Shown in pieces: positions 1 through 64,000 of a stretch of 64,000 nt of DNA. Location of the stretch: IMG/VR virus record IMGVR_UViG_3300028822_000042, positions 1-64,000 of that record; one strand, 5' to 3'. The notes beneath the pieces are model-generated. The model searched no databases. It saw nothing but the letters and a program-made list of their open reading frames with translations, and had not been told where the DNA came from. Origin of the DNA: a virus. Numbering within the stretch: position 1 is the first letter of the stretch; each line of letters starts with the position of its first letter. The translations under genes and the position numbers were made by a program.

Positions 1-254
1 CTACCCCTTGTATATAGGGGCTGTTGTCATGCGTACTCCATGTACACATGCGTCCACACACGTACCCATACAGGTACATGCACATACGTATGTCGACATA
101 GAGCTATGCATAGAGGGGTGGATAGATGGGTGTATGAGTACAGGTGTAGTGCTGTGCATGTCATAGCTGGCAGTGACACACACTGTACTAGTGTAGCTTC
201 GGATACACAGGTACACACGTACACACACGTACACAGGGACACCCATCTATCTGT

Positions 255-287
255 TAGTACTACCAGCAGTGTACTGGTAGCGTACTA
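255..287. repeat. Strong stem-loop
   Basis: Arms CTACCAG (260-266) and CTGGTAG (274-280) pair perfectly around a 7-base loop. TAGTA (255-259) and TACTA (283-287) extend the stem after a 2-base bulge, giving about 12 pairs. No T-run follows, so it is not a typical intrinsic terminator. Confidence 0.65.
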
Positions 288-346
288 TCTATGCTGTACT
301 AGCTCACCCTGATGGGCCAGCTCACACAGACAGACACAGTAGTCCA

Positions 347-363
347 CTAGTAGAGGGTACTAG
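347..363. repeat. Stem-loop CTAGTA/TACTAG
   Basis: Perfect 6-pair stem around the loop GAGGG. The TACTAG arm belongs to a recurring (G)TACTAG word that is also seen at 185-191, 296-302 and 527-533. Confidence 0.5.
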
Positions 364-606
364 CAGACAGAGAGATATACATACCAGCAGATACACACCA
401 CAGTGCACTACACAGTACGTACTGGTGGAGGGACAGCTACTGAGATCAACATACATGACAAGAGACAGAGATAGCCTGGTAGTTTAGCAGTCTCATTGCG
501 GAGACAGATACATCAACTAGCACAATGTACTAGCACATACTCACTGTTTATCAGTCTCTGTGAGCATGATGCGTCATGTTATCTCAGTAATAGAGATTCA
601 ACATCA

Positions 607-670
607 GTAGGAGTGCACAACATCACCTATCTAGTAGTTATTAACACTGAGTCGATGGTAGGAGTGCACA
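607..670. repeat. 13-base direct repeat GTAGGAGTGCACA, two copies
   Basis: Identical copies lie at 607-619 and 658-670, 51 bases apart (about five helical turns). The word contains the palindrome TGCA. They may be protein-binding sites such as iterons; no function can be assigned from sequence alone. Confidence 0.55.
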
Positions 671-693
671 TTCTCTCCATCTCAGTGTCTTTA

Positions 694-737
694 TCGAAGA
701 AAGCCGCTTCGACACAGCGATTCAGACCTACTGAATC
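694..737. repeat. Two consecutive perfect hairpins
   Basis: TCGAAG/CTTCGA (694-699, 707-712) has a 7-base loop. GATTCAG/CTGAATC (719-725, 731-737) has a 5-base loop. They are six bases apart. With GTAGGG/CCCTAC at 819-835 they form a hairpin series with no T-tract and no open frame of quality, suggesting a structured RNA or DNA element. Confidence 0.55.
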
Positions 738-852
738 ATTGGACAATCTACTTCTCCGCATGTCAGGGCGCAGAGAGAGATCGTCATACCTCACAGGACC
801 ACCCCGTGGGCTCGAAACGTAGGGCGGTACCCTACCACCACTACTCAACACT

Positions 853-1003
853 AGGTTCCGGCAGAATTTTCCCAAATCCTTCTATATAGAGACTTATTTA
901 CAGTCTGTATTTATTTCTTAAAGGTACCGACAGAATTTTCTAAATTTCATCTCTATAGGGGTTTATTCTAATTATTGTTTCAAAGGTATCAGCAAAATAT
1001 TTT
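853..1003. repeat. Degenerate tandem repeat, three copies
   Basis: Copies start at 853, 922 and 984 with the consensus AGGTnyCrrCArAATwTT. The first two also share a later block resembling TCTATAkAGrGryTTATT. Spacings are 69 and 62 bases. The array sits between the hairpin-rich region and the first structural gene, so it could be operators or repeated phage-specific promoter elements (inference). AT content rises sharply here. Confidence 0.45.
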
Positions 1004-1038
1004 GTTTCAAGAGATCTAAAAAATATTATTTATAAGAA

Positions 1039-1066
1039 TTGACTTTATATAGTGTTAGCATATATA
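1039..1066 (+). promoter_or_regulatory. Candidate sigma70-type promoter for the leftmost operon
   Basis: TTGACT (1039-1044) and TATATA (1061-1066) are separated by 16 bases, in an AT-rich stretch about 75 bases before the first good gene. A short stem TATAGG/CCTATA follows near 1100-1116 in the presumed leader. The -35 box is close to consensus, the -10 box weaker. Confidence 0.45.
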
Positions 1067-1141
1067 TTTTTTTTGAGGGCTATAAGTCCTTTAGTTTTAT
1101 AGGAATAGACCTATAGGCTATTTTACATTGGAGGTGTAGTC

Positions 1142-1561
1142 ATGAGGAGTTTAGTTTTAGACATTCCTGAGATCAATCGAGCATTCGAATCATTTTTTCA
1201 CAGTTGGCCGACTGAGCCGAAGCCTCCGATAGAGGGGTTTCCTATTGTGGATCCTAATTCTAGTGATACAGAGAGTGTAAGGGGTTGGGAGATACAGATG
1301 GCGGTAGCTGGTTTTGGTGAGGAGAATGTAGAGGTATGGTCAGAGGGCAAGGTATTACATATAAAGGGTAGTAATAAGGAGAACGATGTTGCTCCCAGAT
1401 TCAGCTGTAGTTTTTACCACAAGATACCTTGTTCTAAGTATTTAGATATAGACCGTGCGGAGGCGAAGCTTGTTAACGGTATTTTAAGTATAAAGATACC
1501 AGTAGAGGAGGAGAGGGTAGAGCAGCGCAGGTATTTATTAAAGAAGGAGGAAATAAAATAA
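1142..1561 (+). CDS. Hsp20-family small heat-shock protein (alpha-crystallin domain)
   Basis: This 139-residue protein matches the small heat-shock family, ATP-independent holdases that keep partly folded proteins soluble. The alpha-crystallin domain spans about residues 47-122. It opens with GWEIQMAVAGFGEENVEVW, the usual strand-loop with the 'AGF..ENVEV' signature, and ends with VNGILSIKIP, the family's 'nGvL.i.iP' block. The N-terminal arm is short and contains FESFFHSWP, as typical family members do. The start follows GGAGG by six bases. It heads the first operon, three genes ahead of a GroES-like gene, which suggests a role in folding virion proteins. Leu codons are mainly TTA, unlike genes further right, hinting at a different history. 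Phage-encoded Hsp20 is known, for example in cyanophages. Confidence 0.85.
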   Translation: MRSLVLDIPEINRAFESFFHSWPTEPKPPIEGFPIVDPNSSDTESVRGWEIQMAVAGFGEENVEVWSEGKVLHIKGSNKENDVAPRFSCSFYHKIPCSKYLDIDRAEAKLVNGILSIKIPVEEERVEQRRYLLKKEEIK

Positions 1562-1605
1562 GTTTTTTATGTTATACTGGGGTGCCATAGATATTAGGAG
1601 GGTGA

Positions 1606-1992
1606 ATGGTACCGCAGTTAATGACCCCCAGGGAAGAATTTTTTCCTCACGAGACTACGACAAGTACTAGAATCCCGACAGTAGAATCTTATCAGAGGCA
1701 AGACGTAACGAAGTGGATTGCTTTATTATTTACTTTCATAGCGATGATAGTGGGGATGGTAGTATGGGCGACTAATGAGCATAGTGAGATAAGAGAGTGG
1801 ACAGTAGACAGGGATTATACTAACAAGAAAGAGTTAAAGGAGATAATAAAGGACAGTTATGTACCTTTACATGAGTTTACGAAGTTAAAACAAAAGTTAG
1901 AGGATCAGAGTAAGAAGATGGATGACATGAGTTTAAAAATTGATAAGATGCTTGAGGAGATACACAAGGTAAGTAGTAGGAGAAGAAGATGA
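1606..1992 (+). CDS. Single-pass membrane protein with coiled coil
   Basis: This 128-residue protein is of unrecognised family. Residues 37-55 (WIALLFTFIAMIVGMVVWA) form one clear transmembrane helix. The N-terminal 36 residues are polar and carry no cleavable signal. The rest is charged, with heptad-like spacing around residues 90-120 (FTKLKQKLEDQSKKMDDMSLKI) and a basic RRRR end. The layout could fit a holin, a spanin-like lysis accessory or another membrane adaptor, but no lysis gene sits beside it. AGGAGG lies just before the start, and the stop overlaps the next gene's start. Confidence 0.65.
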   Translation: MVPQLMTPREEFFPHETTTSTRIPTVESYQRQDVTKWIALLFTFIAMIVGMVVWATNEHSEIREWTVDRDYTNKKELKEIIKDSYVPLHEFTKLKQKLEDQSKKMDDMSLKIDKMLEEIHKVSSRRRR

Positions 1993-2294
1993 GTCAGAGA
2001 GACAAGACGATGGTAGGGTTAGCTCTTCTCAGGGAATCATTGAGAAACATTTTACATGTGCAGGTTCTCAAGAATCTAACTAATTTACTAGATGCTCTTG
2101 GAGGGGACAGGGACAGTTTTGTTAGTCAGTATAATCACTGGTCAAAAAGGAATGGTCCTGATTGCAGATATGCCTCTTATGCAAAGGAGTTTTTCCTTAG
2201 AGACCAAGCAGAGAGTGTAGCCAAATCAATTATTTGGTTATATAAAAACTTCGCTAAGGAATACGAAGATAAAGCAAATGAGGAGAAGAAATGA
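1989..2294 (+). CDS. Hypothetical small helical protein
   Basis: A 101-residue soluble protein, predicted mostly helical, that I cannot place in a family. The N-terminal half is hydrophobic-amphipathic (VGLALLRESLRNILHVQVL). The C-terminal 20 residues are strongly charged (KEYEDKANEEKK). It overlaps the membrane-protein gene upstream and the GroES-like gene downstream by four bases each (ATGA junctions), so the three are probably translationally coupled. Confidence 0.6.
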   Translation: MSQRDKTMVGLALLRESLRNILHVQVLKNLTNLLDALGGDRDSFVSQYNHWSKRNGPDCRYASYAKEFFLRDQAESVAKSIIWLYKNFAKEYEDKANEEKK

Positions 2295-2554
2295 CATTGA
2301 AACCGACGAAAGACTGGATTCTGACACAAGTAGTTAAAGATGAAGAGCAAGGTGGTCTGATTAAGTTAGTTAAGAAGGATGAGTCTACAAAGAAGGTAAA
2401 GGTTCTTTCTTTTGGGCCGGATGCGAATAGATCAAACCTTCTAAAGAAAGATGATGTTGTTCTTGTAATGAAGCATACTGGGCTTAAACATGAAGTAGAT
2501 GGTGAAGAGTTTGAATTTGCCAAAGAGCATAACTTCCTTGGAGTTGTAGAATGA
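2291..2554 (+). CDS. GroES-like co-chaperonin (Cpn10 fold)
   Basis: The 87-residue product aligns along its whole length with GroES, the lid of the GroEL folding chamber. 'KPTKDWILTQVV' corresponds to 'RPLHDRVIVKR'. 'KVKVLSFGPD' corresponds to 'GEVLAVG.G'. 'LLKKDDVVLVMKHTGLKHEVDGEEFEFAKEHNFLGVVE' (shown in two parts by context) corresponds to the domain end. The mobile loop keeps a GGLI at residues 21-24 where GroES has GGIV, the part that docks on GroEL. It is about ten residues shorter than bacterial GroES. T4 gp31 is the precedent: a phage co-chaperonin used with host GroEL to fold the capsid protein. No GroEL gene is in this window. Confidence 0.8.
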   Translation: MTLKPTKDWILTQVVKDEEQGGLIKLVKKDESTKKVKVLSFGPDANRSNLLKKDDVVLVMKHTGLKHEVDGEEFEFAKEHNFLGVVE

Positions 2555-3084
2555 GAAATAGACTGTTTAGCCTTGTATGTAAGATAGACAAGTCTACAAG
2601 TAGATTCTTCAATAGGATCAAGAACAAACTAAATCCTTTAGGGTCAGTTAATACATTTCATCCAATGGAGTCTGAATATGTATCTTATGCTGGCACAGAC
2701 ATAAAGGTTCAGATTCTTGATCCACATCAACCTGTACGGACAGGGAACAACCCTCAGGGTCAACTGAATGGAGTCTTTGGCAATGTACAAGGTCTTTCTT
2801 TCGGTCGGCGGGACTCAAAAGAGACAGGTGGTACTTTCTCTGGCATCGTCTATGACTCAATGAGACCATTCCATCTTCTCCTGGGTCAAGAGAAGAGACT
2901 TATTCTCAGCGGAGCCAATGAGATTGGCAAAGTATGTACTCTCTATGATGGTATCATTAAGTTTGATGATTACCTAGAATGGGGAGTCAGTGTAGATGAC
3001 ATAGTAGTTGAAGTCCATATTAATTTTACTCAATTATCTCAAAAACTAGACTTAGACAAAGAGGCACCCTATGAAGCTAATTAA
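2551..3084 (+). CDS. Tail-tube-like structural protein (distant paralogue)
   Basis: This 177-residue protein shares landmarks with the tail tube protein at 29481-30155. An early 'AGTDIKVQI' parallels 'SGVDIKATI'. 'FGNVQGLSF' parallels 'IGTLQGISY'. Near the C-terminus 'ANEIG' and 'VSVDDIVVE' parallel 'ANEYG' and 'VSIDDIVSE'. These are in the same order and at similar spacing. The first 35 residues are a basic extension (KSTSRFFNRIKNKL). A phage tube-fold protein this far from the tail genes may be a tail terminator, baseplate or internal tube component. The relation is by eye only. Its start overlaps the GroES-like stop (ATGA). Confidence 0.55.
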   Translation: MRNRLFSLVCKIDKSTSRFFNRIKNKLNPLGSVNTFHPMESEYVSYAGTDIKVQILDPHQPVRTGNNPQGQLNGVFGNVQGLSFGRRDSKETGGTFSGIVYDSMRPFHLLLGQEKRLILSGANEIGKVCTLYDGIIKFDDYLEWGVSVDDIVVEVHINFTQLSQKLDLDKEAPYEAN

Positions 3085-3514
3085 AATAGATCCTATGGAT
3101 CATCCTTTAAAAGAGGGAGAGTCATGGTGGGTAATTCCGCCAAATTACAAGAATTGTGAGTTTAACATTCCTCAAGGAGGTGTAGCAGTTTGTTCTGCTG
3201 GCACAGGGGACCGAAGTTTAGAAAATTTTGATTTTCAGTATGGCCGGGCGTATCAAATTGTAGATAATGATCCTCACAATGGTTGGTTAACAGTATGTTC
3301 AGCAAGATACATGGTGCGTATGCCTTACTATGTTTTTGCGAGACATTTTGATGCTGAAGCTTTTATTAAGGGCACATTTACTGTTAAGGGAAAAGAGACA
3401 AAGCCATTTGATTATAAACCTACAATTCCAGGCAAACCTAAACAGCAGTTAGAAATGTTCAATGATCAACAGCTTGGTCTTCGGCCCAAAGACGAACCTG
3501 AATGGAGACGATAG
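3071..3514 (+). CDS. Hypothetical protein
   Basis: A 147-residue soluble protein with no recognised family. It is rich in aromatic residues (GESWWVIPPNYKNCEF, RYMVRMPYYVFARHF), has several Cys without an obvious metal motif, and ends in a proline-rich tail (IPGKPKQQLEMF). It overlaps the preceding gene by 14 bases and abuts the next without a gap, so it belongs to the same transcription unit. Confidence 0.6.
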   Translation: MKLIKIDPMDHPLKEGESWWVIPPNYKNCEFNIPQGGVAVCSAGTGDRSLENFDFQYGRAYQIVDNDPHNGWLTVCSARYMVRMPYYVFARHFDAEAFIKGTFTVKGKETKPFDYKPTIPGKPKQQLEMFNDQQLGLRPKDEPEWRR

Positions 3515-4303
3515 ATGGGAGGTGAAGGTTCAGGCAAGGCTAAGGGAGATTTACTTATCCTTGATGGCCATAAAGTAGAGAATGGCAAGGTCTCTAAGAC
3601 AGACTTCTTTAACTTCCTGGCCACAGACATCTCTGACTATTCAGATGTCAAGATGACTCCTAAACAGGCCCTCAAGTTCAAGAATTCCTTTGTCCGGATG
3701 ACACATGGAGTGGGAGCAGCCATTCCTATGATCTGTGTTGGCCCTAAGTGTCCAAACAAGCTTTGTGTTTTTCATGAGACAAAGACATGGCCCCTTTCGA
3801 GGCAGTGCTTGTACGAGGCCCGAATGGTCCAGTACCTCTTTCAAGCCTACATGGAAGACCTCGGTGTTGACCCTGAGAGCCCAACAGAGCTAACTCTTGT
3901 CAATGAGCTTGTAGAGGCAGACATCCTGAGCTATAGGGCTAATCTTGGTCTCTCTGGCGCCATAGACGAAGAGGCAGCCACACTTCTAAAGACCTCAGTC
4001 ATTGAGAAAGGTGAACATCTAGCAGAGACTACTGTTGTTCACCCTCTACTTGAAGTTAAAGAGCGAGCTAACCGTACCCGCATGAGAATCCTAGAGTCTC
4101 TAGCTGCTACACGTAGAGAAAAATACAAGAAAGCAGCAGCCCTCAAGAAATCAGAAGATTCAGATGCTTCTAATTTCCTCGCCGAGCTAAGAGAGCAATT
4201 CTCCACTTCTTCCGAGAAACAGATCGATTCTCTTGATAAAATAAGAGAAGACGCTAAGAAAGTAGCAAATGATCTAATTATAGATGCTGATTGGGAGCAG
4301 TGA
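3515..4303 (+). CDS. Cys-cluster protein, possible small terminase or packaging accessory
   Basis: A 262-residue protein. Residues 74-98 hold four cysteines spaced C-x4-C-x4-C-x13-C (ICVGPKCPNKLC... RQC), a plausible metal-binding site. The N-terminal 50 residues and the helical C-terminal half (charged helices from residue 150) resemble phage proteins coded before the large terminase. I remember similar 'GP.CP....C' proteins in that position but cannot name the family with confidence. The large terminase is 6 kb downstream, so a small-terminase role is inference only. Codons from here on favour CTT/CTC for Leu, unlike the first two genes. Confidence 0.55.
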   Translation: MGGEGSGKAKGDLLILDGHKVENGKVSKTDFFNFLATDISDYSDVKMTPKQALKFKNSFVRMTHGVGAAIPMICVGPKCPNKLCVFHETKTWPLSRQCLYEARMVQYLFQAYMEDLGVDPESPTELTLVNELVEADILSYRANLGLSGAIDEEAATLLKTSVIEKGEHLAETTVVHPLLEVKERANRTRMRILESLAATRREKYKKAAALKKSEDSDASNFLAELREQFSTSSEKQIDSLDKIREDAKKVANDLIIDADWEQ

Positions 4304-4309
4304 TGTCCA

Positions 4310-7300
4310 GTGGCAAAACTTACAGATAAAGAAGTCCAGAGATTTTTTGATGATATTAATAAATCTCCTGGAGGAGTAAAGTCTACTGAGCCAGCTTTCC
4401 AAAGATATAGAAAGCAATTCCTCAGAAATATAGACTTTAATGACATTAAGAAGTACAGACCTGAACAACTTATCAGAGGAGCACGTACTTCAGAAGAACT
4501 CTTTATAATAGGAGAATATCTTAGTAAAGAGTGGGGGTCTAATAATTGGTGGTGGCAAGAGTACCACCAACGTAGAGTTACCCTTGCTCACCTGCCAAGT
4601 CTATATGGTTCTACAATTGACAAAGCAACAGGGAAACAGAGAGGACTTTGGGGTGTTCCTGTTAAACCAGAGACCTATATTCGTTCTTCTAAGGCCGGAC
4701 CACAAAAGTTTGGTGTCAATAGAAGACTTTTTTCTAGGTTTGCCAACTGGGAACAGATAACAGGCCAACAGAATCTATTCTCTTTAACAGAGACTCCTAG
4801 TGGACCTGCTATTAGAGGTTGGAAGCCAATTAAACCACCTGTTCTTCCTTCTAATGCTCCTGCAAATGCTATTGTTTTTGATTTGGAGACCACAGGTCTT
4901 CTTGATAATGAGAACCTAAATGTTATCTCTGCAGGATACTTTGATACTGGAAAACCAGATAAAGCTCCTATAGGCAAATACGCTTCTTTCGATAAAAGCC
5001 TTAAATATGATGCGCCGATTAGAAATAAGATTATCCCTCAATGGGAAAAAGCTGTTGCTGAACTAAAACCAAAATTATTATCAGAACAACAGCTAGTAGA
5101 AGACTTTATCAAAAGAGCAGAATCTAGTTCTAAGACTCATGCCCTGATGGGCTATAACATTAAGCAGTTTGATCTGCCAGTTCTGTTCTCTTCAGCTAAG
5201 AAATATGGTCTTGAGGGTAAACTAGAAAAAGCTGTTAAACAGTCTCATATTGTTGATGTAGCTGAATATGCTCAGGCTTTTATATCTAAACAGCTAGGCG
5301 GAACAGTAGTTGGCTGGGAGCAATCAGAACTTGGATTTAAACCTTTAGGGTGGCAATTAGAGAATGTAGCAGCATCGCTTGGATATAAGAATTTAGGTGG
5401 TGCTCATGAAGCCAGAACTGATGTTGATATGACTCAGTTTGTCTGGCGAAAGCTTAAAGACACTAAGAAATGGGATGAAGCTGCTAAACAATTTGATAAA
5501 GATCTTTTATTAAAATCCATACCAAGAGCAAAAGGTTACTCTCCTGTTGTCATTAAGAAAGGCATGGAGAGAGTTAATTTTGCTGCTGAGATGCTAAAAG
5601 ACGAATCTAAGTATCTTAGATCGTTTACTCATCACTTAGAAGAACTTTATGGTAAGGGGAAGCCTACATCAACACTAGGCAAGGCTGTTAAAGGCAAAGG
5701 TCTTGGGCTTGGTAGCATAGCTAGTTATTCAGCCTCATTTGTGGGCTTGAATATGATTCTTCCAGGTAATTTCTGGCAGAATGCATTTACCTCTGTTACT
5801 TGGGAAGCAGCTAGATTAGGAGCCAAGAAAGCAGGTGTTAAAGGCTGGAAGACTTGGCTTGCAGCAGGACTTGGTTCTGCTGTCGGTAATGCTATGTGGA
5901 TGGGAGCTAGTGCTCTCTCTAGTGATCCATCAGATGTAGCAGTAACTGAGTCTGGGTTTTCAGGCAAAGATGATGCTTATAATTTCATTCAGGGCTTAGG
6001 AGAACAAGGTCTAGCTCCAGAGGTAAGACATGAATTAACAGAATTTGGTTCCGGCTGGCGCGGAAGTAGAGATCTTCCTTCTTCTCTTATGGGAGTGCCA
6101 ATAGACCCTCAGGTTTTGGCCTTCAGAAGAGATGTTATTGAAGATAAAGAAGAATTAGCAGAACTAAAACAAGACATTAAAGAAAAACAAGCTGAAGCTC
6201 AAGCTAAGCTTGGTGATTTTGATCCTTCTCAGTTAGGTCCTATATCAGGCCCTGTTGCAGGTCTAGCCAGAAATAAAAGTCTTAAAGAAGTAAATCTATC
6301 TGACTACAAATTAACAGTAGAAGATGCAGACACTATTTTCCTTAGCAGAAAAGGTCTTGCTGGTCTCTTCTCTAAAGATATTGCAGTACGTCTTTCAGGT
6401 GTAGATGCTCCTGAGGTTGCAAGTCATGCAGATGATCCTATGGAAGATGTACGTATCTGGCAGGAACAAGCTGGAGGACAATGGGCTACTGAACAGTATA
6501 AGAAGCTAGTAGAAGAACAAGATAACTTAAGACTTGTTATTGATGCGAACAACAAGACTTATGGTCGTCGTCTTGGTGTTCTAATTGGAGATGAAGGAAC
6601 AAACCTTGCTTTAGAGAGTGTTAGGAAAGGTTTAGTTGCTGCTCTTCCTTTTGGTAAGTCATCAGAAGATGTTGTTAGCCGTAGAGCAATAGCCCAAGCA
6701 GAAGAAGAAGCCAAACAGAACGAAGCTGGTATCTGGCAGTTTGCTAGATATAAGGCCATTTCTGAGGCTACTGAAGAAATTGGTCAACCAATTACTTTCA
6801 ATGTTCTTACTGAACTTACTAAAGTTGCTAGGAATCTTAATCTTGGTACTTATGGTTCATTCTTAGAATCCTTAGGCGAACAACAAAGAGAACTTACTTA
6901 TCAAGAAGCTCATACCGCTCGTCGAATTGGCCGTGTTCTCAAGAAGACACATGGCAAAGCTAGATTCTCTCAAAAATTTAGCGGCAAAGACGACAACTAT
7001 AATACTGTTGAGGGACTAAGACATGATGGAGGCTTATCAGAAGATATTCGTAAAGATTTAACTCAATTTGGTTCTGGATTCGATATATTCAAACCAGTGC
7101 TACAATATGAATCTATCAGTGAAGCTAAGGATAGATTTATTGAAGACAAGAAGAAGAGATATGCAGTAGATAAGAAGTCTAGATTCTCCGGCCGGGACGA
7201 CCAATATAACACCATTGAGGGCTTGCTTCATACAGGTATGGCTAAAGATGTCCGTCAAGCCTTAACAGAATTCGGCTCTGGTTGGGACCCTGTACGTGCT

Positions 7301-8650
7301 ATGGCTAGAGCTATTTATAAGAATCTAGATGAAGAAGAAGCACTTGATGTATTTAGAAGGAGTGATCTTTTTAAGGGAGCAGTTTCTAAAGCTCTTAAAA
7401 CTCCAGAAAAACAATTAGGTAAAGGTGTTGCTGGTTCTGTTAAAGGATATACAGCTGAAATAAAACACGGCATTGAAGGAGTCCCTACTCAGTTTGGTTT
7501 TGCTGTTAAAGAAGCAAGTAGAGGGGAAGCATTTGCAGAGCATATGGCGATAGCAAAACTAGATGAAGTAGAGCAACTATTGCTTAAGAAGAGATACAAA
7601 AACCTAGAGGATGCCATGATTGAAGCAGAGAAAAGTGCTTTGAGCAAACAAGCACATGATCTTCCCTCTCTGTATGGCACTGGTAAGGATTTTGGTCTTG
7701 ATGAAGATACGATTATCATGGAGCAATTCAAAGGCACTCCTATTAGAAATATTAATAGAGAATTGACTCCTGGTGAGATTACAGATTTAAGTCAATCAGT
7801 TCAGAGAATGCATGCTGCTGGCATTACACATGGCGACCTTCATAGAGGTAATGTCATGCTTACAGAAGAAGGAAAGATAGGAATCATAGACTTAGGAATG
7901 GCCGAACGTCTAACAGACCCCAGAATGAGTAAACATCACTGGCAAGCAGTCATGAACGATCCTGTACAGAAAGCAGCACAGAAAGAATTAGGAAGAAAGG
8001 TAGATGTTGAAGAGTTTTCTAATATGCTAGATGTAGCAAATGTACATGCTGTTGATCTTATTTCGCAAGGTGCAAAGAAAGAAGCAAGACCTTATGTACA
8101 AGTTATAAATCAATTATTAAGCACAACTGAAGCTAATTTAATTGAAGCAAAAGCCTCACAAGTGTTTCAGATGTATAAGCAAATAGGAAAACCAGCTTCT
8201 ATACCCAAGAGAGTTGGTTCTAGTAGTAAAGTTATTCCTCCTGTTCAAGATGATTATATTAGCCCTACAGCCAAGACAGATTTAAATACTTTGCCTTTTG
8301 ACAAGACTCAACCTATGACGTCTAAAATTGACGTTCAAGACAATATGCTTAATCAGAATCAGCAAGGAATCTCTTCATCACCAAATTTACCTATGGGCGA
8401 AGGTACTGGAACAGGAGGAGGTCGGATAAAGAAGAATTCTGAATCGATCAGAAGAATGAGAGCTGAAAGGAAGAAGAGTGCATACGAAGATAGAGTTGTT
8501 AATGCTTCTGATGTTAACATTCCTAAAGACTCTCAGAGAAGTAAAAGAATGAAGAGATTTAGAGAGGTTAGTCGTTCTGCTGTAGGTATAGGACATAGAT
8601 CTGCCCACAATGCAGGCAGAAAACACTCAAAATTTAGTACTGTAGTATAA
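4310..8650 (+). CDS. Giant multi-enzyme protein: DEDDh exonuclease, SNase and kinase-like domains
   Basis: A 1446-residue protein starting at GTG, about a dozen bases after GGGAG. Residues 185-395 are a DnaQ-like exonuclease with D191/E193 (FDLETTG), D288 (NIKQFD) and H366-D371 (HEARTD), all catalytic positions of the DEDDh class. Residues 480-545 are hydrophobic. Residues 660-775 are a staphylococcal-nuclease domain with D674-T675, R694, D699, E702 and R753 in place. Residues 1045-1215 resemble a protein kinase or RIO/APH-type phosphotransferase: LGKGVAG loop, K1067, HGDLHRGN (1174-1181) and DLG (1194-1196). Three FSGKDD repeats lie between domains, and the tail is very basic. Such domain mixtures are known as polyvalent proteins of phages, thought to travel in the particle. 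Delivery with the DNA is inference. Confidence 0.85.
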   Translation: MAKLTDKEVQRFFDDINKSPGGVKSTEPAFQRYRKQFLRNIDFNDIKKYRPEQLIRGARTSEELFIIGEYLSKEWGSNNWWWQEYHQRRVTLAHLPSLYGSTIDKATGKQRGLWGVPVKPETYIRSSKAGPQKFGVNRRLFSRFANWEQITGQQNLFSLTETPSGPAIRGWKPIKPPVLPSNAPANAIVFDLETTGLLDNENLNVISAGYFDTGKPDKAPIGKYASFDKSLKYDAPIRNKIIPQWEKAVAELKPKLLSEQQLVEDFIKRAESSSKTHALMGYNIKQFDLPVLFSSAKKYGLEGKLEKAVKQSHIVDVAEYAQAFISKQLGGTVVGWEQSELGFKPLGWQLENVAASLGYKNLGGAHEARTDVDMTQFVWRKLKDTKKWDEAAKQFDKDLLLKSIPRAKGYSPVVIKKGMERVNFAAEMLKDESKYLRSFTHHLEELYGKGKPTSTLGKAVKGKGLGLGSIASYSASFVGLNMILPGNFWQNAFTSVTWEAARLGAKKAGVKGWKTWLAAGLGSAVGNAMWMGASALSSDPSDVAVTESGFSGKDDAYNFIQGLGEQGLAPEVRHELTEFGSGWRGSRDLPSSLMGVPIDPQVLAFRRDVIEDKEELAELKQDIKEKQAEAQAKLGDFDPSQLGPISGPVAGLARNKSLKEVNLSDYKLTVEDADTIFLSRKGLAGLFSKDIAVRLSGVDAPEVASHADDPMEDVRIWQEQAGGQWATEQYKKLVEEQDNLRLVIDANNKTYGRRLGVLIGDEGTNLALESVRKGLVAALPFGKSSEDVVSRRAIAQAEEEAKQNEAGIWQFARYKAISEATEEIGQPITFNVLTELTKVARNLNLGTYGSFLESLGEQQRELTYQEAHTARRIGRVLKKTHGKARFSQKFSGKDDNYNTVEGLRHDGGLSEDIRKDLTQFGSGFDIFKPVLQYESISEAKDRFIEDKKKRYAVDKKSRFSGRDDQYNTIEGLLHTGMAKDVRQALTEFGSGWDPVRAMARAIYKNLDEEEALDVFRRSDLFKGAVSKALKTPEKQLGKGVAGSVKGYTAEIKHGIEGVPTQFGFAVKEASRGEAFAEHMAIAKLDEVEQLLLKKRYKNLEDAMIEAEKSALSKQAHDLPSLYGTGKDFGLDEDTIIMEQFKGTPIRNINRELTPGEITDLSQSVQRMHAAGITHGDLHRGNVMLTEEGKIGIIDLGMAERLTDPRMSKHHWQAVMNDPVQKAAQKELGRKVDVEEFSNMLDVANVHAVDLISQGAKKEARPYVQVINQLLSTTEANLIEAKASQVFQMYKQIGKPASIPKRVGSSSKVIPPVQDDYISPTAKTDLNTLPFDKTQPMTSKIDVQDNMLNQNQQGISSSPNLPMGEGTGTGGGRIKKNSESIRRMRAERKKSAYEDRVVNASDVNIPKDSQRSKRMKRFREVSRSAVGIGHRSAHNAGRKHSKFSTVV
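5957..6058 (+). repeat. FSGKDD protein repeat, copy 1 (residues 550-583)
   Basis: The pattern FSGKDDxYNxIxGL, then a short GL/GM block, VRxxLTEF and GSGW. It sits between the hydrophobic stretch and the SNase domain of the giant enzyme. The copies differ at the DNA level, so this is an old duplication or a recurring binding motif. Confidence 0.8.
6977..7081 (+). repeat. FSGKDD protein repeat, copy 2 (residues 890-924)
   Basis: FSGKDDNYNTVEGL followed by LSEDIRKDLTQFGSGF. One residue longer than the other two copies. It lies between the SNase and kinase-like domains. Confidence 0.8.
7184..7285 (+). repeat. FSGKDD protein repeat, copy 3 (residues 959-992)
   Basis: FSGRDDQYNTIEGL followed by AKDVRQALTEFGSGW. 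It directly precedes the kinase-like domain; a charged helical spacer of about 34 residues separates it from copy 2. Confidence 0.8.
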
Positions 8651-8682
8651 TATAAGAGGACAACCTTTAAGGAGGTATAAAT

Positions 8683-9069
8683 ATGAGTTTTTTTGGTAGG
8701 GCAATAGGTGGCGGTATAGCTGGCGGCCTATTGACTGGTGACCTTGGTGGTATAGCTGGTGGTGCTGCTGCTGGTGGACTTGGTGGATGGGCAATCGGCA
8801 AGACACTTGCCGACAGAACCACTGGCATGTTTACAGGTGGCATGGGAATGATAGGAGATGCTGCACTGAGGGCAACTTCTACTATTGGCAAACGTGGAGC
8901 ATTTAATGCTGCAAGAAGAATGGATAGAGGCATAACTAGAGCAGCTAGCTTCTTGGGAAAGAATCAATTAACGACAAACAAAGTTGGAGGTGCTGCTATG
9001 ACTGCATTAGGAACAGGAGCAGGCATACATATTGGTTCTTCTGTCTTAGCGTCTAACAGGAGGTACTAG
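8683..9069 (+). CDS. Glycine-zipper protein, tandem paralogue 1
   Basis: A 128-residue Gly/Ala-rich protein. Residues 5-50 hold closely spaced small residues (IGGGIAGGLLTGDLGGIAG), a glycine-zipper pattern that lets helices pack in membranes. The ends match its neighbour at 9072-9461: 'TGDLGG.AGGA', 'STIG.R..F.A', 'TNKVGG.A' and a final 'IGSSVL.SN...Y'. The start has AAGGAGG eight bases before it. Lying directly after the giant enzyme gene, it may help move virion proteins or DNA through the host envelope (inference). Confidence 0.7.
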   Translation: MSFFGRAIGGGIAGGLLTGDLGGIAGGAAAGGLGGWAIGKTLADRTTGMFTGGMGMIGDAALRATSTIGKRGAFNAARRMDRGITRAASFLGKNQLTTNKVGGAAMTALGTGAGIHIGSSVLASNRRY

Positions 9070-9071
9070 TA

Positions 9072-9461
9072 ATGAATTTTTTTAGAAATGCATTAATGGG
9101 TGGTGCTATTGGTGGTTTAGCCACAGGTGATCTCGGTGGTGTAGCCGGTGGTGCTTTAGCTGGTAGTGCTGGCGTTTGGGGTGCGCGTAAACTGTTAAGT
9201 AATAAGAATGCTTCTGGAATGGGAGCTGCTCTCCTTGAGAGAGGGGGATATGGTCTTACTGCAGCGGCTTCTACTATTGGCAACCGTAAGCTGTTTGATG
9301 CTTCAATGAAGATGAAAGGCATGGCAGGTAGAGCTGCTGGTTATTTAGGACAGAACTCTGCTATGACAAATAAGGTTGGAGGATATGCCTTTGCAGGATT
9401 AGGTGCTATGGCTGCCGGGAATATCGGTTCTTCTGTTCTTAGGTCTAATGGAGGTTACTAG
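9072..9461 (+). CDS. Glycine-zipper protein, tandem paralogue 2
   Basis: A 129-residue paralogue of the gene just upstream, separated by two bases. It keeps the Gly-zipper start (MGGAIGGLATGDLGGVAGG), the central 'AASTIGNRKLFDAS' and the 'IGSSVLRSNGGY' end. The central part differs, so the duplication is not recent. Probably a membrane-active or small virion protein; no enzyme motif is visible. Confidence 0.7.
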   Translation: MNFFRNALMGGAIGGLATGDLGGVAGGALAGSAGVWGARKLLSNKNASGMGAALLERGGYGLTAAASTIGNRKLFDASMKMKGMAGRAAGYLGQNSAMTNKVGGYAFAGLGAMAAGNIGSSVLRSNGGY

Positions 9462-9464
9462 TCT

Positions 9465-10259
9465 ATGGATTGGTTCGATAAGAATCCTTTAGGCCCACAA
9501 GATATAAGTACATTTGGTGGCTTCCGCAGAGAGGCCATGTTTGATGCACATAAGTGGGGTCGATCTGTCTTTGCAAACTCATTTGCTAGACAAGGATTCG
9601 CATCTGTTGCCTTCGCTCCTACTGCAGGTGAAGCATGGAAGGCTTCTTGGAGAAGAACTAAGAGACAAGGAAGTGCTAAACATATTCAGAATTTAAGATC
9701 TATGCTTTCTAATGTGGCTCCTGGTTCTTCTGAATATAGAAATATTAATAAAGCACTATCGAAGGCAGAACAAGGTACAACCAAGATGGGACTTGCTAAG
9801 CGAGTGGGTGGGTTCGCATTAGGTGGTGCTTTTGCTCTTCTGCCTGCATTCATAACTCCTGGTGGTCTTCCTGAGAAGGGTAGAGCTGTAGCAGGTGGTT
9901 TGGCTGGTCTTGCTGGTTGGGAAGTTGGCTCTAAGGCGGGTATGGGTGTAGGTGCAGCAATAGGCATGATGATACCTATTCCTGGCATGGCAGCTGTTGG
10001 AGGTGCTCTTGGATATGTGGCTGGTGGTTTTCTTGGGGCTATTGGTGCAGACGAAGGTACACAAGCCTTAATGCGTATTCCAGATAATATGGTAGAGAGA
10101 GAACGCAAGAGAAGAAATCTTAACTGGAGAGGAGATCAAACTGCATTCATGACTCGTTCAGCTCATACTATGAGACAACAGTCTTTGCAAGCTATGAATA
10201 GAGGTATGAACAATGCTCGCTCTATGTTAGGCAGAGAAGGTGTGTTTCTGCACCAATAA
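9465..10259 (+). CDS. Hydrophobic glycine-zipper protein
   Basis: A 264-residue protein. The N-terminal 105 residues are soluble and basic. Residues 113-193 are a long Gly/Ala-rich hydrophobic block (LGGAFALLPAFITPGG... GYVAGGFLGAIGA) with room for two or three membrane helices in glycine-zipper style. The C-terminus (SLQAMNRGMNNARSMLGREG) is a polar helix of a kind I associate with other virion-delivered phage proteins. It is the third glycine-zipper gene in a row. A pore or ejection role is inferred from composition and position. Confidence 0.65.
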   Translation: MDWFDKNPLGPQDISTFGGFRREAMFDAHKWGRSVFANSFARQGFASVAFAPTAGEAWKASWRRTKRQGSAKHIQNLRSMLSNVAPGSSEYRNINKALSKAEQGTTKMGLAKRVGGFALGGAFALLPAFITPGGLPEKGRAVAGGLAGLAGWEVGSKAGMGVGAAIGMMIPIPGMAAVGGALGYVAGGFLGAIGADEGTQALMRIPDNMVERERKRRNLNWRGDQTAFMTRSAHTMRQQSLQAMNRGMNNARSMLGREGVFLHQ

Positions 10260-10328
10260 ATCTATATCTTAATAAATACTTATGTTAGGTTTGTAATTGT
10301 TTTTTGTTCGATATCAAGGAGAATAAGT
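10260..10328 (+). promoter_or_regulatory. AT-rich gap before the terminase gene
   Basis: This 69-base gap is one of the longer gaps in the window. It is AT-rich, with TAATAAATACTTA and a short T-run but no clear hairpin or -35/-10 pair. It ends with AAGGAG seven bases before the TTG start of the terminase. It may hold a phage-specific promoter; nothing firm can be assigned. Confidence 0.3.
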
Positions 10329-13300
10329 TTGGATAATGAGATTGATAATTTAGAGGATTTAAGAAAATTAGATCTGCCGTTTGATGTAGATGAAGTATCG
10401 TCTCAGTGTCATCAATGTGTAAGAGATCAGCTAGAAAAGTACAAAAAACAGGTAGATGAGTCAGGTAAATCTGTTGCAAATAGATTTATAGTTCCTTGTC
10501 ATGGCATCAAGAAAACAATTATAGATCCTGTTAAAGAAGCGACTCTTACAGATAAACAGATAGAAACATTAAAAGCAGTAAATGATGTTGTCAGTTTTGC
10601 AGGTCATTATCTCAAGTTACCTGATAGTAGTTTATGGAATGCTAGATGGTACCAAGAGCAAGTTCTTAAATGCACTTCAAAGCGTAAAGTTTTAAGAATT
10701 GGCCGACGATGTTTAGTTCCTGGTTCTATGGTCCTGATGGCCAATGGCAAATGGAAGCCTATTGAAGATATTAGAGTTGGAGAATATGTTGCTTCTCGAA
10801 ACGCAAAAAACCAGTTAGTCTCAAAGAAAGTTCTTTATGAACATGATAATGGAATTAAAGATGTCTTTAATATTAAGATATCTAATGGAATGGAGATCAC
10901 ATGCACTTCAAACCATCCATTGCTGGCACTAGAGACACTAGAGTTTGGTAAAGGAGTTAGAAAGGTTTGGAAGTCTTTAGAAGATGGTTTATCTGTTGGA
11001 ACTAAAATTGTTGTTGCCAAACATTATGACCGCTGGGGTGAAAAACATAATCCTAGTTTGATGAAGTTGTTTGGTTATATGTTGACAGATGGTTATTTTG
11101 GCAAACCAGGTCAAACTCCAAAATTTACAAATAATAACAGACAAATGGTTTCAGAGGTTCAATGTCTTGCCAAAGAACTTTTTGATTATGACTGTTCTAT
11201 CCGGCCTAAAGGAAATGGATTCGATATCTATCTTACAGATGGAGATCATAGTTCTATTAATAAATTCTCTGAGACACTTAAGACGTTTGGGCTTCACGGT
11301 GTAAAGTCTGCCAGAAAACATATCTCAGATTTGTTTTTTGATTATGATAAACAAAGTCAAATGGCTTTAGTCAATCGCATGTTTTCTGGTGATGGTGGTG
11401 TTTCATTACACAACAAGAGAGAAGAACCTAGAGCAGAAGTCTTCTTAGTCTCATCTAGTAAAGAAATAATTAGACAGGTTCAACTTATCCTTCGCAAAAT
11501 TAATGTTGAATCATTCATTTCTCATGACAATAGACAGATTGATGTTATGAGCTGTGGAGTCATTACTGAATCTGACTCTTGGAAACTCCGTATATCTAGA
11601 GCAGAAAGTATTGAGAATTTCTTTGCAAATGTTGGTCTTGTTTACGGCAAAGAAGATGTTTCAAACAAAGCAATATCTATTGCCAATTCAATCAAGAAGA
11701 GAAGAAGATCAGGAAGTAAGCAGTTTAGACATGAGACGATTAAGTCTATTGAGCATATAGGCGAATCACAAACATATGATATTGAAGTAGAAGATACTCA
11801 TAATTTTATTGTAGACAATATCGTATCTCATAATACCGGAAAGACAGACTTGGTCTGTGTTGAGATCTGTTATTACCTTTTTACTAGAAGAAACATAAAA
11901 CTTGTAGTTGTTGGTCCCCAGAAATCTCATACAGAAGAGATTATTAATCGTGTCAGAGCCTTTATTTCTAATAATCCCATGATGAAGGATTCTGTGGTTA
12001 GAGATGTTTCTGCTCCATATTATGAGATAAAACTTCGTAATGGTTCTCGCTTAAGGGGATTTGCTGCTGGAACTAAAGGCAAACAGCAGGGCGTATCTGT
12101 TCGTGGTCAAGATGCGGATAGAATCTACATTGAGGAGATGGATTACGTTGATGAGAATGCTATTCAGGGAGCTATATTCCCTATCATGATGACGAATCCA
12201 GATACTGCTCTTATCGGATTCTCAACTCCTTCAGGTTTCAGAAGTCCTTATTATAACCTCTGTGAAGAGAGCCCTCAGTATAAAGAGTTTCATTTTACAT
12301 ACAAAGTACTTCCATGGTGGAGAAATGTTGAGTTAGAGAGAAATTCATTCACAGAGGAACAATGGACTCATGAGTATCTAGCAGAGTGGGGTACTTCAGA
12401 GTCTGGTGTTTATAAGCCAGAATATATTGATAGAGCCATAACTGAATACAATTATGATGATATGGTTCGTAATTCAGTCTGGAAATATACTATTGGTACA
12501 GATTGGAATGAGAAATTTGGTACTGAGATTGTCGTTCTTGGTTACAATACTCTAACTACAATGTTTCAAGTAGTTGAGTCAGTTCATATTGAAAGATCAG
12601 AGTTTACACAGCTTGCAGGAGTATCAAAACTTATAGAAATGAACCGTAAATGGAGACCTTCTTTCATTTATATAGATGCCGGTAACGGTTCAACTAATTA
12701 TGAACTTCTTAGGAAAAAAGCCTATGATAATAGTAGATTTGATGGAGATAGAGACACTGCACGTCTATTAAGCATCCTTAAAAAATATGATGCTGGTGCT
12801 GCTTTAGAGGTTAGAGATCCTGTTTCACAGCAGAAACACAAAACTCCAGCTAAACCTTTTATGGTTAATTCCTCTGTGCGCATGTTTGAGCAAGGTAAAA
12901 TTAGAATCTCTAGTCGCGATAAAGTCTTAGAAAAACAGCTCAGAAGTTATATTATTGAGAGATATACACCTACAAAGACTCCTGTTTATGGTCTAGATGA
13001 TCCAAAATTGGGAGATCATAAGCTAGATGCACTAAATCTTTCTATTGTTGCTTTTCAGCTAGAATTTAATGATTTACATGCTACTAAAGTCATAACAGAT
13101 ATAGGCGTATCTGTTGACCCAAGAACGATATCTAAGAAATCTTCTAACCCTAGAGAAGAGTCATTTCAGCATAAGAGACCAGAACCAAGAGACTTAAATG
13201 GAGGAATTAGAACTCCTCTAGAAGAACGAGTATTTGCTCATACTCCTGGCAGGATAGATAATGGTCTTGAAGGTATTAGAACCAATCGTCCTGGATGGTC

Positions 13301-13397
13301 TACAGATGAAGAAGACAAGCATATACAGAAATTTTTACAGAAGAGACGTTCAAGGTTTAGACTTCGCTCTGGTCGACCAAGAAGAACAAATATTTAG
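10329..13397 (+). CDS. terL: Large terminase subunit interrupted by an intein
   Basis: The packaging motor: an ATPase with a C-terminal nuclease that pumps DNA into the prohead and cuts it. The start is TTG, placed by AAGGAG seven bases upstream. The precursor has 1022 residues; removing the 375-residue intein (128-502) leaves 647, a normal size. Splicing rebuilds the Walker A motif GRR-TGKT. Walker B is RIYIEEMD (E602/E603). The RNase-H-like nuclease has D725 (GTDWN), D783 (YIDAGN) and D896/D900 (GDHKLDA). C27, C30 and C57/H58 near the N-terminus may bind a metal. Packaging depends on intein removal, because the uninterrupted ATP site does not exist in the precursor. Confidence 0.93.
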   Translation: MDNEIDNLEDLRKLDLPFDVDEVSSQCHQCVRDQLEKYKKQVDESGKSVANRFIVPCHGIKKTIIDPVKEATLTDKQIETLKAVNDVVSFAGHYLKLPDSSLWNARWYQEQVLKCTSKRKVLRIGRRCLVPGSMVLMANGKWKPIEDIRVGEYVASRNAKNQLVSKKVLYEHDNGIKDVFNIKISNGMEITCTSNHPLLALETLEFGKGVRKVWKSLEDGLSVGTKIVVAKHYDRWGEKHNPSLMKLFGYMLTDGYFGKPGQTPKFTNNNRQMVSEVQCLAKELFDYDCSIRPKGNGFDIYLTDGDHSSINKFSETLKTFGLHGVKSARKHISDLFFDYDKQSQMALVNRMFSGDGGVSLHNKREEPRAEVFLVSSSKEIIRQVQLILRKINVESFISHDNRQIDVMSCGVITESDSWKLRISRAESIENFFANVGLVYGKEDVSNKAISIANSIKKRRRSGSKQFRHETIKSIEHIGESQTYDIEVEDTHNFIVDNIVSHNTGKTDLVCVEICYYLFTRRNIKLVVVGPQKSHTEEIINRVRAFISNNPMMKDSVVRDVSAPYYEIKLRNGSRLRGFAAGTKGKQQGVSVRGQDADRIYIEEMDYVDENAIQGAIFPIMMTNPDTALIGFSTPSGFRSPYYNLCEESPQYKEFHFTYKVLPWWRNVELERNSFTEEQWTHEYLAEWGTSESGVYKPEYIDRAITEYNYDDMVRNSVWKYTIGTDWNEKFGTEIVVLGYNTLTTMFQVVESVHIERSEFTQLAGVSKLIEMNRKWRPSFIYIDAGNGSTNYELLRKKAYDNSRFDGDRDTARLLSILKKYDAGAALEVRDPVSQQKHKTPAKPFMVNSSVRMFEQGKIRISSRDKVLEKQLRSYIIERYTPTKTPVYGLDDPKLGDHKLDALNLSIVAFQLEFNDLHATKVITDIGVSVDPRTISKKSSNPREESFQHKRPEPRDLNGGIRTPLEERVFAHTPGRIDNGLEGIRTNRPGWSTDEEDKHIQKFLQKRRSRFRLRSGRPRRTNI
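10710..11834 (+). mobile_element. Intein with LAGLIDADG-type homing endonuclease
   Basis: It begins at Cys128 with the block-A pattern CLVPGSMVLMANG..KPIEDI..GE. Block B is TCTSNHPLL. The end is TYDIEVEDTHNFIVDNIVSHN followed by Thr503, giving the classic C-terminal His-Asn plus a Thr nucleophile. Between the splicing blocks are two LAGLIDADG-like helices, LFGYMLTDGYFG and LVNRMFSGDGG, each with the acidic Asp-Gly that coordinates metal. The element therefore looks complete for both splicing and homing. Insertion in the P-loop of an essential ATPase is a typical intein site, since the target DNA is conserved. Confidence 0.92.
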
Positions 13398-13406
13398 GAG
13401 GATGTA

Positions 13407-13871
13407 ATGTCACTTAAGTTATACTATAAAGATTCTGATGGCTCATTTGTTGATGCGTCTACTGGCGATGATACTTCTACTCCCATATCAACTACTCATG
13501 AAGGTAAGACAGGAGATACCAAGACTGTAGATCTATATGTTCGAAATGATGATAACAGCAAATGGTATTCTAATATCACTATTGAGCCTGTAGATTTAGT
13601 AGAGGCAGATCCTTATGGAGATGTAGCCTATACAGAAACTGGTTGGGGTGTAAAACTCAGTAAAGGAGCAACGGAACCTACAGAGAATGAGTGGGAAGAC
13701 ATTAACTGGGGTGAAAAGATTACAATGGATAATATTGGCTCTGATGGTTCATTTGACACAACAACTTACTTCCCCTTCTGGTATCTTATCTCCTGTCCGC
13801 CTAATACAGATGCTCAGAACAAAGAAGACATAGTTTTGAAAGTTAACTACACAGAGAATGCAGTGATCTAA
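13407..13871 (+). CDS. Hypothetical beta-rich structural protein
   Basis: A 154-residue acidic protein of probable all-beta fold (LKLYYKDSDGSF, KTVDLYVRNDDNSKWYSNITI, VLKVNYTENAV). The central 'VDLYVRNDD... SNITIEP' and 'ISCPPNTDAQNKEDIVLKVNY' look like an Ig-like domain of small virion decoration or adaptor proteins. The product of 62013-62498 has a similar make-up (short beta protein ending in a hydrophobic strand). Preceded by TAGGAGG. Its stop overlaps the next start (TAATG). Confidence 0.6.
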   Translation: MSLKLYYKDSDGSFVDASTGDDTSTPISTTHEGKTGDTKTVDLYVRNDDNSKWYSNITIEPVDLVEADPYGDVAYTETGWGVKLSKGATEPTENEWEDINWGEKITMDNIGSDGSFDTTTYFPFWYLISCPPNTDAQNKEDIVLKVNYTENAVI

Positions 13872-14287
13872 TGACTGACCTTTCTAAGCTTTTAACTCCT
13901 GATGATAGGCAGATTCTAAATGCGACTGGAGCCAATAATTGGGTTCCACCAAATCCAAGAGAAATTCTTGTTCCTTATATGGGAGATGAAGAACCAAAAG
14001 AAGGCAAACAAGATATTGAAACAAGAAGAGAGAAAGCAAAGAAAGTAATAGATGAATATTCTAAAATCATAGAAGAGTGCAAAAGACTTGAAGCACAGAT
14101 AGAAGATCGTTGTAAAGATGTTGTTGTTGATATAACCGATCCAAATCTATATCCTGTCCGCAAGGCCATGGCTAGAGTTTTTGGTCCGGGTGATCATAAA
14201 AAAATAACATTTCAACAGTACAAGATATGTGTTCAAGAGCTAGCTAAAGTAAGTAGTAAATTACCAAAACCGGAGAGTAAGACATGA
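13871..14287 (+). CDS. Hypothetical coiled-coil protein
   Basis: A 138-residue charged protein. Residues 45-80 (DIETRREKAKKVIDEYSKIIEECKRLEAQIEDR) show heptad-like periodicity over roughly 30 residues. The remainder is short helices. It lies in a coupled run of four genes between terminase and portal. A head-assembly or packaging accessory role is possible; I do not recognise the family. Confidence 0.6.
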   Translation: MTDLSKLLTPDDRQILNATGANNWVPPNPREILVPYMGDEEPKEGKQDIETRREKAKKVIDEYSKIIEECKRLEAQIEDRCKDVVVDITDPNLYPVRKAMARVFGPGDHKKITFQQYKICVQELAKVSSKLPKPESKT

Positions 14288-14670
14288 TGGAGATGGCATC
14301 AATAGACCTTGAAAAGTTTGATCTTGTTGCTACTAAGGTCACTTATTACAAGCTTTTTGAGTATATAGTAGAAGATTTTGTTACTAGAGAAGACTCTAAA
14401 GAGATGATGAAGTCTTCAAACCTTCCCGTGTCTACAGACGTTACCTCTATGGTCAATACAACTGTACAAGTAGCCATTCCGGCAGGAACTGGTACAGGTA
14501 TTGGTAAGGGAACAGGAAAGGGGACAGGAAGATCTACTCCTATCTATAATGGCGGGAATATGAGTGGTGGTTCTCTATCACTTAAATCAAAATACAAGGC
14601 AGCCGAGGAAGCAGGAGGAGAGACTATTGAAGGTCTTAAGTCTGGTATTGAGACTGCAGCTGGTCTTTAG
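14284..14670 (+). CDS. Hypothetical protein with Gly/Thr-rich linker
   Basis: A 128-residue protein with a helical N-terminal half (FDLVATKVTYYKLFEYIVED), a flexible linker rich in Gly, Thr and Lys around residues 73-90 (GTGTGIGKGTGKGTG), and a short helical end. The start overlaps the upstream stop (ATGA); two further in-frame ATG codons lie within nine bases, so the exact start is uncertain. The low-complexity linker suggests a tether between two structural partners. Confidence 0.55.
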   Translation: MMEMASIDLEKFDLVATKVTYYKLFEYIVEDFVTREDSKEMMKSSNLPVSTDVTSMVNTTVQVAIPAGTGTGIGKGTGKGTGRSTPIYNGGNMSGGSLSLKSKYKAAEEAGGETIEGLKSGIETAAGL

Positions 14671-14678
14671 GAGACAAT

Positions 14679-16652
14679 ATGTCTACAAGTGATGAGTATA
14701 AAAGTACTAAATCTTCAGATGCAGTTTCTGACAAGACAGAAGAACCACAAGTTAATTCCGCTAATCCATTCTCTAGTCAGGACTATCATCAAATTGTTTC
14801 TGCTTTTGAGAAACAATCTACTGATTGGGCAGAAGAAGACTATGCTTTAGCATCTCATTACAAAGATACTTACTCTACTAGAAATTTCTCTGAGAGAGTA
14901 AAAGAGCAGATGGCTCACTATCCAGGTCTTCATCAACCCGCCACTGGTGTGCCTGATGAAGATCCGTATAAAACAAATGCTGAAAAACAAGCAGAAAGAA
15001 GGCAGAATTTTTGGACAGATGCAATGAGCAGTCCAGATGCCTTTATGAATGGTCTGCGCTCTAGAGAACAAGACTTTGATTATACTACTGTATTTGGTTC
15101 TGACGCATCAGCTAAAACTAAAGCAGAGAATGTAGGAAAAATTCTTACAGAATGCATTCCTTGCTTTGGTCGATTACTAGATGCTGATGGATTAGTGCCA
15201 GATGGAGACCTTTTAGAAGTACATGCTTTAAATATAAATCTAAGAAAAGATCTTATTTCAGACACAAAGAAGCTTTTAAATAATCCTGGTTCGTATTTGG
15301 ACATTTGTGAGCTTCTCAATTTGCTATCTCATCAATGTGTTCAGGATCTTTTTGCTATATTGGCTCTGCTGACTCAGTATTTAGCTAAGTTGAACCTAGA
15401 TATCAAATTTAATTTTGACTTTATAGAAAATCTTGTTGGAGCTATTTTAAGCCCATTCCTTGATGCTCTTAGTCAGTGGTTAGATAAATGGATACAGCTA
15501 ATTATTGAACCTCTAGTTTGTGTAGTTGACCACATTAATGAAGTTATAGTTACTTCGCAAACTATGAAGATTCCTCTCTCTTCTGCTGGTATTGGCATTG
15601 ATGCTGATCTTGGCGTACAAGATGGAGTTTTCAGCAAACAAGATTCAGCTTCTACAAAGAAAAGACAACATAAGACTAAAAAGTCTAAATGGTCTGACTC
15701 AGAGATGGATAGATTTAGCGATCTCCCTCCTGGGCACTATACTCCAAGAAGACCTACTGTTCCAGATGAAGAAATACAGATGTCTGCTACAGAGATTAAG
15801 GAGTCTTGGAATCCAAGTATGTCTGAGCAGCAGAGAGAAGAAACAAATCAAAAGTGGGAAGAAATCAATAAACAGAGAAAAGACAAGAAACTTAGCTATA
15901 CTTCTGACATTTATAAAGAAAGAAGAGATGGGACTAGATGGAGTAAGGATAATGTTCCTAATTCTGAGAAGTTTAGCGCTGGTTTTCAGTTTGGTGATGA
16001 ATACCATCCACCTGAAAAACAAAGCCTTCCTAAGACAGCAGACAGCTACTTTGACACCGGACCATTAACAAACTCAATTGTTCAATTGAGAAATATTCTT
16101 CAAGCTGGGATTCAGTATGTAAGAGATTGGTTTATCTATATTACACAGATGGTATACGATCTTCTTGGTACTGACTTCGGTTGGATGAAAAACAAGACAG
16201 GTTCTAGTTTTCTAAAATCAGATCTTATTAAGATGATTTCTCTTGTGAAGGCAATTATTCAAGCAGTTTCTAAAAATGGACTTAGATGTGGAATAAATAC
16301 TAATTTAGATCAAGATCAAGTAAAGTTTATTCTAGAAGACACCTTAAACAAATTCTCTCCTACTAAGTTTGAAGTTATGGAGAATGGAGATATTAAGGTT
16401 ATACCTTCTGGAGGAAGTTTGCCTGATACTAAAGATACATCTGATGCTGTGCAAGCTCAGATAGAAGAACAAGATAAAATAGATATGGGAGAAGGGATAG
16501 GTAAAGTAACAGATAAAAAGACAGAAGAGACTCTGCAGGATTCTGTTAAATCAGGTATCATAGTTAAAAATTGCTTAAGAGACTTAACCTCTGATGAGGC
16601 AGCCAGAGCAAGGGAGTGGATCTTAGAATATGAGAGGAGATCAAATGGCTGA
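14679..16652 (+). CDS. Large conserved-type structural protein between terminase and portal
   Basis: A 657-residue protein. Residues 1-150 and 310-440 are polar and probably flexible. Residues 155-300 are dense in Leu/Ile with Cys (CIPCFGRLL, LLNLLSHQCVQDLFAILALL, IIEPLVCVVDHIN), an amphipathic helical block rather than clear transmembrane helices. I have seen proteins of this composition between terminase and portal in other large phages but cannot name a family. Location points to head or neck assembly. The last codons overlap the portal start. Confidence 0.6.
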   Translation: MSTSDEYKSTKSSDAVSDKTEEPQVNSANPFSSQDYHQIVSAFEKQSTDWAEEDYALASHYKDTYSTRNFSERVKEQMAHYPGLHQPATGVPDEDPYKTNAEKQAERRQNFWTDAMSSPDAFMNGLRSREQDFDYTTVFGSDASAKTKAENVGKILTECIPCFGRLLDADGLVPDGDLLEVHALNINLRKDLISDTKKLLNNPGSYLDICELLNLLSHQCVQDLFAILALLTQYLAKLNLDIKFNFDFIENLVGAILSPFLDALSQWLDKWIQLIIEPLVCVVDHINEVIVTSQTMKIPLSSAGIGIDADLGVQDGVFSKQDSASTKKRQHKTKKSKWSDSEMDRFSDLPPGHYTPRRPTVPDEEIQMSATEIKESWNPSMSEQQREETNQKWEEINKQRKDKKLSYTSDIYKERRDGTRWSKDNVPNSEKFSAGFQFGDEYHPPEKQSLPKTADSYFDTGPLTNSIVQLRNILQAGIQYVRDWFIYITQMVYDLLGTDFGWMKNKTGSSFLKSDLIKMISLVKAIIQAVSKNGLRCGINTNLDQDQVKFILEDTLNKFSPTKFEVMENGDIKVIPSGGSLPDTKDTSDAVQAQIEEQDKIDMGEGIGKVTDKKTEETLQDSVKSGIIVKNCLRDLTSDEAARAREWILEYERRSNG

Positions 16653-18804
16653 AACAACAAAATTAACACCAGCTAAAAATACTGGTTTCTCTACTCCTGA
16701 GAAGAAATCCATCATCCCTGCTACTCTTCCTGCGCCCACAAAGGTGTATACCACTAATATTGGTAGAGGAAGAGCACCTACACTCAGATGGGAAGTACCT
16801 GAGTGGGATCTTGTTGAGACAGGTAGAATCTTAGATACAGAGTCAATTGTTAGAAGAGCTTTTAGAGTAAAGAAGAACCTTTTCCTTAAAGAAGGATATG
16901 AATTTACAGGTTCTAATCTAGACAGAGTAGCTTATGTAAAGAAGAGACTTCAACAGATAGAGGTAGCTTCTGGCATACCATTTCCTATTTTAATCTCTCA
17001 GACAATCTCTTCGCTGATAAGATGCGCTAATGCATTTTGGGTTAAAGTCAGAAAGACAGAAGCTTCTGGTGGCAAAGTACGTACTGTTGGTAATAAGAAA
17101 CTAAAACCTGTTGCAGGTTATTTCTTACTTCCTGCTGAAACAGTCAGATTCAAAAGAGATGAATACGGAAAAATTGTTAAGTATCAACAGGAGATATATG
17201 GAAAAGTTGCTAAGGAGTTTAGACCTGAAGATGTAATTCATTTCTATTTAGACAAGAGAGAAGGATATTCTGTAGGGACTCCTATCCTTACTCCAGTTAA
17301 GGATGACATTCGTGCTCTTCGACGAATAGAAGAAAACTTAGAGCTTCTTGTATATCAGCATCTCTTTCCGTTGTTTCATTATCAGGTAGGAACAGAAGAT
17401 GCTCCAGCAGCTATTTTTCCTGATGGCACATCTGAGATTGATGTTGTTCAGACTAAAGTTGCTGAGATGCCCTCAGATGGATGTTGGGTTACTCCCGAGC
17501 GGCATAAAATCACTCCATTACAGGCAGGAAGTTCTCCTGTAGCTGTAGACAAGGTCATAGATCACTTTAAGCAGAGAATCTATACTGGTATTGGTGTTTC
17601 ATCGGTAGACATGGGTGAAGGTGGAACTGCAAATAGATCCACAGCCCAAACAATGTCAAGAAACCTAGTTGATGACACTAAGGCTGACCAGAAAGAATTC
17701 GGTGCTCAATTCTACAGTAAAGTTATTGTAGAGCTTCTAAAAGAATCTACATTCTCTCAGGCTACTCTTTTAGATGAACCAAACAGAGTATACCTGAAGT
17801 TCAAAGAGATAGATTTTGAAGCTAGACAGGCAAAAGAGAATCATCTTGTAGACATCTTCATTAAGAACGCAATCACTCACTCTGAGATGAGACAGATGAT
17901 GGGTCTTGAACCATTTGCTGGTGATGGATGGCCTACAGGCACTAAGAAGTCTCAGATGTTCTCTAAAGGAGATGGGGATTGGTCTCAGACAAATTATGGT
18001 CTTATTGAGAGAGATAAGGTTATACTTCAGTCTCTTGATGAACCAGGCACAGATGCTTCTAAAGCAGAAGCCGCTTCACGTACAAAAGCTACTAGTGCAA
18101 AAGCAGCAGGTGGTAGTTCTGTCAATAATAAAAACCAGCCTTCAAATCAGCATGGTACTCGCTCCAGTACAAAAATTAACAAAGATAATTTAGAAAGTTT
18201 AATAGGATACAGTACTCCTATACATGATATCTTTAATAAACTTAGAGAGTCAATAGCTTCTGATATCAGGTCTAGCGGAACCAAACTTAAAGTTATAGAT
18301 TTTAATCTTGATGTAGCTTTTTCTGATGCAAAGAAAACTCTAGTCAGAAAGTCTAAGCTCGCCTACAGAGCTGGTCTTCGTGAGTCTGGGGCAGATATAT
18401 TCTCTGTAAATTATAATAGCGCGTACACTAAGATTCAAAAACATATAGAGAAATATATCTTGAAACTCAAAGAGGATTTATATAATCAGATCAAAAGACA
18501 TACAATTAGAGATATGAGATTAAAGCAAGAGGATGCTGTGTTTGTAGAGATGATATTTGATGCTCTAAGACATAGAACAGATATGATTGACAAGAGTGAA
18601 CCTATGAGAGCATATAACTTTGGTCTTGCATCTGGGTTTAGGTCTTTAGGTAATATGAATATGAGGTCTGTCCCTACAAGTGATTCTGCATGTAACATAT
18701 GCAAAGAGCAGTTTTTGATATACAAAGAGTCGGATGCTATAATTTACGAAGAGTTACCGCCTCTGCATCCTCACTGCAAATGTAAAATGAAGGTAACCAA
18801 TTAA
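16645..18804 (+). CDS. Portal protein fused to a MuF-type head-morphogenesis domain
   Basis: The 719-residue product joins two head proteins. Residues 25-470 read as a portal, the dodecameric ring at the capsid vertex: 'APTLRWEVPEWDL', 'SLIRCANAFWVKV', 'LLPAETVRFKRDEYGK', 'EDVIHFYLDKREGYSVGTP', 'SVDMGEGGTANRSTAQ'. Residues 530-719 match the Mu gpF minor head domain, ending with C683-x2-C686 and HPHCKC (708-713), the family's metal-binding end. An ATG 15 bases earlier is in frame, but AGAGGAGA lies immediately before the chosen ATG, so this one is preferred. Portal and MuF are usually separate genes; the fusion is known in some phages. Confidence 0.85.
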   Translation: MAETTKLTPAKNTGFSTPEKKSIIPATLPAPTKVYTTNIGRGRAPTLRWEVPEWDLVETGRILDTESIVRRAFRVKKNLFLKEGYEFTGSNLDRVAYVKKRLQQIEVASGIPFPILISQTISSLIRCANAFWVKVRKTEASGGKVRTVGNKKLKPVAGYFLLPAETVRFKRDEYGKIVKYQQEIYGKVAKEFRPEDVIHFYLDKREGYSVGTPILTPVKDDIRALRRIEENLELLVYQHLFPLFHYQVGTEDAPAAIFPDGTSEIDVVQTKVAEMPSDGCWVTPERHKITPLQAGSSPVAVDKVIDHFKQRIYTGIGVSSVDMGEGGTANRSTAQTMSRNLVDDTKADQKEFGAQFYSKVIVELLKESTFSQATLLDEPNRVYLKFKEIDFEARQAKENHLVDIFIKNAITHSEMRQMMGLEPFAGDGWPTGTKKSQMFSKGDGDWSQTNYGLIERDKVILQSLDEPGTDASKAEAASRTKATSAKAAGGSSVNNKNQPSNQHGTRSSTKINKDNLESLIGYSTPIHDIFNKLRESIASDIRSSGTKLKVIDFNLDVAFSDAKKTLVRKSKLAYRAGLRESGADIFSVNYNSAYTKIQKHIEKYILKLKEDLYNQIKRHTIRDMRLKQEDAVFVEMIFDALRHRTDMIDKSEPMRAYNFGLASGFRSLGNMNMRSVPTSDSACNICKEQFLIYKESDAIIYEELPPLHPHCKCKMKVTN

Positions 18805-18821
18805 GGAGGGAAGAGGTAACT

Positions 18822-20945
18822 ATGGAACCATTGTTTAACGATTATTGTAAGGTACAACCTCTGTCAGACAATCAAGTGTCTGAAATGAAGGATTTCTTTT
18901 CAAGTCCTGAAGATAAAGGCTTAGAGGTTACCTTAGAGGCGACTCACTCTGGGTTTATGAATGATAACCTTAGATTCTATATTCCATCAAGAATGAGAGA
19001 TGGAGCTAAGACATTCACACAAAGAAGGAAACCAGCAAAAATCTTAAAGCATCATGATGCACAGTCTGACCCTGTAGGTATCATTGTTGATGCTGAATAT
19101 ATAGATACAACTCCAGAATATTTGCAGAAGAATAAAGATGTCCAAATCCTTAATGATAGCAGTTTCCCAATGAAGAAACAGATTTCTGCGGCTAAGAGAC
19201 TAATGAAATCTGGAGTAATGGATTCTGAAGACTGGAAAGGACTTGGGTATGTTAAACTTAAAGCAGTAGTACTTGACGAGAGGACCATAAAGCAGGTACA
19301 AACTGGATTGTTTGATGCTGTCTCAACTTCTTTTAGTTCTCCAGGCCATGTTTATTGTAATGTCTGTGGCCAGAATCTAGTAACTGACGGATTCTGTGAA
19401 CATGAGCCTGGAACTATATATAAAGACAATGAAGAAGACTCTGATGATCCAGGTGTTGTTTGTGGAATGATACCTGGAGTTCATAATTACCAAGAGTGTA
19501 GTTTTGTTGTCATGGATGGCGACCCACTCACTGGTATAAAGATTGGATTCGAGGATTCTCTTAAAACTTATGACATTCCAGTTGAGGACTGGAGAAGCAA
19601 CTCATTTGCAAAAGAGACTAAATTTGTATATGAGTTTAAAGACTTTAAGGAGGCAAATAACATGGATCCGACAAAACTTTCTGATGCTCAGAAAGAAGTC
19701 TTTGAGGTGATTAAGAAGCTTCGTCCTGAACTGGATGATAATGCTATCTCTGAGTTGGCTGTTAAAGTTAGTCAATTAAGACAAGAAGATGGTAAATATC
19801 CTTATCAGGAAGACGCCGATATCACTAATGAGCTAGCAATCCAGTATGCAGTTGACAACTTTGAGACCAAAGAACAAGAAATTAATGCTGATAGCATTGT
19901 TGATGAAATGCAGATAGAGCTTAAGAAGATGCTTGATGAAGGTGTCATCAGTGAAGAGATTTGGAAGGTGGCTGATGCTCAGCTAAGTGCTGAGGAGAGA
20001 AAAAAGCTACCTAGTTCTGCTTTCTGTGGTCCAGATAGGTCATTTCCAGTTCCAGACTGTGCACATGTAACTGCAGCGAGAAGACTTATTGGTAGATATG
20101 AAGGTCCTGGAGACAAGTCCAAAATACGTGCATGCATTAACAGAAAAGCTAAGGCGCTTGGATGTGATGATGAGAAAGAAGATAGCGCTGTGCCTTCAAA
20201 AAATACAACAGATGACAACAAAGATGCATTGTTTACATTGCCCACATGTGAACAGCTTAAAGACCTAGAGAACAAAGATGCTCAGACATTATTCGCTATG
20301 GCTGAGTCTGAATTGATTTCTAGAGATTTGAAAGTACAAAGAGATTGTAGTAAATGTGCAGAGTCTGCTGATCTTCTTGATAAAGCAAAACAAGAGTTGA
20401 AAGACAGTAAAGAAGAAATAAATGACCTTAAAACAACACTTAAGGTTTTAAGAGTCGAAATGAAGAATCAGATGGAAGACTATTTCCGCCAAGTTGATGA
20501 TTATGTTGCTCTTGGTTCTGAGCTTACAACTGTAAAATCAGAAAAACTTGCACTTATTGGTGTTCTTAGTGGAAAGTATGATACTCTTGAGAAAGGAATT
20601 GATGCACTAAAAGATGCTGATTTGACAAAAGAAGAACCTGTTCTGATGGATAACTTCAAAATTGATGATGTAATGACCAAACTTAATGATGGTCTTGCAC
20701 AGCAAAATCCAGAAGATACTGTGGATGATCCTACTGTCAACATAGATAGTGATAATTCACAATTTCCTGATGGTCTTTCAGGTCCAGCGGTGGCAGCAAT
20801 CGAAAACATTAGAGATTTCATACATTCCAATGAGATTGGACGTGCCAAGAATCTTTATGCTAGAATGATTGCTAGGAAAGTATTTGATGAGAAACAAGTA
20901 CCATTTGATAGTCTTCAGCAAAAAAGTCAGACCCTTGCTGAATAA
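18822..20945 (+). CDS. Prohead protease fused to scaffold
   Basis: A 707-residue protein. Residues 30-230 resemble phage prohead maturation proteases: 'ATHSGFMNDNLRFYIP' (H42-S43), 'KPAKILKHHDAQSDPVGIIVDAEY' (shown here for H77/H78) and 'GLFDAVSTSFSSPG' with the CxxC pair C179/C182 and a following CEHEPG. Residues 399-446 hold the block FCGPDRSFPVPDCAH... GPGDKSKI... found in many protease-scaffold proteins. Residues 450-640 are charged coiled coil typical of scaffolds. The protease trims scaffold and capsid proteins during maturation. A strong internal ribosome site may produce the scaffold alone. It lies directly between the portal and capsid genes, the canonical position. Confidence 0.8.
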   Translation: MEPLFNDYCKVQPLSDNQVSEMKDFFSSPEDKGLEVTLEATHSGFMNDNLRFYIPSRMRDGAKTFTQRRKPAKILKHHDAQSDPVGIIVDAEYIDTTPEYLQKNKDVQILNDSSFPMKKQISAAKRLMKSGVMDSEDWKGLGYVKLKAVVLDERTIKQVQTGLFDAVSTSFSSPGHVYCNVCGQNLVTDGFCEHEPGTIYKDNEEDSDDPGVVCGMIPGVHNYQECSFVVMDGDPLTGIKIGFEDSLKTYDIPVEDWRSNSFAKETKFVYEFKDFKEANNMDPTKLSDAQKEVFEVIKKLRPELDDNAISELAVKVSQLRQEDGKYPYQEDADITNELAIQYAVDNFETKEQEINADSIVDEMQIELKKMLDEGVISEEIWKVADAQLSAEERKKLPSSAFCGPDRSFPVPDCAHVTAARRLIGRYEGPGDKSKIRACINRKAKALGCDDEKEDSAVPSKNTTDDNKDALFTLPTCEQLKDLENKDAQTLFAMAESELISRDLKVQRDCSKCAESADLLDKAKQELKDSKEEINDLKTTLKVLRVEMKNQMEDYFRQVDDYVALGSELTTVKSEKLALIGVLSGKYDTLEKGIDALKDADLTKEEPVLMDNFKIDDVMTKLNDGLAQQNPEDTVDDPTVNIDSDNSQFPDGLSGPAVAAIENIRDFIHSNEIGRAKNLYARMIARKVFDEKQVPFDSLQQKSQTLAE
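19647..19664 (+). promoter_or_regulatory. Internal ribosome binding site and start codon in the protease gene
   Basis: A perfect AAGGAGG (19647-19653) is followed after eight bases by an in-frame ATG. This is as strong as any ribosome site in the window, yet it lies inside an open gene. The upstream peptide EFKDFKEANN reads as an ordinary linker, so protein coding does not obviously demand this sequence. Confidence 0.7.
19662..20945 (+). CDS. Nested in-frame scaffold protein (internal start)
   Basis: Translation from the internal ATG would give a 427-residue protein beginning MDPTKLSDAQKEVFEVIKKL. It contains the FCGPDRS block and the long coiled coil but lacks the protease domain. Lambda C/Nu3 is the classic precedent, where a scaffold is made from an in-frame start inside the protease gene. 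It would give the excess of scaffold over protease that assembly needs. This is an inference from the ribosome site; no other line of evidence is available here. Confidence 0.6.
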   Translation: MDPTKLSDAQKEVFEVIKKLRPELDDNAISELAVKVSQLRQEDGKYPYQEDADITNELAIQYAVDNFETKEQEINADSIVDEMQIELKKMLDEGVISEEIWKVADAQLSAEERKKLPSSAFCGPDRSFPVPDCAHVTAARRLIGRYEGPGDKSKIRACINRKAKALGCDDEKEDSAVPSKNTTDDNKDALFTLPTCEQLKDLENKDAQTLFAMAESELISRDLKVQRDCSKCAESADLLDKAKQELKDSKEEINDLKTTLKVLRVEMKNQMEDYFRQVDDYVALGSELTTVKSEKLALIGVLSGKYDTLEKGIDALKDADLTKEEPVLMDNFKIDDVMTKLNDGLAQQNPEDTVDDPTVNIDSDNSQFPDGLSGPAVAAIENIRDFIHSNEIGRAKNLYARMIARKVFDEKQVPFDSLQQKSQTLAE

Positions 20946-20964
20946 TATAGGGAGGTAGAAGATT

Positions 20965-22371
20965 ATGACTATTGCAAGAGGTTACGTAGCCGACCATAAG
21001 TTTTGGGACAGAATGGGCCGCATCACTCCTAATGTGGACTGGTCAGAGTCTGATCGTCCACATTTTGAGAGTATGCCAGCTCCTTGGCTTCCAGTTCAGC
21101 GTAAAGAAGAAGAGATTGAATATTACATTGTAGTGTCTTCAGGTAAGGTTATTGCTGAGGATCGTAATGGACATCTTGTTCCTGCTGGCCTGAGAAAATC
21201 TTGGAATGTAGCGACTGGAACAACTATTCTTACTTATACGGCTACTGATGTTTCAGAAAATGTCATTGACTTGACAACTGGCGTAGCAGTAACAGCAGCA
21301 ACTTCTTATACGGAGACTCAAGTTACTTCGGCTCTTCGTGAGAGAGGGCTAATTCGACACACAGAGAGAGCTACTGATTTTATCAGTAAGCCGATTGGTA
21401 TCGCTTCTTACAACTACTATAAAGCAGCTGGTACTGATCATTACAATCCTGCAAATCTGTTTCAGCATAACTTTAGACCACAAGCTCTGGCTGCTGTCAC
21501 ATGCGATTATGCAGTAACCTATCCAGTTCTTCCTGCGTTGGCCACAACAGAGACAATGGCAAATGACAACACAGGTGGAGCAGCTGGCGCCCTAGAAGAT
21601 TTCTTCGATGGTTCAACAACTCCTCGTGTTGCTGGTTGGTTCAGCTCAACGCAGATTCATGAAGTAACTCGTTATGCTTCTGATGTTGCTGCGGGTGATA
21701 ACATCGTTGGCTACATGACAGTCAATTATCCTCTAGCACATGATACAGCAGAGAGTACAATTGAAGCTTCAGTGTCTGGTTTAACTAGACAGGTTAGTTC
21801 AATTACAGACATCAGCTCTGCAGGTGACTACTTCATCGATCATGAAGTTGGAATGATCTTCTTCTATGAAGCAGGCGGAGATGCAATTCCTTCTCCATGG
21901 AGTGTGTCTGCTACTCTGACGTACTATCATTATGGGAGTACAGGAACAGCCACGAATACTGTTACTACGTACTCATGCGCTACAGGCAATATTGAGTATG
22001 GTGACTTCCTCACCTACGACACAAACAGCAACCTTATCAAAGCTACTCTGGATATCTCAGATGCTGAGGGTTATGACGCAAGTGGTGACCTTTACAGTGC
22101 TGACCCAGAGTATGATACTGAATCAGATAATGGAGTTGTTTCTCTCCAGCTTGAGAAAGCAATCCAAAACTGGATGGAAGGAATTGTTGGTCAAGTTATT
22201 GGTGTAGTCACTTATCCGAGAGATTACCTCGATAGAGTGCATACTGCCTATAGTGGCCAAACTGCTGCCAACATGAGAACTCCTGGTAGTGCAACTGGTG
22301 GCCGGAGTGACCAGCTCACATATTCAAATTCTGCCGAACGAATGGTCATCGTTAACTTAATCTTCCGCTAA
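20965..22371 (+). CDS. Presumed capsid decoration or head structural protein
   Basis: A 468-residue beta-rich, Thr/Ala/Ser-rich protein without membrane segments. It has many short strands (GTTILTYTATDVSENVIDLT, SVSATLTYYHYGSTG) and no enzyme motif. Placement between the protease-scaffold and the major capsid gene, with a strong AGGGAGG ribosome site, fits a head cement or decoration protein made in quantity. Family not recognised, so the role rests on position. Confidence 0.6.
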   Translation: MTIARGYVADHKFWDRMGRITPNVDWSESDRPHFESMPAPWLPVQRKEEEIEYYIVVSSGKVIAEDRNGHLVPAGLRKSWNVATGTTILTYTATDVSENVIDLTTGVAVTAATSYTETQVTSALRERGLIRHTERATDFISKPIGIASYNYYKAAGTDHYNPANLFQHNFRPQALAAVTCDYAVTYPVLPALATTETMANDNTGGAAGALEDFFDGSTTPRVAGWFSSTQIHEVTRYASDVAAGDNIVGYMTVNYPLAHDTAESTIEASVSGLTRQVSSITDISSAGDYFIDHEVGMIFFYEAGGDAIPSPWSVSATLTYYHYGSTGTATNTVTTYSCATGNIEYGDFLTYDTNSNLIKATLDISDAEGYDASGDLYSADPEYDTESDNGVVSLQLEKAIQNWMEGIVGQVIGVVTYPRDYLDRVHTAYSGQTAANMRTPGSATGGRSDQLTYSNSAERMVIVNLIFR

Positions 22372-22394
22372 GCCGAAGAAGGAGGAACCTTACA

Positions 22395-23654
22395 ATGCCT
22401 AGAAAGATTGATCATGCGACAGCCTTCGGCGACAGCTATGAGCTTTTCCGCGATACGTGGTTTGCTAATGGATTCAATGAGCCTACACAGCAGCAAATTG
22501 AATTCAAAGATATTATGGCCACTCCGAATGCTCAGTACTGGATGCCTAAGGTAGTTGAGGAGATTGTTCGTGAGCCTGTTGAGCCTATGCTCATTGTTCC
22601 TAGCTTGCTAGACAGGATCGCTTACACTCCAGCTGCTAGAATTACATTCCCAGCAGTAGGTGCTTTGGTTGCATTTGACCTTGCTGAAGGTCAGGCATAT
22701 CCAGAACAACAGTTAAATGTTGCTCCTGGTAGCATCACAATCAATGTTGGGAAAACTGGTGTTGCGTTTAAGATTACTGAAGAGATGCAGAAGTATTCTC
22801 AGTACGATGTGATGAACATGCACATCCGTGCTGCTCGACGTGCTCTTGATCGACACAAAGAGAAGAAAGGTATGGACTATATCACTGGTATGGGCGTATC
22901 TCTCTTCGATAATAAGAATCCGACAACATCTGTCTATGGCACATGCACAGGTCGGTCAATTACAGGTGCTGGTAATGGCTCTTGTAGAATGGAAGACCTT
23001 CTAAAGGCATATGCCCACATCATGATGCAGGGTTACACTCCTGATACCATCCTGATGCATCCTCTGACATGGTCTATGTGGATGGCTGATCCTCTGCTTC
23101 AGACTATTGTCAAGAATACAGGTAATGGTAGTTGGTTCCAGCCGCACAATATGCCTAAATCTGGTTTGCCTTGGGCTAACGCCTCACAGAACAAAATGGG
23201 TATCCATGGTGGTTACGGCCAGTATACACCTCCGGATAACAATGCTTCTGCTACACCTACTGGTGTGGATGAGATCGATCAAAATCTCAACAGTGCACCT
23301 GTTATCCCTAATTACTTCCCGCATCCGCTGAAAGTATTGGTTAGCCCATTTGCTCCGTTCAATGTCCACAACAATAGTTGTGACATCATGATCTTCGACT
23401 CTAGCAACCTTGGTGCTCTAGTTGTTGATGAGGATGTCAGCATTGACCAATGGGAAGATATGTCAACAGACATCATGAAGGTTAAACTGAAAGAGCGTTA
23501 TGCTTTTGCTATCTATGAAGATGGTTTGGCAGTTGGTGTTCTGAAACATGTCCCAGTTAAGGCTAATGAGATTGCTCTGCCAGTAACAGCTACTATTTCT
23601 GCTGCTGGATCTCTTGACGAACTGGACCAAACAACATCTATTAGTGGTCTCTAA
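22395..23654 (+). CDS. Major capsid protein (HK97-type fold, inferred)
   Basis: A 419-residue protein in the canonical place after portal, protease and scaffold. 'EEIVREPVEPMLIVPSLLDRI', 'ARITFPAVGALVAFDLAEGQ' and 'GKTGVAFKITEEMQKYSQYD' fit the N-arm, E-loop and spine-helix pattern of encapsulin/HK97-like capsid proteins. 'YTPDTILMHPLTWSMWMAD' matches the usual 'pd.ivmhP..w..l..d' segment. The ribosome site GAAGGAGG is strong and a terminator directly follows, both suiting a very abundant product. A paralogue was not seen in the window. Confidence 0.85.
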   Translation: MPRKIDHATAFGDSYELFRDTWFANGFNEPTQQQIEFKDIMATPNAQYWMPKVVEEIVREPVEPMLIVPSLLDRIAYTPAARITFPAVGALVAFDLAEGQAYPEQQLNVAPGSITINVGKTGVAFKITEEMQKYSQYDVMNMHIRAARRALDRHKEKKGMDYITGMGVSLFDNKNPTTSVYGTCTGRSITGAGNGSCRMEDLLKAYAHIMMQGYTPDTILMHPLTWSMWMADPLLQTIVKNTGNGSWFQPHNMPKSGLPWANASQNKMGIHGGYGQYTPPDNNASATPTGVDEIDQNLNSAPVIPNYFPHPLKVLVSPFAPFNVHNNSCDIMIFDSSNLGALVVDEDVSIDQWEDMSTDIMKVKLKERYAFAIYEDGLAVGVLKHVPVKANEIALPVTATISAAGSLDELDQTTSISGL

Positions 23655-23682
23655 TTAGAGAACCGCATTGATGTGGTAAACT

Positions 23683-23725
23683 AAAGGGAGGAGGAGCGGT
23701 GGTTCCTTCTCCCTTTTTTGTTTTT
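23683..23725 (+). terminator. Intrinsic terminator after the capsid gene
   Basis: AAAGGGAGGAGGA (23683-23695) pairs with TCCTTCTCCCTTT (about 23704-23716) through one G-T pair, with a short loop. A T-rich tract TTTTTTGTTTTT follows. It is the clearest intrinsic terminator in the window. It lies 29 bases after the capsid stop and 20 bases before the next gene. Confidence 0.8.
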
Positions 23726-23745
23726 CTTCAATAAGGAATTTAGCC

Positions 23746-24291
23746 ATGAGATTGGTTAAAATTAAACTCTGTCCTCAAAATCCCTTCTGGTTTCTTGGAG
23801 ATATCATCAATCTCACAAAAGAGAATCCTGAGAGCCCTCTGATAAATTTAGACTCATTAGAGGAAGAACAAGTTAAAACAATTAACCAAGCTGCAAATCA
23901 GATGGAAGTTAAATTGTTTGATAGTGAAGGGAATAAGCTAAAGAAAACTAATGATGCTATCTTTATATCTGGCGACCATGCTGTAGATGTAAACGATATA
24001 GATAAGGAGGAATCAGAACAAGACTTTTTAGGAATTGAATCTGTTACTGTGTCAGAAGAATCAGAAGAATCTGAAGAAAAACAAATAATAGTAGAAGAAC
24101 AGGATTTGAAGGATGCTAGTATCTTTCTTAGCAAGAATGGAAATACTGTTAGGAAGATGATTAAATCCTTACCTAGGTCTGACGATAGTCTCGTGTTTTT
24201 GCATGCTCTTCTTCAGGTTGAATCAAGCACTAAGAACAGACATGGTGTTGTCAGTAGGATAGAAGAGGTGATTGATGAGTGCCAACAATAG
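23746..24291 (+). CDS. Hypothetical acidic protein
   Basis: A 181-residue protein with a highly acidic, low-complexity middle (residues 85-115, repeated SEES/EESEE). It has an ordered-looking N-terminal part (MRLVKIKLCPQNPFWFLGD) and a helical C-terminal part (NTVRKMIKSLPRSDD... VVSRIEEVIDECQ). Following the capsid gene it may be a neck or connector accessory. It overlaps the next gene by 17 bases. Confidence 0.6.
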   Translation: MRLVKIKLCPQNPFWFLGDIINLTKENPESPLINLDSLEEEQVKTINQAANQMEVKLFDSEGNKLKKTNDAIFISGDHAVDVNDIDKEESEQDFLGIESVTVSEESEESEEKQIIVEEQDLKDASIFLSKNGNTVRKMIKSLPRSDDSLVFLHALLQVESSTKNRHGVVSRIEEVIDECQQ

Positions 24292-24505
24292 AGAAGTATT
24301 CGTAGAAGAAGGCGAATTTAAAGTTGGAATGGATTTCATTATGAAGCTTAGAACAGAAGCCAATAGGCAGAAAGCCTATAGGAGTTCGAAAGATTTTGCA
24401 AAAATGCTTGGTAATGATGGTTCTGACATCCCTGACTTCAAACAAGATTCTCTGTCAGAACTAGATAAGATAGCTGATTCTCTTGAAATCATAGAGGAAG
24501 AATAA
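24275..24505 (+). CDS. Hypothetical small protein
   Basis: A 76-residue charged, probably helical protein (FKVGMDFIMKLRTEANRQKAY). An in-frame TTG lies three bases earlier, but this ATG is better placed relative to AGAGG. Its stop overlaps the next start by one base. No family is recognised; it is part of the coupled neck gene group. Confidence 0.55.
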   Translation: MSANNREVFVEEGEFKVGMDFIMKLRTEANRQKAYRSSKDFAKMLGNDGSDIPDFKQDSLSELDKIADSLEIIEEE

Positions 24506-26295
24506 TGGCTACCACTCCTCATATTTTAGACGTATATCCTGCTCCAGGTTCGTCTGGAATTCCTATTGGTGATCAAGTAACAGTTACATTCGATCAGGAG
24601 ATGGACCACTCTTCTATCAATACAGGTACTTTTGTGCTTGCTGCTCCAGACAGAAGCACTACAATTGGTGAAGGGTGGAATTTTCCTGATACAGCAGGCT
24701 CAGAAGATGAAGATATGCTTAGCTCTCCTTATTATGGAGGGTTTGTTAAAGGTACTATCTCATTTTCAAGAGTAAATGCATATGGCTCTCCAGTAGAAGA
24801 TAGCGAAACAGACACAACTGGTGATGGTACACTATGGAGAACAGTTGCTCTTTTTACTCCATCTCAACCTTTATCTCCTAATGTTCAATATACTGTTTTA
24901 GTTGCTGGTGATGAAGATCCTACAAATCAGTTTGATAGTGGTGTCAAAACTAGGACTGTATTTGACCCTGTAGCTATATCTGTAACAGGGACTGGTAATA
25001 TCTCTTTCAGCGGCGGGTATACTGGCTCAACAAGCAGAACCTATACTGTAGAGATAGTTGCTTCTGGTACAGTAGGCAATGCTACTTACCAGTGGTGGGA
25101 TAATTCAGATCCTCTTACCGTTTATCAAGGCATCACTACTACTGGCGAGAGAGAGCTAGATAATGGATTGTTAGTCTCATTTGATCCTGATGGTACTTTG
25201 GCATCAGGCGATAAGTGGACTGTTCATTGTGTGCCGTTTATCTCTCTCTCGAACACATATAAGTGGACATTCACTACCGGCTCAGGAGAACTTCTTGCTC
25301 CTCCATCTTCTTCAAGCACTAGTGGAATAGAAGAGTTGTCTTCTGCTTCTACTTCTGCCTTCTCAGTCTCTGAAGTAAATCCTGAAGGAGCAAAGTATGG
25401 CGTCTCTATATCTGAGGACCCATACCAAGGAGAAGTAATTACAGTAACATTTACAAGCACCTCTATAGTAGATGCAGCAACACTTGTAGATGCTGTAGAG
25501 GTCAGAATGGAAGCTGCTAATGGAGATGTAAATTTAGTCCCTGTTACCGATCTTGATTTTGAGACTACATTGTTGGACAACGTTCTCACAATTACACTAG
25601 ATCCAGGTCAGCTTGTACAAAATTCTATTGTTGTTGTTACCCTTGACAAGACTATAGCGGATACAGATGGCAATATGCTCGGGTCTGATTATGTGACCTA
25701 TTTCTCTACAACATATACACCTCTATATTCTAGCTTAAGAAGAATAAGATTTGATCTTGGTAACTTCATCTCTGGAATACAAGATGAAACAATCATGCTA
25801 GCTATATTAGAAGCTAGTATATATACAGATGCAATCAAGTTTGCTACTACAATAAGCAATTCTTCATTTTATATGCAAGCAAAACGTGAGTTCACTACAT
25901 GTCTTGCTGAGTTAAAGTTGCTTAAAGGTCTTTCTGCTGATGTGGTATCAGGAGATAGAATGTCAAAAACATTAGGTGACCTTTCTGTGTCCAGAACAGG
26001 TACAGGAAACGCTCTTAAAGAGACAATGAGTGATTTGCAAGACTGTATAAATTACTGGAGAGTTGTGATTGAGTCTGGAGGCGCAGTCGCTCCAAATACT
26101 TCTCTGTCTCCAGAGTACACTGTTAAAGGAGCTGATGCCTCTGATGCTATCACTGTTGCAAGACAATGGGAACCAACAAGTGGTCTTGGTAGTTATCGCT
26201 CCGCAGCAAATACAAAAGTTTCGAACTATAATAGTAGCTCTAGAAAGAGATATAGGACGTTTAGAAACAAGACAACTTGGAGAAATAGAGACTAA
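24505..26295 (+). CDS. Neck/virion protein with two SbsA-type Ig-like domains
   Basis: A 596-residue protein. Residues 5-135 match bacterial Ig-like domains of the SbsA type ('VYPAPGSSGIPIGDQVTVTF' with 'FDQEMD' and later 'LSPNVQYTVLV'). Residues 289-400 repeat the theme (VSEVNPEGAKYG... 'DPYQGEVITVTFTS'). From about residue 405 the protein turns helical (RIRFDLGNFISGIQDETIMLAI), resembling head-tail connector segments. Ig-like domains on neck or whisker proteins often bind cell-surface sugars weakly. It lies between head and tail genes, consistent with a neck role (inference). Confidence 0.65.
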   Translation: MATTPHILDVYPAPGSSGIPIGDQVTVTFDQEMDHSSINTGTFVLAAPDRSTTIGEGWNFPDTAGSEDEDMLSSPYYGGFVKGTISFSRVNAYGSPVEDSETDTTGDGTLWRTVALFTPSQPLSPNVQYTVLVAGDEDPTNQFDSGVKTRTVFDPVAISVTGTGNISFSGGYTGSTSRTYTVEIVASGTVGNATYQWWDNSDPLTVYQGITTTGERELDNGLLVSFDPDGTLASGDKWTVHCVPFISLSNTYKWTFTTGSGELLAPPSSSSTSGIEELSSASTSAFSVSEVNPEGAKYGVSISEDPYQGEVITVTFTSTSIVDAATLVDAVEVRMEAANGDVNLVPVTDLDFETTLLDNVLTITLDPGQLVQNSIVVVTLDKTIADTDGNMLGSDYVTYFSTTYTPLYSSLRRIRFDLGNFISGIQDETIMLAILEASIYTDAIKFATTISNSSFYMQAKREFTTCLAELKLLKGLSADVVSGDRMSKTLGDLSVSRTGTGNALKETMSDLQDCINYWRVVIESGGAVAPNTSLSPEYTVKGADASDAITVARQWEPTSGLGSYRSAANTKVSNYNSSSRKRYRTFRNKTTWRNRD

Positions 26296-26861
26296 TGTCG
26301 AAAAACCCTTATATGGATATATATCCGACTAATTCTTCTAATCTCGAACTTGATTTGAGAAGAGAGATCAGTCGTTTGCTTTATGGAGCAAAAGATGAAA
26401 TTGCTAAAGGCAGACAAGGTCTCTTAAGAAGAATGCGTAAAGACAATAATGGAGACTTAATACGTTGTCCTTGTAGAAACAGAAATACAGATGAGCCAGA
26501 TAGAGACTACTATTGCAGATACTGTGTCGGCATGGGGTACTTTTGGGATGAAGTAAAAATAGTGTATTATAGAAATGATGAGTCTTTTCGTAAGAGAGAA
26601 GGAAAGGTTAAGGAATTCGAAGGAGATATGTTCTATCTTGCATATGATACAATCATATCCAGTAGTGACTATATCATAACAGTTGATTTAGATCAGAATG
26701 GGAATCCTTCAGTGCCTGTAACTAGAGACAAGTATTTTAAGATTTTGAGTGCTGATCCATTCAGAGCAGATAATGGACGAATAGAATTTTGGGCAATTAG
26801 AGCTATAGAGGAACGCAAGTGGAGTACTTGGTATGGTGTCAAGAATAGACAATATAACTAG
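26295..26861 (+). CDS. Neck protein candidate with CxC/CxxCxGxG metal site
   Basis: A 188-residue protein with C58-x-C60 (RCPCRN) and C74-x2-C77 in CRYCVGMGY. The latter matches the CxxCxGxG element of DnaJ-type zinc fingers. The remainder is a beta-rich domain with aromatics. Similar Cys-paired proteins occur in head-completion positions of other large phages (my recollection, not verified). It starts on the last base of the upstream stop and overlaps the next gene by 29 bases. Confidence 0.6.
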   Translation: MSKNPYMDIYPTNSSNLELDLRREISRLLYGAKDEIAKGRQGLLRRMRKDNNGDLIRCPCRNRNTDEPDRDYYCRYCVGMGYFWDEVKIVYYRNDESFRKREGKVKEFEGDMFYLAYDTIISSSDYIITVDLDQNGNPSVPVTRDKYFKILSADPFRADNGRIEFWAIRAIEERKWSTWYGVKNRQYN

Positions 26862-27549
26862 TGTTCCTGATATAGAGGATCCAGAAGTTAAGGTGCGTTA
26901 TTCTGAGACAGAATGCAATAGGATCCTACGTGTATACCTTGAGACAATACAAGCCCAAAAGCAATTTTCTAATGGTTCAGAACTGAATGATTTTTTTGAT
27001 TTGGTTCATAATGCCATTATTTCAAGACAAGATTCTGAAGGCGTACTTAAGTCTAAGAGGATACTTTTCTTAGAGGAAGATCCTCCAAGTGAGAGTGAAA
27101 TTGACACAGAAGCAATTACTTTCATCTTAAGGTCTAGAGTACCTGGAAGATTCGACCAAGGTCCTGCTGGTACTGGTAGGATTAAAGAGGTTACTGGACA
27201 CCAGAGATCTATAATTGAACATCCAGAGCATCCTGGAGAGAAGCTTGTTACTATGGGTCGGTTTTACGACAACTGGATAACATTCAATGTCTATGCTCGT
27301 ACAGCCAAAGTAGCAAGACATAGACTTCTTTGGTTTGAGCGTCTAATGGATGCTTTTACATGGTATTATAGATTACATGGGTTTCGAGTGATAGAGGAGG
27401 GTTGTGGAGATAAAGAGTCTATAAATCTAGGAGAATTAGAAATAACAAAATATCCTATATCATACATGGTAAGGACAGACGATACATTCCATATTAGTAC
27501 GCAAGAGCTTAAGTCTGTAGTGTTTAATATAGGTGTATCAAGACAATAA
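26833..27549 (+). CDS. Neck or tail-completion protein (unassigned family)
   Basis: A 238-residue protein located just before the sheath gene, where tail-terminator or completion proteins usually lie. Motifs include 'FYDNWITFNVYARTAKVARHRLLWFERLMDAF' (split here as NWITFNVYA and LLWFERLMD), the kind of strand-plus-long-helix seen in tail-completion proteins. GGAG lies eight bases before the ATG. The assignment is by position plus fold impression only. Confidence 0.6.
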   Translation: MVSRIDNITSVPDIEDPEVKVRYSETECNRILRVYLETIQAQKQFSNGSELNDFFDLVHNAIISRQDSEGVLKSKRILFLEEDPPSESEIDTEAITFILRSRVPGRFDQGPAGTGRIKEVTGHQRSIIEHPEHPGEKLVTMGRFYDNWITFNVYARTAKVARHRLLWFERLMDAFTWYYRLHGFRVIEEGCGDKESINLGELEITKYPISYMVRTDDTFHISTQELKSVVFNIGVSRQ

Positions 27550-27567
27550 ATACAGGAGGGTTCGATT

Positions 27568-29460
27568 ATGACGTTACAGAATCTCCCCCGCGTAACAGTT
27601 ACAAAGCCTGATGGGAACTTGGTTCCTGAGCAGACAACACGTGCTCCACGTGTTCTTGTTGTCGGCACTGCTGGGTCTGGTGTTGGCGATACTGCATACT
27701 TTGTTTCTACTACAACTCAAGCTAGATCAGAATTTGGTTCAGATGGAACCTTGATTAGAGGTATGTGGGAAGCAAAGAAAACCGGAGCTGAAGAAATCCT
27801 TCTTTATAGGATTGGTTCCACATCAGCTATTGTATCTGGCATTGGAGACTCGACAGGCTCTACAGGTTACACTGTAACTACTATTGAGCAAGATGCTTCT
27901 GCTGGTGACAATTATGCTCTCTATTATGACAATTCGAATGACCGTCTTGTCGTAAAGAGAAACAGTGATGATCTTATTGTCTTTGACAATGACTCTACAA
28001 ATCCAATTGATTTGTTTGAAGTTACTGTTTCTGGCTATAAAGCTACTGGTGGTGGCCCTGATATAGGTAGTGCATCAAGTTATGTGAACTTGAGTTCTAT
28101 TGATGCTTCTGCATATTCAGGAACATCTTATACTGCAGGCACAGATGGTCTTGGTCTCTCAAGAATGGAAATGTACCAGGAACTGTATGTTGCCTATAAG
28201 AATCTGCTTCAGGAAGAATTTGATGTTATCGTTCCTATGGATGTCTATATGGACGACTATAATGTAGTCGATCAAGGACATTATAAGGGTTCGGTTACAC
28301 CTGTTGTTCCTGGTGGACAGTCATTTCCGACTGCTGGAGCATATCAACCTGGTACAGACGTAGACTCTCTTGGTAAGGTCTATGTTGAAGAGTATGAAGG
28401 CGAATATTACTTCTGGTGGTGGTTTAGCGGCGGTGCATTTGCGGCTGCAGACATTACTCCTGCAAATGTTCCTGGCTCTGGTAGTTCAACAACTAAAATT
28501 GATGGCACTACAATAACAGAAGATGACTTCCATGAAGTTAACTTCGCATATCAGCTTGGTCGGTTTCTTTATGACTATAGCACTGACATTGTTGATGCAA
28601 CTGGTGTCATTGGCGCTCTTCCGCCAGCAAGTAACTCTCTTAGAGACAAAGCTCGTTGGTTGGGTAAAGCTCCTACTTGGACATTGAATACATCAACAGG
28701 TGAATACTATGTCGCATCTAGTGGAGATAATGGCTCTGGTCTATTAGGAAATAAATTTACCGTTGGTAAAAGTGACCATAGATCTGGTGAGTTTGGTGGT
28801 GGTTTTATTCTAACTGATTCTGAGTTCATGGATGGAACTGAACAGGTAGATCAAAACGACATCCCTGTAGATCTTGGAAAGTATTTCTCCATCGTTGTAG
28901 ATACACCATTTCTGAGAAACAATTGGTATAATGCTGGCTATAGGGCTTCATTCGCAGCGTCATATGCTGGCTTTTATGTTGGCATGGTTCCATCTAGCGC
29001 TCCTACCAACAAACGTGTTAGCTCTTCAATATCTCTCATTTATAAGATGAGCTTAGGTTCTCTTGATGCACTTGCTGGTGCAGGATATGTCGTCATGAGA
29101 AACAAGCCTCAGGGTCTTGTTGTGGCTGATGCACCTACAGCTACGATGCCAAACTCTGACTGGAAGAGACTCTCAACAGTTAGAATTGTTAAGTCTGTCG
29201 TTGACGGGATTAGGGTAGCAGTTGATTCATTCCTTGGCGAAGGCATGAACGATGGTTCCAGAGCCTCTATGAGGAATGAAATTGATAAGATTTTGCTTTC
29301 TGCCAAGTCGGCTGGATATCTACAGGACTATAAACCTTTCGATATCATCCAAACACCTTCTATGGAGGTCGCTGGAAGAGCAGAAATCAATCTAACGCTA
29401 ATTCCGTCTTTCGAACTGAGAGTCATCGACCTGACTGTTTCTCTTTCTAAGTCAGGCTAA
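27568..29460 (+). CDS. Contractile tail sheath protein
   Basis: A 630-residue sheath protein, the outer cylinder whose contraction drives the tube through the envelope. The N-terminus 'TRAPRVLVVGTAGSGVGD' matches the sheath opening. The C-terminal part is typical: 'YRASFAASYAGFYVGM', 'LGSLDALAGAGYVVMRNKPQ', 'RLSTVRIVKSVVDGIR', 'GRAEINLTLIPSFELRVID'. Residues about 95-330 are a variable insertion facing outward. A strong CAGGAGGG ribosome site and the adjacent tube gene complete the standard pair. This gene shows the phage is a myovirus. Confidence 0.9.
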   Translation: MTLQNLPRVTVTKPDGNLVPEQTTRAPRVLVVGTAGSGVGDTAYFVSTTTQARSEFGSDGTLIRGMWEAKKTGAEEILLYRIGSTSAIVSGIGDSTGSTGYTVTTIEQDASAGDNYALYYDNSNDRLVVKRNSDDLIVFDNDSTNPIDLFEVTVSGYKATGGGPDIGSASSYVNLSSIDASAYSGTSYTAGTDGLGLSRMEMYQELYVAYKNLLQEEFDVIVPMDVYMDDYNVVDQGHYKGSVTPVVPGGQSFPTAGAYQPGTDVDSLGKVYVEEYEGEYYFWWWFSGGAFAAADITPANVPGSGSSTTKIDGTTITEDDFHEVNFAYQLGRFLYDYSTDIVDATGVIGALPPASNSLRDKARWLGKAPTWTLNTSTGEYYVASSGDNGSGLLGNKFTVGKSDHRSGEFGGGFILTDSEFMDGTEQVDQNDIPVDLGKYFSIVVDTPFLRNNWYNAGYRASFAASYAGFYVGMVPSSAPTNKRVSSSISLIYKMSLGSLDALAGAGYVVMRNKPQGLVVADAPTATMPNSDWKRLSTVRIVKSVVDGIRVAVDSFLGEGMNDGSRASMRNEIDKILLSAKSAGYLQDYKPFDIIQTPSMEVAGRAEINLTLIPSFELRVIDLTVSLSKSG

Positions 29461-29480
29461 CAATGGAGGTAGGGTAGACA

Positions 29481-30155
29481 ATGGCACAAATTAGTTCATT
29501 TACTAGAGGCTACAATAGCTTCAGTGGTGTAGACATCAAAGCTACTATCGGCGCAAAGGCAATTGGTACTTTGCAAGGTATTAGCTATCAGGTGTCTCGT
29601 GAAAAAGCTCCTATTTATACAATGGGTACTGCCGATCCTAGAGCTTTTGCTAGAGGCAAAAGAGCTATTGCTGGATCACTGGTCTTTATCCAGTTTGATG
29701 CAGAGCCATTGATGTATGAGCTTGCTAACCCCAATGACGAAACAAGGCAATTGTATTTCTTGTCTGATGTTGATGATCTCAGACCAGAATATAACATGAA
29801 TGACGAAATCCCAGTCGCTGATACAACTGTTACTCCTGTTGGAGAAAGCAGTCCTAACGTGCCTGGTGCGCCTGCTGGTGGACAAGAGTCAGATGTTACT
29901 TCTGCTGCATCAGATCAGAAGAGAGCATTGCCTTGGTATCCTGATCAACTTCCACCCTTTGATGTTGTATTGACTGCAGCCAATGAATATGGTGCACTTG
30001 CCATCATGAAGATTCTTGGTGTTGAGCTTATGAACTCAGGTCATGGTGTCAGTATTGATGATATCGTGTCTGAGCACAGCTACACATATGTAGCCCATGG
30101 AATGGTCCCCTGGGTCTCTCAGGGCGTCCATGAAGACATGGAAAGCGCTATATAG
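29481..30155 (+). CDS. Tail tube protein
   Basis: A 224-residue protein immediately after the sheath, as usual for tube monomers that stack as hexamers inside the sheath. It has the beta-sandwich tube pattern: 'SGVDIKATIG', 'IGTLQGISYQVSREKAPIYTMG', 'ARGKRAIAGSLVFIQF', 'ANEYGALAIMKILGVE', 'VSIDDIVSEHSYTYVA'. Near-identical landmarks recur in the next gene, which places both in one family. A hairpin follows the stop. Confidence 0.85.
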   Translation: MAQISSFTRGYNSFSGVDIKATIGAKAIGTLQGISYQVSREKAPIYTMGTADPRAFARGKRAIAGSLVFIQFDAEPLMYELANPNDETRQLYFLSDVDDLRPEYNMNDEIPVADTTVTPVGESSPNVPGAPAGGQESDVTSAASDQKRALPWYPDQLPPFDVVLTAANEYGALAIMKILGVELMNSGHGVSIDDIVSEHSYTYVAHGMVPWVSQGVHEDMESAI

Positions 30156-30175
30156 TTAATGTCATGTCTATCCTA

Positions 30176-30205
30176 AAGGGCTAGGGGAATAGGCTCCTAG
30201 CCCTT
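30176..30205 (+). terminator. Attenuator-like hairpin after the tube gene
   Basis: AAGGGCTAGG (30176-30185) and CCTAGCCCTT (30196-30205) form a perfect 10-pair stem with a 10-base loop. Only a weak T/C-rich tract follows (CTCTCCCCTT), so termination would be partial. It fits reduced expression of the low-copy tube-like genes that come next. Confidence 0.7.
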
Positions 30206-30225
30206 CTCTCCCCTTAGGAGTCATA

Positions 30226-31158
30226 ATGTCTAATGGCGGCACACAAAAAACATTAGCCTCTTATCGAACAACAAGTGTTGATAAGAAAATTAGCTATCCT
30301 AACAATATAGAGAATGTAGGCAGAGCTTTACATCCTGCAGAAAGTACTAATTCTGTAGTTTCTGATTATATGGGATATGGTAGTTTCTCTGGGGCTGATG
30401 TTAAGGTTGTTGTCCATTATCCAAGAAATCACTTCTTAGAGAAGAGACTGGCTGAAGAGAAGAGAGACGCCATAAGAGAGATAAATGAAATAACTGATGA
30501 CATTAACTCATTTAGCGTTATAGATACTTCAAGACTAGAAGGCAGAAGACAATCTGCATATAAAAAGCTAGAAGAAATTGATGAAGAGATTGATAAATTT
30601 CACAATATACCTACATCTAAAGTTTTAGCTGAGCTTCAGACTATCAGCTATTCTATATTTAGAGAAAAAACTCCTGTACGTACATTAGGTTCTGTATACC
30701 CTAGAGCATATGTTCGTGGTCCGCGTACTATTGGTGGCTCTATGATCTTTACTGTGTTTCACAAACATGTTCTTCATGAGGTACTAAGCATGAACATGGG
30801 AGTATACAGTACAGGAACTAGTGATCATGATAGATACAGATATTCTACAAATTTACCTGATCAAATACCTCCTCTAGATATGAGTATCATATTTGCTAAT
30901 GAATATGGTGCTATATCTCATATGGGGCTGTGGGGGGTTGAATTTGTGCAGGAAGGATCTACTTTTTCAATTGAAGACATCTTTACTGAGAACACAGTGC
31001 AATATGTTGCTAGAGACTTAGACCCTATGAGGGTAGTAAATGCAAGAGAAATTGACGGGAAAGGTGTAAGTAAAGAATGGACCAAAACAGCTTCTATATT
31101 GTTATATGAGAAGCAACAGTTAAATAGTCATCTGACTAGAAGGAATCCTTTCTTATAA
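30226..31158 (+). CDS. Tube-like protein with coiled-coil insertion (baseplate/tube paralogue)
   Basis: A 310-residue paralogue of the tail tube. 'SGADVKVVVHY', 'LQTISYSIFREKTPVRTLGS', 'RGPRTIGGSMIFTVF', 'ANEYGAISHMGLWGVEF' and 'FSIEDIFTENTVQYVA' match the tube protein in order. Between the first two blocks is an extra 60-residue charged helical hairpin (about residues 70-125). A single-copy tube variant could begin or end the tube, like the T4 gp48/gp54 baseplate-tube pieces. It follows an attenuator, fitting lower expression. Confidence 0.7.
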   Translation: MSNGGTQKTLASYRTTSVDKKISYPNNIENVGRALHPAESTNSVVSDYMGYGSFSGADVKVVVHYPRNHFLEKRLAEEKRDAIREINEITDDINSFSVIDTSRLEGRRQSAYKKLEEIDEEIDKFHNIPTSKVLAELQTISYSIFREKTPVRTLGSVYPRAYVRGPRTIGGSMIFTVFHKHVLHEVLSMNMGVYSTGTSDHDRYRYSTNLPDQIPPLDMSIIFANEYGAISHMGLWGVEFVQEGSTFSIEDIFTENTVQYVARDLDPMRVVNAREIDGKGVSKEWTKTASILLYEKQQLNSHLTRRNPFL

Positions 31159-32051
31159 TGGCTATTAGAGACGAATATAACAATCTTGTTGGTAGCAAAT
31201 TCTCTGGAGAGAGAGTTTACGAATATGATTGGTTTTCTGGGTCTCAGATTAACATTATGTTAGGTGATGTTGTTATTGATAGTGCTGTAGGTATTTCCTT
31301 TAATATCCAACAGACAAAAACACCTGTTTATGGATATGCTAGTCAGTATTACAAGTTTGTGACTAACGGACATGTTCTTGTGCAGGGCAACTTGACCATT
31401 GCTTTTAAAGAAACAGGATACCTTATGTATCCTATTCAGAGGCTCTTAAACAATCAGGTCAATACAAAGAATCTTGACTATTCTGACTTGGCTAAACAAG
31501 AATTCTCTAGTTCTCCTAAATACTCAATGGAGAATGGTGAATTTCAGAGAGGTTATAAGAGTTCCACTAATAGTCTTACAGAAGCAGCTGATGCAGCTAG
31601 AAGAAAACGCACTATGAAGGCTAATGTGGAACAGATGTTTGAGTGGGAAGCTCGTGGCGGAGATCCTAAATTACAGAGAAGATACAACAAATTCTGGAGA
31701 GGGCTTTCAAGTCTTCCCGATGATAAGTTTGAAGACTGGGCAGAAACTTTTGAAGATGCAGTTTGGTTCGGATCAGATAGTAGCAATCCTGTAGTTAGAG
31801 ATAAATTTTTTAGCAACAATATTGATGACACAACTAGTCTTGCAGATGAAGATGTTTTGATGCATCGGCGTTTAGATCAATATCCAGAAATTGATATTAT
31901 TATCTCTTATGGAGATCAATCCATACATTCAGCAAATCACACCGTCAAGAAGATACTTGATGTCAATTTTACTGGTCAGTCTCAAACAATAGAAATTTCT
32001 GGCCAGCCTGTGTATGAACAGTACAGCTTCATTGCTAGAAATCTAGTTTAA
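31158..32051 (+). CDS. Second tube-like minor protein
   Basis: A 297-residue protein more distantly related to the tube family: 'WFSGSQINIMLGD', 'AVGISFNIQQTKTPVYGYAS', 'GHVLVQGNLTIAF' and a final 'GQPVYEQYSFIARNL'. A charged helical insertion (residues 130-200) interrupts the core. Position between tube and tail-assembly chaperones suggests a tube-baseplate junction part. The start overlaps the upstream stop (TAATG). Confidence 0.6.
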   Translation: MAIRDEYNNLVGSKFSGERVYEYDWFSGSQINIMLGDVVIDSAVGISFNIQQTKTPVYGYASQYYKFVTNGHVLVQGNLTIAFKETGYLMYPIQRLLNNQVNTKNLDYSDLAKQEFSSSPKYSMENGEFQRGYKSSTNSLTEAADAARRKRTMKANVEQMFEWEARGGDPKLQRRYNKFWRGLSSLPDDKFEDWAETFEDAVWFGSDSSNPVVRDKFFSNNIDDTTSLADEDVLMHRRLDQYPEIDIIISYGDQSIHSANHTVKKILDVNFTGQSQTIEISGQPVYEQYSFIARNLV

Positions 32052-32078
32052 GAATTTTCTATATCTATAATTTAAGTC

Positions 32079-32108
32079 TTGCATGTTTTAGATTATTACA
32101 TGTAATCT
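32079..32108 (+). promoter_or_regulatory. Candidate promoter and palindrome before the tail-assembly genes
   Basis: TTGCAT (32079-32084) and TGTAAT (32101-32106) are 16 bases apart, a weak sigma70-like pair in an 82-base gap. It overlaps the stem AGATTA/TAATCT (32090-32095, 32103-32108), which includes the palindrome ATTACATGTAAT. Either reading (promoter or operator) is tentative. Confidence 0.35.
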
Positions 32109-32133
32109 AAATCATAACCTATTGGAGGAATAG

Positions 32134-32775
32134 ATGACTAAAGGCAAAAAACTATCAAATGAAGAAGCTCAGATGCTTGCAGAAGCAGAGAAGGCAGCAA
32201 AGGCAGGTTTTGACCAAAAAACAAAGCAGTTAAATGAAGAAATATATGGATCAATAACAACAAAGTTTGATCCTACAGTAGAAATGAAAGATAAAGCTTC
32301 TATGGAAAATGATTCTACAGTAGAGACCTCTTCTCATAGACCTGAAGAAGACCCATCTTTAGAGGGGGAAGAGCCTGGAGATACAGTCCCTGAAGATCCT
32401 GAAGAGAGGATGAAATGGACTGCCAAGATGCTGCAGAAGGTAAACCCTAAAGCACCTGGATACAATGCTCTTAGGCAGTGGAAACAGATGCATGGGGATA
32501 TCTTCATTCTAAATATACAAGATAAAGTCTTTATCTATCGGTATATTAAGAGACAAGAATGGGCACAACTTCAATCGAGTGATAGTTTCAACAACATGAA
32601 TCCTGTTCAACAGGAAGATCATATTACAGAACGTTGTGTTCTTTGGCCAGAAATGAATCCTATGGTTAAGGCATCTATGCCTGCAGGTGCATTGAGTATG
32701 CTTGCAGAACAGATCAGAATTCAGAGTATGTTCTTAGATCCTGTACAAGTGGCCAATATCACATTGAAGCTCTAA
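32134..32775 (+). CDS. Presumed tail-assembly chaperone 1
   Basis: A 213-residue protein. The first 100 residues are acidic and flexible. Residues 115-213 look like the tail-assembly chaperone pattern: 'DIFILNIQDKVFIYRYIKRQEWAQLQ', then 'ERCVLWPEMNP', 'PAGALSMLAEQIRIQS' (pieces, not continuous). Proteins of this sort, coded between tube and tape measure, coat the growing tape-measure protein. It is followed by a second small gene in the usual pair arrangement. TTGGAGG lies before the start. Confidence 0.6.
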   Translation: MTKGKKLSNEEAQMLAEAEKAAKAGFDQKTKQLNEEIYGSITTKFDPTVEMKDKASMENDSTVETSSHRPEEDPSLEGEEPGDTVPEDPEERMKWTAKMLQKVNPKAPGYNALRQWKQMHGDIFILNIQDKVFIYRYIKRQEWAQLQSSDSFNNMNPVQQEDHITERCVLWPEMNPMVKASMPAGALSMLAEQIRIQSMFLDPVQVANITLKL

Positions 32776-33467
32776 TGACTTCTCTCCATCATGCATTAGA
32801 TGCAATAAGAAAGGCAGATGATGCCTTATATGCTGTTCCGTTTCCTGATGGTACAGAGATAGTTTTTCGTCTGCCTTCTTATAGAAAAGCTCTACAGTAT
32901 TCTGAGCTTATATCTATTAGCAAAGAAGACTCTCAACTTTCTTCTCATATCTACAACTATATATTTAAATCTGTATGTCAGGATAAATTTCTGGCAAATG
33001 ATAGCGACATGCTTCCAGCAGGTGTCCCTGAGACGGTTGCTAAATTAGTCCTACTCTTCTCTGGTGTAGATGAATCTTCATTAGACTATACAGAGACTCT
33101 TCTTAACTCATATAGATCTAGAGTTAATAATGTCATCTGTACAATGAAGAGGTGTATCTGCAAAGTGTTTTCTGGGTATAAGTATCATGAGCTAGATAGT
33201 CTTAACTATCAGCAACTTATTGAAGTATTTGTTCAAGCAGAGAAAGTTTTACAAGATGAAGGTATAATATCTGAAGAGGGTCTTGTTATTCAAAGACCTG
33301 AAGATAGTAAACAAAAAGATCTTGATGTTGGACAAATGATCAATAAGGACATTAAGGAATACAATCAATTTGAACATGGTGGTTCTTCAGGACAATCCCT
33401 GTATGACAGCCCAGAATATAAATCTAGACTAGAACAAGAGAAGATGAGAAGGATGAGACAGTCTTAG
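32775..33467 (+). CDS. Presumed tail-assembly chaperone 2
   Basis: A 230-residue protein with 'DGTEIVFRLPSYRKALQYSEL' near the start, the same 'strand then Arg-rich helix' theme as the gene before. A helical core and polar tail with 'YDSPEYKSRLEQEKMRRMRQ' follow. In many phages this second chaperone is made by frameshifting; here it has its own ATG overlapping the stop of the first (TAATG), and no slippery run is visible. Function rests on position. Confidence 0.5.
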   Translation: MTSLHHALDAIRKADDALYAVPFPDGTEIVFRLPSYRKALQYSELISISKEDSQLSSHIYNYIFKSVCQDKFLANDSDMLPAGVPETVAKLVLLFSGVDESSLDYTETLLNSYRSRVNNVICTMKRCICKVFSGYKYHELDSLNYQQLIEVFVQAEKVLQDEGIISEEGLVIQRPEDSKQKDLDVGQMINKDIKEYNQFEHGGSSGQSLYDSPEYKSRLEQEKMRRMRQS

Positions 33468-33480
33468 GAGGGTACTTGAC

Positions 33481-36400
33481 TTGGTCAAAAAAATTCTTGC
33501 AGAAGGGGAACAACCAGGTTTACCTGGTGAAGGGTTCCAAGATAATTCTGGTTCTTTAACAGCTCTTGCATTTGGCGCTGGAGGTCTTGCCGCTACTGGA
33601 TTTATTCCTGTTGGCAAAGGTCGGATGTGGGATAAGTATCTCTCTGGAATTAGAAGTGTAGAAACTGCTTTTCCCGGCGCAATACTAAGAACATTTAGGA
33701 CATCTGAGTTCCTCTCTCCTCTTGAGAGCTGGTCCAAGCTTGGTCTTGCTGAAGCTGAGCTTAAGGGTGCTGGAGTATATTCAGATTACCTTAAGACTAC
33801 TTTTGGCCAGGGCATAAAGGCACTAGATGTTACTAGAACTGGATCTGTATTTGGTGAAGTCAGAGACGAGGCTGGAAGACTTGTTGGTATGGCAGCCCAG
33901 ATGGAGGCTGGTACTCTCAAGGGTTCTGCTATCTCTGACTACTATGCTCGTGTTCAAGGATTAAATCTTACTCAGTATGATTCTTTAAATGAATCTTTGC
34001 TCAGAGCCAAGTGGAAAGCTGCTAAGAGTACTCTTCCTTATAATGAATGGGTAAAGACTCTTGAGCCTCATCTGCGTAGAGAACGTATAATACTTGGGGC
34101 TAAGATTAGAAACAAAGCCAATCTCATGGGGCTTAATCTTGAACTCTCTGAGAGGATGGCTCGCAATGTAGCTAAAGCAGAAATAGCAGGAAATATCCTT
34201 AGAGCTAAGGCAGCATCTACTGCCGGTAGACTAAACAATCTACTTACAAAACCATTAGAAGTTCCTGTTCTTGGTGATGTTCTAGAGAAAATACCTGGCC
34301 TGCGTAGTATGGCCGTTCGTCCTGGCACCAACTTACAGATACTTGGAAGGCTTACTGCCAAAGGTGCTGTAGCTGGTGCTGCTTGGAAGGGTTTAGATTA
34401 TGTAGACTATCTTCGTTCTGAAGGGTCTATATGGGCTGCTCCACTGTCTGTAGCTGGTGGGGCTGCAGCTGGTGCTTTTATAGCTAGAAGACCTGGTATG
34501 AAATTCTCTAAAGGAGGATTGATTGCCGGTGCAGCTCTTGGTCTGTTTACTTCCATATCTCCTAGATTTAGTGAAGGCATATTCTATGGTGCAGCATCTA
34601 CTACTGCAGATATAAATCTTGCTAGATCAGAATTGTCTAGTACCGTTGGGATCACAGAGTCTCTTCAAGAACAAGAGGAAGTAACTTCTGGTCTTGTAAC
34701 TCCTCAAGCTGCATTAGCATTTGGTGGTATTGGTGCTTTAGGTGTTGGATTCGCTGACTATTTTTCCTTTCTTGGTCGCGCAAGTAAAGAGAAGTTGGCT
34801 ACTAAAGAACCGTTCTTTAAAGTTCTTGAACGATTCAGAGAGAGAGAGGGCAACTTAGTATCTAATTTGTGGGAGTCTTCTCTTGGTAAGAAAATAGCTA
34901 AAACTCCTATTCTAAAACATCTTACTAAGATTAAGAGTGCAGCAGGACTTGGCTTTGTTGCTGGCCTTGCTGCATGGCAAGGAATTACATCTGGTCTTTC
35001 TCTCCTTGCTGGCAATCCATTGGCAGCTATACCTGGTGTTCCTTTTATAGGAACCACAGAAACTCCTGAAGAGCTTAGTGCTGTTTATTCAGGTGAGAAA
35101 GATGTAGCTGTACGTAAAGGCAGATGGTGGGAGTTTGGTAGATCAACTGGTTACGAAGGTGGACGTATAGAATACTATCGTCCGCACTTTCTACATAGAT
35201 TAAGAACTAGAGCGTATCAGAAAGGACTGTATGGTTCAGAAGAGGAGAAATGGGAATACGACCCCATGATAAATCCTCTTAAAGCTCTTTTCGGCTCGGA
35301 TGAGTGGAAATACCACTATGAGAAAAAACATCAGTATGATAGACCTGCTCCTCTTACAGGCACATATGGAGAAGATATTCCGTTCATAGGGCCTCTAGTT
35401 GCAGCTACATTTGGTAAGCTCTTCAAGCCTCGTAAGAAAGTACGTCCAGAAGAATGGAATCTTGGTGGTGGTGAATATGTAGATATTACTGACCCTAGAG
35501 GAGAGACAGAACCTGCATATGGTCTTGGTGGTTTAGGTCCCGGTGCACCTGTTGCTCCAGAAGAAGGCAGCCAACTATTAAACCAACTTAACTATAGGAG
35601 ACGTGAAGCTGTAGGTCTTGTAGGTTTCCTTGAGGGAGCCCTTACTAAGAGAGCTATTGGTAGAGAAGAATTTTTTCAGAACAAAAGAACCCTAGAAGGA
35701 ATGGGAGAAGAGACAGGTTCTGAATACTGGTTATGGAAACATCTTAATCTTGGCGGTGGGTTAGGCACTACAGAAGCAGTTAGACGTTTTATTCCTAGAA
35801 CTCCTAGCTATCTAGAGACATATAATCCTCTAAAGAATGCTCTTCCTTCTTGGATGCCAGATGACTACTTTCTAGATCTAAAGCATGGTAACCCCTTCAA
35901 GAAGATACCTGAAGCAGAGATAAGACTTCCTGGTGAAGGCTATGCCACCCTACATCCAGAAGTTGAAGGTCTATCTCCTGAAGAATATCCATTAGCACAT
36001 AGAGTTAAGATCCTTGGCGATGTAGCTATGTGGTCTAATGAATATAAAAGCACAATTAGATATGCCAAGTCTAGATTAGATCAATTCTCTCCTGAAGAAG
36101 CTCAGATGATTCAGGAGACAGAGGAACAAGTAAGAGCCAAGAAGGAGAGAAGAGAGTTTTCTCCCTATATATTTGGTGGCGACCAACTAGAAGAGATGGA
36201 TGTAACTGTCTCTGAAGTCTTAAGTCCTAGACATATTAAGACTAAAGAGATGGGAGATATGATTCTTGAGATTCAAGGTATTGGTGCAGTTAAGAATACA
36301 AAGGAAGCCTTAAACTTTGTTCAGCAGTCTCTTGAAGGCAGCAAGGTATCTGTCCATACACCTAAACTAGAACCTAGAAGATACAGCTCTATAACTAGAG

Positions 36401-37662
36401 GTCCTAGAATGAAGGTAGTTCCTATGGTTGAGGGACAGCCTATTAGTTCTTTAATGGCAGAGGAAGGTATTTCTGAAGCGAGGCCACTAGAAGATGAGTT
36501 CAAACAATTACAATTTTCAACGGCAGAACGTCTTGCAGGTAGATTAGGTGAATATGTCACTCATGGAATAGAGACTCCGCTTGAATATCTAACTCCTGTA
36601 TCTCCAGCATCAAAACTTATTCGTAAGAGATCTCCAGTTGAAGAATATGTTGCTACAGAAGCTATAGGAACTGGAGCCTCATTCTGGGATAGGCCTGTAG
36701 AGAATTTTCTAAAGCCTGCTTATAACATGGCTAAATACAAAGCAGGTATAGTTGATGTCCCTGAAAACGTAGAAGAAAGACGAGATATTCAAGAATACTT
36801 CGATATGCTGAAGTGGGTTAAAATGTCTCGTCTTGAGAAGAAAGCTCGACAAATAGGTGATGATACAGCTGCTGCTGAATATAGCAAAGCTAAATCCTCT
36901 ACTGTATTTGGTGTAGATGTCTTTAAGAGTCCTGTAAATATTATGAGGGCTCTTCCTCGTCGAGAGAGAGATTTCTTTGGCGAATTTGTTGACGCAAGAA
37001 CAGAAGAAGAGAGAGCACAAATCCTTCAACTCATACCTGAGAACGAGAGAAGAATTTATCTTTCTCAATGGATGAGACAAGAAGAAAGAGCAGCCTATTC
37101 AAAGAGGAATGCAAAGATAGAGACAGAAGAGGACGATAAGATAATAAACATGACTGCTAGAATGAGAGCCTCTGAAGGTTTTTCTTATCCTGAAGGTGCA
37201 GAAGAACAATGGCTTAAAGAGACTGGCGGTCGAATAGAATTTGATGAGTGGATTAGAGAACGTAAAGCAGAAGAATACTTTGAGACTCACTCTCTCCCTG
37301 GAGCAGACTGGCTAGGTTGGCATCCATCAGTGGACCTTGAAGATGTTAAAATGCTCATGGTTGAGCAAGCAGGCCTTGACCACCATGACTTTGATCTCTG
37401 GGGACAGAGAAGAAGAGCCCTTGCACGTAAGCCATATATAGAACCATCTCTCCTTCAAGGTATGACTGAAAGAGCTGAATATGAAGATTCTTGGAAGGTT
37501 GCTGAGAATTCTAGAACTCTTACAAGAATGTTTAATGACCATCAAGCAGAAATATATGTTTCTCAGTTAGATACCCATGGAGATGACAATAAATATGATA
37601 TCCAGGTTAAGGATAGCCGCAGAGACCTTATTGAGAAAGCCTACAGACATCTAGGAGCTTAA
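33481..37662 (+). CDS. Giant virion protein in tape-measure position, with degenerate SNase-like segment
   Basis: A 1393-residue protein from a TTG start, with AGGAGGG about eight bases before it. Hydrophobic Gly/Ala-rich blocks lie at about residues 25-40, 320-360, 410-430 and 488-525. An aromatic region (RKGRWWEFGRS, YYRPHFLHRL) follows at 540-575. Residues 906-1003 keep the SNase outline: 'VTVSEVLSPRHI', 'MILEIQGIGAV', 'ALNFVQQSLEGSKVSV' and 'ISSLMAEEGISEA'. However, the catalytic Asp/Arg/Glu positions are replaced. 'FFGEFVDARTEEERAQIL' near 1165 looks like a conserved helical motif. It could be the tape measure, an ejected protein, or both; long coiled coil expected of a tape measure is not obvious. 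Confidence 0.6.
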   Translation: MVKKILAEGEQPGLPGEGFQDNSGSLTALAFGAGGLAATGFIPVGKGRMWDKYLSGIRSVETAFPGAILRTFRTSEFLSPLESWSKLGLAEAELKGAGVYSDYLKTTFGQGIKALDVTRTGSVFGEVRDEAGRLVGMAAQMEAGTLKGSAISDYYARVQGLNLTQYDSLNESLLRAKWKAAKSTLPYNEWVKTLEPHLRRERIILGAKIRNKANLMGLNLELSERMARNVAKAEIAGNILRAKAASTAGRLNNLLTKPLEVPVLGDVLEKIPGLRSMAVRPGTNLQILGRLTAKGAVAGAAWKGLDYVDYLRSEGSIWAAPLSVAGGAAAGAFIARRPGMKFSKGGLIAGAALGLFTSISPRFSEGIFYGAASTTADINLARSELSSTVGITESLQEQEEVTSGLVTPQAALAFGGIGALGVGFADYFSFLGRASKEKLATKEPFFKVLERFREREGNLVSNLWESSLGKKIAKTPILKHLTKIKSAAGLGFVAGLAAWQGITSGLSLLAGNPLAAIPGVPFIGTTETPEELSAVYSGEKDVAVRKGRWWEFGRSTGYEGGRIEYYRPHFLHRLRTRAYQKGLYGSEEEKWEYDPMINPLKALFGSDEWKYHYEKKHQYDRPAPLTGTYGEDIPFIGPLVAATFGKLFKPRKKVRPEEWNLGGGEYVDITDPRGETEPAYGLGGLGPGAPVAPEEGSQLLNQLNYRRREAVGLVGFLEGALTKRAIGREEFFQNKRTLEGMGEETGSEYWLWKHLNLGGGLGTTEAVRRFIPRTPSYLETYNPLKNALPSWMPDDYFLDLKHGNPFKKIPEAEIRLPGEGYATLHPEVEGLSPEEYPLAHRVKILGDVAMWSNEYKSTIRYAKSRLDQFSPEEAQMIQETEEQVRAKKERREFSPYIFGGDQLEEMDVTVSEVLSPRHIKTKEMGDMILEIQGIGAVKNTKEALNFVQQSLEGSKVSVHTPKLEPRRYSSITRGPRMKVVPMVEGQPISSLMAEEGISEARPLEDEFKQLQFSTAERLAGRLGEYVTHGIETPLEYLTPVSPASKLIRKRSPVEEYVATEAIGTGASFWDRPVENFLKPAYNMAKYKAGIVDVPENVEERRDIQEYFDMLKWVKMSRLEKKARQIGDDTAAAEYSKAKSSTVFGVDVFKSPVNIMRALPRRERDFFGEFVDARTEEERAQILQLIPENERRIYLSQWMRQEERAAYSKRNAKIETEEDDKIINMTARMRASEGFSYPEGAEEQWLKETGGRIEFDEWIRERKAEEYFETHSLPGADWLGWHPSVDLEDVKMLMVEQAGLDHHDFDLWGQRRRALARKPYIEPSLLQGMTERAEYEDSWKVAENSRTLTRMFNDHQAEIYVSQLDTHGDDNKYDIQVKDSRRDLIEKAYRHLGA

Positions 37663-37663
37663 T

Positions 37664-40600
37664 ATGTTTGGACAAGATGAACGATCACCTCTATGGGGTT
37701 TAGCTGCTGGCGGAAGTCTTATTGGCGGTGCCGCATATGCTTTTAGTAAAAACAAATCAGCATTTGCTGATGTTCTTAAATCTAATCTAGATGTGGCCTC
37801 TTCAGTGGGGTCTAGAATTGCTGATGCTCCTGGCTTTGTTACAGTTAGAAATATGCCTTCAGCAGTAGGTTCTGTTAGTAGTGAATTGTCTTCACTAGTT
37901 CAGGATCTACCTAAGAGCACAATACGAGACATAGAACAACTTACATACAGATCTATCATGGCAGGCAAAACAGCAACCCATGAAGAAGCATTGTCAGCTT
38001 TGTCTGTAGTTAGAAAACAGGGATCTCCTCTAGAAGCATATGAAGCAGCAGTTGAGAAAGCTGGAGCATTAGGCGGAGACATAGGAGAGATAGAAAGAGG
38101 AATGAAAGGAATTGGAAGTGTTCCTTCAGAATCTATAGTTAGACGTGCAGGAGTTTCTGAGGGAGGATTTGGTTTTGGCTTTCAATATGAGAAATTTGCT
38201 GATCTTAGTGAAGATGCCCAATCCAGATATACAAGACTTAAAAGCAACCTTGAGTCAGCAGCTGGCAGAAAAATAGATATTAGAGTTAAGAACATAAGTG
38301 ATATTATTGACAATGAGGTTGTAACTACTCCTATGGCTACAGCAGAAATTGCAGGAGAGTCATTTAATATTCCACTTGCTGATACAAAATATACTTATGG
38401 AGGCAAAGGATATACTGCTAGATACGCAACTAGAGGGGCCTATACTGCTACTGGCCATAAGATGACTTATTCTCAACTTGCTGAACAGACACTTATAGAT
38501 GCTTTGTCTGGCGCACAATCTCATAGAGAAGTTAAGCAAAATTTACTTCAAGCACATCAAACACTGATAGATCAAATGAACTCTAGAGATTCAGATGCTA
38601 GAGCAGCAGCAGTATGGACTCTTCCTGAGCCTGTTGCTCCTTCTGGATCTAAAGCTAGAACACGTATACTTGCACAAGAGGCAATTGCATCAGGCAAGAT
38701 TACAGAGGAAGAAGTAATTAATCTTTTAGGACATGGCTTCTATGGATACACAAGTCCCTCTGCTGCAGCAAAGGGAACATTAGCTACTCAAAATCTAGCA
38801 ACTGGTCTCTATGGTCCTCTTGGGGCTTTTATGAGTGCAGAGCAGAAACCTACTCAATTCATTAGAGGAGAATGGGGTGTTACAGGAGAAGCTAAAAGAA
38901 GAGCTAAAGCTTTTAAAGGTGCATTCGGACAAGCATACTCTCGTTTAGATAGAAAGATGAAGGGAGAACTATATGACCCTCTAATATATGGTAAAGGAGT
39001 TAATCCCCTATCTGCAGAAGCTTACTCCTCTCCTCAATTACTTACATTTTATGCAAAGCCTGCTGCAAAGAAAGAATATGGTATTGGCTATAAGTCAGGA
39101 GCTCTTAATGAACTTCTTTCAGCAGAAGAAGGAGTTATATCTAAATCTGTTACCGGACAGATGGAACATGAAAGAGTAATTCAGAAGAAGATTGCTCTTG
39201 ATGAAGGTTTTAGAGTTAACAAACAAATCTCAGAACAACTTAAAGATGTACCTCCAGGTTCTGGAGTTTCTCCTGTATTCTTAGGCGAAAATCAGTTTGT
39301 TGGAATAGAGAAAGGCACAGGTAAAGAAATAATAACTAGTAGAGGAGATGCTATTGAAAATGTTGTTGGTGCTGAGATTACTGGGCCTAATGAGGCTAAT
39401 GTTTTTATAAGAGAACGTAGAAGATTGTCAGAAGATGAATATTGGAAGTTCTTCTCAGAAGAGAACAAATTTATGGCTTCTGCTGCTTCTGAAGAGAAGA
39501 TGAGAAAGACTATTAAAGCAGCTGGGGTAGGAGACCTCAGAAAAATAGCTGGTCAGGAAATAGAAGCTGTGTTCTCCGGTAAGCTTGTTGGCAGAAACAA
39601 AATGGCACTTCTAAACCAGCAGATAGAAGCAGCAAGTATGTTTCTTGGTAGAAAGATAGATAGAGGAACAATTGCTTCTCCTGCGGCGCAAGAATTCTTA
39701 GCTGACCCTATAAAAGCTCTCAATGTAAAAAGTCTTATGGCTTCAAGTGCAGCAGATGCTGATTTTCAAATACAGAAGAACTTGGTTGGCTTAACAAGAA
39801 AGTGGGGCTTCTCTGGATTTGAAACACAGTTAACATTTGGTCTTACTGATCTTGATGTAGCAGCTAAGCTTGAGAAACAGACAAACTTTAGAGGCTTTTC
39901 TAGATTAGTTGAGAGAGCACCTGGTGTAGTCGGTCTTGGCAAAATGAAGCTTGGCGATAGAGCAGCTGAAGGTGGAGCTGGAAGAATAGGATCATTTGAA
40001 ACTACAGGTTTTAGAGCCTTGGCGATGAAAGGCGAAACAGGAGAAAGCTTTGCTGCTGAACTAAGAAATAGACTTCTTGGTAAAGGTGATATTACAGAAT
40101 CAGACAGAATGTTTGCCTCTGTTATTGGAGAACAAGGCTTCTTTGATAAGTTTAAACGTAGAGGTTTAGAAAATTTAACAGATATAGATCCTGAAGAACT
40201 GTTTGTTCCTGAAGGTAGAGAAGTTAGTCTTGGTCGGAGGATGAAAGAACTAGGAGGATCCTCTTCTTTATATGTCCCAGGTCTTGAGACATCTCCTGAT
40301 ATAATGGCTCCGTCTATCGTTAAAGGTGAAAGAGTACAGTCTCCAGCCGCTAAAAGCATAATGTCTTTCCAAGGCTCTCTTAGTAAACATGTCGCCGGTA
40401 AAATAGGAGATGAAGAACTTGAGGCTGCAGCTGCCACTCTCAGAACTAATCTAGCTAGAGTCTCAGAGCAGCAAGCATTTGCTAAGAGTAAAGTACTTGG
40501 CTCTAGAGTTCTTACAGGCATCAGAGGAAACTTTGCCAAGGATAGAGATACTTTTAGAATATCTAAATCTGCAGCAGAAGGAATGTTTGATGAGCTTATT

Positions 40601-42049
40601 GACAGAGCTGAATCAGGCGAACAAGTAGATTTCCTTAAGCAACAGAGAAAAGCAGCCATGGAAGAACAGGTTCTTACTGGAGGAATGTGGAGACACCCCA
40701 CTACAGGACCTGAGTCATTTCAGTTCGTAAAATACAAAGTAGATAAAGATCTAGCTGATGGGATGCTAGCTGCTCCTAAAGAATATGGGAAGCTTCATAT
40801 AGAAGGCAAGACTAGACCTGTAGATGTTTCTGCTATGGTTGGGTTTAAAGGTGACTTTGACAGAGATCAATTCGTTATATCTGCAATAGCCGATAGAGAT
40901 AACTCTAATAGAATAGCTAAACAGATAGATCATGGCATGAAAGAACAGTATAACAGATATGTGTTTAATCATTATGCTATGAAAGATTCCATCGAAGGCA
41001 GACTAGGCAAAAGTTCTGTCCTTGATATGACTTCAAAAGAAGCCCTTGAGATGGGATACAAACAACACACAACAGCAAAGACCTCAACTGGTAAAGTTAA
41101 TCTAGCTTTACAAAAACTAAAGATTGGTGTTTCAGCTGCAGCTCCTGAAAAGTATAGACCTTTAGCTGAAATGTTCTGGCATTTAGAAGAAGCGGCTATC
41201 AGTGGCAAGCATGGTGTACTAGAATCAGAACTTTATCAGGCAATTGCTAGTTCGGTTAATAAAGGTGGAGAACGGGGAATTAGAGATATGGAGGCTGTAA
41301 TAAAAAGTCTCATGGGAGAAGCAAGAACAATAAGAGGTGAAATAACTGATTCTTTTGGTAATAGGATTACTCAACAGATTGATTATAATCCAAGACAATG
41401 GGCTGAGACAGCTGTCGGTTCGTTAGATGCTGTTAGAGACGATGTTAATGCTGTTATGCGTTCGGCTTCATTTGCTAAAGGAAATGTAGACGCAAATATA
41501 AAACAGCTTACTGAACAATTCCATGCTAGAAGATCTGGTTCTGTTGATATAGCTCAAAGCCTTATGCAAGGAACAAGTGATGAGTTTACAACTAAAACAT
41601 CAAGAGCAATGAGACGAGGAGCTGTAAGAGCTAAAGGATTTATGTCTGCAGTTAAGAAAGGTTCTAAACCTCTTATGGTTGGAGCTGCAGCTGCTGCAGG
41701 TATTATGCTTATGTCACCTAGCACATCAGGTGTACTTAGAAAACCTGAAGGCTCTGCTGGCGGACGTAATATGCCACCAGAAGACTATGGTCCACCTAAT
41801 GGCGGTCCAATACAACCACCACCACCAGGACCAAATAGATCTCCTAGAACCTATGACATAGGTAGCGGAAACAGAACATCTCATGCTAATATTAGAATGC
41901 GTATTAACGATTTAGATTCTTCATCTAGAGACTTTATGGCTAGTGCTCGTGCCCTATCAGATGGTTCTGGAGTTAGAATTAATGCTAAAGATGACAGAAG
42001 TATCTTAGATCCTAGATTACTCGCTAGTAAGATCCATGAGAGGCTATAG
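37664..42049 (+). CDS. Giant virion protein containing a two-barrel RNA polymerase core
   Basis: A 1461-residue protein. Around residue 640 'SGKLVGRNKM' (K640, R644, K646) parallels the beta-subunit block GDKxxGRHGNKG with its two lysines. R1010 (WRHPTTGP) parallels the NRxPTLH block. 'GFKGDFDRDQFVI' gives the DxDxD metal triad D1064/D1066/D1068, equal to NADFDGDQM of beta-prime. Further on 'TGKVNLALQKL' (1143-1153) and 'HLEEAAISGKHG' (to 1184) resemble the conserved blocks after the triad in single-chain polymerases (YonO, crAss-like phages, cellular RdRPs). Residues 1-35 and 1350-1370 are hydrophobic, and the C-terminus is Pro/Gly-rich then basic. Two-barrel RNA polymerase is my best reading; packaging in the particle is inferred from the tail-gene context. 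Confidence 0.75.
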   Translation: MFGQDERSPLWGLAAGGSLIGGAAYAFSKNKSAFADVLKSNLDVASSVGSRIADAPGFVTVRNMPSAVGSVSSELSSLVQDLPKSTIRDIEQLTYRSIMAGKTATHEEALSALSVVRKQGSPLEAYEAAVEKAGALGGDIGEIERGMKGIGSVPSESIVRRAGVSEGGFGFGFQYEKFADLSEDAQSRYTRLKSNLESAAGRKIDIRVKNISDIIDNEVVTTPMATAEIAGESFNIPLADTKYTYGGKGYTARYATRGAYTATGHKMTYSQLAEQTLIDALSGAQSHREVKQNLLQAHQTLIDQMNSRDSDARAAAVWTLPEPVAPSGSKARTRILAQEAIASGKITEEEVINLLGHGFYGYTSPSAAAKGTLATQNLATGLYGPLGAFMSAEQKPTQFIRGEWGVTGEAKRRAKAFKGAFGQAYSRLDRKMKGELYDPLIYGKGVNPLSAEAYSSPQLLTFYAKPAAKKEYGIGYKSGALNELLSAEEGVISKSVTGQMEHERVIQKKIALDEGFRVNKQISEQLKDVPPGSGVSPVFLGENQFVGIEKGTGKEIITSRGDAIENVVGAEITGPNEANVFIRERRRLSEDEYWKFFSEENKFMASAASEEKMRKTIKAAGVGDLRKIAGQEIEAVFSGKLVGRNKMALLNQQIEAASMFLGRKIDRGTIASPAAQEFLADPIKALNVKSLMASSAADADFQIQKNLVGLTRKWGFSGFETQLTFGLTDLDVAAKLEKQTNFRGFSRLVERAPGVVGLGKMKLGDRAAEGGAGRIGSFETTGFRALAMKGETGESFAAELRNRLLGKGDITESDRMFASVIGEQGFFDKFKRRGLENLTDIDPEELFVPEGREVSLGRRMKELGGSSSLYVPGLETSPDIMAPSIVKGERVQSPAAKSIMSFQGSLSKHVAGKIGDEELEAAAATLRTNLARVSEQQAFAKSKVLGSRVLTGIRGNFAKDRDTFRISKSAAEGMFDELIDRAESGEQVDFLKQQRKAAMEEQVLTGGMWRHPTTGPESFQFVKYKVDKDLADGMLAAPKEYGKLHIEGKTRPVDVSAMVGFKGDFDRDQFVISAIADRDNSNRIAKQIDHGMKEQYNRYVFNHYAMKDSIEGRLGKSSVLDMTSKEALEMGYKQHTTAKTSTGKVNLALQKLKIGVSAAAPEKYRPLAEMFWHLEEAAISGKHGVLESELYQAIASSVNKGGERGIRDMEAVIKSLMGEARTIRGEITDSFGNRITQQIDYNPRQWAETAVGSLDAVRDDVNAVMRSASFAKGNVDANIKQLTEQFHARRSGSVDIAQSLMQGTSDEFTTKTSRAMRRGAVRAKGFMSAVKKGSKPLMVGAAAAAGIMLMSPSTSGVLRKPEGSAGGRNMPPEDYGPPNGGPIQPPPPGPNRSPRTYDIGSGNRTSHANIRMRINDLDSSSRDFMASARALSDGSGVRINAKDDRSILDPRLLASKIHERL

Positions 42050-42052
42050 TAA

Positions 42053-45000
42053 ATGACAAAGAAGAAAAAACCAACTCGTGAAGAGCACCTAAAGTATATG
42101 AAGACAGACACTTCATCTATACTTGGTAAGTTAGGTTCTTTTCCTGTACGTAGGTTACATCAAGAAAGAGACTATTCTACCTCTCCTCGCACATCACTTA
42201 GATATATATCATCTACGATTGAGAGAAGTCGTCCTTCATTTGATAAAGCAAGAACAACTGGATTTGATTATAATCCAGGTTATGTAATTCCTTCAGACAT
42301 TGAGTTAAATACAGGTTTTAGTGACGAAAGAGAACTTCAGTTAGAGAACGACTTTGCTGAACCTATTAGCAGTGAATCTATTGAAGGCGGAACAAATAGA
42401 CCTGATCTACTAGAGCAAGAAATAGAAGAAGCTATTTCTAAAGATACTAAGCTAGCTACAAAATTTTCTTTTAATACTTTTTCAGATGATTTTCTCATCA
42501 TAAATGATGTCTTTCTCTATAACGTTCCTACAGCAAGTATCTCAATTCGGTCACAAACTGATGTTTTTGTTGGTGAGACACTTAGAACTAGAGCACCTGT
42601 AATCTCTACAGAAGGTCGACAAGATTTCATTTTGAATTTAAGTTTAGTCTTTAATCCTGGTAGAGAACAAACAGAAGATTTACGTAGACTTATATCTGAA
42701 CTATCAAGACATCCTCTTGTCTTTATCTTCAATAACAAAGTTAGAAAGTCAATTGGTGTTGGTGAATTCGACACCACAATGTTTATTCTTGAAGCGGGTA
42801 CACTTAGAAGCTCATCTGAATCTGTAGGTGCTGTAGTACTAGATTTACAGATGCACTATTTCAATCATAAACCTTTCAGCAATAACTTCTTCTTCAACGC
42901 GAAGATGCCCGGTATTTCATATTCTTCTGAGATTGAAGACTCAAAGGCAAGAGAGCCACTTAGTTTAGATAGTCTTGAAGGATATGAGTCGTCTGATTAT
43001 ATTCTTGACCAAAAAGCACAAGATATAAGAGAAAGAATAAGAAAGAGTGTTACTCAAGTTGCAGATTCTAAGACAAGAAATATTCCTGTAAACTTTCCTT
43101 CAGAGTCTGATTCTTGGAAGTATTATGCAGATCATCTTACTGATTTGACTCCTATCATCTCTGAGAAGCCATCAGACTATATGAGCTTTTCTGTTAAGGT
43201 CTTCGAAGTAAAAGACCCTCCTAAAGAAGCAAAACAAGGACTTGGTACGATTCAGGGCGCCTTAACAAGCACAGTTACTCGTCCTTCTGTCAAGTCTATG
43301 TATGATGCTACTAAGCCTCTTCCTGAATCCAAAACATACCAACAGAAAGAGGTAGAGGCTACGTATGATTCTAATGTACAGCCATCTGCTCTTGAAGGCA
43401 CACCTATTGATTTTTATAGTTATGACTCTGGCAGGTCTGACAGTATTATACTTACTGCTTCTCCTGGTGTTGTTCATAGTGATGCCTCAAGTAGACTTTC
43501 TGATTTAATTAATGTTGGGAAGGATGAAGGCGCCCCTGCAATTCAACCTGGATTAATTCTACATATGCAAAAAGTAGCTAATAGATTTCCAGGTAGAAAA
43601 ATTTTAGTTAATTCAGGTTCCAGGTTTCCTAAAAACCCAGAGAAATTCTATTCTAAACCAGTAGAGAGAAGAAGTAGACATGCTACTGGAAACGCCATGG
43701 ACTTTAAGGTTCAAGGCGTATCAAATAGAGAACTTTTTAAGTTCTTAAGAACTCTTCCTAATTGTGGATCAGGATACTATCCTAATTCTACATTCTGCCA
43801 TGCTGATTATAGATCTAGAAAGGATTATTGGGTTGATATTTCTGGCCCGGGAGAAAAATCACATTATCTTAGAGGCCAAGACAGAGCAGATTACCTTAGA
43901 CAACATGTCTATGATGGGTCTGCACAATCAGACAATGTAGAGGCAGAAGCCGACAAGAGAAGTCGTCAGGCTAAATCAAAACCTCATGAGCAACGTAAAG
44001 ATGCTGCCGCTCCTAAATCAAGTGAATACGCTAAACAAGAAGAAGAATTATACAAGAAACAAACAAAACAAGATCCTTCTATTGGACATAAAGTAAACGA
44101 CCCAGTAAAGAGGTCGTGGCAGGCTAGAGCTGATTGGATAGAAAAACTCTATAGAGAAGGAGGTTGGATCTATTATTCAGGAGAAGATAATAAGATAAGA
44201 AATGTATTCTATAAGGAGTACTCTGTAGAAATCTCTTCTGGTATAGATTCAAATAGAGATCCTGACATTCTTAGAAATATTGTTTGTTCTGCAATCTCAA
44301 TTCAGTTTGGTCATAGAATTGCTCCTATGAGATTGCTTAGTCAACATACATACACTTATCAATTTCTTGGCGCTGGTAATAAATCTGGACAAATGGTTTT
44401 TACTTTCTCTGGCAAGAAAGGTCGTGAGTCTGCAGATGCTCTGAAGAGACTAATTATTTTTGCTAGAGATAATGCAAGAAATTTTGGAGGTGTAATCAAA
44501 GAAGCAGGAACTATATATATAAATGGCCTCAACTACAATAATGGAGACACTAATACAATTCTGTCTCTGCTTAATATAGAGAATATCATTATTACAGATA
44601 TTAAGGAGTCTTCTCTTCCGGACTCTGTAGATAAACACCAACTTGTACTTGAGTTTATTATTCAGGATTTTCAAGAAGAGACTTTTGAAAAACTATTTGT
44701 TGAATCTGTTGAGAATAGAAGAAGAATAATAAAACAAATATTTAAGTATCTTACTAGAAACAAATATGGTGTGGTTCCTGTCCCTTCAGTGGCCACCTAT
44801 GATCCATCTCAATATAGACCGTATGTTTTAAACAAGGAGACTCCTTCTTGGGTTTCAAGTATTATTAGCAGAGCGGCTACTATAACTAGAAATATAGAGA
44901 AGCAGATGCCTCCTCTTGACTGGAAGTTAGAGCCTAGATCTTCAAGAACATGGAGAGACATATATGCAGAGTGGGGAGCTGATAAAGTAATAAAGGGAGA

Positions 45001-48000
45001 CTATTCAAATGTCTCTTCTTCAGACTTCAATGCTTCTTCTTTAACTGTAGGTAGAAGTGTGTCTTTGTCTGCAGTTCAAGACCTAACAGAAAGACGCAAG
45101 TTCGAGAGTAATGGAGGATCAGAAACCAACAATACTCATAATGATCTATATAGAGAATGGCTATCACAGATGACCAACCTCACTAAAGAGGTCAAGAAGT
45201 ATATAGAAGACGAGAAGAACTTTGAAAAGTACTTTGGTTCTCTTGGTGATGATTTATTAGATGCTGTTACTCAGACTATGGGTGAGTGCTATGGAGATAT
45301 GCTTCTTCCTAATCTTCCACATGCTAACATTCCCGTACCTCCAGAATTCTATGTCTATGACGACTCAGATGAAAGCCCTATCTTATCCAATATTACAGAC
45401 CCTGCTAATATGGAGAAGTTTTTAAAAGAACATATTAGGAATGAAGTTCAATCTATATCTTTGTACATGAGAGAACGTTGGCTTGGTGGATCATACTTAG
45501 CAAAGAATCTTCCTCGTATATTAGAAAATAGGAAATATTACGATAGACAGATGCAAGGAGAGTTTGATTTTATAGATAATTTTTGGAAGATATATCAAGA
45601 AGGAGCAACAGCTTGGGAACCAATAACATATAAAGAGGACCCTTCTATTGATAACAATTCTCAAGTTAAGAAGTGGAAAGAATTTACTTATGCTGGTATA
45701 GGAGCCACTAATCCTGAAGACGCTAGATTTAAATACATGGAAAGTCTTGTTGGCTTAAGTCAATATCTTAATAAAGGTAGACATTGGCAAACAAGTTATA
45801 CTGAACAAGATAACCGTAACCTAGTGACAAATATATATGGCGACCTGTATGATAAGACATCTTTTGGTCCCAATCCACAATATAACAAAGCAGATGCTGC
45901 ATCTAATGGCAAAGCTCTTCCAGAACGAACACTAACTCAGATACAAGCGATAACAAACCAAGCGTATTCTAAAGTAGCTAAAGACAATAATGTAGCTATT
46001 CCTATTGGTTCTGATAGAACCGCGTTACCAAACGGTGATATTGTTATAGGAGACACGAAAGAAGAAAGATTAGCTGAAGAATACTCAACAAGTGTTGCTA
46101 TGATTAATGCAGCTAAAGAGAGTGTCGATAGGATGAAGAGACGCTCTCAGAATAGCTTATTGGGGTATATCGGTAGTGTTGGTGGTCTTGCTCTTGTCTC
46201 TATGCTTGATTTTACTGACACCTATGATGTTGATGCTTCTGATTTAATATATAGAGGAAATGCTGATGCTGTAAATAGAGCTAGCGCAGCACAGCATATA
46301 TCTAATGTAATTAAAACTTTAGATCATAATATTAAAGAAAACGTAGATGAAACCAACCAAGAAGACAAGATGGCATCTATGTTTGCTGGGATGGCTATTG
46401 GCTCTAAGGCAGATGATCTTAGCATTCGAAGAGCATATCCAACATTTAAAATATATTTTATTGAAGAAGACGCTCAAGATAGCGAAATGATAGATGGGAA
46501 GGTCGTCAGAGCATTTGATGACTTTTACAGTTATTCAGCTATTCAAGAAATAAAGATAACTAGGTCTCGCAAAATAGCTTCTGATCTTGCTGTTATAAGA
46601 ATGACTAATGTTGGTGGTCTTCTTCTAAGACGTAGATTTGGAGATAGAGATCCTAGACAAAATAGTACTGGTGAAATGCAAGGTGTTTTTGCAGATACCG
46701 CTAAAGAGCATCCATTTGAGAAGATGGTTCTTCAAGATGGAGTAAAGGTTCAAATCAGACTTGGTTATGCCTCAGACCCAAGTAATCTAGAGTCAGTATT
46801 TCTTGGTCAGATAGTTGAGATAGCGCCTTCAGAACATGGCAAAATCTTAGAAATAATGTGTCAGGGATATGGAGCTGAACTTGAATCTATTGAACTTGGC
46901 GAGCTAGAGGATGGACCTATATATACTAGCACTCAACAAGCTCTGTCTTCTGCTATCATTCAAGATAGCGTGTCTACATTTGGTAGACAAAGTAATTTTA
47001 ATAGATTCAATCCTGCAGAAATAAGACATGCTTGGACAGGAGGTACTGGAGATAGTATTCTTGGAAAAATAAATCCTGCTACTGCTGTCAGAGATTGGGC
47101 AGACCATAATATGGATAAACACTTCCAGAAGTACACCTTCTTGAATTTTCCTCAAGATGATAATATTTTTGCTCCTCCTCCTTCTGCTTATGCCTCAGCA
47201 TGGATGAGGTTTTATAACAATGCCTGTATCTACAGACCTTTAAAACAAACTCCATGGCAAATATTCAAAGAACATGAACTTAGACATCCTGGATATATTT
47301 CTATGGCTGTACCATATGGACATTCACCTAGAATGACAATGTTCTTTGGTTCAAAGATGCAGCACTATTGGTCTAAACCTCCTTCATCTTTAGAACTATT
47401 TGCGTCTGAGAATGCATATAATGCTCTTGTTAGAATGAGAGGCAAAGTTGCTTCAGGCGATTTTAAGTCTTTACAAGGTTTAATTAGTCGACTGACTAAA
47501 GAGTCAGGAGAAAAGCCTAAGCTTATATCTGCGATGCTTAGAGATATTGCTTTGTCTGGTGCTCCTACAAGAACATCTCAAGCAATTGCTAAAGAGACAG
47601 GAAGATATAAACCATTTAGAAACTATCATTACTTTGATAGCTATCACCATATTTTAAAAAATGAAATTCGTACTTCTACAGATGGAACATTTAATGAAGT
47701 AGAAATACTATTCTTTACTGATGAAGATGATATTCAAGAACAATATGCAGAAGATCTAATAAAAAGCATTCAAAGTCTTGGATCAAAACAGGAAGGTGTA
47801 TTTTCTGTTAAGCTAGATGAAAATATACTTGAAAGTTCACTAAGGTCTTACAGAGAAGAATTTCCGTCATGTGTCACTGTAGATATGGCAAGAAGGTATG
47901 CTCAGGGTATTTTTGCAAGACACCTTAGAGACGCCTATAAAGGAGAGCTTATTGTTCTTGGCAAAGAAACACTAAAGCCATATGATATTTGTTATCTCAA

Positions 48001-48508
48001 TGATGCAAGTATCAATATGACAGGGCCTATAGAAGTTGAAGCTGTCACTCATGTCTTTAATAGAGATAATGGATTTATTTCAATAATAACTCCTGACTTA
48101 TGTGTTGACGTAAATGATATGTTTAGTACTACTGTATTTGATGTAGCTGCTGCTGGATATAGTTCGGTATGGAGCTGGAATGATGCTTTAAACCCACCAG
48201 CGGCTATTCTTAGTTCTATTGCTGGGTTTCTTGCTATGTCTGCTGGTGTTAAACTATCAATGTGGACGCAAGATGGCGATCCTGTAGTTCCAACACCTCT
48301 AACACTTGGCGGTAAGCCTTTTATGAGTGTATCGCTTGGGCCAAATCAATCTTCATTGTTCTTGAACTTCTATGGCAAATGGGTTCAATATTGGGATGAT
48401 CTTGAAGATGCTTGGCATAAATTTGATATTGCAGAAGAAATCTTTGATAAGAGAGTTGGCTTTAGGACTAAGATTCTATCTATGTTGGGAACAGGAACAG
48501 GAGAGTAA
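42053..48508 (+). CDS. Baseplate hub with M15-type peptidase and tube-like domains
   Basis: A 2151-residue protein. Residues 138-290 and 718-900 resemble tube-type beta domains (for example 'CSAISIQFGHRIAPMRLL' with 'SGQMVFTFSGK', parallel to the tube 'LQTISYSIFREKTPVRTL'). Residues 500-600 are a zinc peptidase of M15 type: H543 and D550 in HATGNAMDF, and H583 in FCHADYR. These could cut peptidoglycan cross-links during penetration. Residues 1465-1700 read as a gp27/GpD-like hub: 'VQIRLGYASDPSN', 'VFLGQIVEIAPSEHG' and 'LEIMCQGYGAELE'. A basic, flexible linker lies at 630-690. A hydrophobic segment lies near 1370-1385. Confidence 0.75.
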   Translation: MTKKKKPTREEHLKYMKTDTSSILGKLGSFPVRRLHQERDYSTSPRTSLRYISSTIERSRPSFDKARTTGFDYNPGYVIPSDIELNTGFSDERELQLENDFAEPISSESIEGGTNRPDLLEQEIEEAISKDTKLATKFSFNTFSDDFLIINDVFLYNVPTASISIRSQTDVFVGETLRTRAPVISTEGRQDFILNLSLVFNPGREQTEDLRRLISELSRHPLVFIFNNKVRKSIGVGEFDTTMFILEAGTLRSSSESVGAVVLDLQMHYFNHKPFSNNFFFNAKMPGISYSSEIEDSKAREPLSLDSLEGYESSDYILDQKAQDIRERIRKSVTQVADSKTRNIPVNFPSESDSWKYYADHLTDLTPIISEKPSDYMSFSVKVFEVKDPPKEAKQGLGTIQGALTSTVTRPSVKSMYDATKPLPESKTYQQKEVEATYDSNVQPSALEGTPIDFYSYDSGRSDSIILTASPGVVHSDASSRLSDLINVGKDEGAPAIQPGLILHMQKVANRFPGRKILVNSGSRFPKNPEKFYSKPVERRSRHATGNAMDFKVQGVSNRELFKFLRTLPNCGSGYYPNSTFCHADYRSRKDYWVDISGPGEKSHYLRGQDRADYLRQHVYDGSAQSDNVEAEADKRSRQAKSKPHEQRKDAAAPKSSEYAKQEEELYKKQTKQDPSIGHKVNDPVKRSWQARADWIEKLYREGGWIYYSGEDNKIRNVFYKEYSVEISSGIDSNRDPDILRNIVCSAISIQFGHRIAPMRLLSQHTYTYQFLGAGNKSGQMVFTFSGKKGRESADALKRLIIFARDNARNFGGVIKEAGTIYINGLNYNNGDTNTILSLLNIENIIITDIKESSLPDSVDKHQLVLEFIIQDFQEETFEKLFVESVENRRRIIKQIFKYLTRNKYGVVPVPSVATYDPSQYRPYVLNKETPSWVSSIISRAATITRNIEKQMPPLDWKLEPRSSRTWRDIYAEWGADKVIKGDYSNVSSSDFNASSLTVGRSVSLSAVQDLTERRKFESNGGSETNNTHNDLYREWLSQMTNLTKEVKKYIEDEKNFEKYFGSLGDDLLDAVTQTMGECYGDMLLPNLPHANIPVPPEFYVYDDSDESPILSNITDPANMEKFLKEHIRNEVQSISLYMRERWLGGSYLAKNLPRILENRKYYDRQMQGEFDFIDNFWKIYQEGATAWEPITYKEDPSIDNNSQVKKWKEFTYAGIGATNPEDARFKYMESLVGLSQYLNKGRHWQTSYTEQDNRNLVTNIYGDLYDKTSFGPNPQYNKADAASNGKALPERTLTQIQAITNQAYSKVAKDNNVAIPIGSDRTALPNGDIVIGDTKEERLAEEYSTSVAMINAAKESVDRMKRRSQNSLLGYIGSVGGLALVSMLDFTDTYDVDASDLIYRGNADAVNRASAAQHISNVIKTLDHNIKENVDETNQEDKMASMFAGMAIGSKADDLSIRRAYPTFKIYFIEEDAQDSEMIDGKVVRAFDDFYSYSAIQEIKITRSRKIASDLAVIRMTNVGGLLLRRRFGDRDPRQNSTGEMQGVFADTAKEHPFEKMVLQDGVKVQIRLGYASDPSNLESVFLGQIVEIAPSEHGKILEIMCQGYGAELESIELGELEDGPIYTSTQQALSSAIIQDSVSTFGRQSNFNRFNPAEIRHAWTGGTGDSILGKINPATAVRDWADHNMDKHFQKYTFLNFPQDDNIFAPPPSAYASAWMRFYNNACIYRPLKQTPWQIFKEHELRHPGYISMAVPYGHSPRMTMFFGSKMQHYWSKPPSSLELFASENAYNALVRMRGKVASGDFKSLQGLISRLTKESGEKPKLISAMLRDIALSGAPTRTSQAIAKETGRYKPFRNYHYFDSYHHILKNEIRTSTDGTFNEVEILFFTDEDDIQEQYAEDLIKSIQSLGSKQEGVFSVKLDENILESSLRSYREEFPSCVTVDMARRYAQGIFARHLRDAYKGELIVLGKETLKPYDICYLNDASINMTGPIEVEAVTHVFNRDNGFISIITPDLCVDVNDMFSTTVFDVAAAGYSSVWSWNDALNPPAAILSSIAGFLAMSAGVKLSMWTQDGDPVVPTPLTLGGKPFMSVSLGPNQSSLFLNFYGKWVQYWDDLEDAWHKFDIAEEIFDKRVGFRTKILSMLGTGTGE

Positions 48509-48510
48509 TT

Positions 48511-48939
48511 TTGCCTAGAATATATGGCGGTCATACAAATCTTGGTTCTCAGATTAATAATATATCTCAGAAGACTGCTCAGACTAATACAAGCAGAGCA
48601 AGACAGAAGAGAGCTATTATCAAGAAGAGCTATAATAACATGTATGTCTTTTATATGGATCTTCTTGATTCTAGAGGAAAGATTGAGAGAACTACAGGGC
48701 CTATTCCTATTGTTGGATCACCAGAAGATTTAGCTATGAGGTATGGCTCTCCATCAGAGATGGAAGGTTTGTGGGAAGTACTTATCTCTTATAAGGGGCC
48801 TTCTGTTACTACTGGCAGCGCTCAGATTATTAGAAGAGTTGGCTCTACATATGGTGGACAGATTGAAAACACAGAACAATCTAACCAAGTTCCTCTTAAG
48901 GGGGTAGCATATGCACCTCCTGGGTCTGGAATGATATAA
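48511..48939 (+). CDS. Hypothetical baseplate-region protein
   Basis: A 142-residue basic protein starting at TTG after ACAGGAGAG. It has no recognised family. The N-terminal 45 residues are polar and Arg/Lys-rich (SRARQKRAIIKKSY). The centre is beta-like (MYVFYMDLLDSRGK). The C-terminus is flexible and Gly-rich. Coded between hub and gp25-like genes, so it is probably a small baseplate or spike part. Confidence 0.55.
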   Translation: MPRIYGGHTNLGSQINNISQKTAQTNTSRARQKRAIIKKSYNNMYVFYMDLLDSRGKIERTTGPIPIVGSPEDLAMRYGSPSEMEGLWEVLISYKGPSVTTGSAQIIRRVGSTYGGQIENTEQSNQVPLKGVAYAPPGSGMI

Positions 48940-48956
48940 TAAGTCTGGAGAAAGCT

Positions 48957-49295
48957 ATGGGAACTAAAGTAATAAAGTCAAATGCTGAATCTGATGCTGG
49001 TGTTGTTGTCTCTGATACTGTCGTCCGCATGAACGTAAACAAAGACAATGGTGTAATGGTTGACGAGAGAGGGACAACAATAACTGGTCCTATCAGCATA
49101 GCTTCTGCTACAAATCATATACGTGTTGGTGGCTTGTGGACTTTTAATACTCCTATAAATCTCTCTTTGCCATCGACTATAGCCACACCAACACCTGTGT
49201 TAATGGTCGACCCTCCAATGAAGCAGTATGCAAACTTGATGAAGGATGCAGCTGTCATGATAGGCTTGATTGGTAGTCTTACAGCAGTAGGATAA
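48957..49295 (+). CDS. Hypothetical small baseplate protein
   Basis: A 112-residue protein. The first 70 residues form short strands with many Val/Asn/Gly (VVRMNVNKDNGVMVDERG). The C-terminal part has one mildly hydrophobic helix (LMKDAAVMIGLIGSLTAVG) not long enough to be a sure membrane segment. Its position between hub and wedge genes would fit a spike-associated piece; no motif confirms it. Confidence 0.5.
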   Translation: MGTKVIKSNAESDAGVVVSDTVVRMNVNKDNGVMVDERGTTITGPISIASATNHIRVGGLWTFNTPINLSLPSTIATPTPVLMVDPPMKQYANLMKDAAVMIGLIGSLTAVG

Positions 49296-49296
49296 T

Positions 49297-49737
49297 ATGG
49301 CTAAAATATATGACAATACTGATTTAACATGGACTTCTCGTGGAGATTTTGTTGTAGGACATGATGGTGATATCTCAGATACTTCTGCCGACCCACTAAG
49401 GTCTATATATCAGGAGATTCGCACAAGGGTTATGTCTGGTATTGGAGATTGGGCCTTCTATCAAGACGTAGGTGCCTCATTGTCCGACTTTGTTGGCGAG
49501 CCTAATAACAAAGTTACTGCTGAAGCCATTAAAACTAGAATTATTTCATCTGTGGCTAGACATGGTCTGGTTGCTAGAGAAGATATATCTATTAGATACA
49601 TGCCTGTAGATATAGATCAGATCTTATTTCGTGTTTCTTTGAGTGTTATGCCTACAGCTCAGAATGCTGGCAGTGCTTATTTGCAAATCAATCTTCTCTA
49701 CAATTACGCTGAGAATAACGTTTATACTGTCATATAG
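49297..49737 (+). CDS. Baseplate wedge protein, gp25-like
   Basis: A 146-residue protein of gp25/GpW-lysozyme-like class, a wedge component that starts sheath assembly and is shared by contractile machines. The family outline is visible: 'DGDISDTSADPLRSIYQEIRTRV', 'WAFYQDVGASLSDFVGE' and 'IKTRIISSVARHGL', followed by alternating strands ('LFRVSLSVMPTAQN', 'LQINLLYNY'). It lies directly before the J-like gene, its normal partner. Confidence 0.8.
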   Translation: MAKIYDNTDLTWTSRGDFVVGHDGDISDTSADPLRSIYQEIRTRVMSGIGDWAFYQDVGASLSDFVGEPNNKVTAEAIKTRIISSVARHGLVAREDISIRYMPVDIDQILFRVSLSVMPTAQNAGSAYLQINLLYNYAENNVYTVI

Positions 49738-49747
49738 GAGCTGATCT

Positions 49748-51010
49748 ATGGCGTTTTTTGATAGGACACAACAACAGATAATTTCTGCTTCTCTAGATAG
49801 ACTTTCAGAAAATACAGAGATTACTCAGCTTGCTCCTGGTAGTAAGATGAGATTCCTTATAGATACATTTGCCGAAGAACAAGCTTCTCAGCATACAACA
49901 TTCGATGAGAACCTTATGCAGGCTTTCATTAAGTATGCTGATGGTAAGTTTCTAGATTTCTTCGGTGATATGTTAAATGCTCCACGCTATGAAGCCACTC
50001 ACGCATACACAGAAGACAATAATTTCATGTTCTATGTTAGCAGTGGTGTGTTTGGTGATATCAATGGAGGTGTTGATTTTGTTATACCTTACAATACAAA
50101 TGTCTCAACAGTTCCATTTGATGGCCAAATAATTACTCCTGGTATTACTGAATACGATCAGATCTCATACGTAACCACTGCAGATGTTACTTGTTCTGCA
50201 TCTGATTCCTTTGTTTATGCGCCAATCAGAGCAACTGTTGAAGGAGCTGGCTCTGATGTCCCAAGAGGAGTCCTTAATCAACATGACTTCTCGAATTACG
50301 TTCTAAACAATACAGCTTCTCTCAGGTGCACAAACAAGTATTCTATTTCTAGTGGCCGAGATAGAGAAAGTAATGAGTCCTATAGGTTTAGGCTTACTGA
50401 ACTTTTCAGAGCTAGACAGTTAGCTATATATCCTTCAATTAGATTAGCTGCTTTAAGTGTGCCCGGTGTGGCTGATATAAAGATGGTTAATTGCGAACAA
50501 GGACCTGGTAGCTTTTCTGTTTATATTAAGTCTCTATCCTCAACTCCAAGTCCTAGACTTATTGATGAAGTCTCTACAAATGTCGCTGCTGTGTCTTCCT
50601 ATGGAGTCAGACCTTTTGTTCTTGCTCCAGAGCCAATAGGTCTAGAGTTTGTTGCTGCTGTTTTGTGGTCTCCTAGAGCAACACAGGCCCAAGTTGCTGA
50701 AGGCTACAATCAGATGAGACTTGCTTTAGAGGACGAGCTAAACAATAAAGATATTGGAGAAGAGATAGTCTTTTCAGACCTTATAGATGTCTTGTTGTCT
50801 GCAAGTCCATATGCAAATAGTATTGGTCTTAATCGACCAAACAAGTTTGAAGAAGTTTATGCTTATAGAGCTGATCCTTCAGGACAAAATACAGCTATAA
50901 GAAATTTAGTCAAATCAGACAGAATTGTTCCTCTCTATAACGAGAGAGCTATTCTTGAGACATCAGGCAGATTTAGAGGCATTCAATTCTTAACCCGTCA
51001 GCAGGTATAA
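49748..51010 (+). CDS. Baseplate J-like wedge protein
   Basis: A 420-residue protein matching the baseplate J/gp47/gp6 class of wedge proteins. 'LAPGSKMRFLIDTFAEEQ', 'ESNESYRFRLTELFRARQLA', 'IRLAALSVPGVADIKMVN', 'GPGSFSVYIKSLSSTPS' and 'YGVRPFVLAPEPIGLEF' follow the family's order. Preceded by TAGGAG. With the gp25-like protein it forms the core wedge that surrounds the hub and triggers sheath contraction. Confidence 0.85.
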   Translation: MAFFDRTQQQIISASLDRLSENTEITQLAPGSKMRFLIDTFAEEQASQHTTFDENLMQAFIKYADGKFLDFFGDMLNAPRYEATHAYTEDNNFMFYVSSGVFGDINGGVDFVIPYNTNVSTVPFDGQIITPGITEYDQISYVTTADVTCSASDSFVYAPIRATVEGAGSDVPRGVLNQHDFSNYVLNNTASLRCTNKYSISSGRDRESNESYRFRLTELFRARQLAIYPSIRLAALSVPGVADIKMVNCEQGPGSFSVYIKSLSSTPSPRLIDEVSTNVAAVSSYGVRPFVLAPEPIGLEFVAAVLWSPRATQAQVAEGYNQMRLALEDELNNKDIGEEIVFSDLIDVLLSASPYANSIGLNRPNKFEEVYAYRADPSGQNTAIRNLVKSDRIVPLYNERAILETSGRFRGIQFLTRQQV

Positions 51011-51013
51011 AAC

Positions 51014-52657
51014 ATGACAAAACTTGGATCATATCCATCTCATAGATACTCTAGATCATGGATTACCCAGAGACTTATGAATCGTGCTCCAGAGTGGACT
51101 GATATTAGGAAGAATCATGCCTCTGTAGGTCAACAAGTTGTAAACTCTATGGCTCTTGATATCCAAGATACATATCAACAGCTTTCGCAGGAGAGGTATA
51201 ATACCTTTGTCTCTACTGCTGATGTGTCTATGCTGGATATGCTCTATAGGTTTGATCTTACTCCAGGCATGTCCTTCAACCATACAGAAGATTCTTCTGG
51301 TACAGTAAAATATATACCGCCTACTGTTTATGCCACGATTAGCAATACTGAGCATCAGATAACTCAAGCAGAGAATAATGACATAAATTCTTTAGCCTAT
51401 GATTGCTTGCCATCAAGAGTAGAGGATGGGGCTGTCTCATATGCGTATGATGATGTAGTTACAGCCACTTCTGTTGCTAGTTTGGCATCCATAACTCCAA
51501 ATTCTCTACCTATTAATGGCCATCTATATATTACTATCAGGAACAATACTACTTGGAGTATAACGTTCAGAGATACTATATATTATCCTAAGATCTATAT
51601 AACAGGAACAACTCGTAAGGGAACTTCTGTTACTGAAGCCCTTCCTCTAAGATACAATGGTACTTTTAGAACCGTAAATGAATGGCAATCTGTATCTTCT
51701 GTATTTGTAAGCTATGTTGACTCTACAGCTACAATAGAAATAGAGTCTCTTCCTTTTAGTGCAGATGCTCTTATTGATAAGAGAAACATTTCTGTACCTG
51801 TAGCATTAGGTGAGAGATTTCAATTCCTAAAGTTAGGCACTAGGGTATTTGGATCTACTTTAATAGCAGAAGCCTACACTCTTAGTGATATGGATGTGGT
51901 TAGAGAATCAGGTGTAGATGACAGAGATATACAGTATGAAATTGAATTGCTTGATGAAAGCGAGTCAAATGTAGACCTTACTGGTCATGTGTTTAAAACC
52001 AATTCTAGATTTATGTATGCAGTAGATTCTGACTACTTCTACGTATATGATGTATCTCTTCCTTACGCAGACGCTAAAGACATGTTAGGTCAGAGTTCAG
52101 AGACTAAAATAGATTTGTATTCTGATAGGTGGTCATATGCTCGGAATGAATTAGCTACTATCAAGACAAGAAATCTTGCTGTCTTTGACCCTCCATGGAG
52201 AGTTAGATGGACTCTTCTGGATCCTGATGATGATGAGTATTATATGGGGTTAGATGGTTCCCTCTGGCCAACAACCACTGATGCTTGGATACCAAACTTA
52301 CAATATGAAGACGGCAAATGGAGAGAACAAGAGATTGAGTTTCAGCTTACTAAAACAGGTAGGTATATTGTTTCTATAGAAGCTTCATATCTTAATGAAG
52401 ACACAGGCGAACTCACTACTCTCACTACTAAGTATCTCTTCTTTGTTCCATCAATAACACCTGAAACTCAAATTGAACTTCCTTCAACTCTTAAAAGCCC
52501 TGACGGTATCAGTATAGATTCGGATGGTAGAGCATGGCTCTTAAAATATGGTAGTATAAACTTGTTAAATGTCTATCATGATTATTTTTTAGTCGATTAT
52601 GAGAGGAATAGAGTTTGGTTTAAAGAGGATTACTCTTCTGTCAGGGTGATTGTATAA
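51014..52657 (+). CDS. Baseplate structural protein
   Basis: A 547-residue protein. The N-terminal 75 residues (PEWTDIRKNHASVGQQVVNSMALD) form long helices, as in baseplate proteins following J. Later parts are beta-rich with Ig-like rhythm (VRWTLLDPDDDEYY, GRYIVSIEASYLNEDTGE). I cannot place it in a named family. Order in the operon suggests a wedge or peripheral baseplate role. The stop overlaps the next start. Confidence 0.6.
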   Translation: MTKLGSYPSHRYSRSWITQRLMNRAPEWTDIRKNHASVGQQVVNSMALDIQDTYQQLSQERYNTFVSTADVSMLDMLYRFDLTPGMSFNHTEDSSGTVKYIPPTVYATISNTEHQITQAENNDINSLAYDCLPSRVEDGAVSYAYDDVVTATSVASLASITPNSLPINGHLYITIRNNTTWSITFRDTIYYPKIYITGTTRKGTSVTEALPLRYNGTFRTVNEWQSVSSVFVSYVDSTATIEIESLPFSADALIDKRNISVPVALGERFQFLKLGTRVFGSTLIAEAYTLSDMDVVRESGVDDRDIQYEIELLDESESNVDLTGHVFKTNSRFMYAVDSDYFYVYDVSLPYADAKDMLGQSSETKIDLYSDRWSYARNELATIKTRNLAVFDPPWRVRWTLLDPDDDEYYMGLDGSLWPTTTDAWIPNLQYEDGKWREQEIEFQLTKTGRYIVSIEASYLNEDTGELTTLTTKYLFFVPSITPETQIELPSTLKSPDGISIDSDGRAWLLKYGSINLLNVYHDYFLVDYERNRVWFKEDYSSVRVIV

Positions 52658-53607
52658 TGGGAAATGGCGTTGAATTACTTGGTTTTTTATTTAATGTAAC
52701 CACTCCTACTCAGGCGAGCGGCAAACCTGAAAAGAAATCAATAGTAAATTCCTTTGATCTTGCTGCAGATCTTGTTTCTTTAGATAGGATTGAAGGAGAA
52801 ACAAATGCTGATTTTAAGCAAAGGATAATGGATGCTTCTGTTAATCCCGGAGCACCAATATATGATGGGTTTGTAAATAACCTGACAAGAGAGCTTGGTT
52901 TTTCAAAAGACAGAGCAATTCTTATTGAGCTTAAACAGAATAGTGCTGGTGATGTTATAGCTAGGAATCCTCGTGTGGATGTTTTGGCAAATAGAGTAGT
53001 CTTATATAGTGACTGGAGACCTGACGGAACAGCAGTTATCGATAAAACAATAAGAACATATAAGACTACAGATACAGGATATATGTTAGATGGTTTAGTT
53101 GCTGCAATAAATACTTCATCATGTTTTACTGCAAGTATGTATTCTGGTGTGCGTTCTAATTTACACTCTTCTAATCTTATTAGAGGCACAACAGATGTTT
53201 ATTCTCTTAGGTCGCCTATAGATTCTTCTAACTTTACAGAATTAGTAGGAGAACATATTGTAGAAGGCAGCTTAGTCTTTGAAGAAGAGGATATTTTCAA
53301 GACAGAAGTTGCAACAACACCTACTGCTGAAGGTGAATATAAAGTTGATTACGAGAATGGTAGGATATATCCATATAGCACGCCATCAGGTACGCTTGGT
53401 GTGACTTATCATTATGGATTGTTTCCATTTGTTGTATACTTTAGCCCTGTCCAATTCTTCTCTCTTCAAGATGAAGATTTTCTAGATGAACTTTTTCACC
53501 TAGAGACTTTAGATTCTGGAGAAGAACAAAGAGGTCTTCCTAATAAAGAAGGCTCAGAAATCTTTCATCAGTTGTTTGAAGAGACTAAAGTCTTTTGGGG
53601 TGAGTAA
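52657..53607 (+). CDS. Baseplate/tail-end structural protein
   Basis: A 316-residue protein with a helical N-terminal region ('DRIEGETNADFKQRIMDASV' followed by 'YDGFVNNLTRELGF') like proteins that bind the J-type wedge. It then has a beta-rich domain ending 'YKVDYENGRIYPYSTPSG', a phrase also used in other phage structural proteins. No enzymatic motif. It is coupled on both sides by one-base overlaps. Confidence 0.55.
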   Translation: MGNGVELLGFLFNVTTPTQASGKPEKKSIVNSFDLAADLVSLDRIEGETNADFKQRIMDASVNPGAPIYDGFVNNLTRELGFSKDRAILIELKQNSAGDVIARNPRVDVLANRVVLYSDWRPDGTAVIDKTIRTYKTTDTGYMLDGLVAAINTSSCFTASMYSGVRSNLHSSNLIRGTTDVYSLRSPIDSSNFTELVGEHIVEGSLVFEEEDIFKTEVATTPTAEGEYKVDYENGRIYPYSTPSGTLGVTYHYGLFPFVVYFSPVQFFSLQDEDFLDELFHLETLDSGEEQRGLPNKEGSEIFHQLFEETKVFWGE

Positions 53608-55895
53608 TGGCATTAACAAGACCAACATTATACGTTCGGACAAGACAGACTGTAGTTAAAGAGCTTAGCACTAAACCATATGTTGGCTTTGAACATTTAA
53701 CAAGCCTTCCAGATGGCTGGGAGTACGACATCAAGAGATGGTGCAGTCCTTTTGATCTGAGACTGCCAAATATGCCAAGGCTCTTAAATCCTTCTTCTCA
53801 AGGAGTAAGTGAAGAAACTTATTTCACATCTGGTGTTGGCTCTGTGTCTCTTGGTGATCTAGAGATTGAAGATATAATAAATGTTACAGAAAATAATGTA
53901 AGATACTGGGTCCCATTAATTAGACATGGTTTGTATTTTAGAAACAAAACAGATTACTTCTTTTATAGTGATAATAGTGTAGTTCAGTATATCGATCCAT
54001 CTGACAATAGAGACAGTAGAAACTATATTGAGTTGGCAAAGACTCCTAAGCTCTCTACTCCTATATCAGTTGCTTCTTATAAAAGGAATCCTGATACTGA
54101 CTCTCCTAGTTACCATACTAGGTTAGAGCAGATGTATAAATTCACTGGCCTTTATTCTGAAGGTGAGGAATTAGAAACTGTTTCTGATGCTGGTAAGATA
54201 ACATGGTCTAATGTTGACACCACCAAGAGAGAATTTCTTATAGACAATACAATCGATGGTCTTACTCGTCTCTTTATGAACAAAGACTATGTGAAGACTA
54301 TCGGTGTTGATGTCTCGTCATATAAAGATGTGGCTGCTTGTGAGGTTCTTGGTACTTCTACTGGCGCACCATATCAATCGTTCTATCTAGACTATTTTCC
54401 AGTAATATATGACAGCTCATTTCATCTGTATGTCGCGACAGATTCCTCTTATGAAGAGTGGACTCCCGTAGATAGTTGGTGGGACCTGATAACTCAGACA
54501 TGGTCATATGATACTGGAAATAAATATTTTGTAGATAAGGATTTAGGAATTGTTTACTTGGGGGCCTCTGACAATGGTGGAGTCCCAGCTATAGGAAGAA
54601 CTATTGCTGTATCGTATAGAACTACTCTTAGAGTAGAGTATGAAGAAGATGATAAAGATTATGAGATACAGGCTATAGACGCCAACGTTAATCCAATAAC
54701 TCAGGGACTTAATCAAGGCTTTGTTTGTATTACTCATGAAGAAATTGAACCTGCAAATATTACTCTTGGTATAGACAAACGAAGAATACAAGGAACCTAT
54801 AATCCATCAGAATATGGTCCTATTTATGTTGGCTCTGATTATGCTGTTTTAAAATCCACTGTTACTAGCAGAAGCGGTTTGCCTGTTCCTAATGCATCAG
54901 TTGGTTTTGTTATGGAACCTAAAGATGTTGGTTATATTGGCGGGTCAACTACAGATTCTGCAGTTACCAATAGTACAGGTCATGCCTATTCAAACTTTCA
55001 GCCGCCAACATCAGCAGACACTTTAGGCTTCTATAGCACTACTGTCAGAGCGTCTACAAATCCATATTACCCCAACTGTAAAGATGTGATTATTAAACAA
55101 TCAGAGACAGGTCTCGAGGGTAAGGAGAATGAGATATATCTCTATCATATTCTTAAGGATGATGTAATTCTTGGATATGATTCAATAGATGACTTTTTGC
55201 TTTCTCTTTATAACGAGAAGACGCCTAGTTGGGTTAATGATTCTGCAGACTATGCTGTTTGGAAGCAGGAAATGATTCTTGAGTACGATCTTAAGGACTG
55301 GACTGAACCTGTAGAAGGTGAACCCATTGATGGTCGTAAGGTCGTTATTTACAAACAAGACTTTGATAATCCATATCCGTATCCAGATGATACAGCTATA
55401 AATCCTATCACGGGAGAGTATGGAGCTTTTGTTCCTCTGCGGCCGTATCTTGCAGAAAAAATAACTACTGCTGGTGATCCATATTATGGATTGTGGAGAC
55501 TTATCTATCCTGAGGATGCCATTCCTGATGTAGGAACCAACAATATTGGTGGCTACTGGGCAACATCAAGTAGAGTAGTTAAGTTCCAAGCACATTGCTG
55601 GAGTCCACACTATAATAGAATTATCTATAGTAATGAGATCTCTGCTAGAATTTCATTGCCTAGTTATTTGCTAGGTGAGTATCTCAACTCTCTTGGAGAG
55701 AAGATACCTTTTGGATGGAAGATAATTGGACTAGATAATGTTGCTGCAGGTTTGAATGGAGCCACCTTTATCACGATTAACCCACATACAGGACCATATG
55801 AAATTATCGATCTTGTCGGTGATACAGGTGGTACAGGTACATGGGTAGATGGTGCTCCAAATACACTGCATTTTCAATTTGAAGTTATAGAATAA
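53607..55895 (+). CDS. Tail-end structural protein with invasin-type Ig-like domain
   Basis: A 762-residue protein of beta-rich composition. Residues about 405-492 resemble a Big_1/invasin-like domain: 'KSTVTSRSGLPVPNASVGFV' with 'TDSAVTNSTGHAYSNFQPP' and a final 'STTVRAST'. Such domains often project binding modules. The C-terminus (NTLHFQFEVIE) resembles the end of the protein at 59420-62002 (NVANFQFEVV), so both may dock to the same partner. No enzyme motif seen. Confidence 0.6.
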   Translation: MALTRPTLYVRTRQTVVKELSTKPYVGFEHLTSLPDGWEYDIKRWCSPFDLRLPNMPRLLNPSSQGVSEETYFTSGVGSVSLGDLEIEDIINVTENNVRYWVPLIRHGLYFRNKTDYFFYSDNSVVQYIDPSDNRDSRNYIELAKTPKLSTPISVASYKRNPDTDSPSYHTRLEQMYKFTGLYSEGEELETVSDAGKITWSNVDTTKREFLIDNTIDGLTRLFMNKDYVKTIGVDVSSYKDVAACEVLGTSTGAPYQSFYLDYFPVIYDSSFHLYVATDSSYEEWTPVDSWWDLITQTWSYDTGNKYFVDKDLGIVYLGASDNGGVPAIGRTIAVSYRTTLRVEYEEDDKDYEIQAIDANVNPITQGLNQGFVCITHEEIEPANITLGIDKRRIQGTYNPSEYGPIYVGSDYAVLKSTVTSRSGLPVPNASVGFVMEPKDVGYIGGSTTDSAVTNSTGHAYSNFQPPTSADTLGFYSTTVRASTNPYYPNCKDVIIKQSETGLEGKENEIYLYHILKDDVILGYDSIDDFLLSLYNEKTPSWVNDSADYAVWKQEMILEYDLKDWTEPVEGEPIDGRKVVIYKQDFDNPYPYPDDTAINPITGEYGAFVPLRPYLAEKITTAGDPYYGLWRLIYPEDAIPDVGTNNIGGYWATSSRVVKFQAHCWSPHYNRIIYSNEISARISLPSYLLGEYLNSLGEKIPFGWKIIGLDNVAAGLNGATFITINPHTGPYEIIDLVGDTGGTGTWVDGAPNTLHFQFEVIE

Positions 55896-55909
55896 CTAGA
55901 GGTGATAAT

Positions 55910-58900
55910 ATGAGTAGAGACCAAATGGAAGATGTTTTTCCTATTGAATTTAATTTCAAACAAGGGGAGCAACCTACTGCAGCAAAGCTAAATGGTCTAG
56001 TTAAGTTTACAGATTCTGCTTTCTCTAGGGTAACTCAGGCTGTTGGCGATCCTTGGGATGCGGCAAACCCTCCTCATACTTCTGCACTAAGTCTTGAGAA
56101 ACTATCTCAAGCTAGTATAGCTCGCATTCTAGGACCTTCAGATTATGCTAGTCCTCTTGGAGGTTGCTGGAATGAACAGATGACAACAACTGTTGAAGTA
56201 ACTCTAGAGGAAAATAAAAACTCATGGACTCTTGGGTATCCTCTTGTAGAGGTCTCTACTCCCGTGACAGAGAAATCTACATCTGTATCTTCTTTTGTAA
56301 CTAAACTCTCTTGGGGTTCTGATATTGTCGTCACTACAGACCCTGATGGAGTGCTTTCTGATATAAAATCATCTATAGATGAAGTTGTAAGTGATGGAGA
56401 TTTCTATGTAGATTTTTATACTGGAACTATTACAGCATATAGTTCTTCTTCTAGTAGTATCATATTAACAATAAGTAATCTTCATATGCTTGGTGCAGGT
56501 GTGCCATGGGGTACACATAATGTAATTCCTAACTGGGAGGAAACTACCTTATGCAATCTTGCAGAGATTTCTAGCACTGCTACAACGACGACATATACAC
56601 TTACTTTACCCACAGTTAGTAGGTCTCCTAGATATGACTCTTCTCCTATTAAAATGGGAAAGAAGCCAGAAGAAGTAGATGATTATGATTCTTCATGGTC
56701 AGCAAATGTTCCTAATGTAAGTAGTAATTACAGATTGCCTAAAGCACTAATAGATGGTTATACATCTGATAGTGAAATCCCTGAAGGTTATATTCTTCTT
56801 TATTATGAAGACAATGAAAGAATAATCCCTAGTTCTCTAATTACATTTTATTACTTAAATGAGAATTCTCTTAATATTGTTACTTCTAAAGATTACTTGA
56901 CAGAAGGAAGTTCTTATAGACTGTTTACTTCAGGCACAAGTCTTGCCGAGGCAGTCAGTCATCTTCTTCAGGTTCAGCGAAACAATAACCATGTTGGCTT
57001 AACAGCAAATCCAACAATATCATACACTGTGCCTCTGTCTCATGGCTCTATGGATAACTTGTATACAGGTGATCTGGATGCTTCAGCTACAGATGTCCAT
57101 AGATTCAAGTTCACAAAGTCTAACTACGAAACGAACTGCCATCCTCAATACCTACATAGATACGGTTGGATGGAAAACGATAAACCAAGTGACGATTCTG
57201 AGAAGGGTAATAGTGGAAATGCCATGAGAGGGAATATAGTCTTCTCTGGCAACAATGATGATATGTATGTAGGAGTTTGGAATAAGTCTGGAAACTGGAC
57301 TTCTACGTATGGAATCATGTGGGGAGGTGGAGACCAAAACAGCGGATATGGCAATACAGAGCTTTCTTTTCAGGGCGGTGAGGATGTTGCAACATGGGTC
57401 CCTGGTGATCCTCCTCAAAGATTCCCCTTCGTATCGAGCCATACAGGAGGAAGTGATAGTGATAGATATGGTGCACTAACCTATCGTCCATGGTATGGAA
57501 CTCCTCTTTACCTCAGAGGTAGAAATCCTTCTGCTGTTGTTGATGGAGCTATGCTTGGGTTTGACCTTGCAAGGCAGGGTGAACTTAACTACATCAAACT
57601 GTTCCCTGGATACAGAAGCACATATGATCCAGTTCATCAATGTGCAAATACAGGTCAAACAGCAACTACTGCTCTCTACATAACACCAGGCCTTTCAGGT
57701 GCTTCATTTGAGCGTCTTGCTGCTGAACAGGTAAGAGAGTTTAGGTTCCGTGGCATTCCATATCTTAGCTCTGCTACTAATACTGACAACTCAATAGGTG
57801 ACGGTTTAGGATCATCAGAGTTTGAGCATAGCTTTGTCTCTCCAGGTATGGTCGGAGCAGACTTCTTTAATGTCTACTCTAATGCTATATTCTTCTCTGA
57901 TGATGGTGATGGTAGCAGAACTTCATTCACAGAGCATGGCAAGAACTGGCTAGATACAGGCACTGGTACCTATGTGCCTTCAGGGATTTACTATATCCCA
58001 AACAATGGAGGCACAGCAGCTAGATTCTCATTCGTCACTCAAGAGGATTCTACTACTGCCTCTGGCGATGATATGTTCCAGGTTGGCTCTGCACATGGTC
58101 TTAGATACTATGGTGAACGCCTAGACCTCATAACTAGAGATACTACGACATTTGCTGGCAACTCAGTAAATATTGATAGTTCGATTGCGACTCTAAGAAG
58201 CCCCTTGTTTAGTACTTGGTTTGGATATGAGAGCATTCTCATGGATGCCACAGAGGATAAGAATCTTGGCATCCTTAGCTATGATGGCAGAGTAGATATA
58301 TGGGCATGTAATAGTTATAGCTACACGACTAACCCTGGTAAGGGTAGACATATAAACATTAAGACAGCTAGTACACATGGGGACCAATATTCAGCTCTAC
58401 AAGATTGTGGGAACATAACATTACATGCTGGTTATGTCTTCGGGGCTACAGCTCCTAGTTCTACTGGAAGTAAACTCTACCTGAAGGCCTATAACGATGT
58501 AAACATAGAGAGTGAGTCTCAAGACGTAAACATCACTTCTACTCTTGGGGATATTAATATAGACGCACATGATAATGCGTATATCAATAGTACTGACTTC
58601 ACTAAGCTCACTACAGATGGCTCTTCTGGCAAGATAGAGATCAGTACAGACTCTTCTAATGCTACTTCCGAAAGTGGAGATATATCAATAGAGGCATCTG
58701 GAAATCAAGGTAGAATCTATCTAAGCAGTGCAGATTATCATAATATAGATGTTTCATCTAACTATGCTCTTACAATGAGAGCATATCAATATATAGCATT
58801 AGGCACCAATATGAGTGAGAATCATGTTACTAATGCTAGCAACTTTGACGATAACACTATAACTTTATCAAGTAGAATTAATAAAACTAATACAGGAGCT

Positions 58901-59416
58901 ACTGGTAAGATACTATTAGATTCTATAAATGATGTTCATTTGTATGCTCTTGATGATGTTCTTATTGATGCAACTGATCGTTTCTATGTAACTGCTGGTG
59001 GAGATTGTACTTTTGAAGTTACAGGAAATATAGATTTAGATGCTGATGGCAAGTATTACATGAATGAACCTACAGCTGGTGCTGGAACAGGTGGCCTGAG
59101 ATTAGATACAAATACGAGAGAGATTAAGTATCAAGTATCTTCTTTGAGATACAAAGAAAATATTAAAGATATACCAGATACATCATGGATATATGATGTC
59201 AGGCCTGTTGCTTTTAACTATATCAAAGAGGATAGAACTTGTTATGGCCTTATTGCAGAAGAGACTATTAAGTTCAATACAGATGTTGTTTGCGTTGATA
59301 AACATAATAGGCCAGAGTCAGTAATGTATGAATCTGTATTTAGTGCTTTAATTAAAGCAGTACAAGATCAGAAGAAAGAGATCGATGCTTTAAAAGCTCA
59401 GCTTATTGGAAAGTAG
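55910..59416 (+). CDS. Tail fibre with C-terminal S74 self-cleaving chaperone
   Basis: A 1168-residue fibre, rich in Ser/Thr/Asn/Gly with repeated beta patterns, including the 'DVNIESESQDVNITSTLGDI' run typical of triple-helix shafts. The end (residues 1077-1168) is an intramolecular chaperone of the S74 type: SSLRYKENI with S1077 and K1082 at the dyad spacing of endosialidase chaperones. It is followed by the 'VAFNYIKEDRTCYGLIAEE' block and a final coiled coil. It trimerises the fibre, then cleaves itself off before S1077. The fibre would be the host-recognition element. Confidence 0.85.
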   Translation: MSRDQMEDVFPIEFNFKQGEQPTAAKLNGLVKFTDSAFSRVTQAVGDPWDAANPPHTSALSLEKLSQASIARILGPSDYASPLGGCWNEQMTTTVEVTLEENKNSWTLGYPLVEVSTPVTEKSTSVSSFVTKLSWGSDIVVTTDPDGVLSDIKSSIDEVVSDGDFYVDFYTGTITAYSSSSSSIILTISNLHMLGAGVPWGTHNVIPNWEETTLCNLAEISSTATTTTYTLTLPTVSRSPRYDSSPIKMGKKPEEVDDYDSSWSANVPNVSSNYRLPKALIDGYTSDSEIPEGYILLYYEDNERIIPSSLITFYYLNENSLNIVTSKDYLTEGSSYRLFTSGTSLAEAVSHLLQVQRNNNHVGLTANPTISYTVPLSHGSMDNLYTGDLDASATDVHRFKFTKSNYETNCHPQYLHRYGWMENDKPSDDSEKGNSGNAMRGNIVFSGNNDDMYVGVWNKSGNWTSTYGIMWGGGDQNSGYGNTELSFQGGEDVATWVPGDPPQRFPFVSSHTGGSDSDRYGALTYRPWYGTPLYLRGRNPSAVVDGAMLGFDLARQGELNYIKLFPGYRSTYDPVHQCANTGQTATTALYITPGLSGASFERLAAEQVREFRFRGIPYLSSATNTDNSIGDGLGSSEFEHSFVSPGMVGADFFNVYSNAIFFSDDGDGSRTSFTEHGKNWLDTGTGTYVPSGIYYIPNNGGTAARFSFVTQEDSTTASGDDMFQVGSAHGLRYYGERLDLITRDTTTFAGNSVNIDSSIATLRSPLFSTWFGYESILMDATEDKNLGILSYDGRVDIWACNSYSYTTNPGKGRHINIKTASTHGDQYSALQDCGNITLHAGYVFGATAPSSTGSKLYLKAYNDVNIESESQDVNITSTLGDINIDAHDNAYINSTDFTKLTTDGSSGKIEISTDSSNATSESGDISIEASGNQGRIYLSSADYHNIDVSSNYALTMRAYQYIALGTNMSENHVTNASNFDDNTITLSSRINKTNTGATGKILLDSINDVHLYALDDVLIDATDRFYVTAGGDCTFEVTGNIDLDADGKYYMNEPTAGAGTGGLRLDTNTREIKYQVSSLRYKENIKDIPDTSWIYDVRPVAFNYIKEDRTCYGLIAEETIKFNTDVVCVDKHNRPESVMYESVFSALIKAVQDQKKEIDALKAQLIGK

Positions 59417-59419
59417 ATA

Positions 59420-62002
59420 ATGACTACCTCTATATTAAATTTTCAGTTTAGACTTACTGGAGTAGAAGGAGATCCTTTTAATACAAGGACTCGTCAAAAC
59501 GTAAAGAAGTCTATTGGTAAAATCCTATATCTTGAGGAGCCACCTACTAGCGCAGTTAAACTTGCATATGTTGGCTCGCGGGAAATAACACCAACAGCTA
59601 ATATTTTCATTGCTGACAGAAGTGATGTTCTTTATTCTAATTCTAAGACCAGCACTTCTTCAGAGTTTTATGTAGAGAGCACTGCCGCAGAGGTGGTAAG
59701 TGCGAATTTCATTGTTACTGCCGAGTTTAATGAAGCAGATTCAGGCAATATTCCCCTCTATTACAAGCATGAAATAACAAAACATGCTATTCCTGATACG
59801 CTGAAAGTATTTGACCAGAACTTCAATGAAGTTAGTAGTGACAAATACAAGTTAAGATATAATTATAGTTATGATGAGGATACCGGAGAGATAGAGACTA
59901 GTGGTGGCAGTGCTGTAGTAAATAGCTTTTATCTATTTAATTCTTTGGAGAGTTCATTTGATGTTGATACTGGAGATTATAAAGTATATTTCATCCAGTA
60001 TGTTGATGGCTCTACATCTCCTGATACAGTAGTTACTGAGCTTCTCAATAATGAAAATGCATATCTTCCTGCAACATCTGACGACTTTTGGCATGTTACA
60101 TCTTCTTTAAAATATTGGAAAAGAGCATATAGTCTTAGTTCTGATCTTGTTCTGACAATGCCTCAGTCTCCTTGTTCTGTAAAATACATCGAGACAAACA
60201 GAATGAGTCTGCACTTGCCAACAGACTATGATGACGAGAGTCCATGGTTTCCGAGAATAGCTAATGGTAACTTTGTGCATTCTGCTTATGGCAATCTGTA
60301 CAAATATAATATTCCTGAATTTGAAAATCAGGCATTTAATCCTATTGAGCCATACAAATTAGCTGTTAAAGAAAAATGCCAGAAAGTTTCTGATAGGTTA
60401 ATAAAGCTTCCACATAATGAGATCGTCTATGGCTCTTTTACATCATATGTAAATCTTCTGTTTGAGCTTGATGGTACAATCAAGTATGCCATCACAAATG
60501 ATTCTTCAAAAGATGGAGATGAAGTATATGACTTTGACGGTAACAAAGTTCCTGTATCAAATGGAGGCTTTCTTACTTGGTCATATAATAATTTTCTTGG
60601 CATAGATAGACTGTCTGGGATGGTACATGTTAGTTTTGATGTTAAAGATGCTTATGACATCTATGCTACATATCCGTACTATGAGAGGTTCTATAGCTTA
60701 ACAAGTCTTACTATGAATCCTGTCTTCGATAGCGAGGCTCATAAAGAATTGCGTGTTGTTTATGTTGTTCCGGCTGCAATGCCAAATAACAACAATACAA
60801 TTCAGACAGAATCTATCAAATGGCTCAAAGTGTCTTCTGCTGGCAGAATTACATCTTGCAATCAAGACGATACTGGCTACAACGAGAATATAAACTTTGA
60901 TGCTAAGATTCATGATTCAGATGGGTACTATATCGATGGCGTTCTGGGTTTACATTACAAGTGGGAAGCATCCACAACAGCAAATGCTCAGTTTCCTTCT
61001 TCAGAAGTAGAAATTCTACCTGGCAATCAGTTTACTGTAAATTCTACATCTGGATTTCCAAGATCAGGTTGGCTTAGAGCATTAGATACTTCTGGTAAAT
61101 ATAGATATTTTAAATACTTATCAAAAACAGATACTGTATTTAATTTGTCTAGCTCTTCTAACGAAGTACCTTCTAATGGCAGTATAGACATTTCAGATGG
61201 AGAGACAGTAGAGTTAGTTAACTTTGTCGATGAAAGAACTGTTCTTACTTCTAGAGATAAGAGCATAGAAGATTCTGCATGGGGACCTGGTACTGATCCT
61301 TGGGGTAACTTTGAAATCTATCCTAGGATTTACTCTAGATATTTTGTCTTAGGAGAGCTGTCTATCAATCCTCCGCATAGTATAAACACTTTAACTGTTG
61401 TTGATGTGCGTGAAGATGGAGGTGGAGTAGATGAGGACAAATATGATGAAGCAAAAGCTCTAAATCCTGAGATACAATGGTACAACGACTACGAGAAGTT
61501 TGATGGTCAAGTCTATCCTGGTTCTTCAATTGCAGTAGTAAAACTACCTGTGTCTATATTGGAATCATTTACTTTAGACAACCTGAGGAAGATTATAGAA
61601 GAAAACATTCCGTCTGGTGTCTATCCTCTTATTAGATTTTATGGATATGAGCCTAGAGTTGTCAGTATTACTCCTGGCACTGCTTCTGTTACTATTGAGT
61701 GGGCTAAAGAAGGACCTGAATTTACTTATCAGGTATGGTATGCTCGCAAAGAGAATGGAAGATTTGAAAAAGCACACAAGACAAGACTTGTTGACGGCAC
61801 TGACACATATAACTCATTCCAGATATGTGAGACTACAGGTACAGCTCCTGTTGTCGTTAAAGTAACCATGCAAGACAAATACTACCAGTGGTGGCATAGT
61901 TATAGTAGTTATAATAGCATTGAAGGAGGTCTCGGACTTGACGAGACTGCTCCTCTTCCGCCATTTGGTAATGTGGCTAACTTCCAATTTGAAGTAGTAT
62001 AA
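59420..62002 (+). CDS. Tail-end/fibre protein with FN3-like domain
   Basis: An 860-residue beta-rich protein. Around residues 745-830 a fibronectin-III-like domain is seen ('VVSITPGTASVTIEWAKEG', 'FTYQVWYARKENGRF', 'PVVVKVTMQDKYYQWW'). The N-terminus (ILNFQFRLTG) and C-terminus (NVANFQFEVV) both use the FQF phrase shared with the 53607-55895 protein's end. It lies directly after the fibre gene; a fibre-attachment or secondary adhesin role is inferred. No catalytic residues were recognised. Confidence 0.6.
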   Translation: MTTSILNFQFRLTGVEGDPFNTRTRQNVKKSIGKILYLEEPPTSAVKLAYVGSREITPTANIFIADRSDVLYSNSKTSTSSEFYVESTAAEVVSANFIVTAEFNEADSGNIPLYYKHEITKHAIPDTLKVFDQNFNEVSSDKYKLRYNYSYDEDTGEIETSGGSAVVNSFYLFNSLESSFDVDTGDYKVYFIQYVDGSTSPDTVVTELLNNENAYLPATSDDFWHVTSSLKYWKRAYSLSSDLVLTMPQSPCSVKYIETNRMSLHLPTDYDDESPWFPRIANGNFVHSAYGNLYKYNIPEFENQAFNPIEPYKLAVKEKCQKVSDRLIKLPHNEIVYGSFTSYVNLLFELDGTIKYAITNDSSKDGDEVYDFDGNKVPVSNGGFLTWSYNNFLGIDRLSGMVHVSFDVKDAYDIYATYPYYERFYSLTSLTMNPVFDSEAHKELRVVYVVPAAMPNNNNTIQTESIKWLKVSSAGRITSCNQDDTGYNENINFDAKIHDSDGYYIDGVLGLHYKWEASTTANAQFPSSEVEILPGNQFTVNSTSGFPRSGWLRALDTSGKYRYFKYLSKTDTVFNLSSSSNEVPSNGSIDISDGETVELVNFVDERTVLTSRDKSIEDSAWGPGTDPWGNFEIYPRIYSRYFVLGELSINPPHSINTLTVVDVREDGGGVDEDKYDEAKALNPEIQWYNDYEKFDGQVYPGSSIAVVKLPVSILESFTLDNLRKIIEENIPSGVYPLIRFYGYEPRVVSITPGTASVTIEWAKEGPEFTYQVWYARKENGRFEKAHKTRLVDGTDTYNSFQICETTGTAPVVVKVTMQDKYYQWWHSYSSYNSIEGGLGLDETAPLPPFGNVANFQFEVV

Positions 62003-62012
62003 GGAGATTGCA

Positions 62013-62498
62013 ATGAGTGTTAATATAACCCTATCTGATGCTTCTGGTGGCAATCAGTTGGCAGATGTAAATGACATGGGAAGTGTATCAACAGATTCTG
62101 AGACGGATGCTCAGGATATTTATATTTCTCATGATGCAGTGGTGAATCCTATTACTGATTGTGCAATGTACATTACCAGATATGCTGGTAGTGGCTATTC
62201 TGGTACAGATGCAGATGCAGATTTTACAGAGATTATGGGATGGGGAGATGCAGGTAATGGTGGAGTCTTGATGAAGATGAACACAACCTGGTATCGCTTT
62301 AAGAATGCATTTGGAGATGTTGACAACCAAATAACCTTAGATAAAAATACTCTTGTTATTGGGTCTTCATCTAATGATGGAGAGATACCTGTTGGTGGAG
62401 AAGCCTACATTCAAGTAAAAGTAGAAACTCCACCTACTGTTGGCTCTGCGGGCTATAAAGGATTTTCCTTTGTGTTTGCGTACTCATCAACATCATAG
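62013..62498 (+). CDS. Small beta-rich structural protein
   Basis: A 161-residue acidic protein (NITLSDASGGNQLADVNDMG, EAYIQVKVETPPTVGSAG) with an Ig-like rhythm and Ser/Thr-rich end. Comparable in size and composition to the product of 13407-13871 but without clear collinear identity. It is probably a minor virion or fibre-associated component. AGGAG lies before the start. Confidence 0.55.
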   Translation: MSVNITLSDASGGNQLADVNDMGSVSTDSETDAQDIYISHDAVVNPITDCAMYITRYAGSGYSGTDADADFTEIMGWGDAGNGGVLMKMNTTWYRFKNAFGDVDNQITLDKNTLVIGSSSNDGEIPVGGEAYIQVKVETPPTVGSAGYKGFSFVFAYSSTS

Positions 62499-62506
62499 GA
62501 GGCAGT

Positions 62507-62578
62507 ATGGAAAGTAAAAATGGATCTCCAGGAACTCTCCCCTCTTCTGAATACTCAGCTCAGCCTTTATCATCATAG
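62507..62578 (+). CDS. Possible 23-residue peptide
   Basis: An ATG with TAGGAGG seven bases upstream opens a short frame (MESKNGSPGTLPSSEYSAQP, then LSS) ending in TAG. The ribosome site is as good as those of real genes here. The peptide is Ser/Pro-rich with no motif. It could be a true small gene, a leader, or the remains of a longer one. Confidence 0.35.
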   Translation: MESKNGSPGTLPSSEYSAQPLSS

Positions 62579-62657
62579 TTGCACTGTAGTGCTATTTGTG
62601 AGATATTCATTTCTGGTTACATCGGCGTATATGCCAACCTAAATATAGGAGAATGAA
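62579..62657 (+). promoter_or_regulatory. Short non-coding gap, possible regulatory stems
   Basis: It contains the small stem GCACT/AGTGC near 62580-62592 and the near-palindrome GGCGTATATGCC, then ATAGGAG before the next gene. No T-tract and no convincing -35/-10 pair; control function is uncertain. Confidence 0.25.
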
Positions 62658-63152
62658 ATGAAAACAAAGAGAGAAAATGTGATTAGTGTTTTTGGCGTCA
62701 TGAATGTTCTGTCTGAAGAGAAGACAACAGCTAAGGGAGCATATGCTATTGCCAAAAACAAGAAGATCGCAGAGGGAGAAGTAAAAGCAATTGAGGAAGC
62801 TCAAAAGAATGTTATTATTCCTGACAAGTTTAAAGAGTACGATGAGAAACGCATCAAGCTCTGTGAAGAACTTGCTGACAAGGATAAAGATGGTAACCCT
62901 GTTAAGATAAATAACGGACAGCAGTTTGCTATCTCTCCTGAGAGTCAAGAAGTCTTCAATGAAAAACTTCAAAGCCTTAGAGAAGAATACAAAGAGGCTA
63001 TTGAAGAGAAGGATAAGGTCGAGAAAGACTTTCTTGACCTCTTGGCTGAAGAAGTAGAAGTTGATTTTCATAAAGTCAAAATAGATGACTTGCCAGATAA
63101 TGTTACAGCAAGTCAGATAGAAGCTCTAGATGAAATTATCATAATGAGCTAG
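62658..63152 (+). CDS. Hypothetical charged helical protein (DUF1617-like impression)
   Basis: A 164-residue protein with strong helical and coiled-coil character ('FKEYDEKRIKLCEELADK', 'LREEYKEAIEEKDKVEKDFL') and the inner phrase 'DKDGNPVKINNGQQFAI', then 'EVEVDFHKVKIDDLP'. The arrangement resembles small phage proteins of the DUF1617 kind, whose role is not known. The resemblance is a memory-based impression. TAGGAG lies before the start. Confidence 0.6.
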   Translation: MKTKRENVISVFGVMNVLSEEKTTAKGAYAIAKNKKIAEGEVKAIEEAQKNVIIPDKFKEYDEKRIKLCEELADKDKDGNPVKINNGQQFAISPESQEVFNEKLQSLREEYKEAIEEKDKVEKDFLDLLAEEVEVDFHKVKIDDLPDNVTASQIEALDEIIIMS

Positions 63153-63162
63153 GAGTCTTTTA

Positions 63163-63474
63163 ATGGCACTCGAAGTTACAAGGATATATAAGAATGCTTC
63201 TACTGAAACTCTAAGGGTAGATAGTGTTTATATGGATCCAACTAGCAATACCATTGCTACTGGTACAGCCAGAAGGACATATTATAGAAGATTGAATACT
63301 TCATATTTGTATGGTCCTGCAAGTAGGGTTGTTGACTCTATTGAGGTAATAACAACTGCTGATAGTGCAGAGTCTTCTTCTGGTGATATCACTTGGGTCG
63401 AGTGGACTGCACCTGCATCTGGGGTTATAAGATGTGATATGTCAGACTTGCCTGCTGTAGGAGACACAGTGTAG
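63163..63474 (+). CDS. Hypothetical small beta-rich protein
   Basis: A 103-residue protein with alternating strands (LEVTRIYKNASTETLRVDSV, ASGVIRCDMSDLPAVGD) and no motif. It lies in a run of short accessory genes after the fibre cluster. TAGGAGT precedes the start at normal distance. Confidence 0.5.
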   Translation: MALEVTRIYKNASTETLRVDSVYMDPTSNTIATGTARRTYYRRLNTSYLYGPASRVVDSIEVITTADSAESSSGDITWVEWTAPASGVIRCDMSDLPAVGDTV

Positions 63475-63484
63475 TTCACATATC

Positions 63485-63958
63485 ATGGGAGCCTGGTTTA
63501 AAATATTCACAGATGGCTCTCGTGAATCTGGCACAGATGGTCAGATAGAGAGTGGTAAGGCATCTTGGTCTCGTGGCCGTCTAGACTCAATAGACTATGT
63601 CATTCTTATAAATGATGTAAGTTCTGCTATCCTCAAGGCTCCTGACACTGAGTGGCATCAATTTGACAGATTAATTGTTGGCCTTGGTGGTCAAGGGCAA
63701 GTAACTCCAACTAGAGTTGCTCGTGTTGTACAGGCTAAAATCTTACCCCATCATGTAGGCATGTCAGTAGTAAGACATGCAGATACTTCTCATTTTGACT
63801 TTTATGAGCTTTATCATTCTAATGAAGGTTTTCTAATTACAAAGAATTATCTTGGTAAATGGATTACAATTGTAGTTAGAAAGAATTCAGTATCTATCAA
63901 TATCTCAGACAAGGGAAAGATGCCTGATGACGACAAAATTCTTGAACAGCATTCTTAG
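63485..63958 (+). CDS. Hypothetical protein
   Basis: A 157-residue protein (MGAWFKIFTDGSRESGTDGQ, QGQVTPTRVARVVQAKILPH) with a mixed alpha/beta look and no recognised family. Only weak ribosome pairing is visible upstream (CACATATCATG), so the start is less certain than elsewhere in the window. Confidence 0.5.
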   Translation: MGAWFKIFTDGSRESGTDGQIESGKASWSRGRLDSIDYVILINDVSSAILKAPDTEWHQFDRLIVGLGGQGQVTPTRVARVVQAKILPHHVGMSVVRHADTSHFDFYELYHSNEGFLITKNYLGKWITIVVRKNSVSINISDKGKMPDDDKILEQHS

Positions 63959-63962
63959 GGTT

Positions 63963-64000
63963 ATGCCTGCTGTGCAGGCTAGACAGATCTCTGAGCTTCT
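63963..64000 (+). CDS. Start of a gene cut by the window edge
   Basis: An ATG after TTAGGG opens a frame (MPAVQARQISEL) that continues to the end of the window without a stop. Tight spacing to the upstream gene fits the local style. Too short to classify. Confidence 0.35.
   Translation, partial: MPAVQARQISEL

Follow-up and report, generated by a model that had tools for sequence, protein, structure and literature searches.

A repeat-linked phage protein of exchangeable enzyme modules in a conserved slot beside the terminase

What would a phage do with two nucleases and a kinase on one polypeptide, and is that polypeptide real? Both questions are raised by the first 64,000 nucleotides (the window) of an 86.5 kb virus record (IMG/VR IMGVR_UViG_3300028822_000042), in which an initial annotation had placed an exonuclease, an SNase and a kinase in one protein of 1446 residues ahead of the terminase gene, and had likened it to the polyvalent proteins of phages. 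The gene of this modular protein, P0001, is an intact single open frame (4310-8650, plus strand, GTG start) encoding three unrelated enzyme domains, and the residues that the annotation singled out are as named (Asp at 191, Arg at 694, Asp at 1176). Its account of the domains, the position and the polyvalent likeness stands; it had not reported three copies of a repeat, the swapping of modules and a conserved C-terminal tail. The features are as follows, with the basis of each in brackets.

3515..4303, plus strand: left flank of the slot, conserved, homologue of ME3_9 (sequence comparison)
4310..8650, plus strand: modular protein P0001, 1446 aa, GTG start; same order in relative L021
4835..5509, plus strand: DEDDh 3'-5' exonuclease module, aa 176-400, with D191, E193, D288, H366, D371 (phrog_192, motif census)
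5957..6070, plus strand: FSG repeat 1, aa 550-587 (motif pattern)
6065..6964, plus strand: SNase module, aa 586-885, Pfam core 693-810 (PF00565, alignment A4, AF2)
6974..7087, plus strand: FSG repeat 2, aa 889-926 (motif pattern)
7181..7297, plus strand: FSG repeat 3, aa 958-996 (motif pattern)
7310..7954, plus strand: predicted RIO-like kinase module, aa 1001-1215, HGD with D1176, then DLG (alignment A3, AF2, Foldseek/VIA)
8483..8647, plus strand: basic C-terminal tail of P0001, aa 1392-1446, ...AVGIGHRSAHNAGRKHSKFS (tail profile, loose G..H pattern)
8683..9069, plus strand: Gly-rich, membrane-type small protein (sequence)
9072..9461, plus strand: Gly-rich, membrane-type small protein (sequence)
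9465..10259, plus strand: right flank of the slot, conserved; Gly-rich hydrophobic protein with conserved C-terminus (sequence comparison)
10329..13397, plus strand: terminase large subunit with intein, aa 137-502 (profile searches)

The exonuclease matches phrog_192 (E 1.7e-13, aa 184-444) and stays under the cut-off for Pfam RNase_H_2 (19.2/22); all five residues of the DEDDh motifs D-x-E ... D ... H-x4-D are present, and over 24 aligned copies D191 and E193 are kept in 23 each, D288 in 18, H366 in 17 and D371 in 14. The SNase is recognised by PF00565 at 46.9 bits against a cut-off of 21, with R694 present; its active-site residues D, D, T, R, D, E, R are invariant in the 14 distinct copies of alignment A4, and the AF2 model of the module has a pLDDT of mostly 85-98. 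A 2317-position profile of unknown function, phrog_8809, matches 9 of 39 repeat proteins, and in both proteins mapped the match is confined to the SNase.

The third module, doubtful by sequence, where its Pfam matches are short and mixed (APH 29.1 bits with a cut-off of 23.2, ABC1 24.4 with 22.9, Pkinase 26.7 with 31.7), is a kinase by its predicted fold. The AF2 model, built from 19 aligned copies, has a core pLDDT of mostly 80-96; Foldseek on the predicted structure places RIOK2 on top (E 7.5e-8), and VIA-align gives Z up to 13, with DAPK1, PLK4 and Rio2 tied, in a list that re-ranks the Foldseek matches and leaves room for other folds. The features of a kinase-like, RIO/ABC1-like fold are found (Gly loop, Lys, Glu, HxD, DxG), with the catalytic Lys, the Asp and the DxG invariant in 19 of 19 aligned copies (A3); the catalytic residues of all three enzyme domains are thus in place in one polypeptide, as had been claimed. 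Kinases of polyvalent proteins are described as carrying extra sequence that separates the catalytic His from the Asp, and as having lost their entire C-terminal subdomain (Iyer et al., 2017, PMC5512222). On the second trait, the homology profile of the module stops about 20 residues past the DLG, and two weaker helices follow in the model. On the first, P0001 has HGD at 1174-1176, and [HN]xD stands uninterrupted across A3, so that the module would be a different, RIO-like kinase outside the polyvalent-type subfamily.

An identical P0001 (100%) occurs in IMG/VR contig 3300000374_000001, which possibly holds the same data and is thus no independent proof of the frame. The relative L021 (3300036647_000024) is divergent, with a protein of 1195 residues that is 45% identical in its N-terminal part, and shows the same order of exonuclease, SNase, repeat and kinase; a frame artefact, the concern attached to the initial annotation, is thereby made less likely.

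What recurs between the modules is a motif of about 38 residues, FSGKDDxYNTIEGLxHxGxAxxxRxxLTDFGSGW, here called the FSG repeat, with three copies in P0001; its degenerate DNA pattern finds 3 matches against 0.00 expected from shuffles. Over 102 repeats the most constant positions are F-G-S (100, 95 and 102), a G (96), a T (90) and an R (89); the Glu of T-I-E-G is found in 80, with D, S, Q or N elsewhere, and about a fifth start without the first motif positions (the DDxY columns are gapped in 19-23 of 102). A hydrophobic stretch stands before 17 of 95 repeats, a total differing from the 102 because different sets were searched, as against 2.5% of random positions. Where residues are identical, the same codon is used in 46% of cases within and 41% between viruses; with values this low in both, the repeat is kept as protein and not as DNA. 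The protein identity of copies is 60% within one protein and 56% between viruses, a small difference that would fit one shared partner rather than local copying. In two predicted structures the repeats have a pLDDT of about 30-55 and the modules mostly 80-98, which favours a connector or linear motif over a globular domain, with the proviso that low pLDDT from shallow alignments is no proof of disorder. A TIEGL at residue 114 of W14284, considered as a second motif-bearing head protein, is not kept in homologues and is thus a coincidence.

Altogether 58 distinct proteins carry the FSG repeat, all from uncultured large myoviruses of a 0305phi8-36-like kind. Two overlapping motif scans of IMG/VR (20 and 46 loci) reduce to 39 distinct proteins once duplicates are discarded, their frames spanning 340 to 2419 residues, some truncated at contig ends. 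Each locus has exactly one ORF with the repeat, and the repeat is limited to one gene in every one of the 39 records that were searched over their full length (up to 191 kb). It was not found in 50,697 phage records (tblastn, E up to 10) and from 72,556 plasmids (E up to 1); 27 pattern stretches were obtained from 84,980 prokaryote genomes, with zero confirmed, and no report of the motif was found in the open-access literature. The C-terminal tail of P0001 also recurs, its profile matching 15 of 60 proteins and the loose G..H pattern 28 of the 39. A terminase scan of prokaryote genomes gives 3 short MAG contigs. One of the three, from a Ca. Fermentibacteria MAG (L073), carries a phage terminase and, of a repeat gene, the C-terminal part, which has a weak repeat and ends in a PGKGH tail; this sole host hint is weak and too little for naming a host.

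The repeats mark module boundaries, namely the starts of kinases and the ends of SNases, far beyond chance. Profiles find the exonuclease in 13 of the 39 proteins, the SNase in 14 and the kinase in 24 (27 copies). A kinase starts at most 25 residues after a repeat in 19 of the 27 copies (5000 random placements give a mean of 4.4 and a maximum of 12), an SNase ends at most 25 residues before one in 11 of 14 (random mean 1.7, maximum 7) and starts at most 25 residues after one in 6 of 14 (random mean 1.6, p 0.0016), these tests overstating independence in that the sequences are related. Kinase ends show no association with the repeats (1 of 27), and 8 of the 27 kinase copies have no recognised repeat directly ahead.

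The set of modules varies from virus to virus. With E, S and K for exonuclease, SNase and kinase, the order is E-S-K in P0001 and L021, E-K-S in L037, S-K in L043 and K-S in L048, and L062 has two kinases; the 58 proteins divide into K (18), EK (8), ES (6), SK (5), ESK (4), E (4), S (3), EKS (1) and KS (1), and 8 match none of the three profiles. Beyond these three, a Cas4/RecB-like nuclease is present in 9 of the 58 proteins and in L103 (phrog_1706 in 7 of the 39), and there are HExxH motifs, 19 of which lie in 17 of the 58 proteins (mean 2.1, maximum 7 in 300 shuffles); several inter-repeat segments are without any match in the scans run. The repeat protein of L059 (5847-13079) matches the profile of the window's terminase intein, and an intein thus seems to be inserted in it.

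The gene has a fixed place. A terminase-led scan, independent of the repeat, kept 78 loci, 37 of them with both flanking genes, and 34 of these 37 complete slots hold one repeat-bearing ORF; the position before the terminase and beside membrane-type proteins, already pointed out in the initial annotation, is thus conserved. In the seven relatives nearest to the window, the gene at the left flank aligns over 95-100% of its length where present and the terminase over 99-100%; P0001 aligns over 86% in L060 and over 18-36% in the other six (L046 ends at a contig end). The slot is conserved, its flanks are collinear, and the modules are swapped between viruses. Three of the 37 are exceptions: L097 has a slot without a sizeable ORF, and L101 and L103 have large ORFs bearing another linker, the GHD class.

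L101:3324-6491 and L103:2938-5646: GHD-linker ORFs (pattern)

This linker, KGHD..[HR][WL]GR...DF.PGSSW, is found by pattern in four copies in L101 and three in L103; all linker copies in the two are of this one kind, a kinase lies directly behind one of them in L103, and a search for the class returns only these two contigs and none in phages. Judged from these patterns, the GHD class shows linkers to be changeable as a whole set. Elsewhere in the collection, L110 and L153 have the left flank and no repeat gene, L109 has the repeat gene ahead of the left flank, and in L059, L063 and L067 repeat genes lie behind tail-sheath-type genes, away from the terminase.

The neighbourhood of the slot has features of its own. 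The homologue of the left flank in ME3, ME3_9 (KU935715, L069:4078-5373), is annotated as an RNA (guanine-N1-)-methyltransferase, doubtfully, because the window protein matched no such family. The terminase intein lies at 10737-11834 in the window and contains a LAGLIDADG motif; terminase ORFs are about 3 kb (intein-sized) in many relatives and about 2 kb in others, and ORFs of homing-endonuclease type (HNH-like or GIY-YIG-like, translations judged by eye) adjoin the terminase at L110:8008-8571, L132:2420-2956, L153:5108-5527 and L109:8187-8801. The right-flank protein and its homologues (L092, L097, L110, L132, L073) have the C-terminus ..MRQ.S....LG.EA..LH in common by eye, perhaps another packaging tail. 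Further on, the ORF at 14679-16652 has a match to Pfam ocr (a DNA mimic) near aa 545-604, below the cut-off (20.5 vs 25 bits).

Homologues of terminase and portal both lie in the window, the context of a portal-terminase packaging system. Its terminase, capsid and sheath are about 27-32% identical (tblastn) to those of the isolates ME3, KLEB27-3 and MTATph1, and the portal is alike by profile; by these comparisons the lineage is of the 0305phi8-36 type, to which the annotation of ME3 refers. The isolates agree with the window in these proteins, in head-gene order and in both slot flanks; unlike the virus of P0001, they have no repeat gene in the stretches examined, where the best repeat-profile match is insignificant (i-E 1.5). 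The gene is thus not essential to the wider lineage, and L097, L110 and L153 are likewise without it.

Swappable effector modules on a common scaffold are also a trait of polymorphic and multi-effector toxins. P0001 differs from these in being viral, in having its repeats between the modules, and in that its Pfam matches include no secretion-type N-terminus. Nearer are the polyvalent proteins (Iyer et al., 2017, PMC5512222), which likewise join at least two unrelated enzyme domains in one large protein, kinases and peptidases among them; the likeness proposed at the outset is borne out in two defining features, the unrelated domains and the portal-terminase phage. According to section 6 of that paper, the toxin scheme with repeats in the middle does not apply to polyvalent proteins, and a shared repeated linker such as that of P0001 is not described there; the word SNase, for a module that P0001 has, is absent from its main text, and the kinases differ by the insert described above. 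P0001 is thus read as a repeat-linked, module-swapping relative of the polyvalent phage proteins, the closest known kind. Repeats are also on record in 0305phi8-36, whose 'paralogue family a' (about 50 residues, internally repetitious) is described as a virion anchor; by that description (PMC2147016) it differs in its distribution, occurring in six ORFs where the FSG repeat keeps to one gene. In T4 and giant phages, head ejection proteins and the Alt/IP internal proteins offer a working model of head cargo directed by a targeting or processing peptide; the peptide described there is an N-terminal propeptide, whereas the FSG motif recurs between modules (PMC5694885).

These considerations favour, as the probable explanation, an effector of polyvalent type: a string of interchangeable enzyme modules with the repeat as common connector, which would travel in the head and enter the host along with the DNA. 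The position, the variable enzymes, the Gly-rich membrane-type neighbours and the conserved basic C-terminal tail all point to head cargo that is ejected together with the DNA as the likeliest use, one that the initial annotation also suggested, with disabling of the host as a possible outcome, in agreement with giant-phage ejection proteins (PMC5694885) and with the proposal for polyvalent proteins, whose own packaging and delivery with DNA is presented as a prediction (PMC5512222). The low-structure repeat at module edges would be the shared connector, read by one conserved partner of the lineage (a head, portal or ejection protein, or the prohead protease), and any module between connectors could then be carried in the head and delivered. 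Once inside, the nucleases may target nucleic acid of the host or of rivals, the kinase may modify a host factor, and in relatives an HExxH protease may cut a host protein.

The repeats could instead be the cutting sites of a polyprotein, at or near which a prohead protease would act in head maturation, freeing separate enzymes inside the head. Their place at module edges, their low predicted structure and the conserved (T/S)-I-E-G, which resembles the A/S-x-E sites of giant-phage proteases, are all consistent with this; AXE/SXE sites and the removal of propeptides from ejection proteins are described for such phages (PMC5694885), and W18822 (18822-20945), between portal and capsid, is in the position of a prohead protease and matches MTATph1 CDS0006 (E 4e-7), with KLEB27-3 gp014 annotated as prohead protease in the same position. 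The Glu, however, is not invariant and is surpassed in constancy by F-G-S, R and T, a motif of 38 residues exceeds the needs of a cleavage site, the GHD linker has K-G-H where the FSG repeat has E-G-L (the classes being aligned by eye), and W18822 is a candidate protease by position only; cleavage is on balance unlikely, if well worth keeping in mind.

Similarly doubtful is a multifunctional enzyme that stays outside the virion and works in the infected cell, for example in host DNA breakdown or in DNA maturation beside the terminase. Its two nucleases and its place next to terminase and head genes would suit such a role, and packaging is itself an inference; yet a housekeeping role in DNA metabolism would hardly allow modules to vary so freely (kinases, HExxH, none of the three), and the hydrophobic stretches often found ahead of repeats also speak against it. 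Nor does the exchange of modules at the repeats make these convincing as DNA recombination sites for cassettes, with a peptide of no role: synonymous codons diverge within a gene nearly to the extent seen between viruses, copies within a gene are hardly closer in protein identity than copies between genes, and this disfavoured reading is very improbable. That an assembly chimera or frame error fused separate genes is scarcely credible, since against the metagenomic nature of the record stand the matching order in divergent L021 and the single repeat-bearing ORF per record, in all 39.

If the effector reading holds, it might extend, more tentatively, to a standard cargo connector, a linear motif specific to the lineage (FSG, with GHD in a sister group) that one virion component recognises, so that enzyme cassettes between connectors would be loaded into the head and injected as a variable effector set from a single slot next to the terminase. 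As far as the searches show, what is new is the connector held in common, its restriction to a single gene per virus record, and a slot that is conserved although its modules are swapped. Polyvalent proteins have so far been seen as multi-domain fusions of a loose kind; the modules of P0001 and its relatives are delimited by a recognisable connector, and new candidate effectors can thus be found between the repeats, among them nucleases, kinases, HExxH proteins and the unmatched segments. The issue of injection is thereby sharpened to whether the motif tags the protein for packaging or for cleavage; were it a tag, proteins of choice could be put into phage heads by means of it.

Follow-up and report, generated by a model that had tools for sequence, protein, structure and literature searches.

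The window analysed here, a 64,000-nucleotide stretch covering positions 1 to 64,000 of IMG/VR virus record IMGVR_UViG_3300028822_000042, contains a run of giant genes next to a baseplate hub (Table 1). A single ORF on the + strand (37664-42049) encodes a 1461 aa protein, exactly as an earlier note on this DNA had described it. Translation confirmed every residue from which that note had proposed a two-barrel RNA polymerase, namely SGKLVGRNKM, R1010, DFDRD, TGKVN and KHG. The gene order is two small genes at the chaperone position, a 1393 aa gene, the 1461 aa gene and the hub; domain searches agreed with the neighbourhood claimed, the gene lying between chaperone-position genes and the baseplate hub.

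Table 1. Genes and protein features at the locus (residue numbers refer to the 1461 aa protein)
Feature	Coordinates	Strand	Remarks
Small gene at tail-chaperone position	32134..32775		
Small gene at tail-chaperone position	32775..33467		
Upstream giant with hydrophobic segments, 1393 aa	33481..37662	+	gp145 counterpart; alternative tape-measure candidate
Giant ORF, candidate tail-module RNA polymerase	37664..42049	+	1461 aa; positional counterpart of 0305phi8-36 gp146 ('tape measure')
K595-K602 (KFFSEENK), invariant Lys pair	39446..39469	+	leading candidates for lysines of a beta-type barrel
SGKLVGRNKM, residues 638-647	39575..39604	+	beta-like motif of the earlier note; Lys not conserved
Putative beta'-type double-psi barrel, about residues 945-1080	40496..40903	+	hhalign chain
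R1010-H-P-T-x6-Q1020 block (RHPT, 1010-1013)	40691..40723	+	
DFDRD (1064-1068; D1064/D1066/D1068), putative metal-binding Asp triad	40853..40867	+	invariant in relatives
FNHYAMK (1101-1107), conserved helix past barrel	40964..40984	+	H1103 and Y1104 invariant
TGKVN (1142-1146)	41087..41101	+	N1146 invariant; possible bridge-helix region
KHG (1182-1184)	41207..41215	+	invariant; possible trigger-loop region
C-terminal tail, residues 1437-1461	41972..42046	+	pattern common to most syntenic giants; probable docking segment for hub
Baseplate hub protein, M15 peptidase domain and gp27-like hub domain	42053..48508	+	synteny anchor

The 1461 aa protein has no credible match in Pfam, PHROG, NCBIfam or PDB sequences, and a PDB-sequence profile search returned chance V-ATPase matches only. 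PF05183 (RNAi-type/YonO-like) was matched neither in the protein by Pfam search nor in ten related contigs. No relative was detectable by tblastn against phage records, and none was found in scans of genome contigs. IMG/VR scans retrieved nine homologues with about 38-53% identity, together with two distant ones at about 26% (L045 and L048); the L001 sequence is identical to the window gene. Added scans using L045/L048 and the related contig L050 as queries yielded no further relatives. Wherever the contig extends that far, the IMG/VR homologues precede a hub gene.

Within the family set (n = 12, window protein included), R1010, P1012, Q1020, D1064, D1066, D1068, H1103, Y1104 and N1146 are invariant in all 12 members, and the 11 members whose sequence extends to KHG all retain it unchanged. 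When the blocks of Acinetobacter phage ME3 and L050 are added to these 12 members, the resulting 14-row alignment retains R1010, P1012, D1064, D1066 and D1068 as its sole invariant columns. The spacing from R1010 to Q1020 equals that from R425 in E. coli beta'. The Arg in DFDRD, previously regarded as unusual, is not very strange, since the fourth triad residue is Lys, Asn, Leu, Gln or Gly in relatives and Ile or Val in crAss-like enzymes. The assignment of K640 and K646 as beta-type lysines does not hold: K640 is replaced by Glu in L045/L048 and the family shows K, R, Q, L or P at position 646, while K595 and K602 are kept in 12/12 members instead. TGKVN and KHG are conserved as well and sit where phage two-barrel enzymes have post-barrel helix and loop elements. 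A KHG motif is also present in the B. paralicheniformis homologue described below (EQKLIDAKHG; compare SIDFPK of P23-45 gp96).

The catalytic block was searched as R.P[TSANV].{18,80}D[FYHASL]D.D in ORFs of at least 250 aa on both strands. Across the window, the rest of the 86.5-kb record and parts of two related contigs (197.7 and 174 kb), about 430 kb in total, the pattern is present only in this ORF. Neither the 86.5-kb record nor the two large related contigs, which are possibly incomplete, yielded another polymerase built on this motif. The R-x-P...DxDxD block, conserved in 12/12 family members, exceeds chance.

In order to place the gene among other giant phages, we used the hub as anchor. 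The hub is homologous to the hubs of ME3, Moorella phage MTATph1 and Bacillus phage KLEB27-3, and to those of Bacillus/Cytobacillus/Paenibacillus phage-plasmids. The ME3 record links two of its genes to phage 0305phi8-36, the hub to YP_001429638 and the gene two positions upstream to YP_001429636; because the flanking genes relate to these two proteins, the ME3 gene between them is the positional counterpart of gp146. In 0305phi8-36, size was the main reason for naming orf146 the tape measure, and the genes in the corresponding position share no more than the last 60 residues with it (PMC2147016). Giants carrying the block occupy the slot preceding the hub in ME3, KLEB27-3, L050 and five Firmicute phage-plasmids. 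The block reads REPA...DHDQD in ME3 gp036, RYPT...DYDGD in both KLEB27-3 gp034 and L050, RYPS...DFDGD in the Cytobacillus giant, RNPS...DYDGD in that of B. velezensis, RYPT...DSDGD in those of B. paralicheniformis and B. halotolerans, and RYPS...DADGD in that of P. rhizovicinus. Throughout this wide range of phages the gene keeps its position next to the hub.

The slot is not uniform in content. In MTATph1 it holds a transposase gene and no R-x-P...DxDxD block, and the L051 slot giant keeps the tail segment with the polymerase core absent. The Firmicute homologues (2.3-2.4 kaa) display a DnaQ-like exonuclease domain at the N terminus; no such domain was detected in the window protein. With the exception of ME3, all ends examined have a C-terminal pattern in which DN or DDR precedes hydrophobic and aromatic positions, and the tail of the window protein gives a weak hhalign match to the KLEB27-3 tail. 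Beyond the hub region of ME3, two further ORFs, of 763 and 546 aa, have weak DxDxD-like motifs.

Profile comparisons connect the block to cellular RNA polymerase in two steps. First, hhalign of the 12-member profile against the syntenic-family block gave a score of 34.7 (E 6e-4), with RHP aligned on RYP and DFDRD on DFDGD; none of 200 column shuffles reached this score (maximum 26.9). Second, the syntenic family aligned with the E. coli beta' block (around R425-D460) with a score of 33.4 (E 1.1e-3), which was reached in 0/60 shuffles (maximum 21.8). The direct comparison of the window family with E. coli beta' was not significant (2/60 shuffles). Among Pfam families, KLEB27-3 gp034 and L050 match PF00623 (Rpb1 domain 2) best, exactly over the block, and in the whole 251-kb L050 contig this family hits one location only (E 4.2e-4). 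As judged from sequence profiles, this two-step chain shows the block to be homologous with beta'. For the beta-type barrel region, the profile comparison with E. coli rpoB was negative; a by-eye alignment of residues 577-660 with rpoB was dropped as evidence.

The AlphaFold models were of low confidence, with pLDDT 56 and pTM 0.28 for residues 215-1262 (model 1), pLDDT 63 and pTM 0.37 for residues 485-1215 (model 2), and pLDDT under 50 in the triad region. When model 1 was searched against the PDB with Foldseek, all 50 of the 50 matches listed were RNA polymerase beta'/Rpb1-type chains (best E 3.9e-3). Model 2 retrieved the phiKZ non-virion polymerase first and the AR9 non-virion polymerase fifth, with vaccinia RNA polymerase chain B lower in the list; matches to beta-type subunits were weak and sub-threshold. 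Neither model had a PDB match at E 1e-3 or better. Against viral models, model 2 matched an unnamed protein at E 1e-5, and ME3 A0A172Q021 came third (E 1.8e-3); the pieces of A0A172Q021 (801 and 802 residues) add up to 1603 aa, the length of ME3 gp036. These fold matches are support and not proof, because RNA polymerases are abundant in the PDB and the models are poor. A predicted beta'-type barrel in the window protein is well supported, and a second, beta-type barrel with K595/K602 is plausible. Among the two-barrel elements originally proposed, the R-x-P block and the Asp triad stand on conservation, synteny, profiles and fold search, while the beta-like motif had been misassigned.

We consider that the product is probably a tail-built, single-chain two-barrel DNA-directed RNA polymerase, which would be injected and would transcribe the first phage genes. 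As a member of the double-psi beta-barrel superfamily built into the tail, it would most likely be docked on the hub through its C-terminal tail, and on infection it would enter together with the DNA or in front of it. In the beta'-type barrel the DFDRD triad would hold metal ions, with R1010 provided by the R-x-P loop; the invariant K595/K602 would act from a beta-type barrel, with a putative bridge helix around TGKVN and a putative trigger-loop region around KHG. The second barrel, the activity, the virion carriage and the early transcription are inferred.

Carriage in the virion is plausible given the position of the gene, the shared C-terminal tail and the annotation of the KLEB27-3 homologue gp034 as 'structural protein'. 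Non-virion enzymes occur in many phages (PMC10770324), and the polymerase might be made during infection and simply be encoded in the tail operon; this is unlikely, given that the gene of the relatives also lies between tail-chaperone-like genes and the hub, that the C-terminal tail is common to the syntenic giants and that the KLEB27-3 homologue bears its structural label. It is quite unlikely that the protein is chiefly a tape measure or ejected pore protein with an inactive inherited polymerase fold. The slot is that of 0305phi8-36 gp146, labelled a tape measure mainly for its size, the fourth triad residue is not Gly and L051 has the tail segment without the core, all of which would fit such a protein; however, the invariance of R1010, Q1020 and the three Asp at 26% identity is unexpected for a dead site. 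Moreover, the tape-measure role could fall to the 1393 aa upstream gene, whose product has hydrophobic stretches and which adjoins the chaperone-like genes. A two-barrel enzyme with another product, acting as primase, RNA-templated polymerase or DNA polymerase during genome entry, is very unlikely: the two-barrel enzymes do include RNAi polymerases and archaeal PolD (PMC10770324), and the Firmicute homologues have their exonuclease domain, but the window protein lacks a detected exonuclease and the known phage virion two-barrel enzymes synthesise RNA on DNA. An ordinary structural protein with motifs arisen by chance would suit the missing family match at accepted thresholds and the low-confidence models, but is scarcely credible given a block that is invariant, syntenic and unique among the ORFs searched, and given the profile chain and the fold matches.

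A virion-borne two-barrel RNA polymerase is already known as a kind in phages. Thermus phage P23-45 gp96 combines a virion RNA polymerase and a tape measure in one protein; its activity has been demonstrated, and it has been proposed to act during DNA entry (PMC10770324). As is proposed for the window protein, it has a two-barrel core in a giant tail protein; its R-x-P is followed by DxDGD 38 residues on, and its sequence resemblance to known enzymes is confined to the motif. In contrast, gp96 belongs to a phage with a long non-contractile tail and has its core at the N terminus of a 5002 aa protein, whereas the window protein is the product of a 1461 aa gene of a contractile-tailed phage; hhalign found no significant match between the window family and gp96. 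The crAss-like phi14:2 gp66 (PDB 6VR4) and its relatives are likewise single-chain two-barrel enzymes in giant virion proteins, with a non-Gly fourth triad residue (DFDID, DFDVD) and an R-I/V-P block. They form a separate lineage (Crassvirales), and hhalign of the window family to gp66 and the crAss set, a comparison suggested by the earlier note, gave no significant match. Finally, 0305phi8-36 gp99, YonO and the RNAi RNA polymerases (PF05183) share the two-barrel single-chain superfamily, but are products of non-structural genes.

The closest counterparts are 0305phi8-36 gp146, ME3 gp036 and KLEB27-3 gp034, which occupy the same place before a gp27-like hub. ME3 gp036 and KLEB27-3 gp034 also have the same block, and the C-terminal tail pattern is common with KLEB27-3; gp146 is a counterpart of the window gene by place. 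None of the three carries a polymerase label in the records or literature searched. In that literature, virion-borne two-barrel RNA polymerases are described for phiKZ-like, crAss-like and P23-45 phages only. The window protein family appears to be undescribed there, though one survey of viral RNA polymerases (PMC10770324) may list some homologues, and so do the hub-proximal slot in a contractile tail, the variable fourth triad residue and the exonuclease-fused Firmicute cousins. We tentatively suggest, with slightly less than even confidence, that the 'tape measure' of the 0305phi8-36 lineage, giant phages with contractile tails, is an injected RNA polymerase carried in the tail, or a hybrid of polymerase and tape measure, fused in Firmicute members to a DnaQ-like exonuclease and so far overlooked in phage isolates. 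If so, a broad lineage extending from Acinetobacter to Bacillus/Paenibacillus phage-plasmids would begin infection with its own enzyme and the size-based tape-measure assignment would need revision, which is directly testable in cultured KLEB27-3 and 0305phi8-36.

A DnaQ-like exonuclease domain recurs in the slot just upstream of the baseplate hub gene, in Firmicute sequences (L055, L037) and in the related L051. The L051 slot gene matches RNase_T (E 5e-8) and that of L055 pol III epsilon (E 1e-4), while in KLEB27-3 the domain was recognised by eye. The L051 gene lacks the polymerase block (R-x-P...D-x-D-x-D). In Moorella phage MTATph1 a transposase gene occupies the slot, with the giant genes on one side and the hub on the other, and no such block was seen in this region. 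Six Bacillus/Cytobacillus/Paenibacillus 'plasmids' of 200-240 kb (NZ_AP024502, NZ_CP065512, NZ_AP025341, NZ_CP048288, NZ_CP114067, NZ_CP118109) look like phage-plasmids belonging to the candidate's tail lineage.

Positions of the genes and features discussed
Sequence	Positions	Feature
L055	5370-12236	Slot gene, DnaQ-like exonuclease
L037	13004-20308	Slot gene, DnaQ-like exonuclease
L051	1019-6670	Slot gene, DnaQ-like exonuclease
L036 (MTATph1)	16539-18026	Transposase gene
L002	4651-9990	Gene upstream of candidate
L003	4653-9989	Gene upstream of candidate
Window	33481-37662	Counterpart of L002/L003 genes
Window	29481-32051	phrog_9206 triplet
Window	10329-13397	Terminase large subunit gene with intein
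Window	4310-8650	1446-aa protein

The genes upstream of the polymerase candidate in the related phages L002 and L003 both contain a Hint-like insertion, almost identical between phages that are divergent elsewhere. The window counterpart is shorter, and the insertion seems absent from it. Separately, an intein that carries both a Hint and a LAGLIDADG domain interrupts the window terminase gene in frame.

Three adjacent window genes in a row match one family, phrog_9206: a tube- or head-like gene in three copies. Elsewhere in the window, the 1446-aa protein unites a DnaQ/PolB-like exonuclease with two further domains, one of the staphylococcal-nuclease type and one kinase-like.
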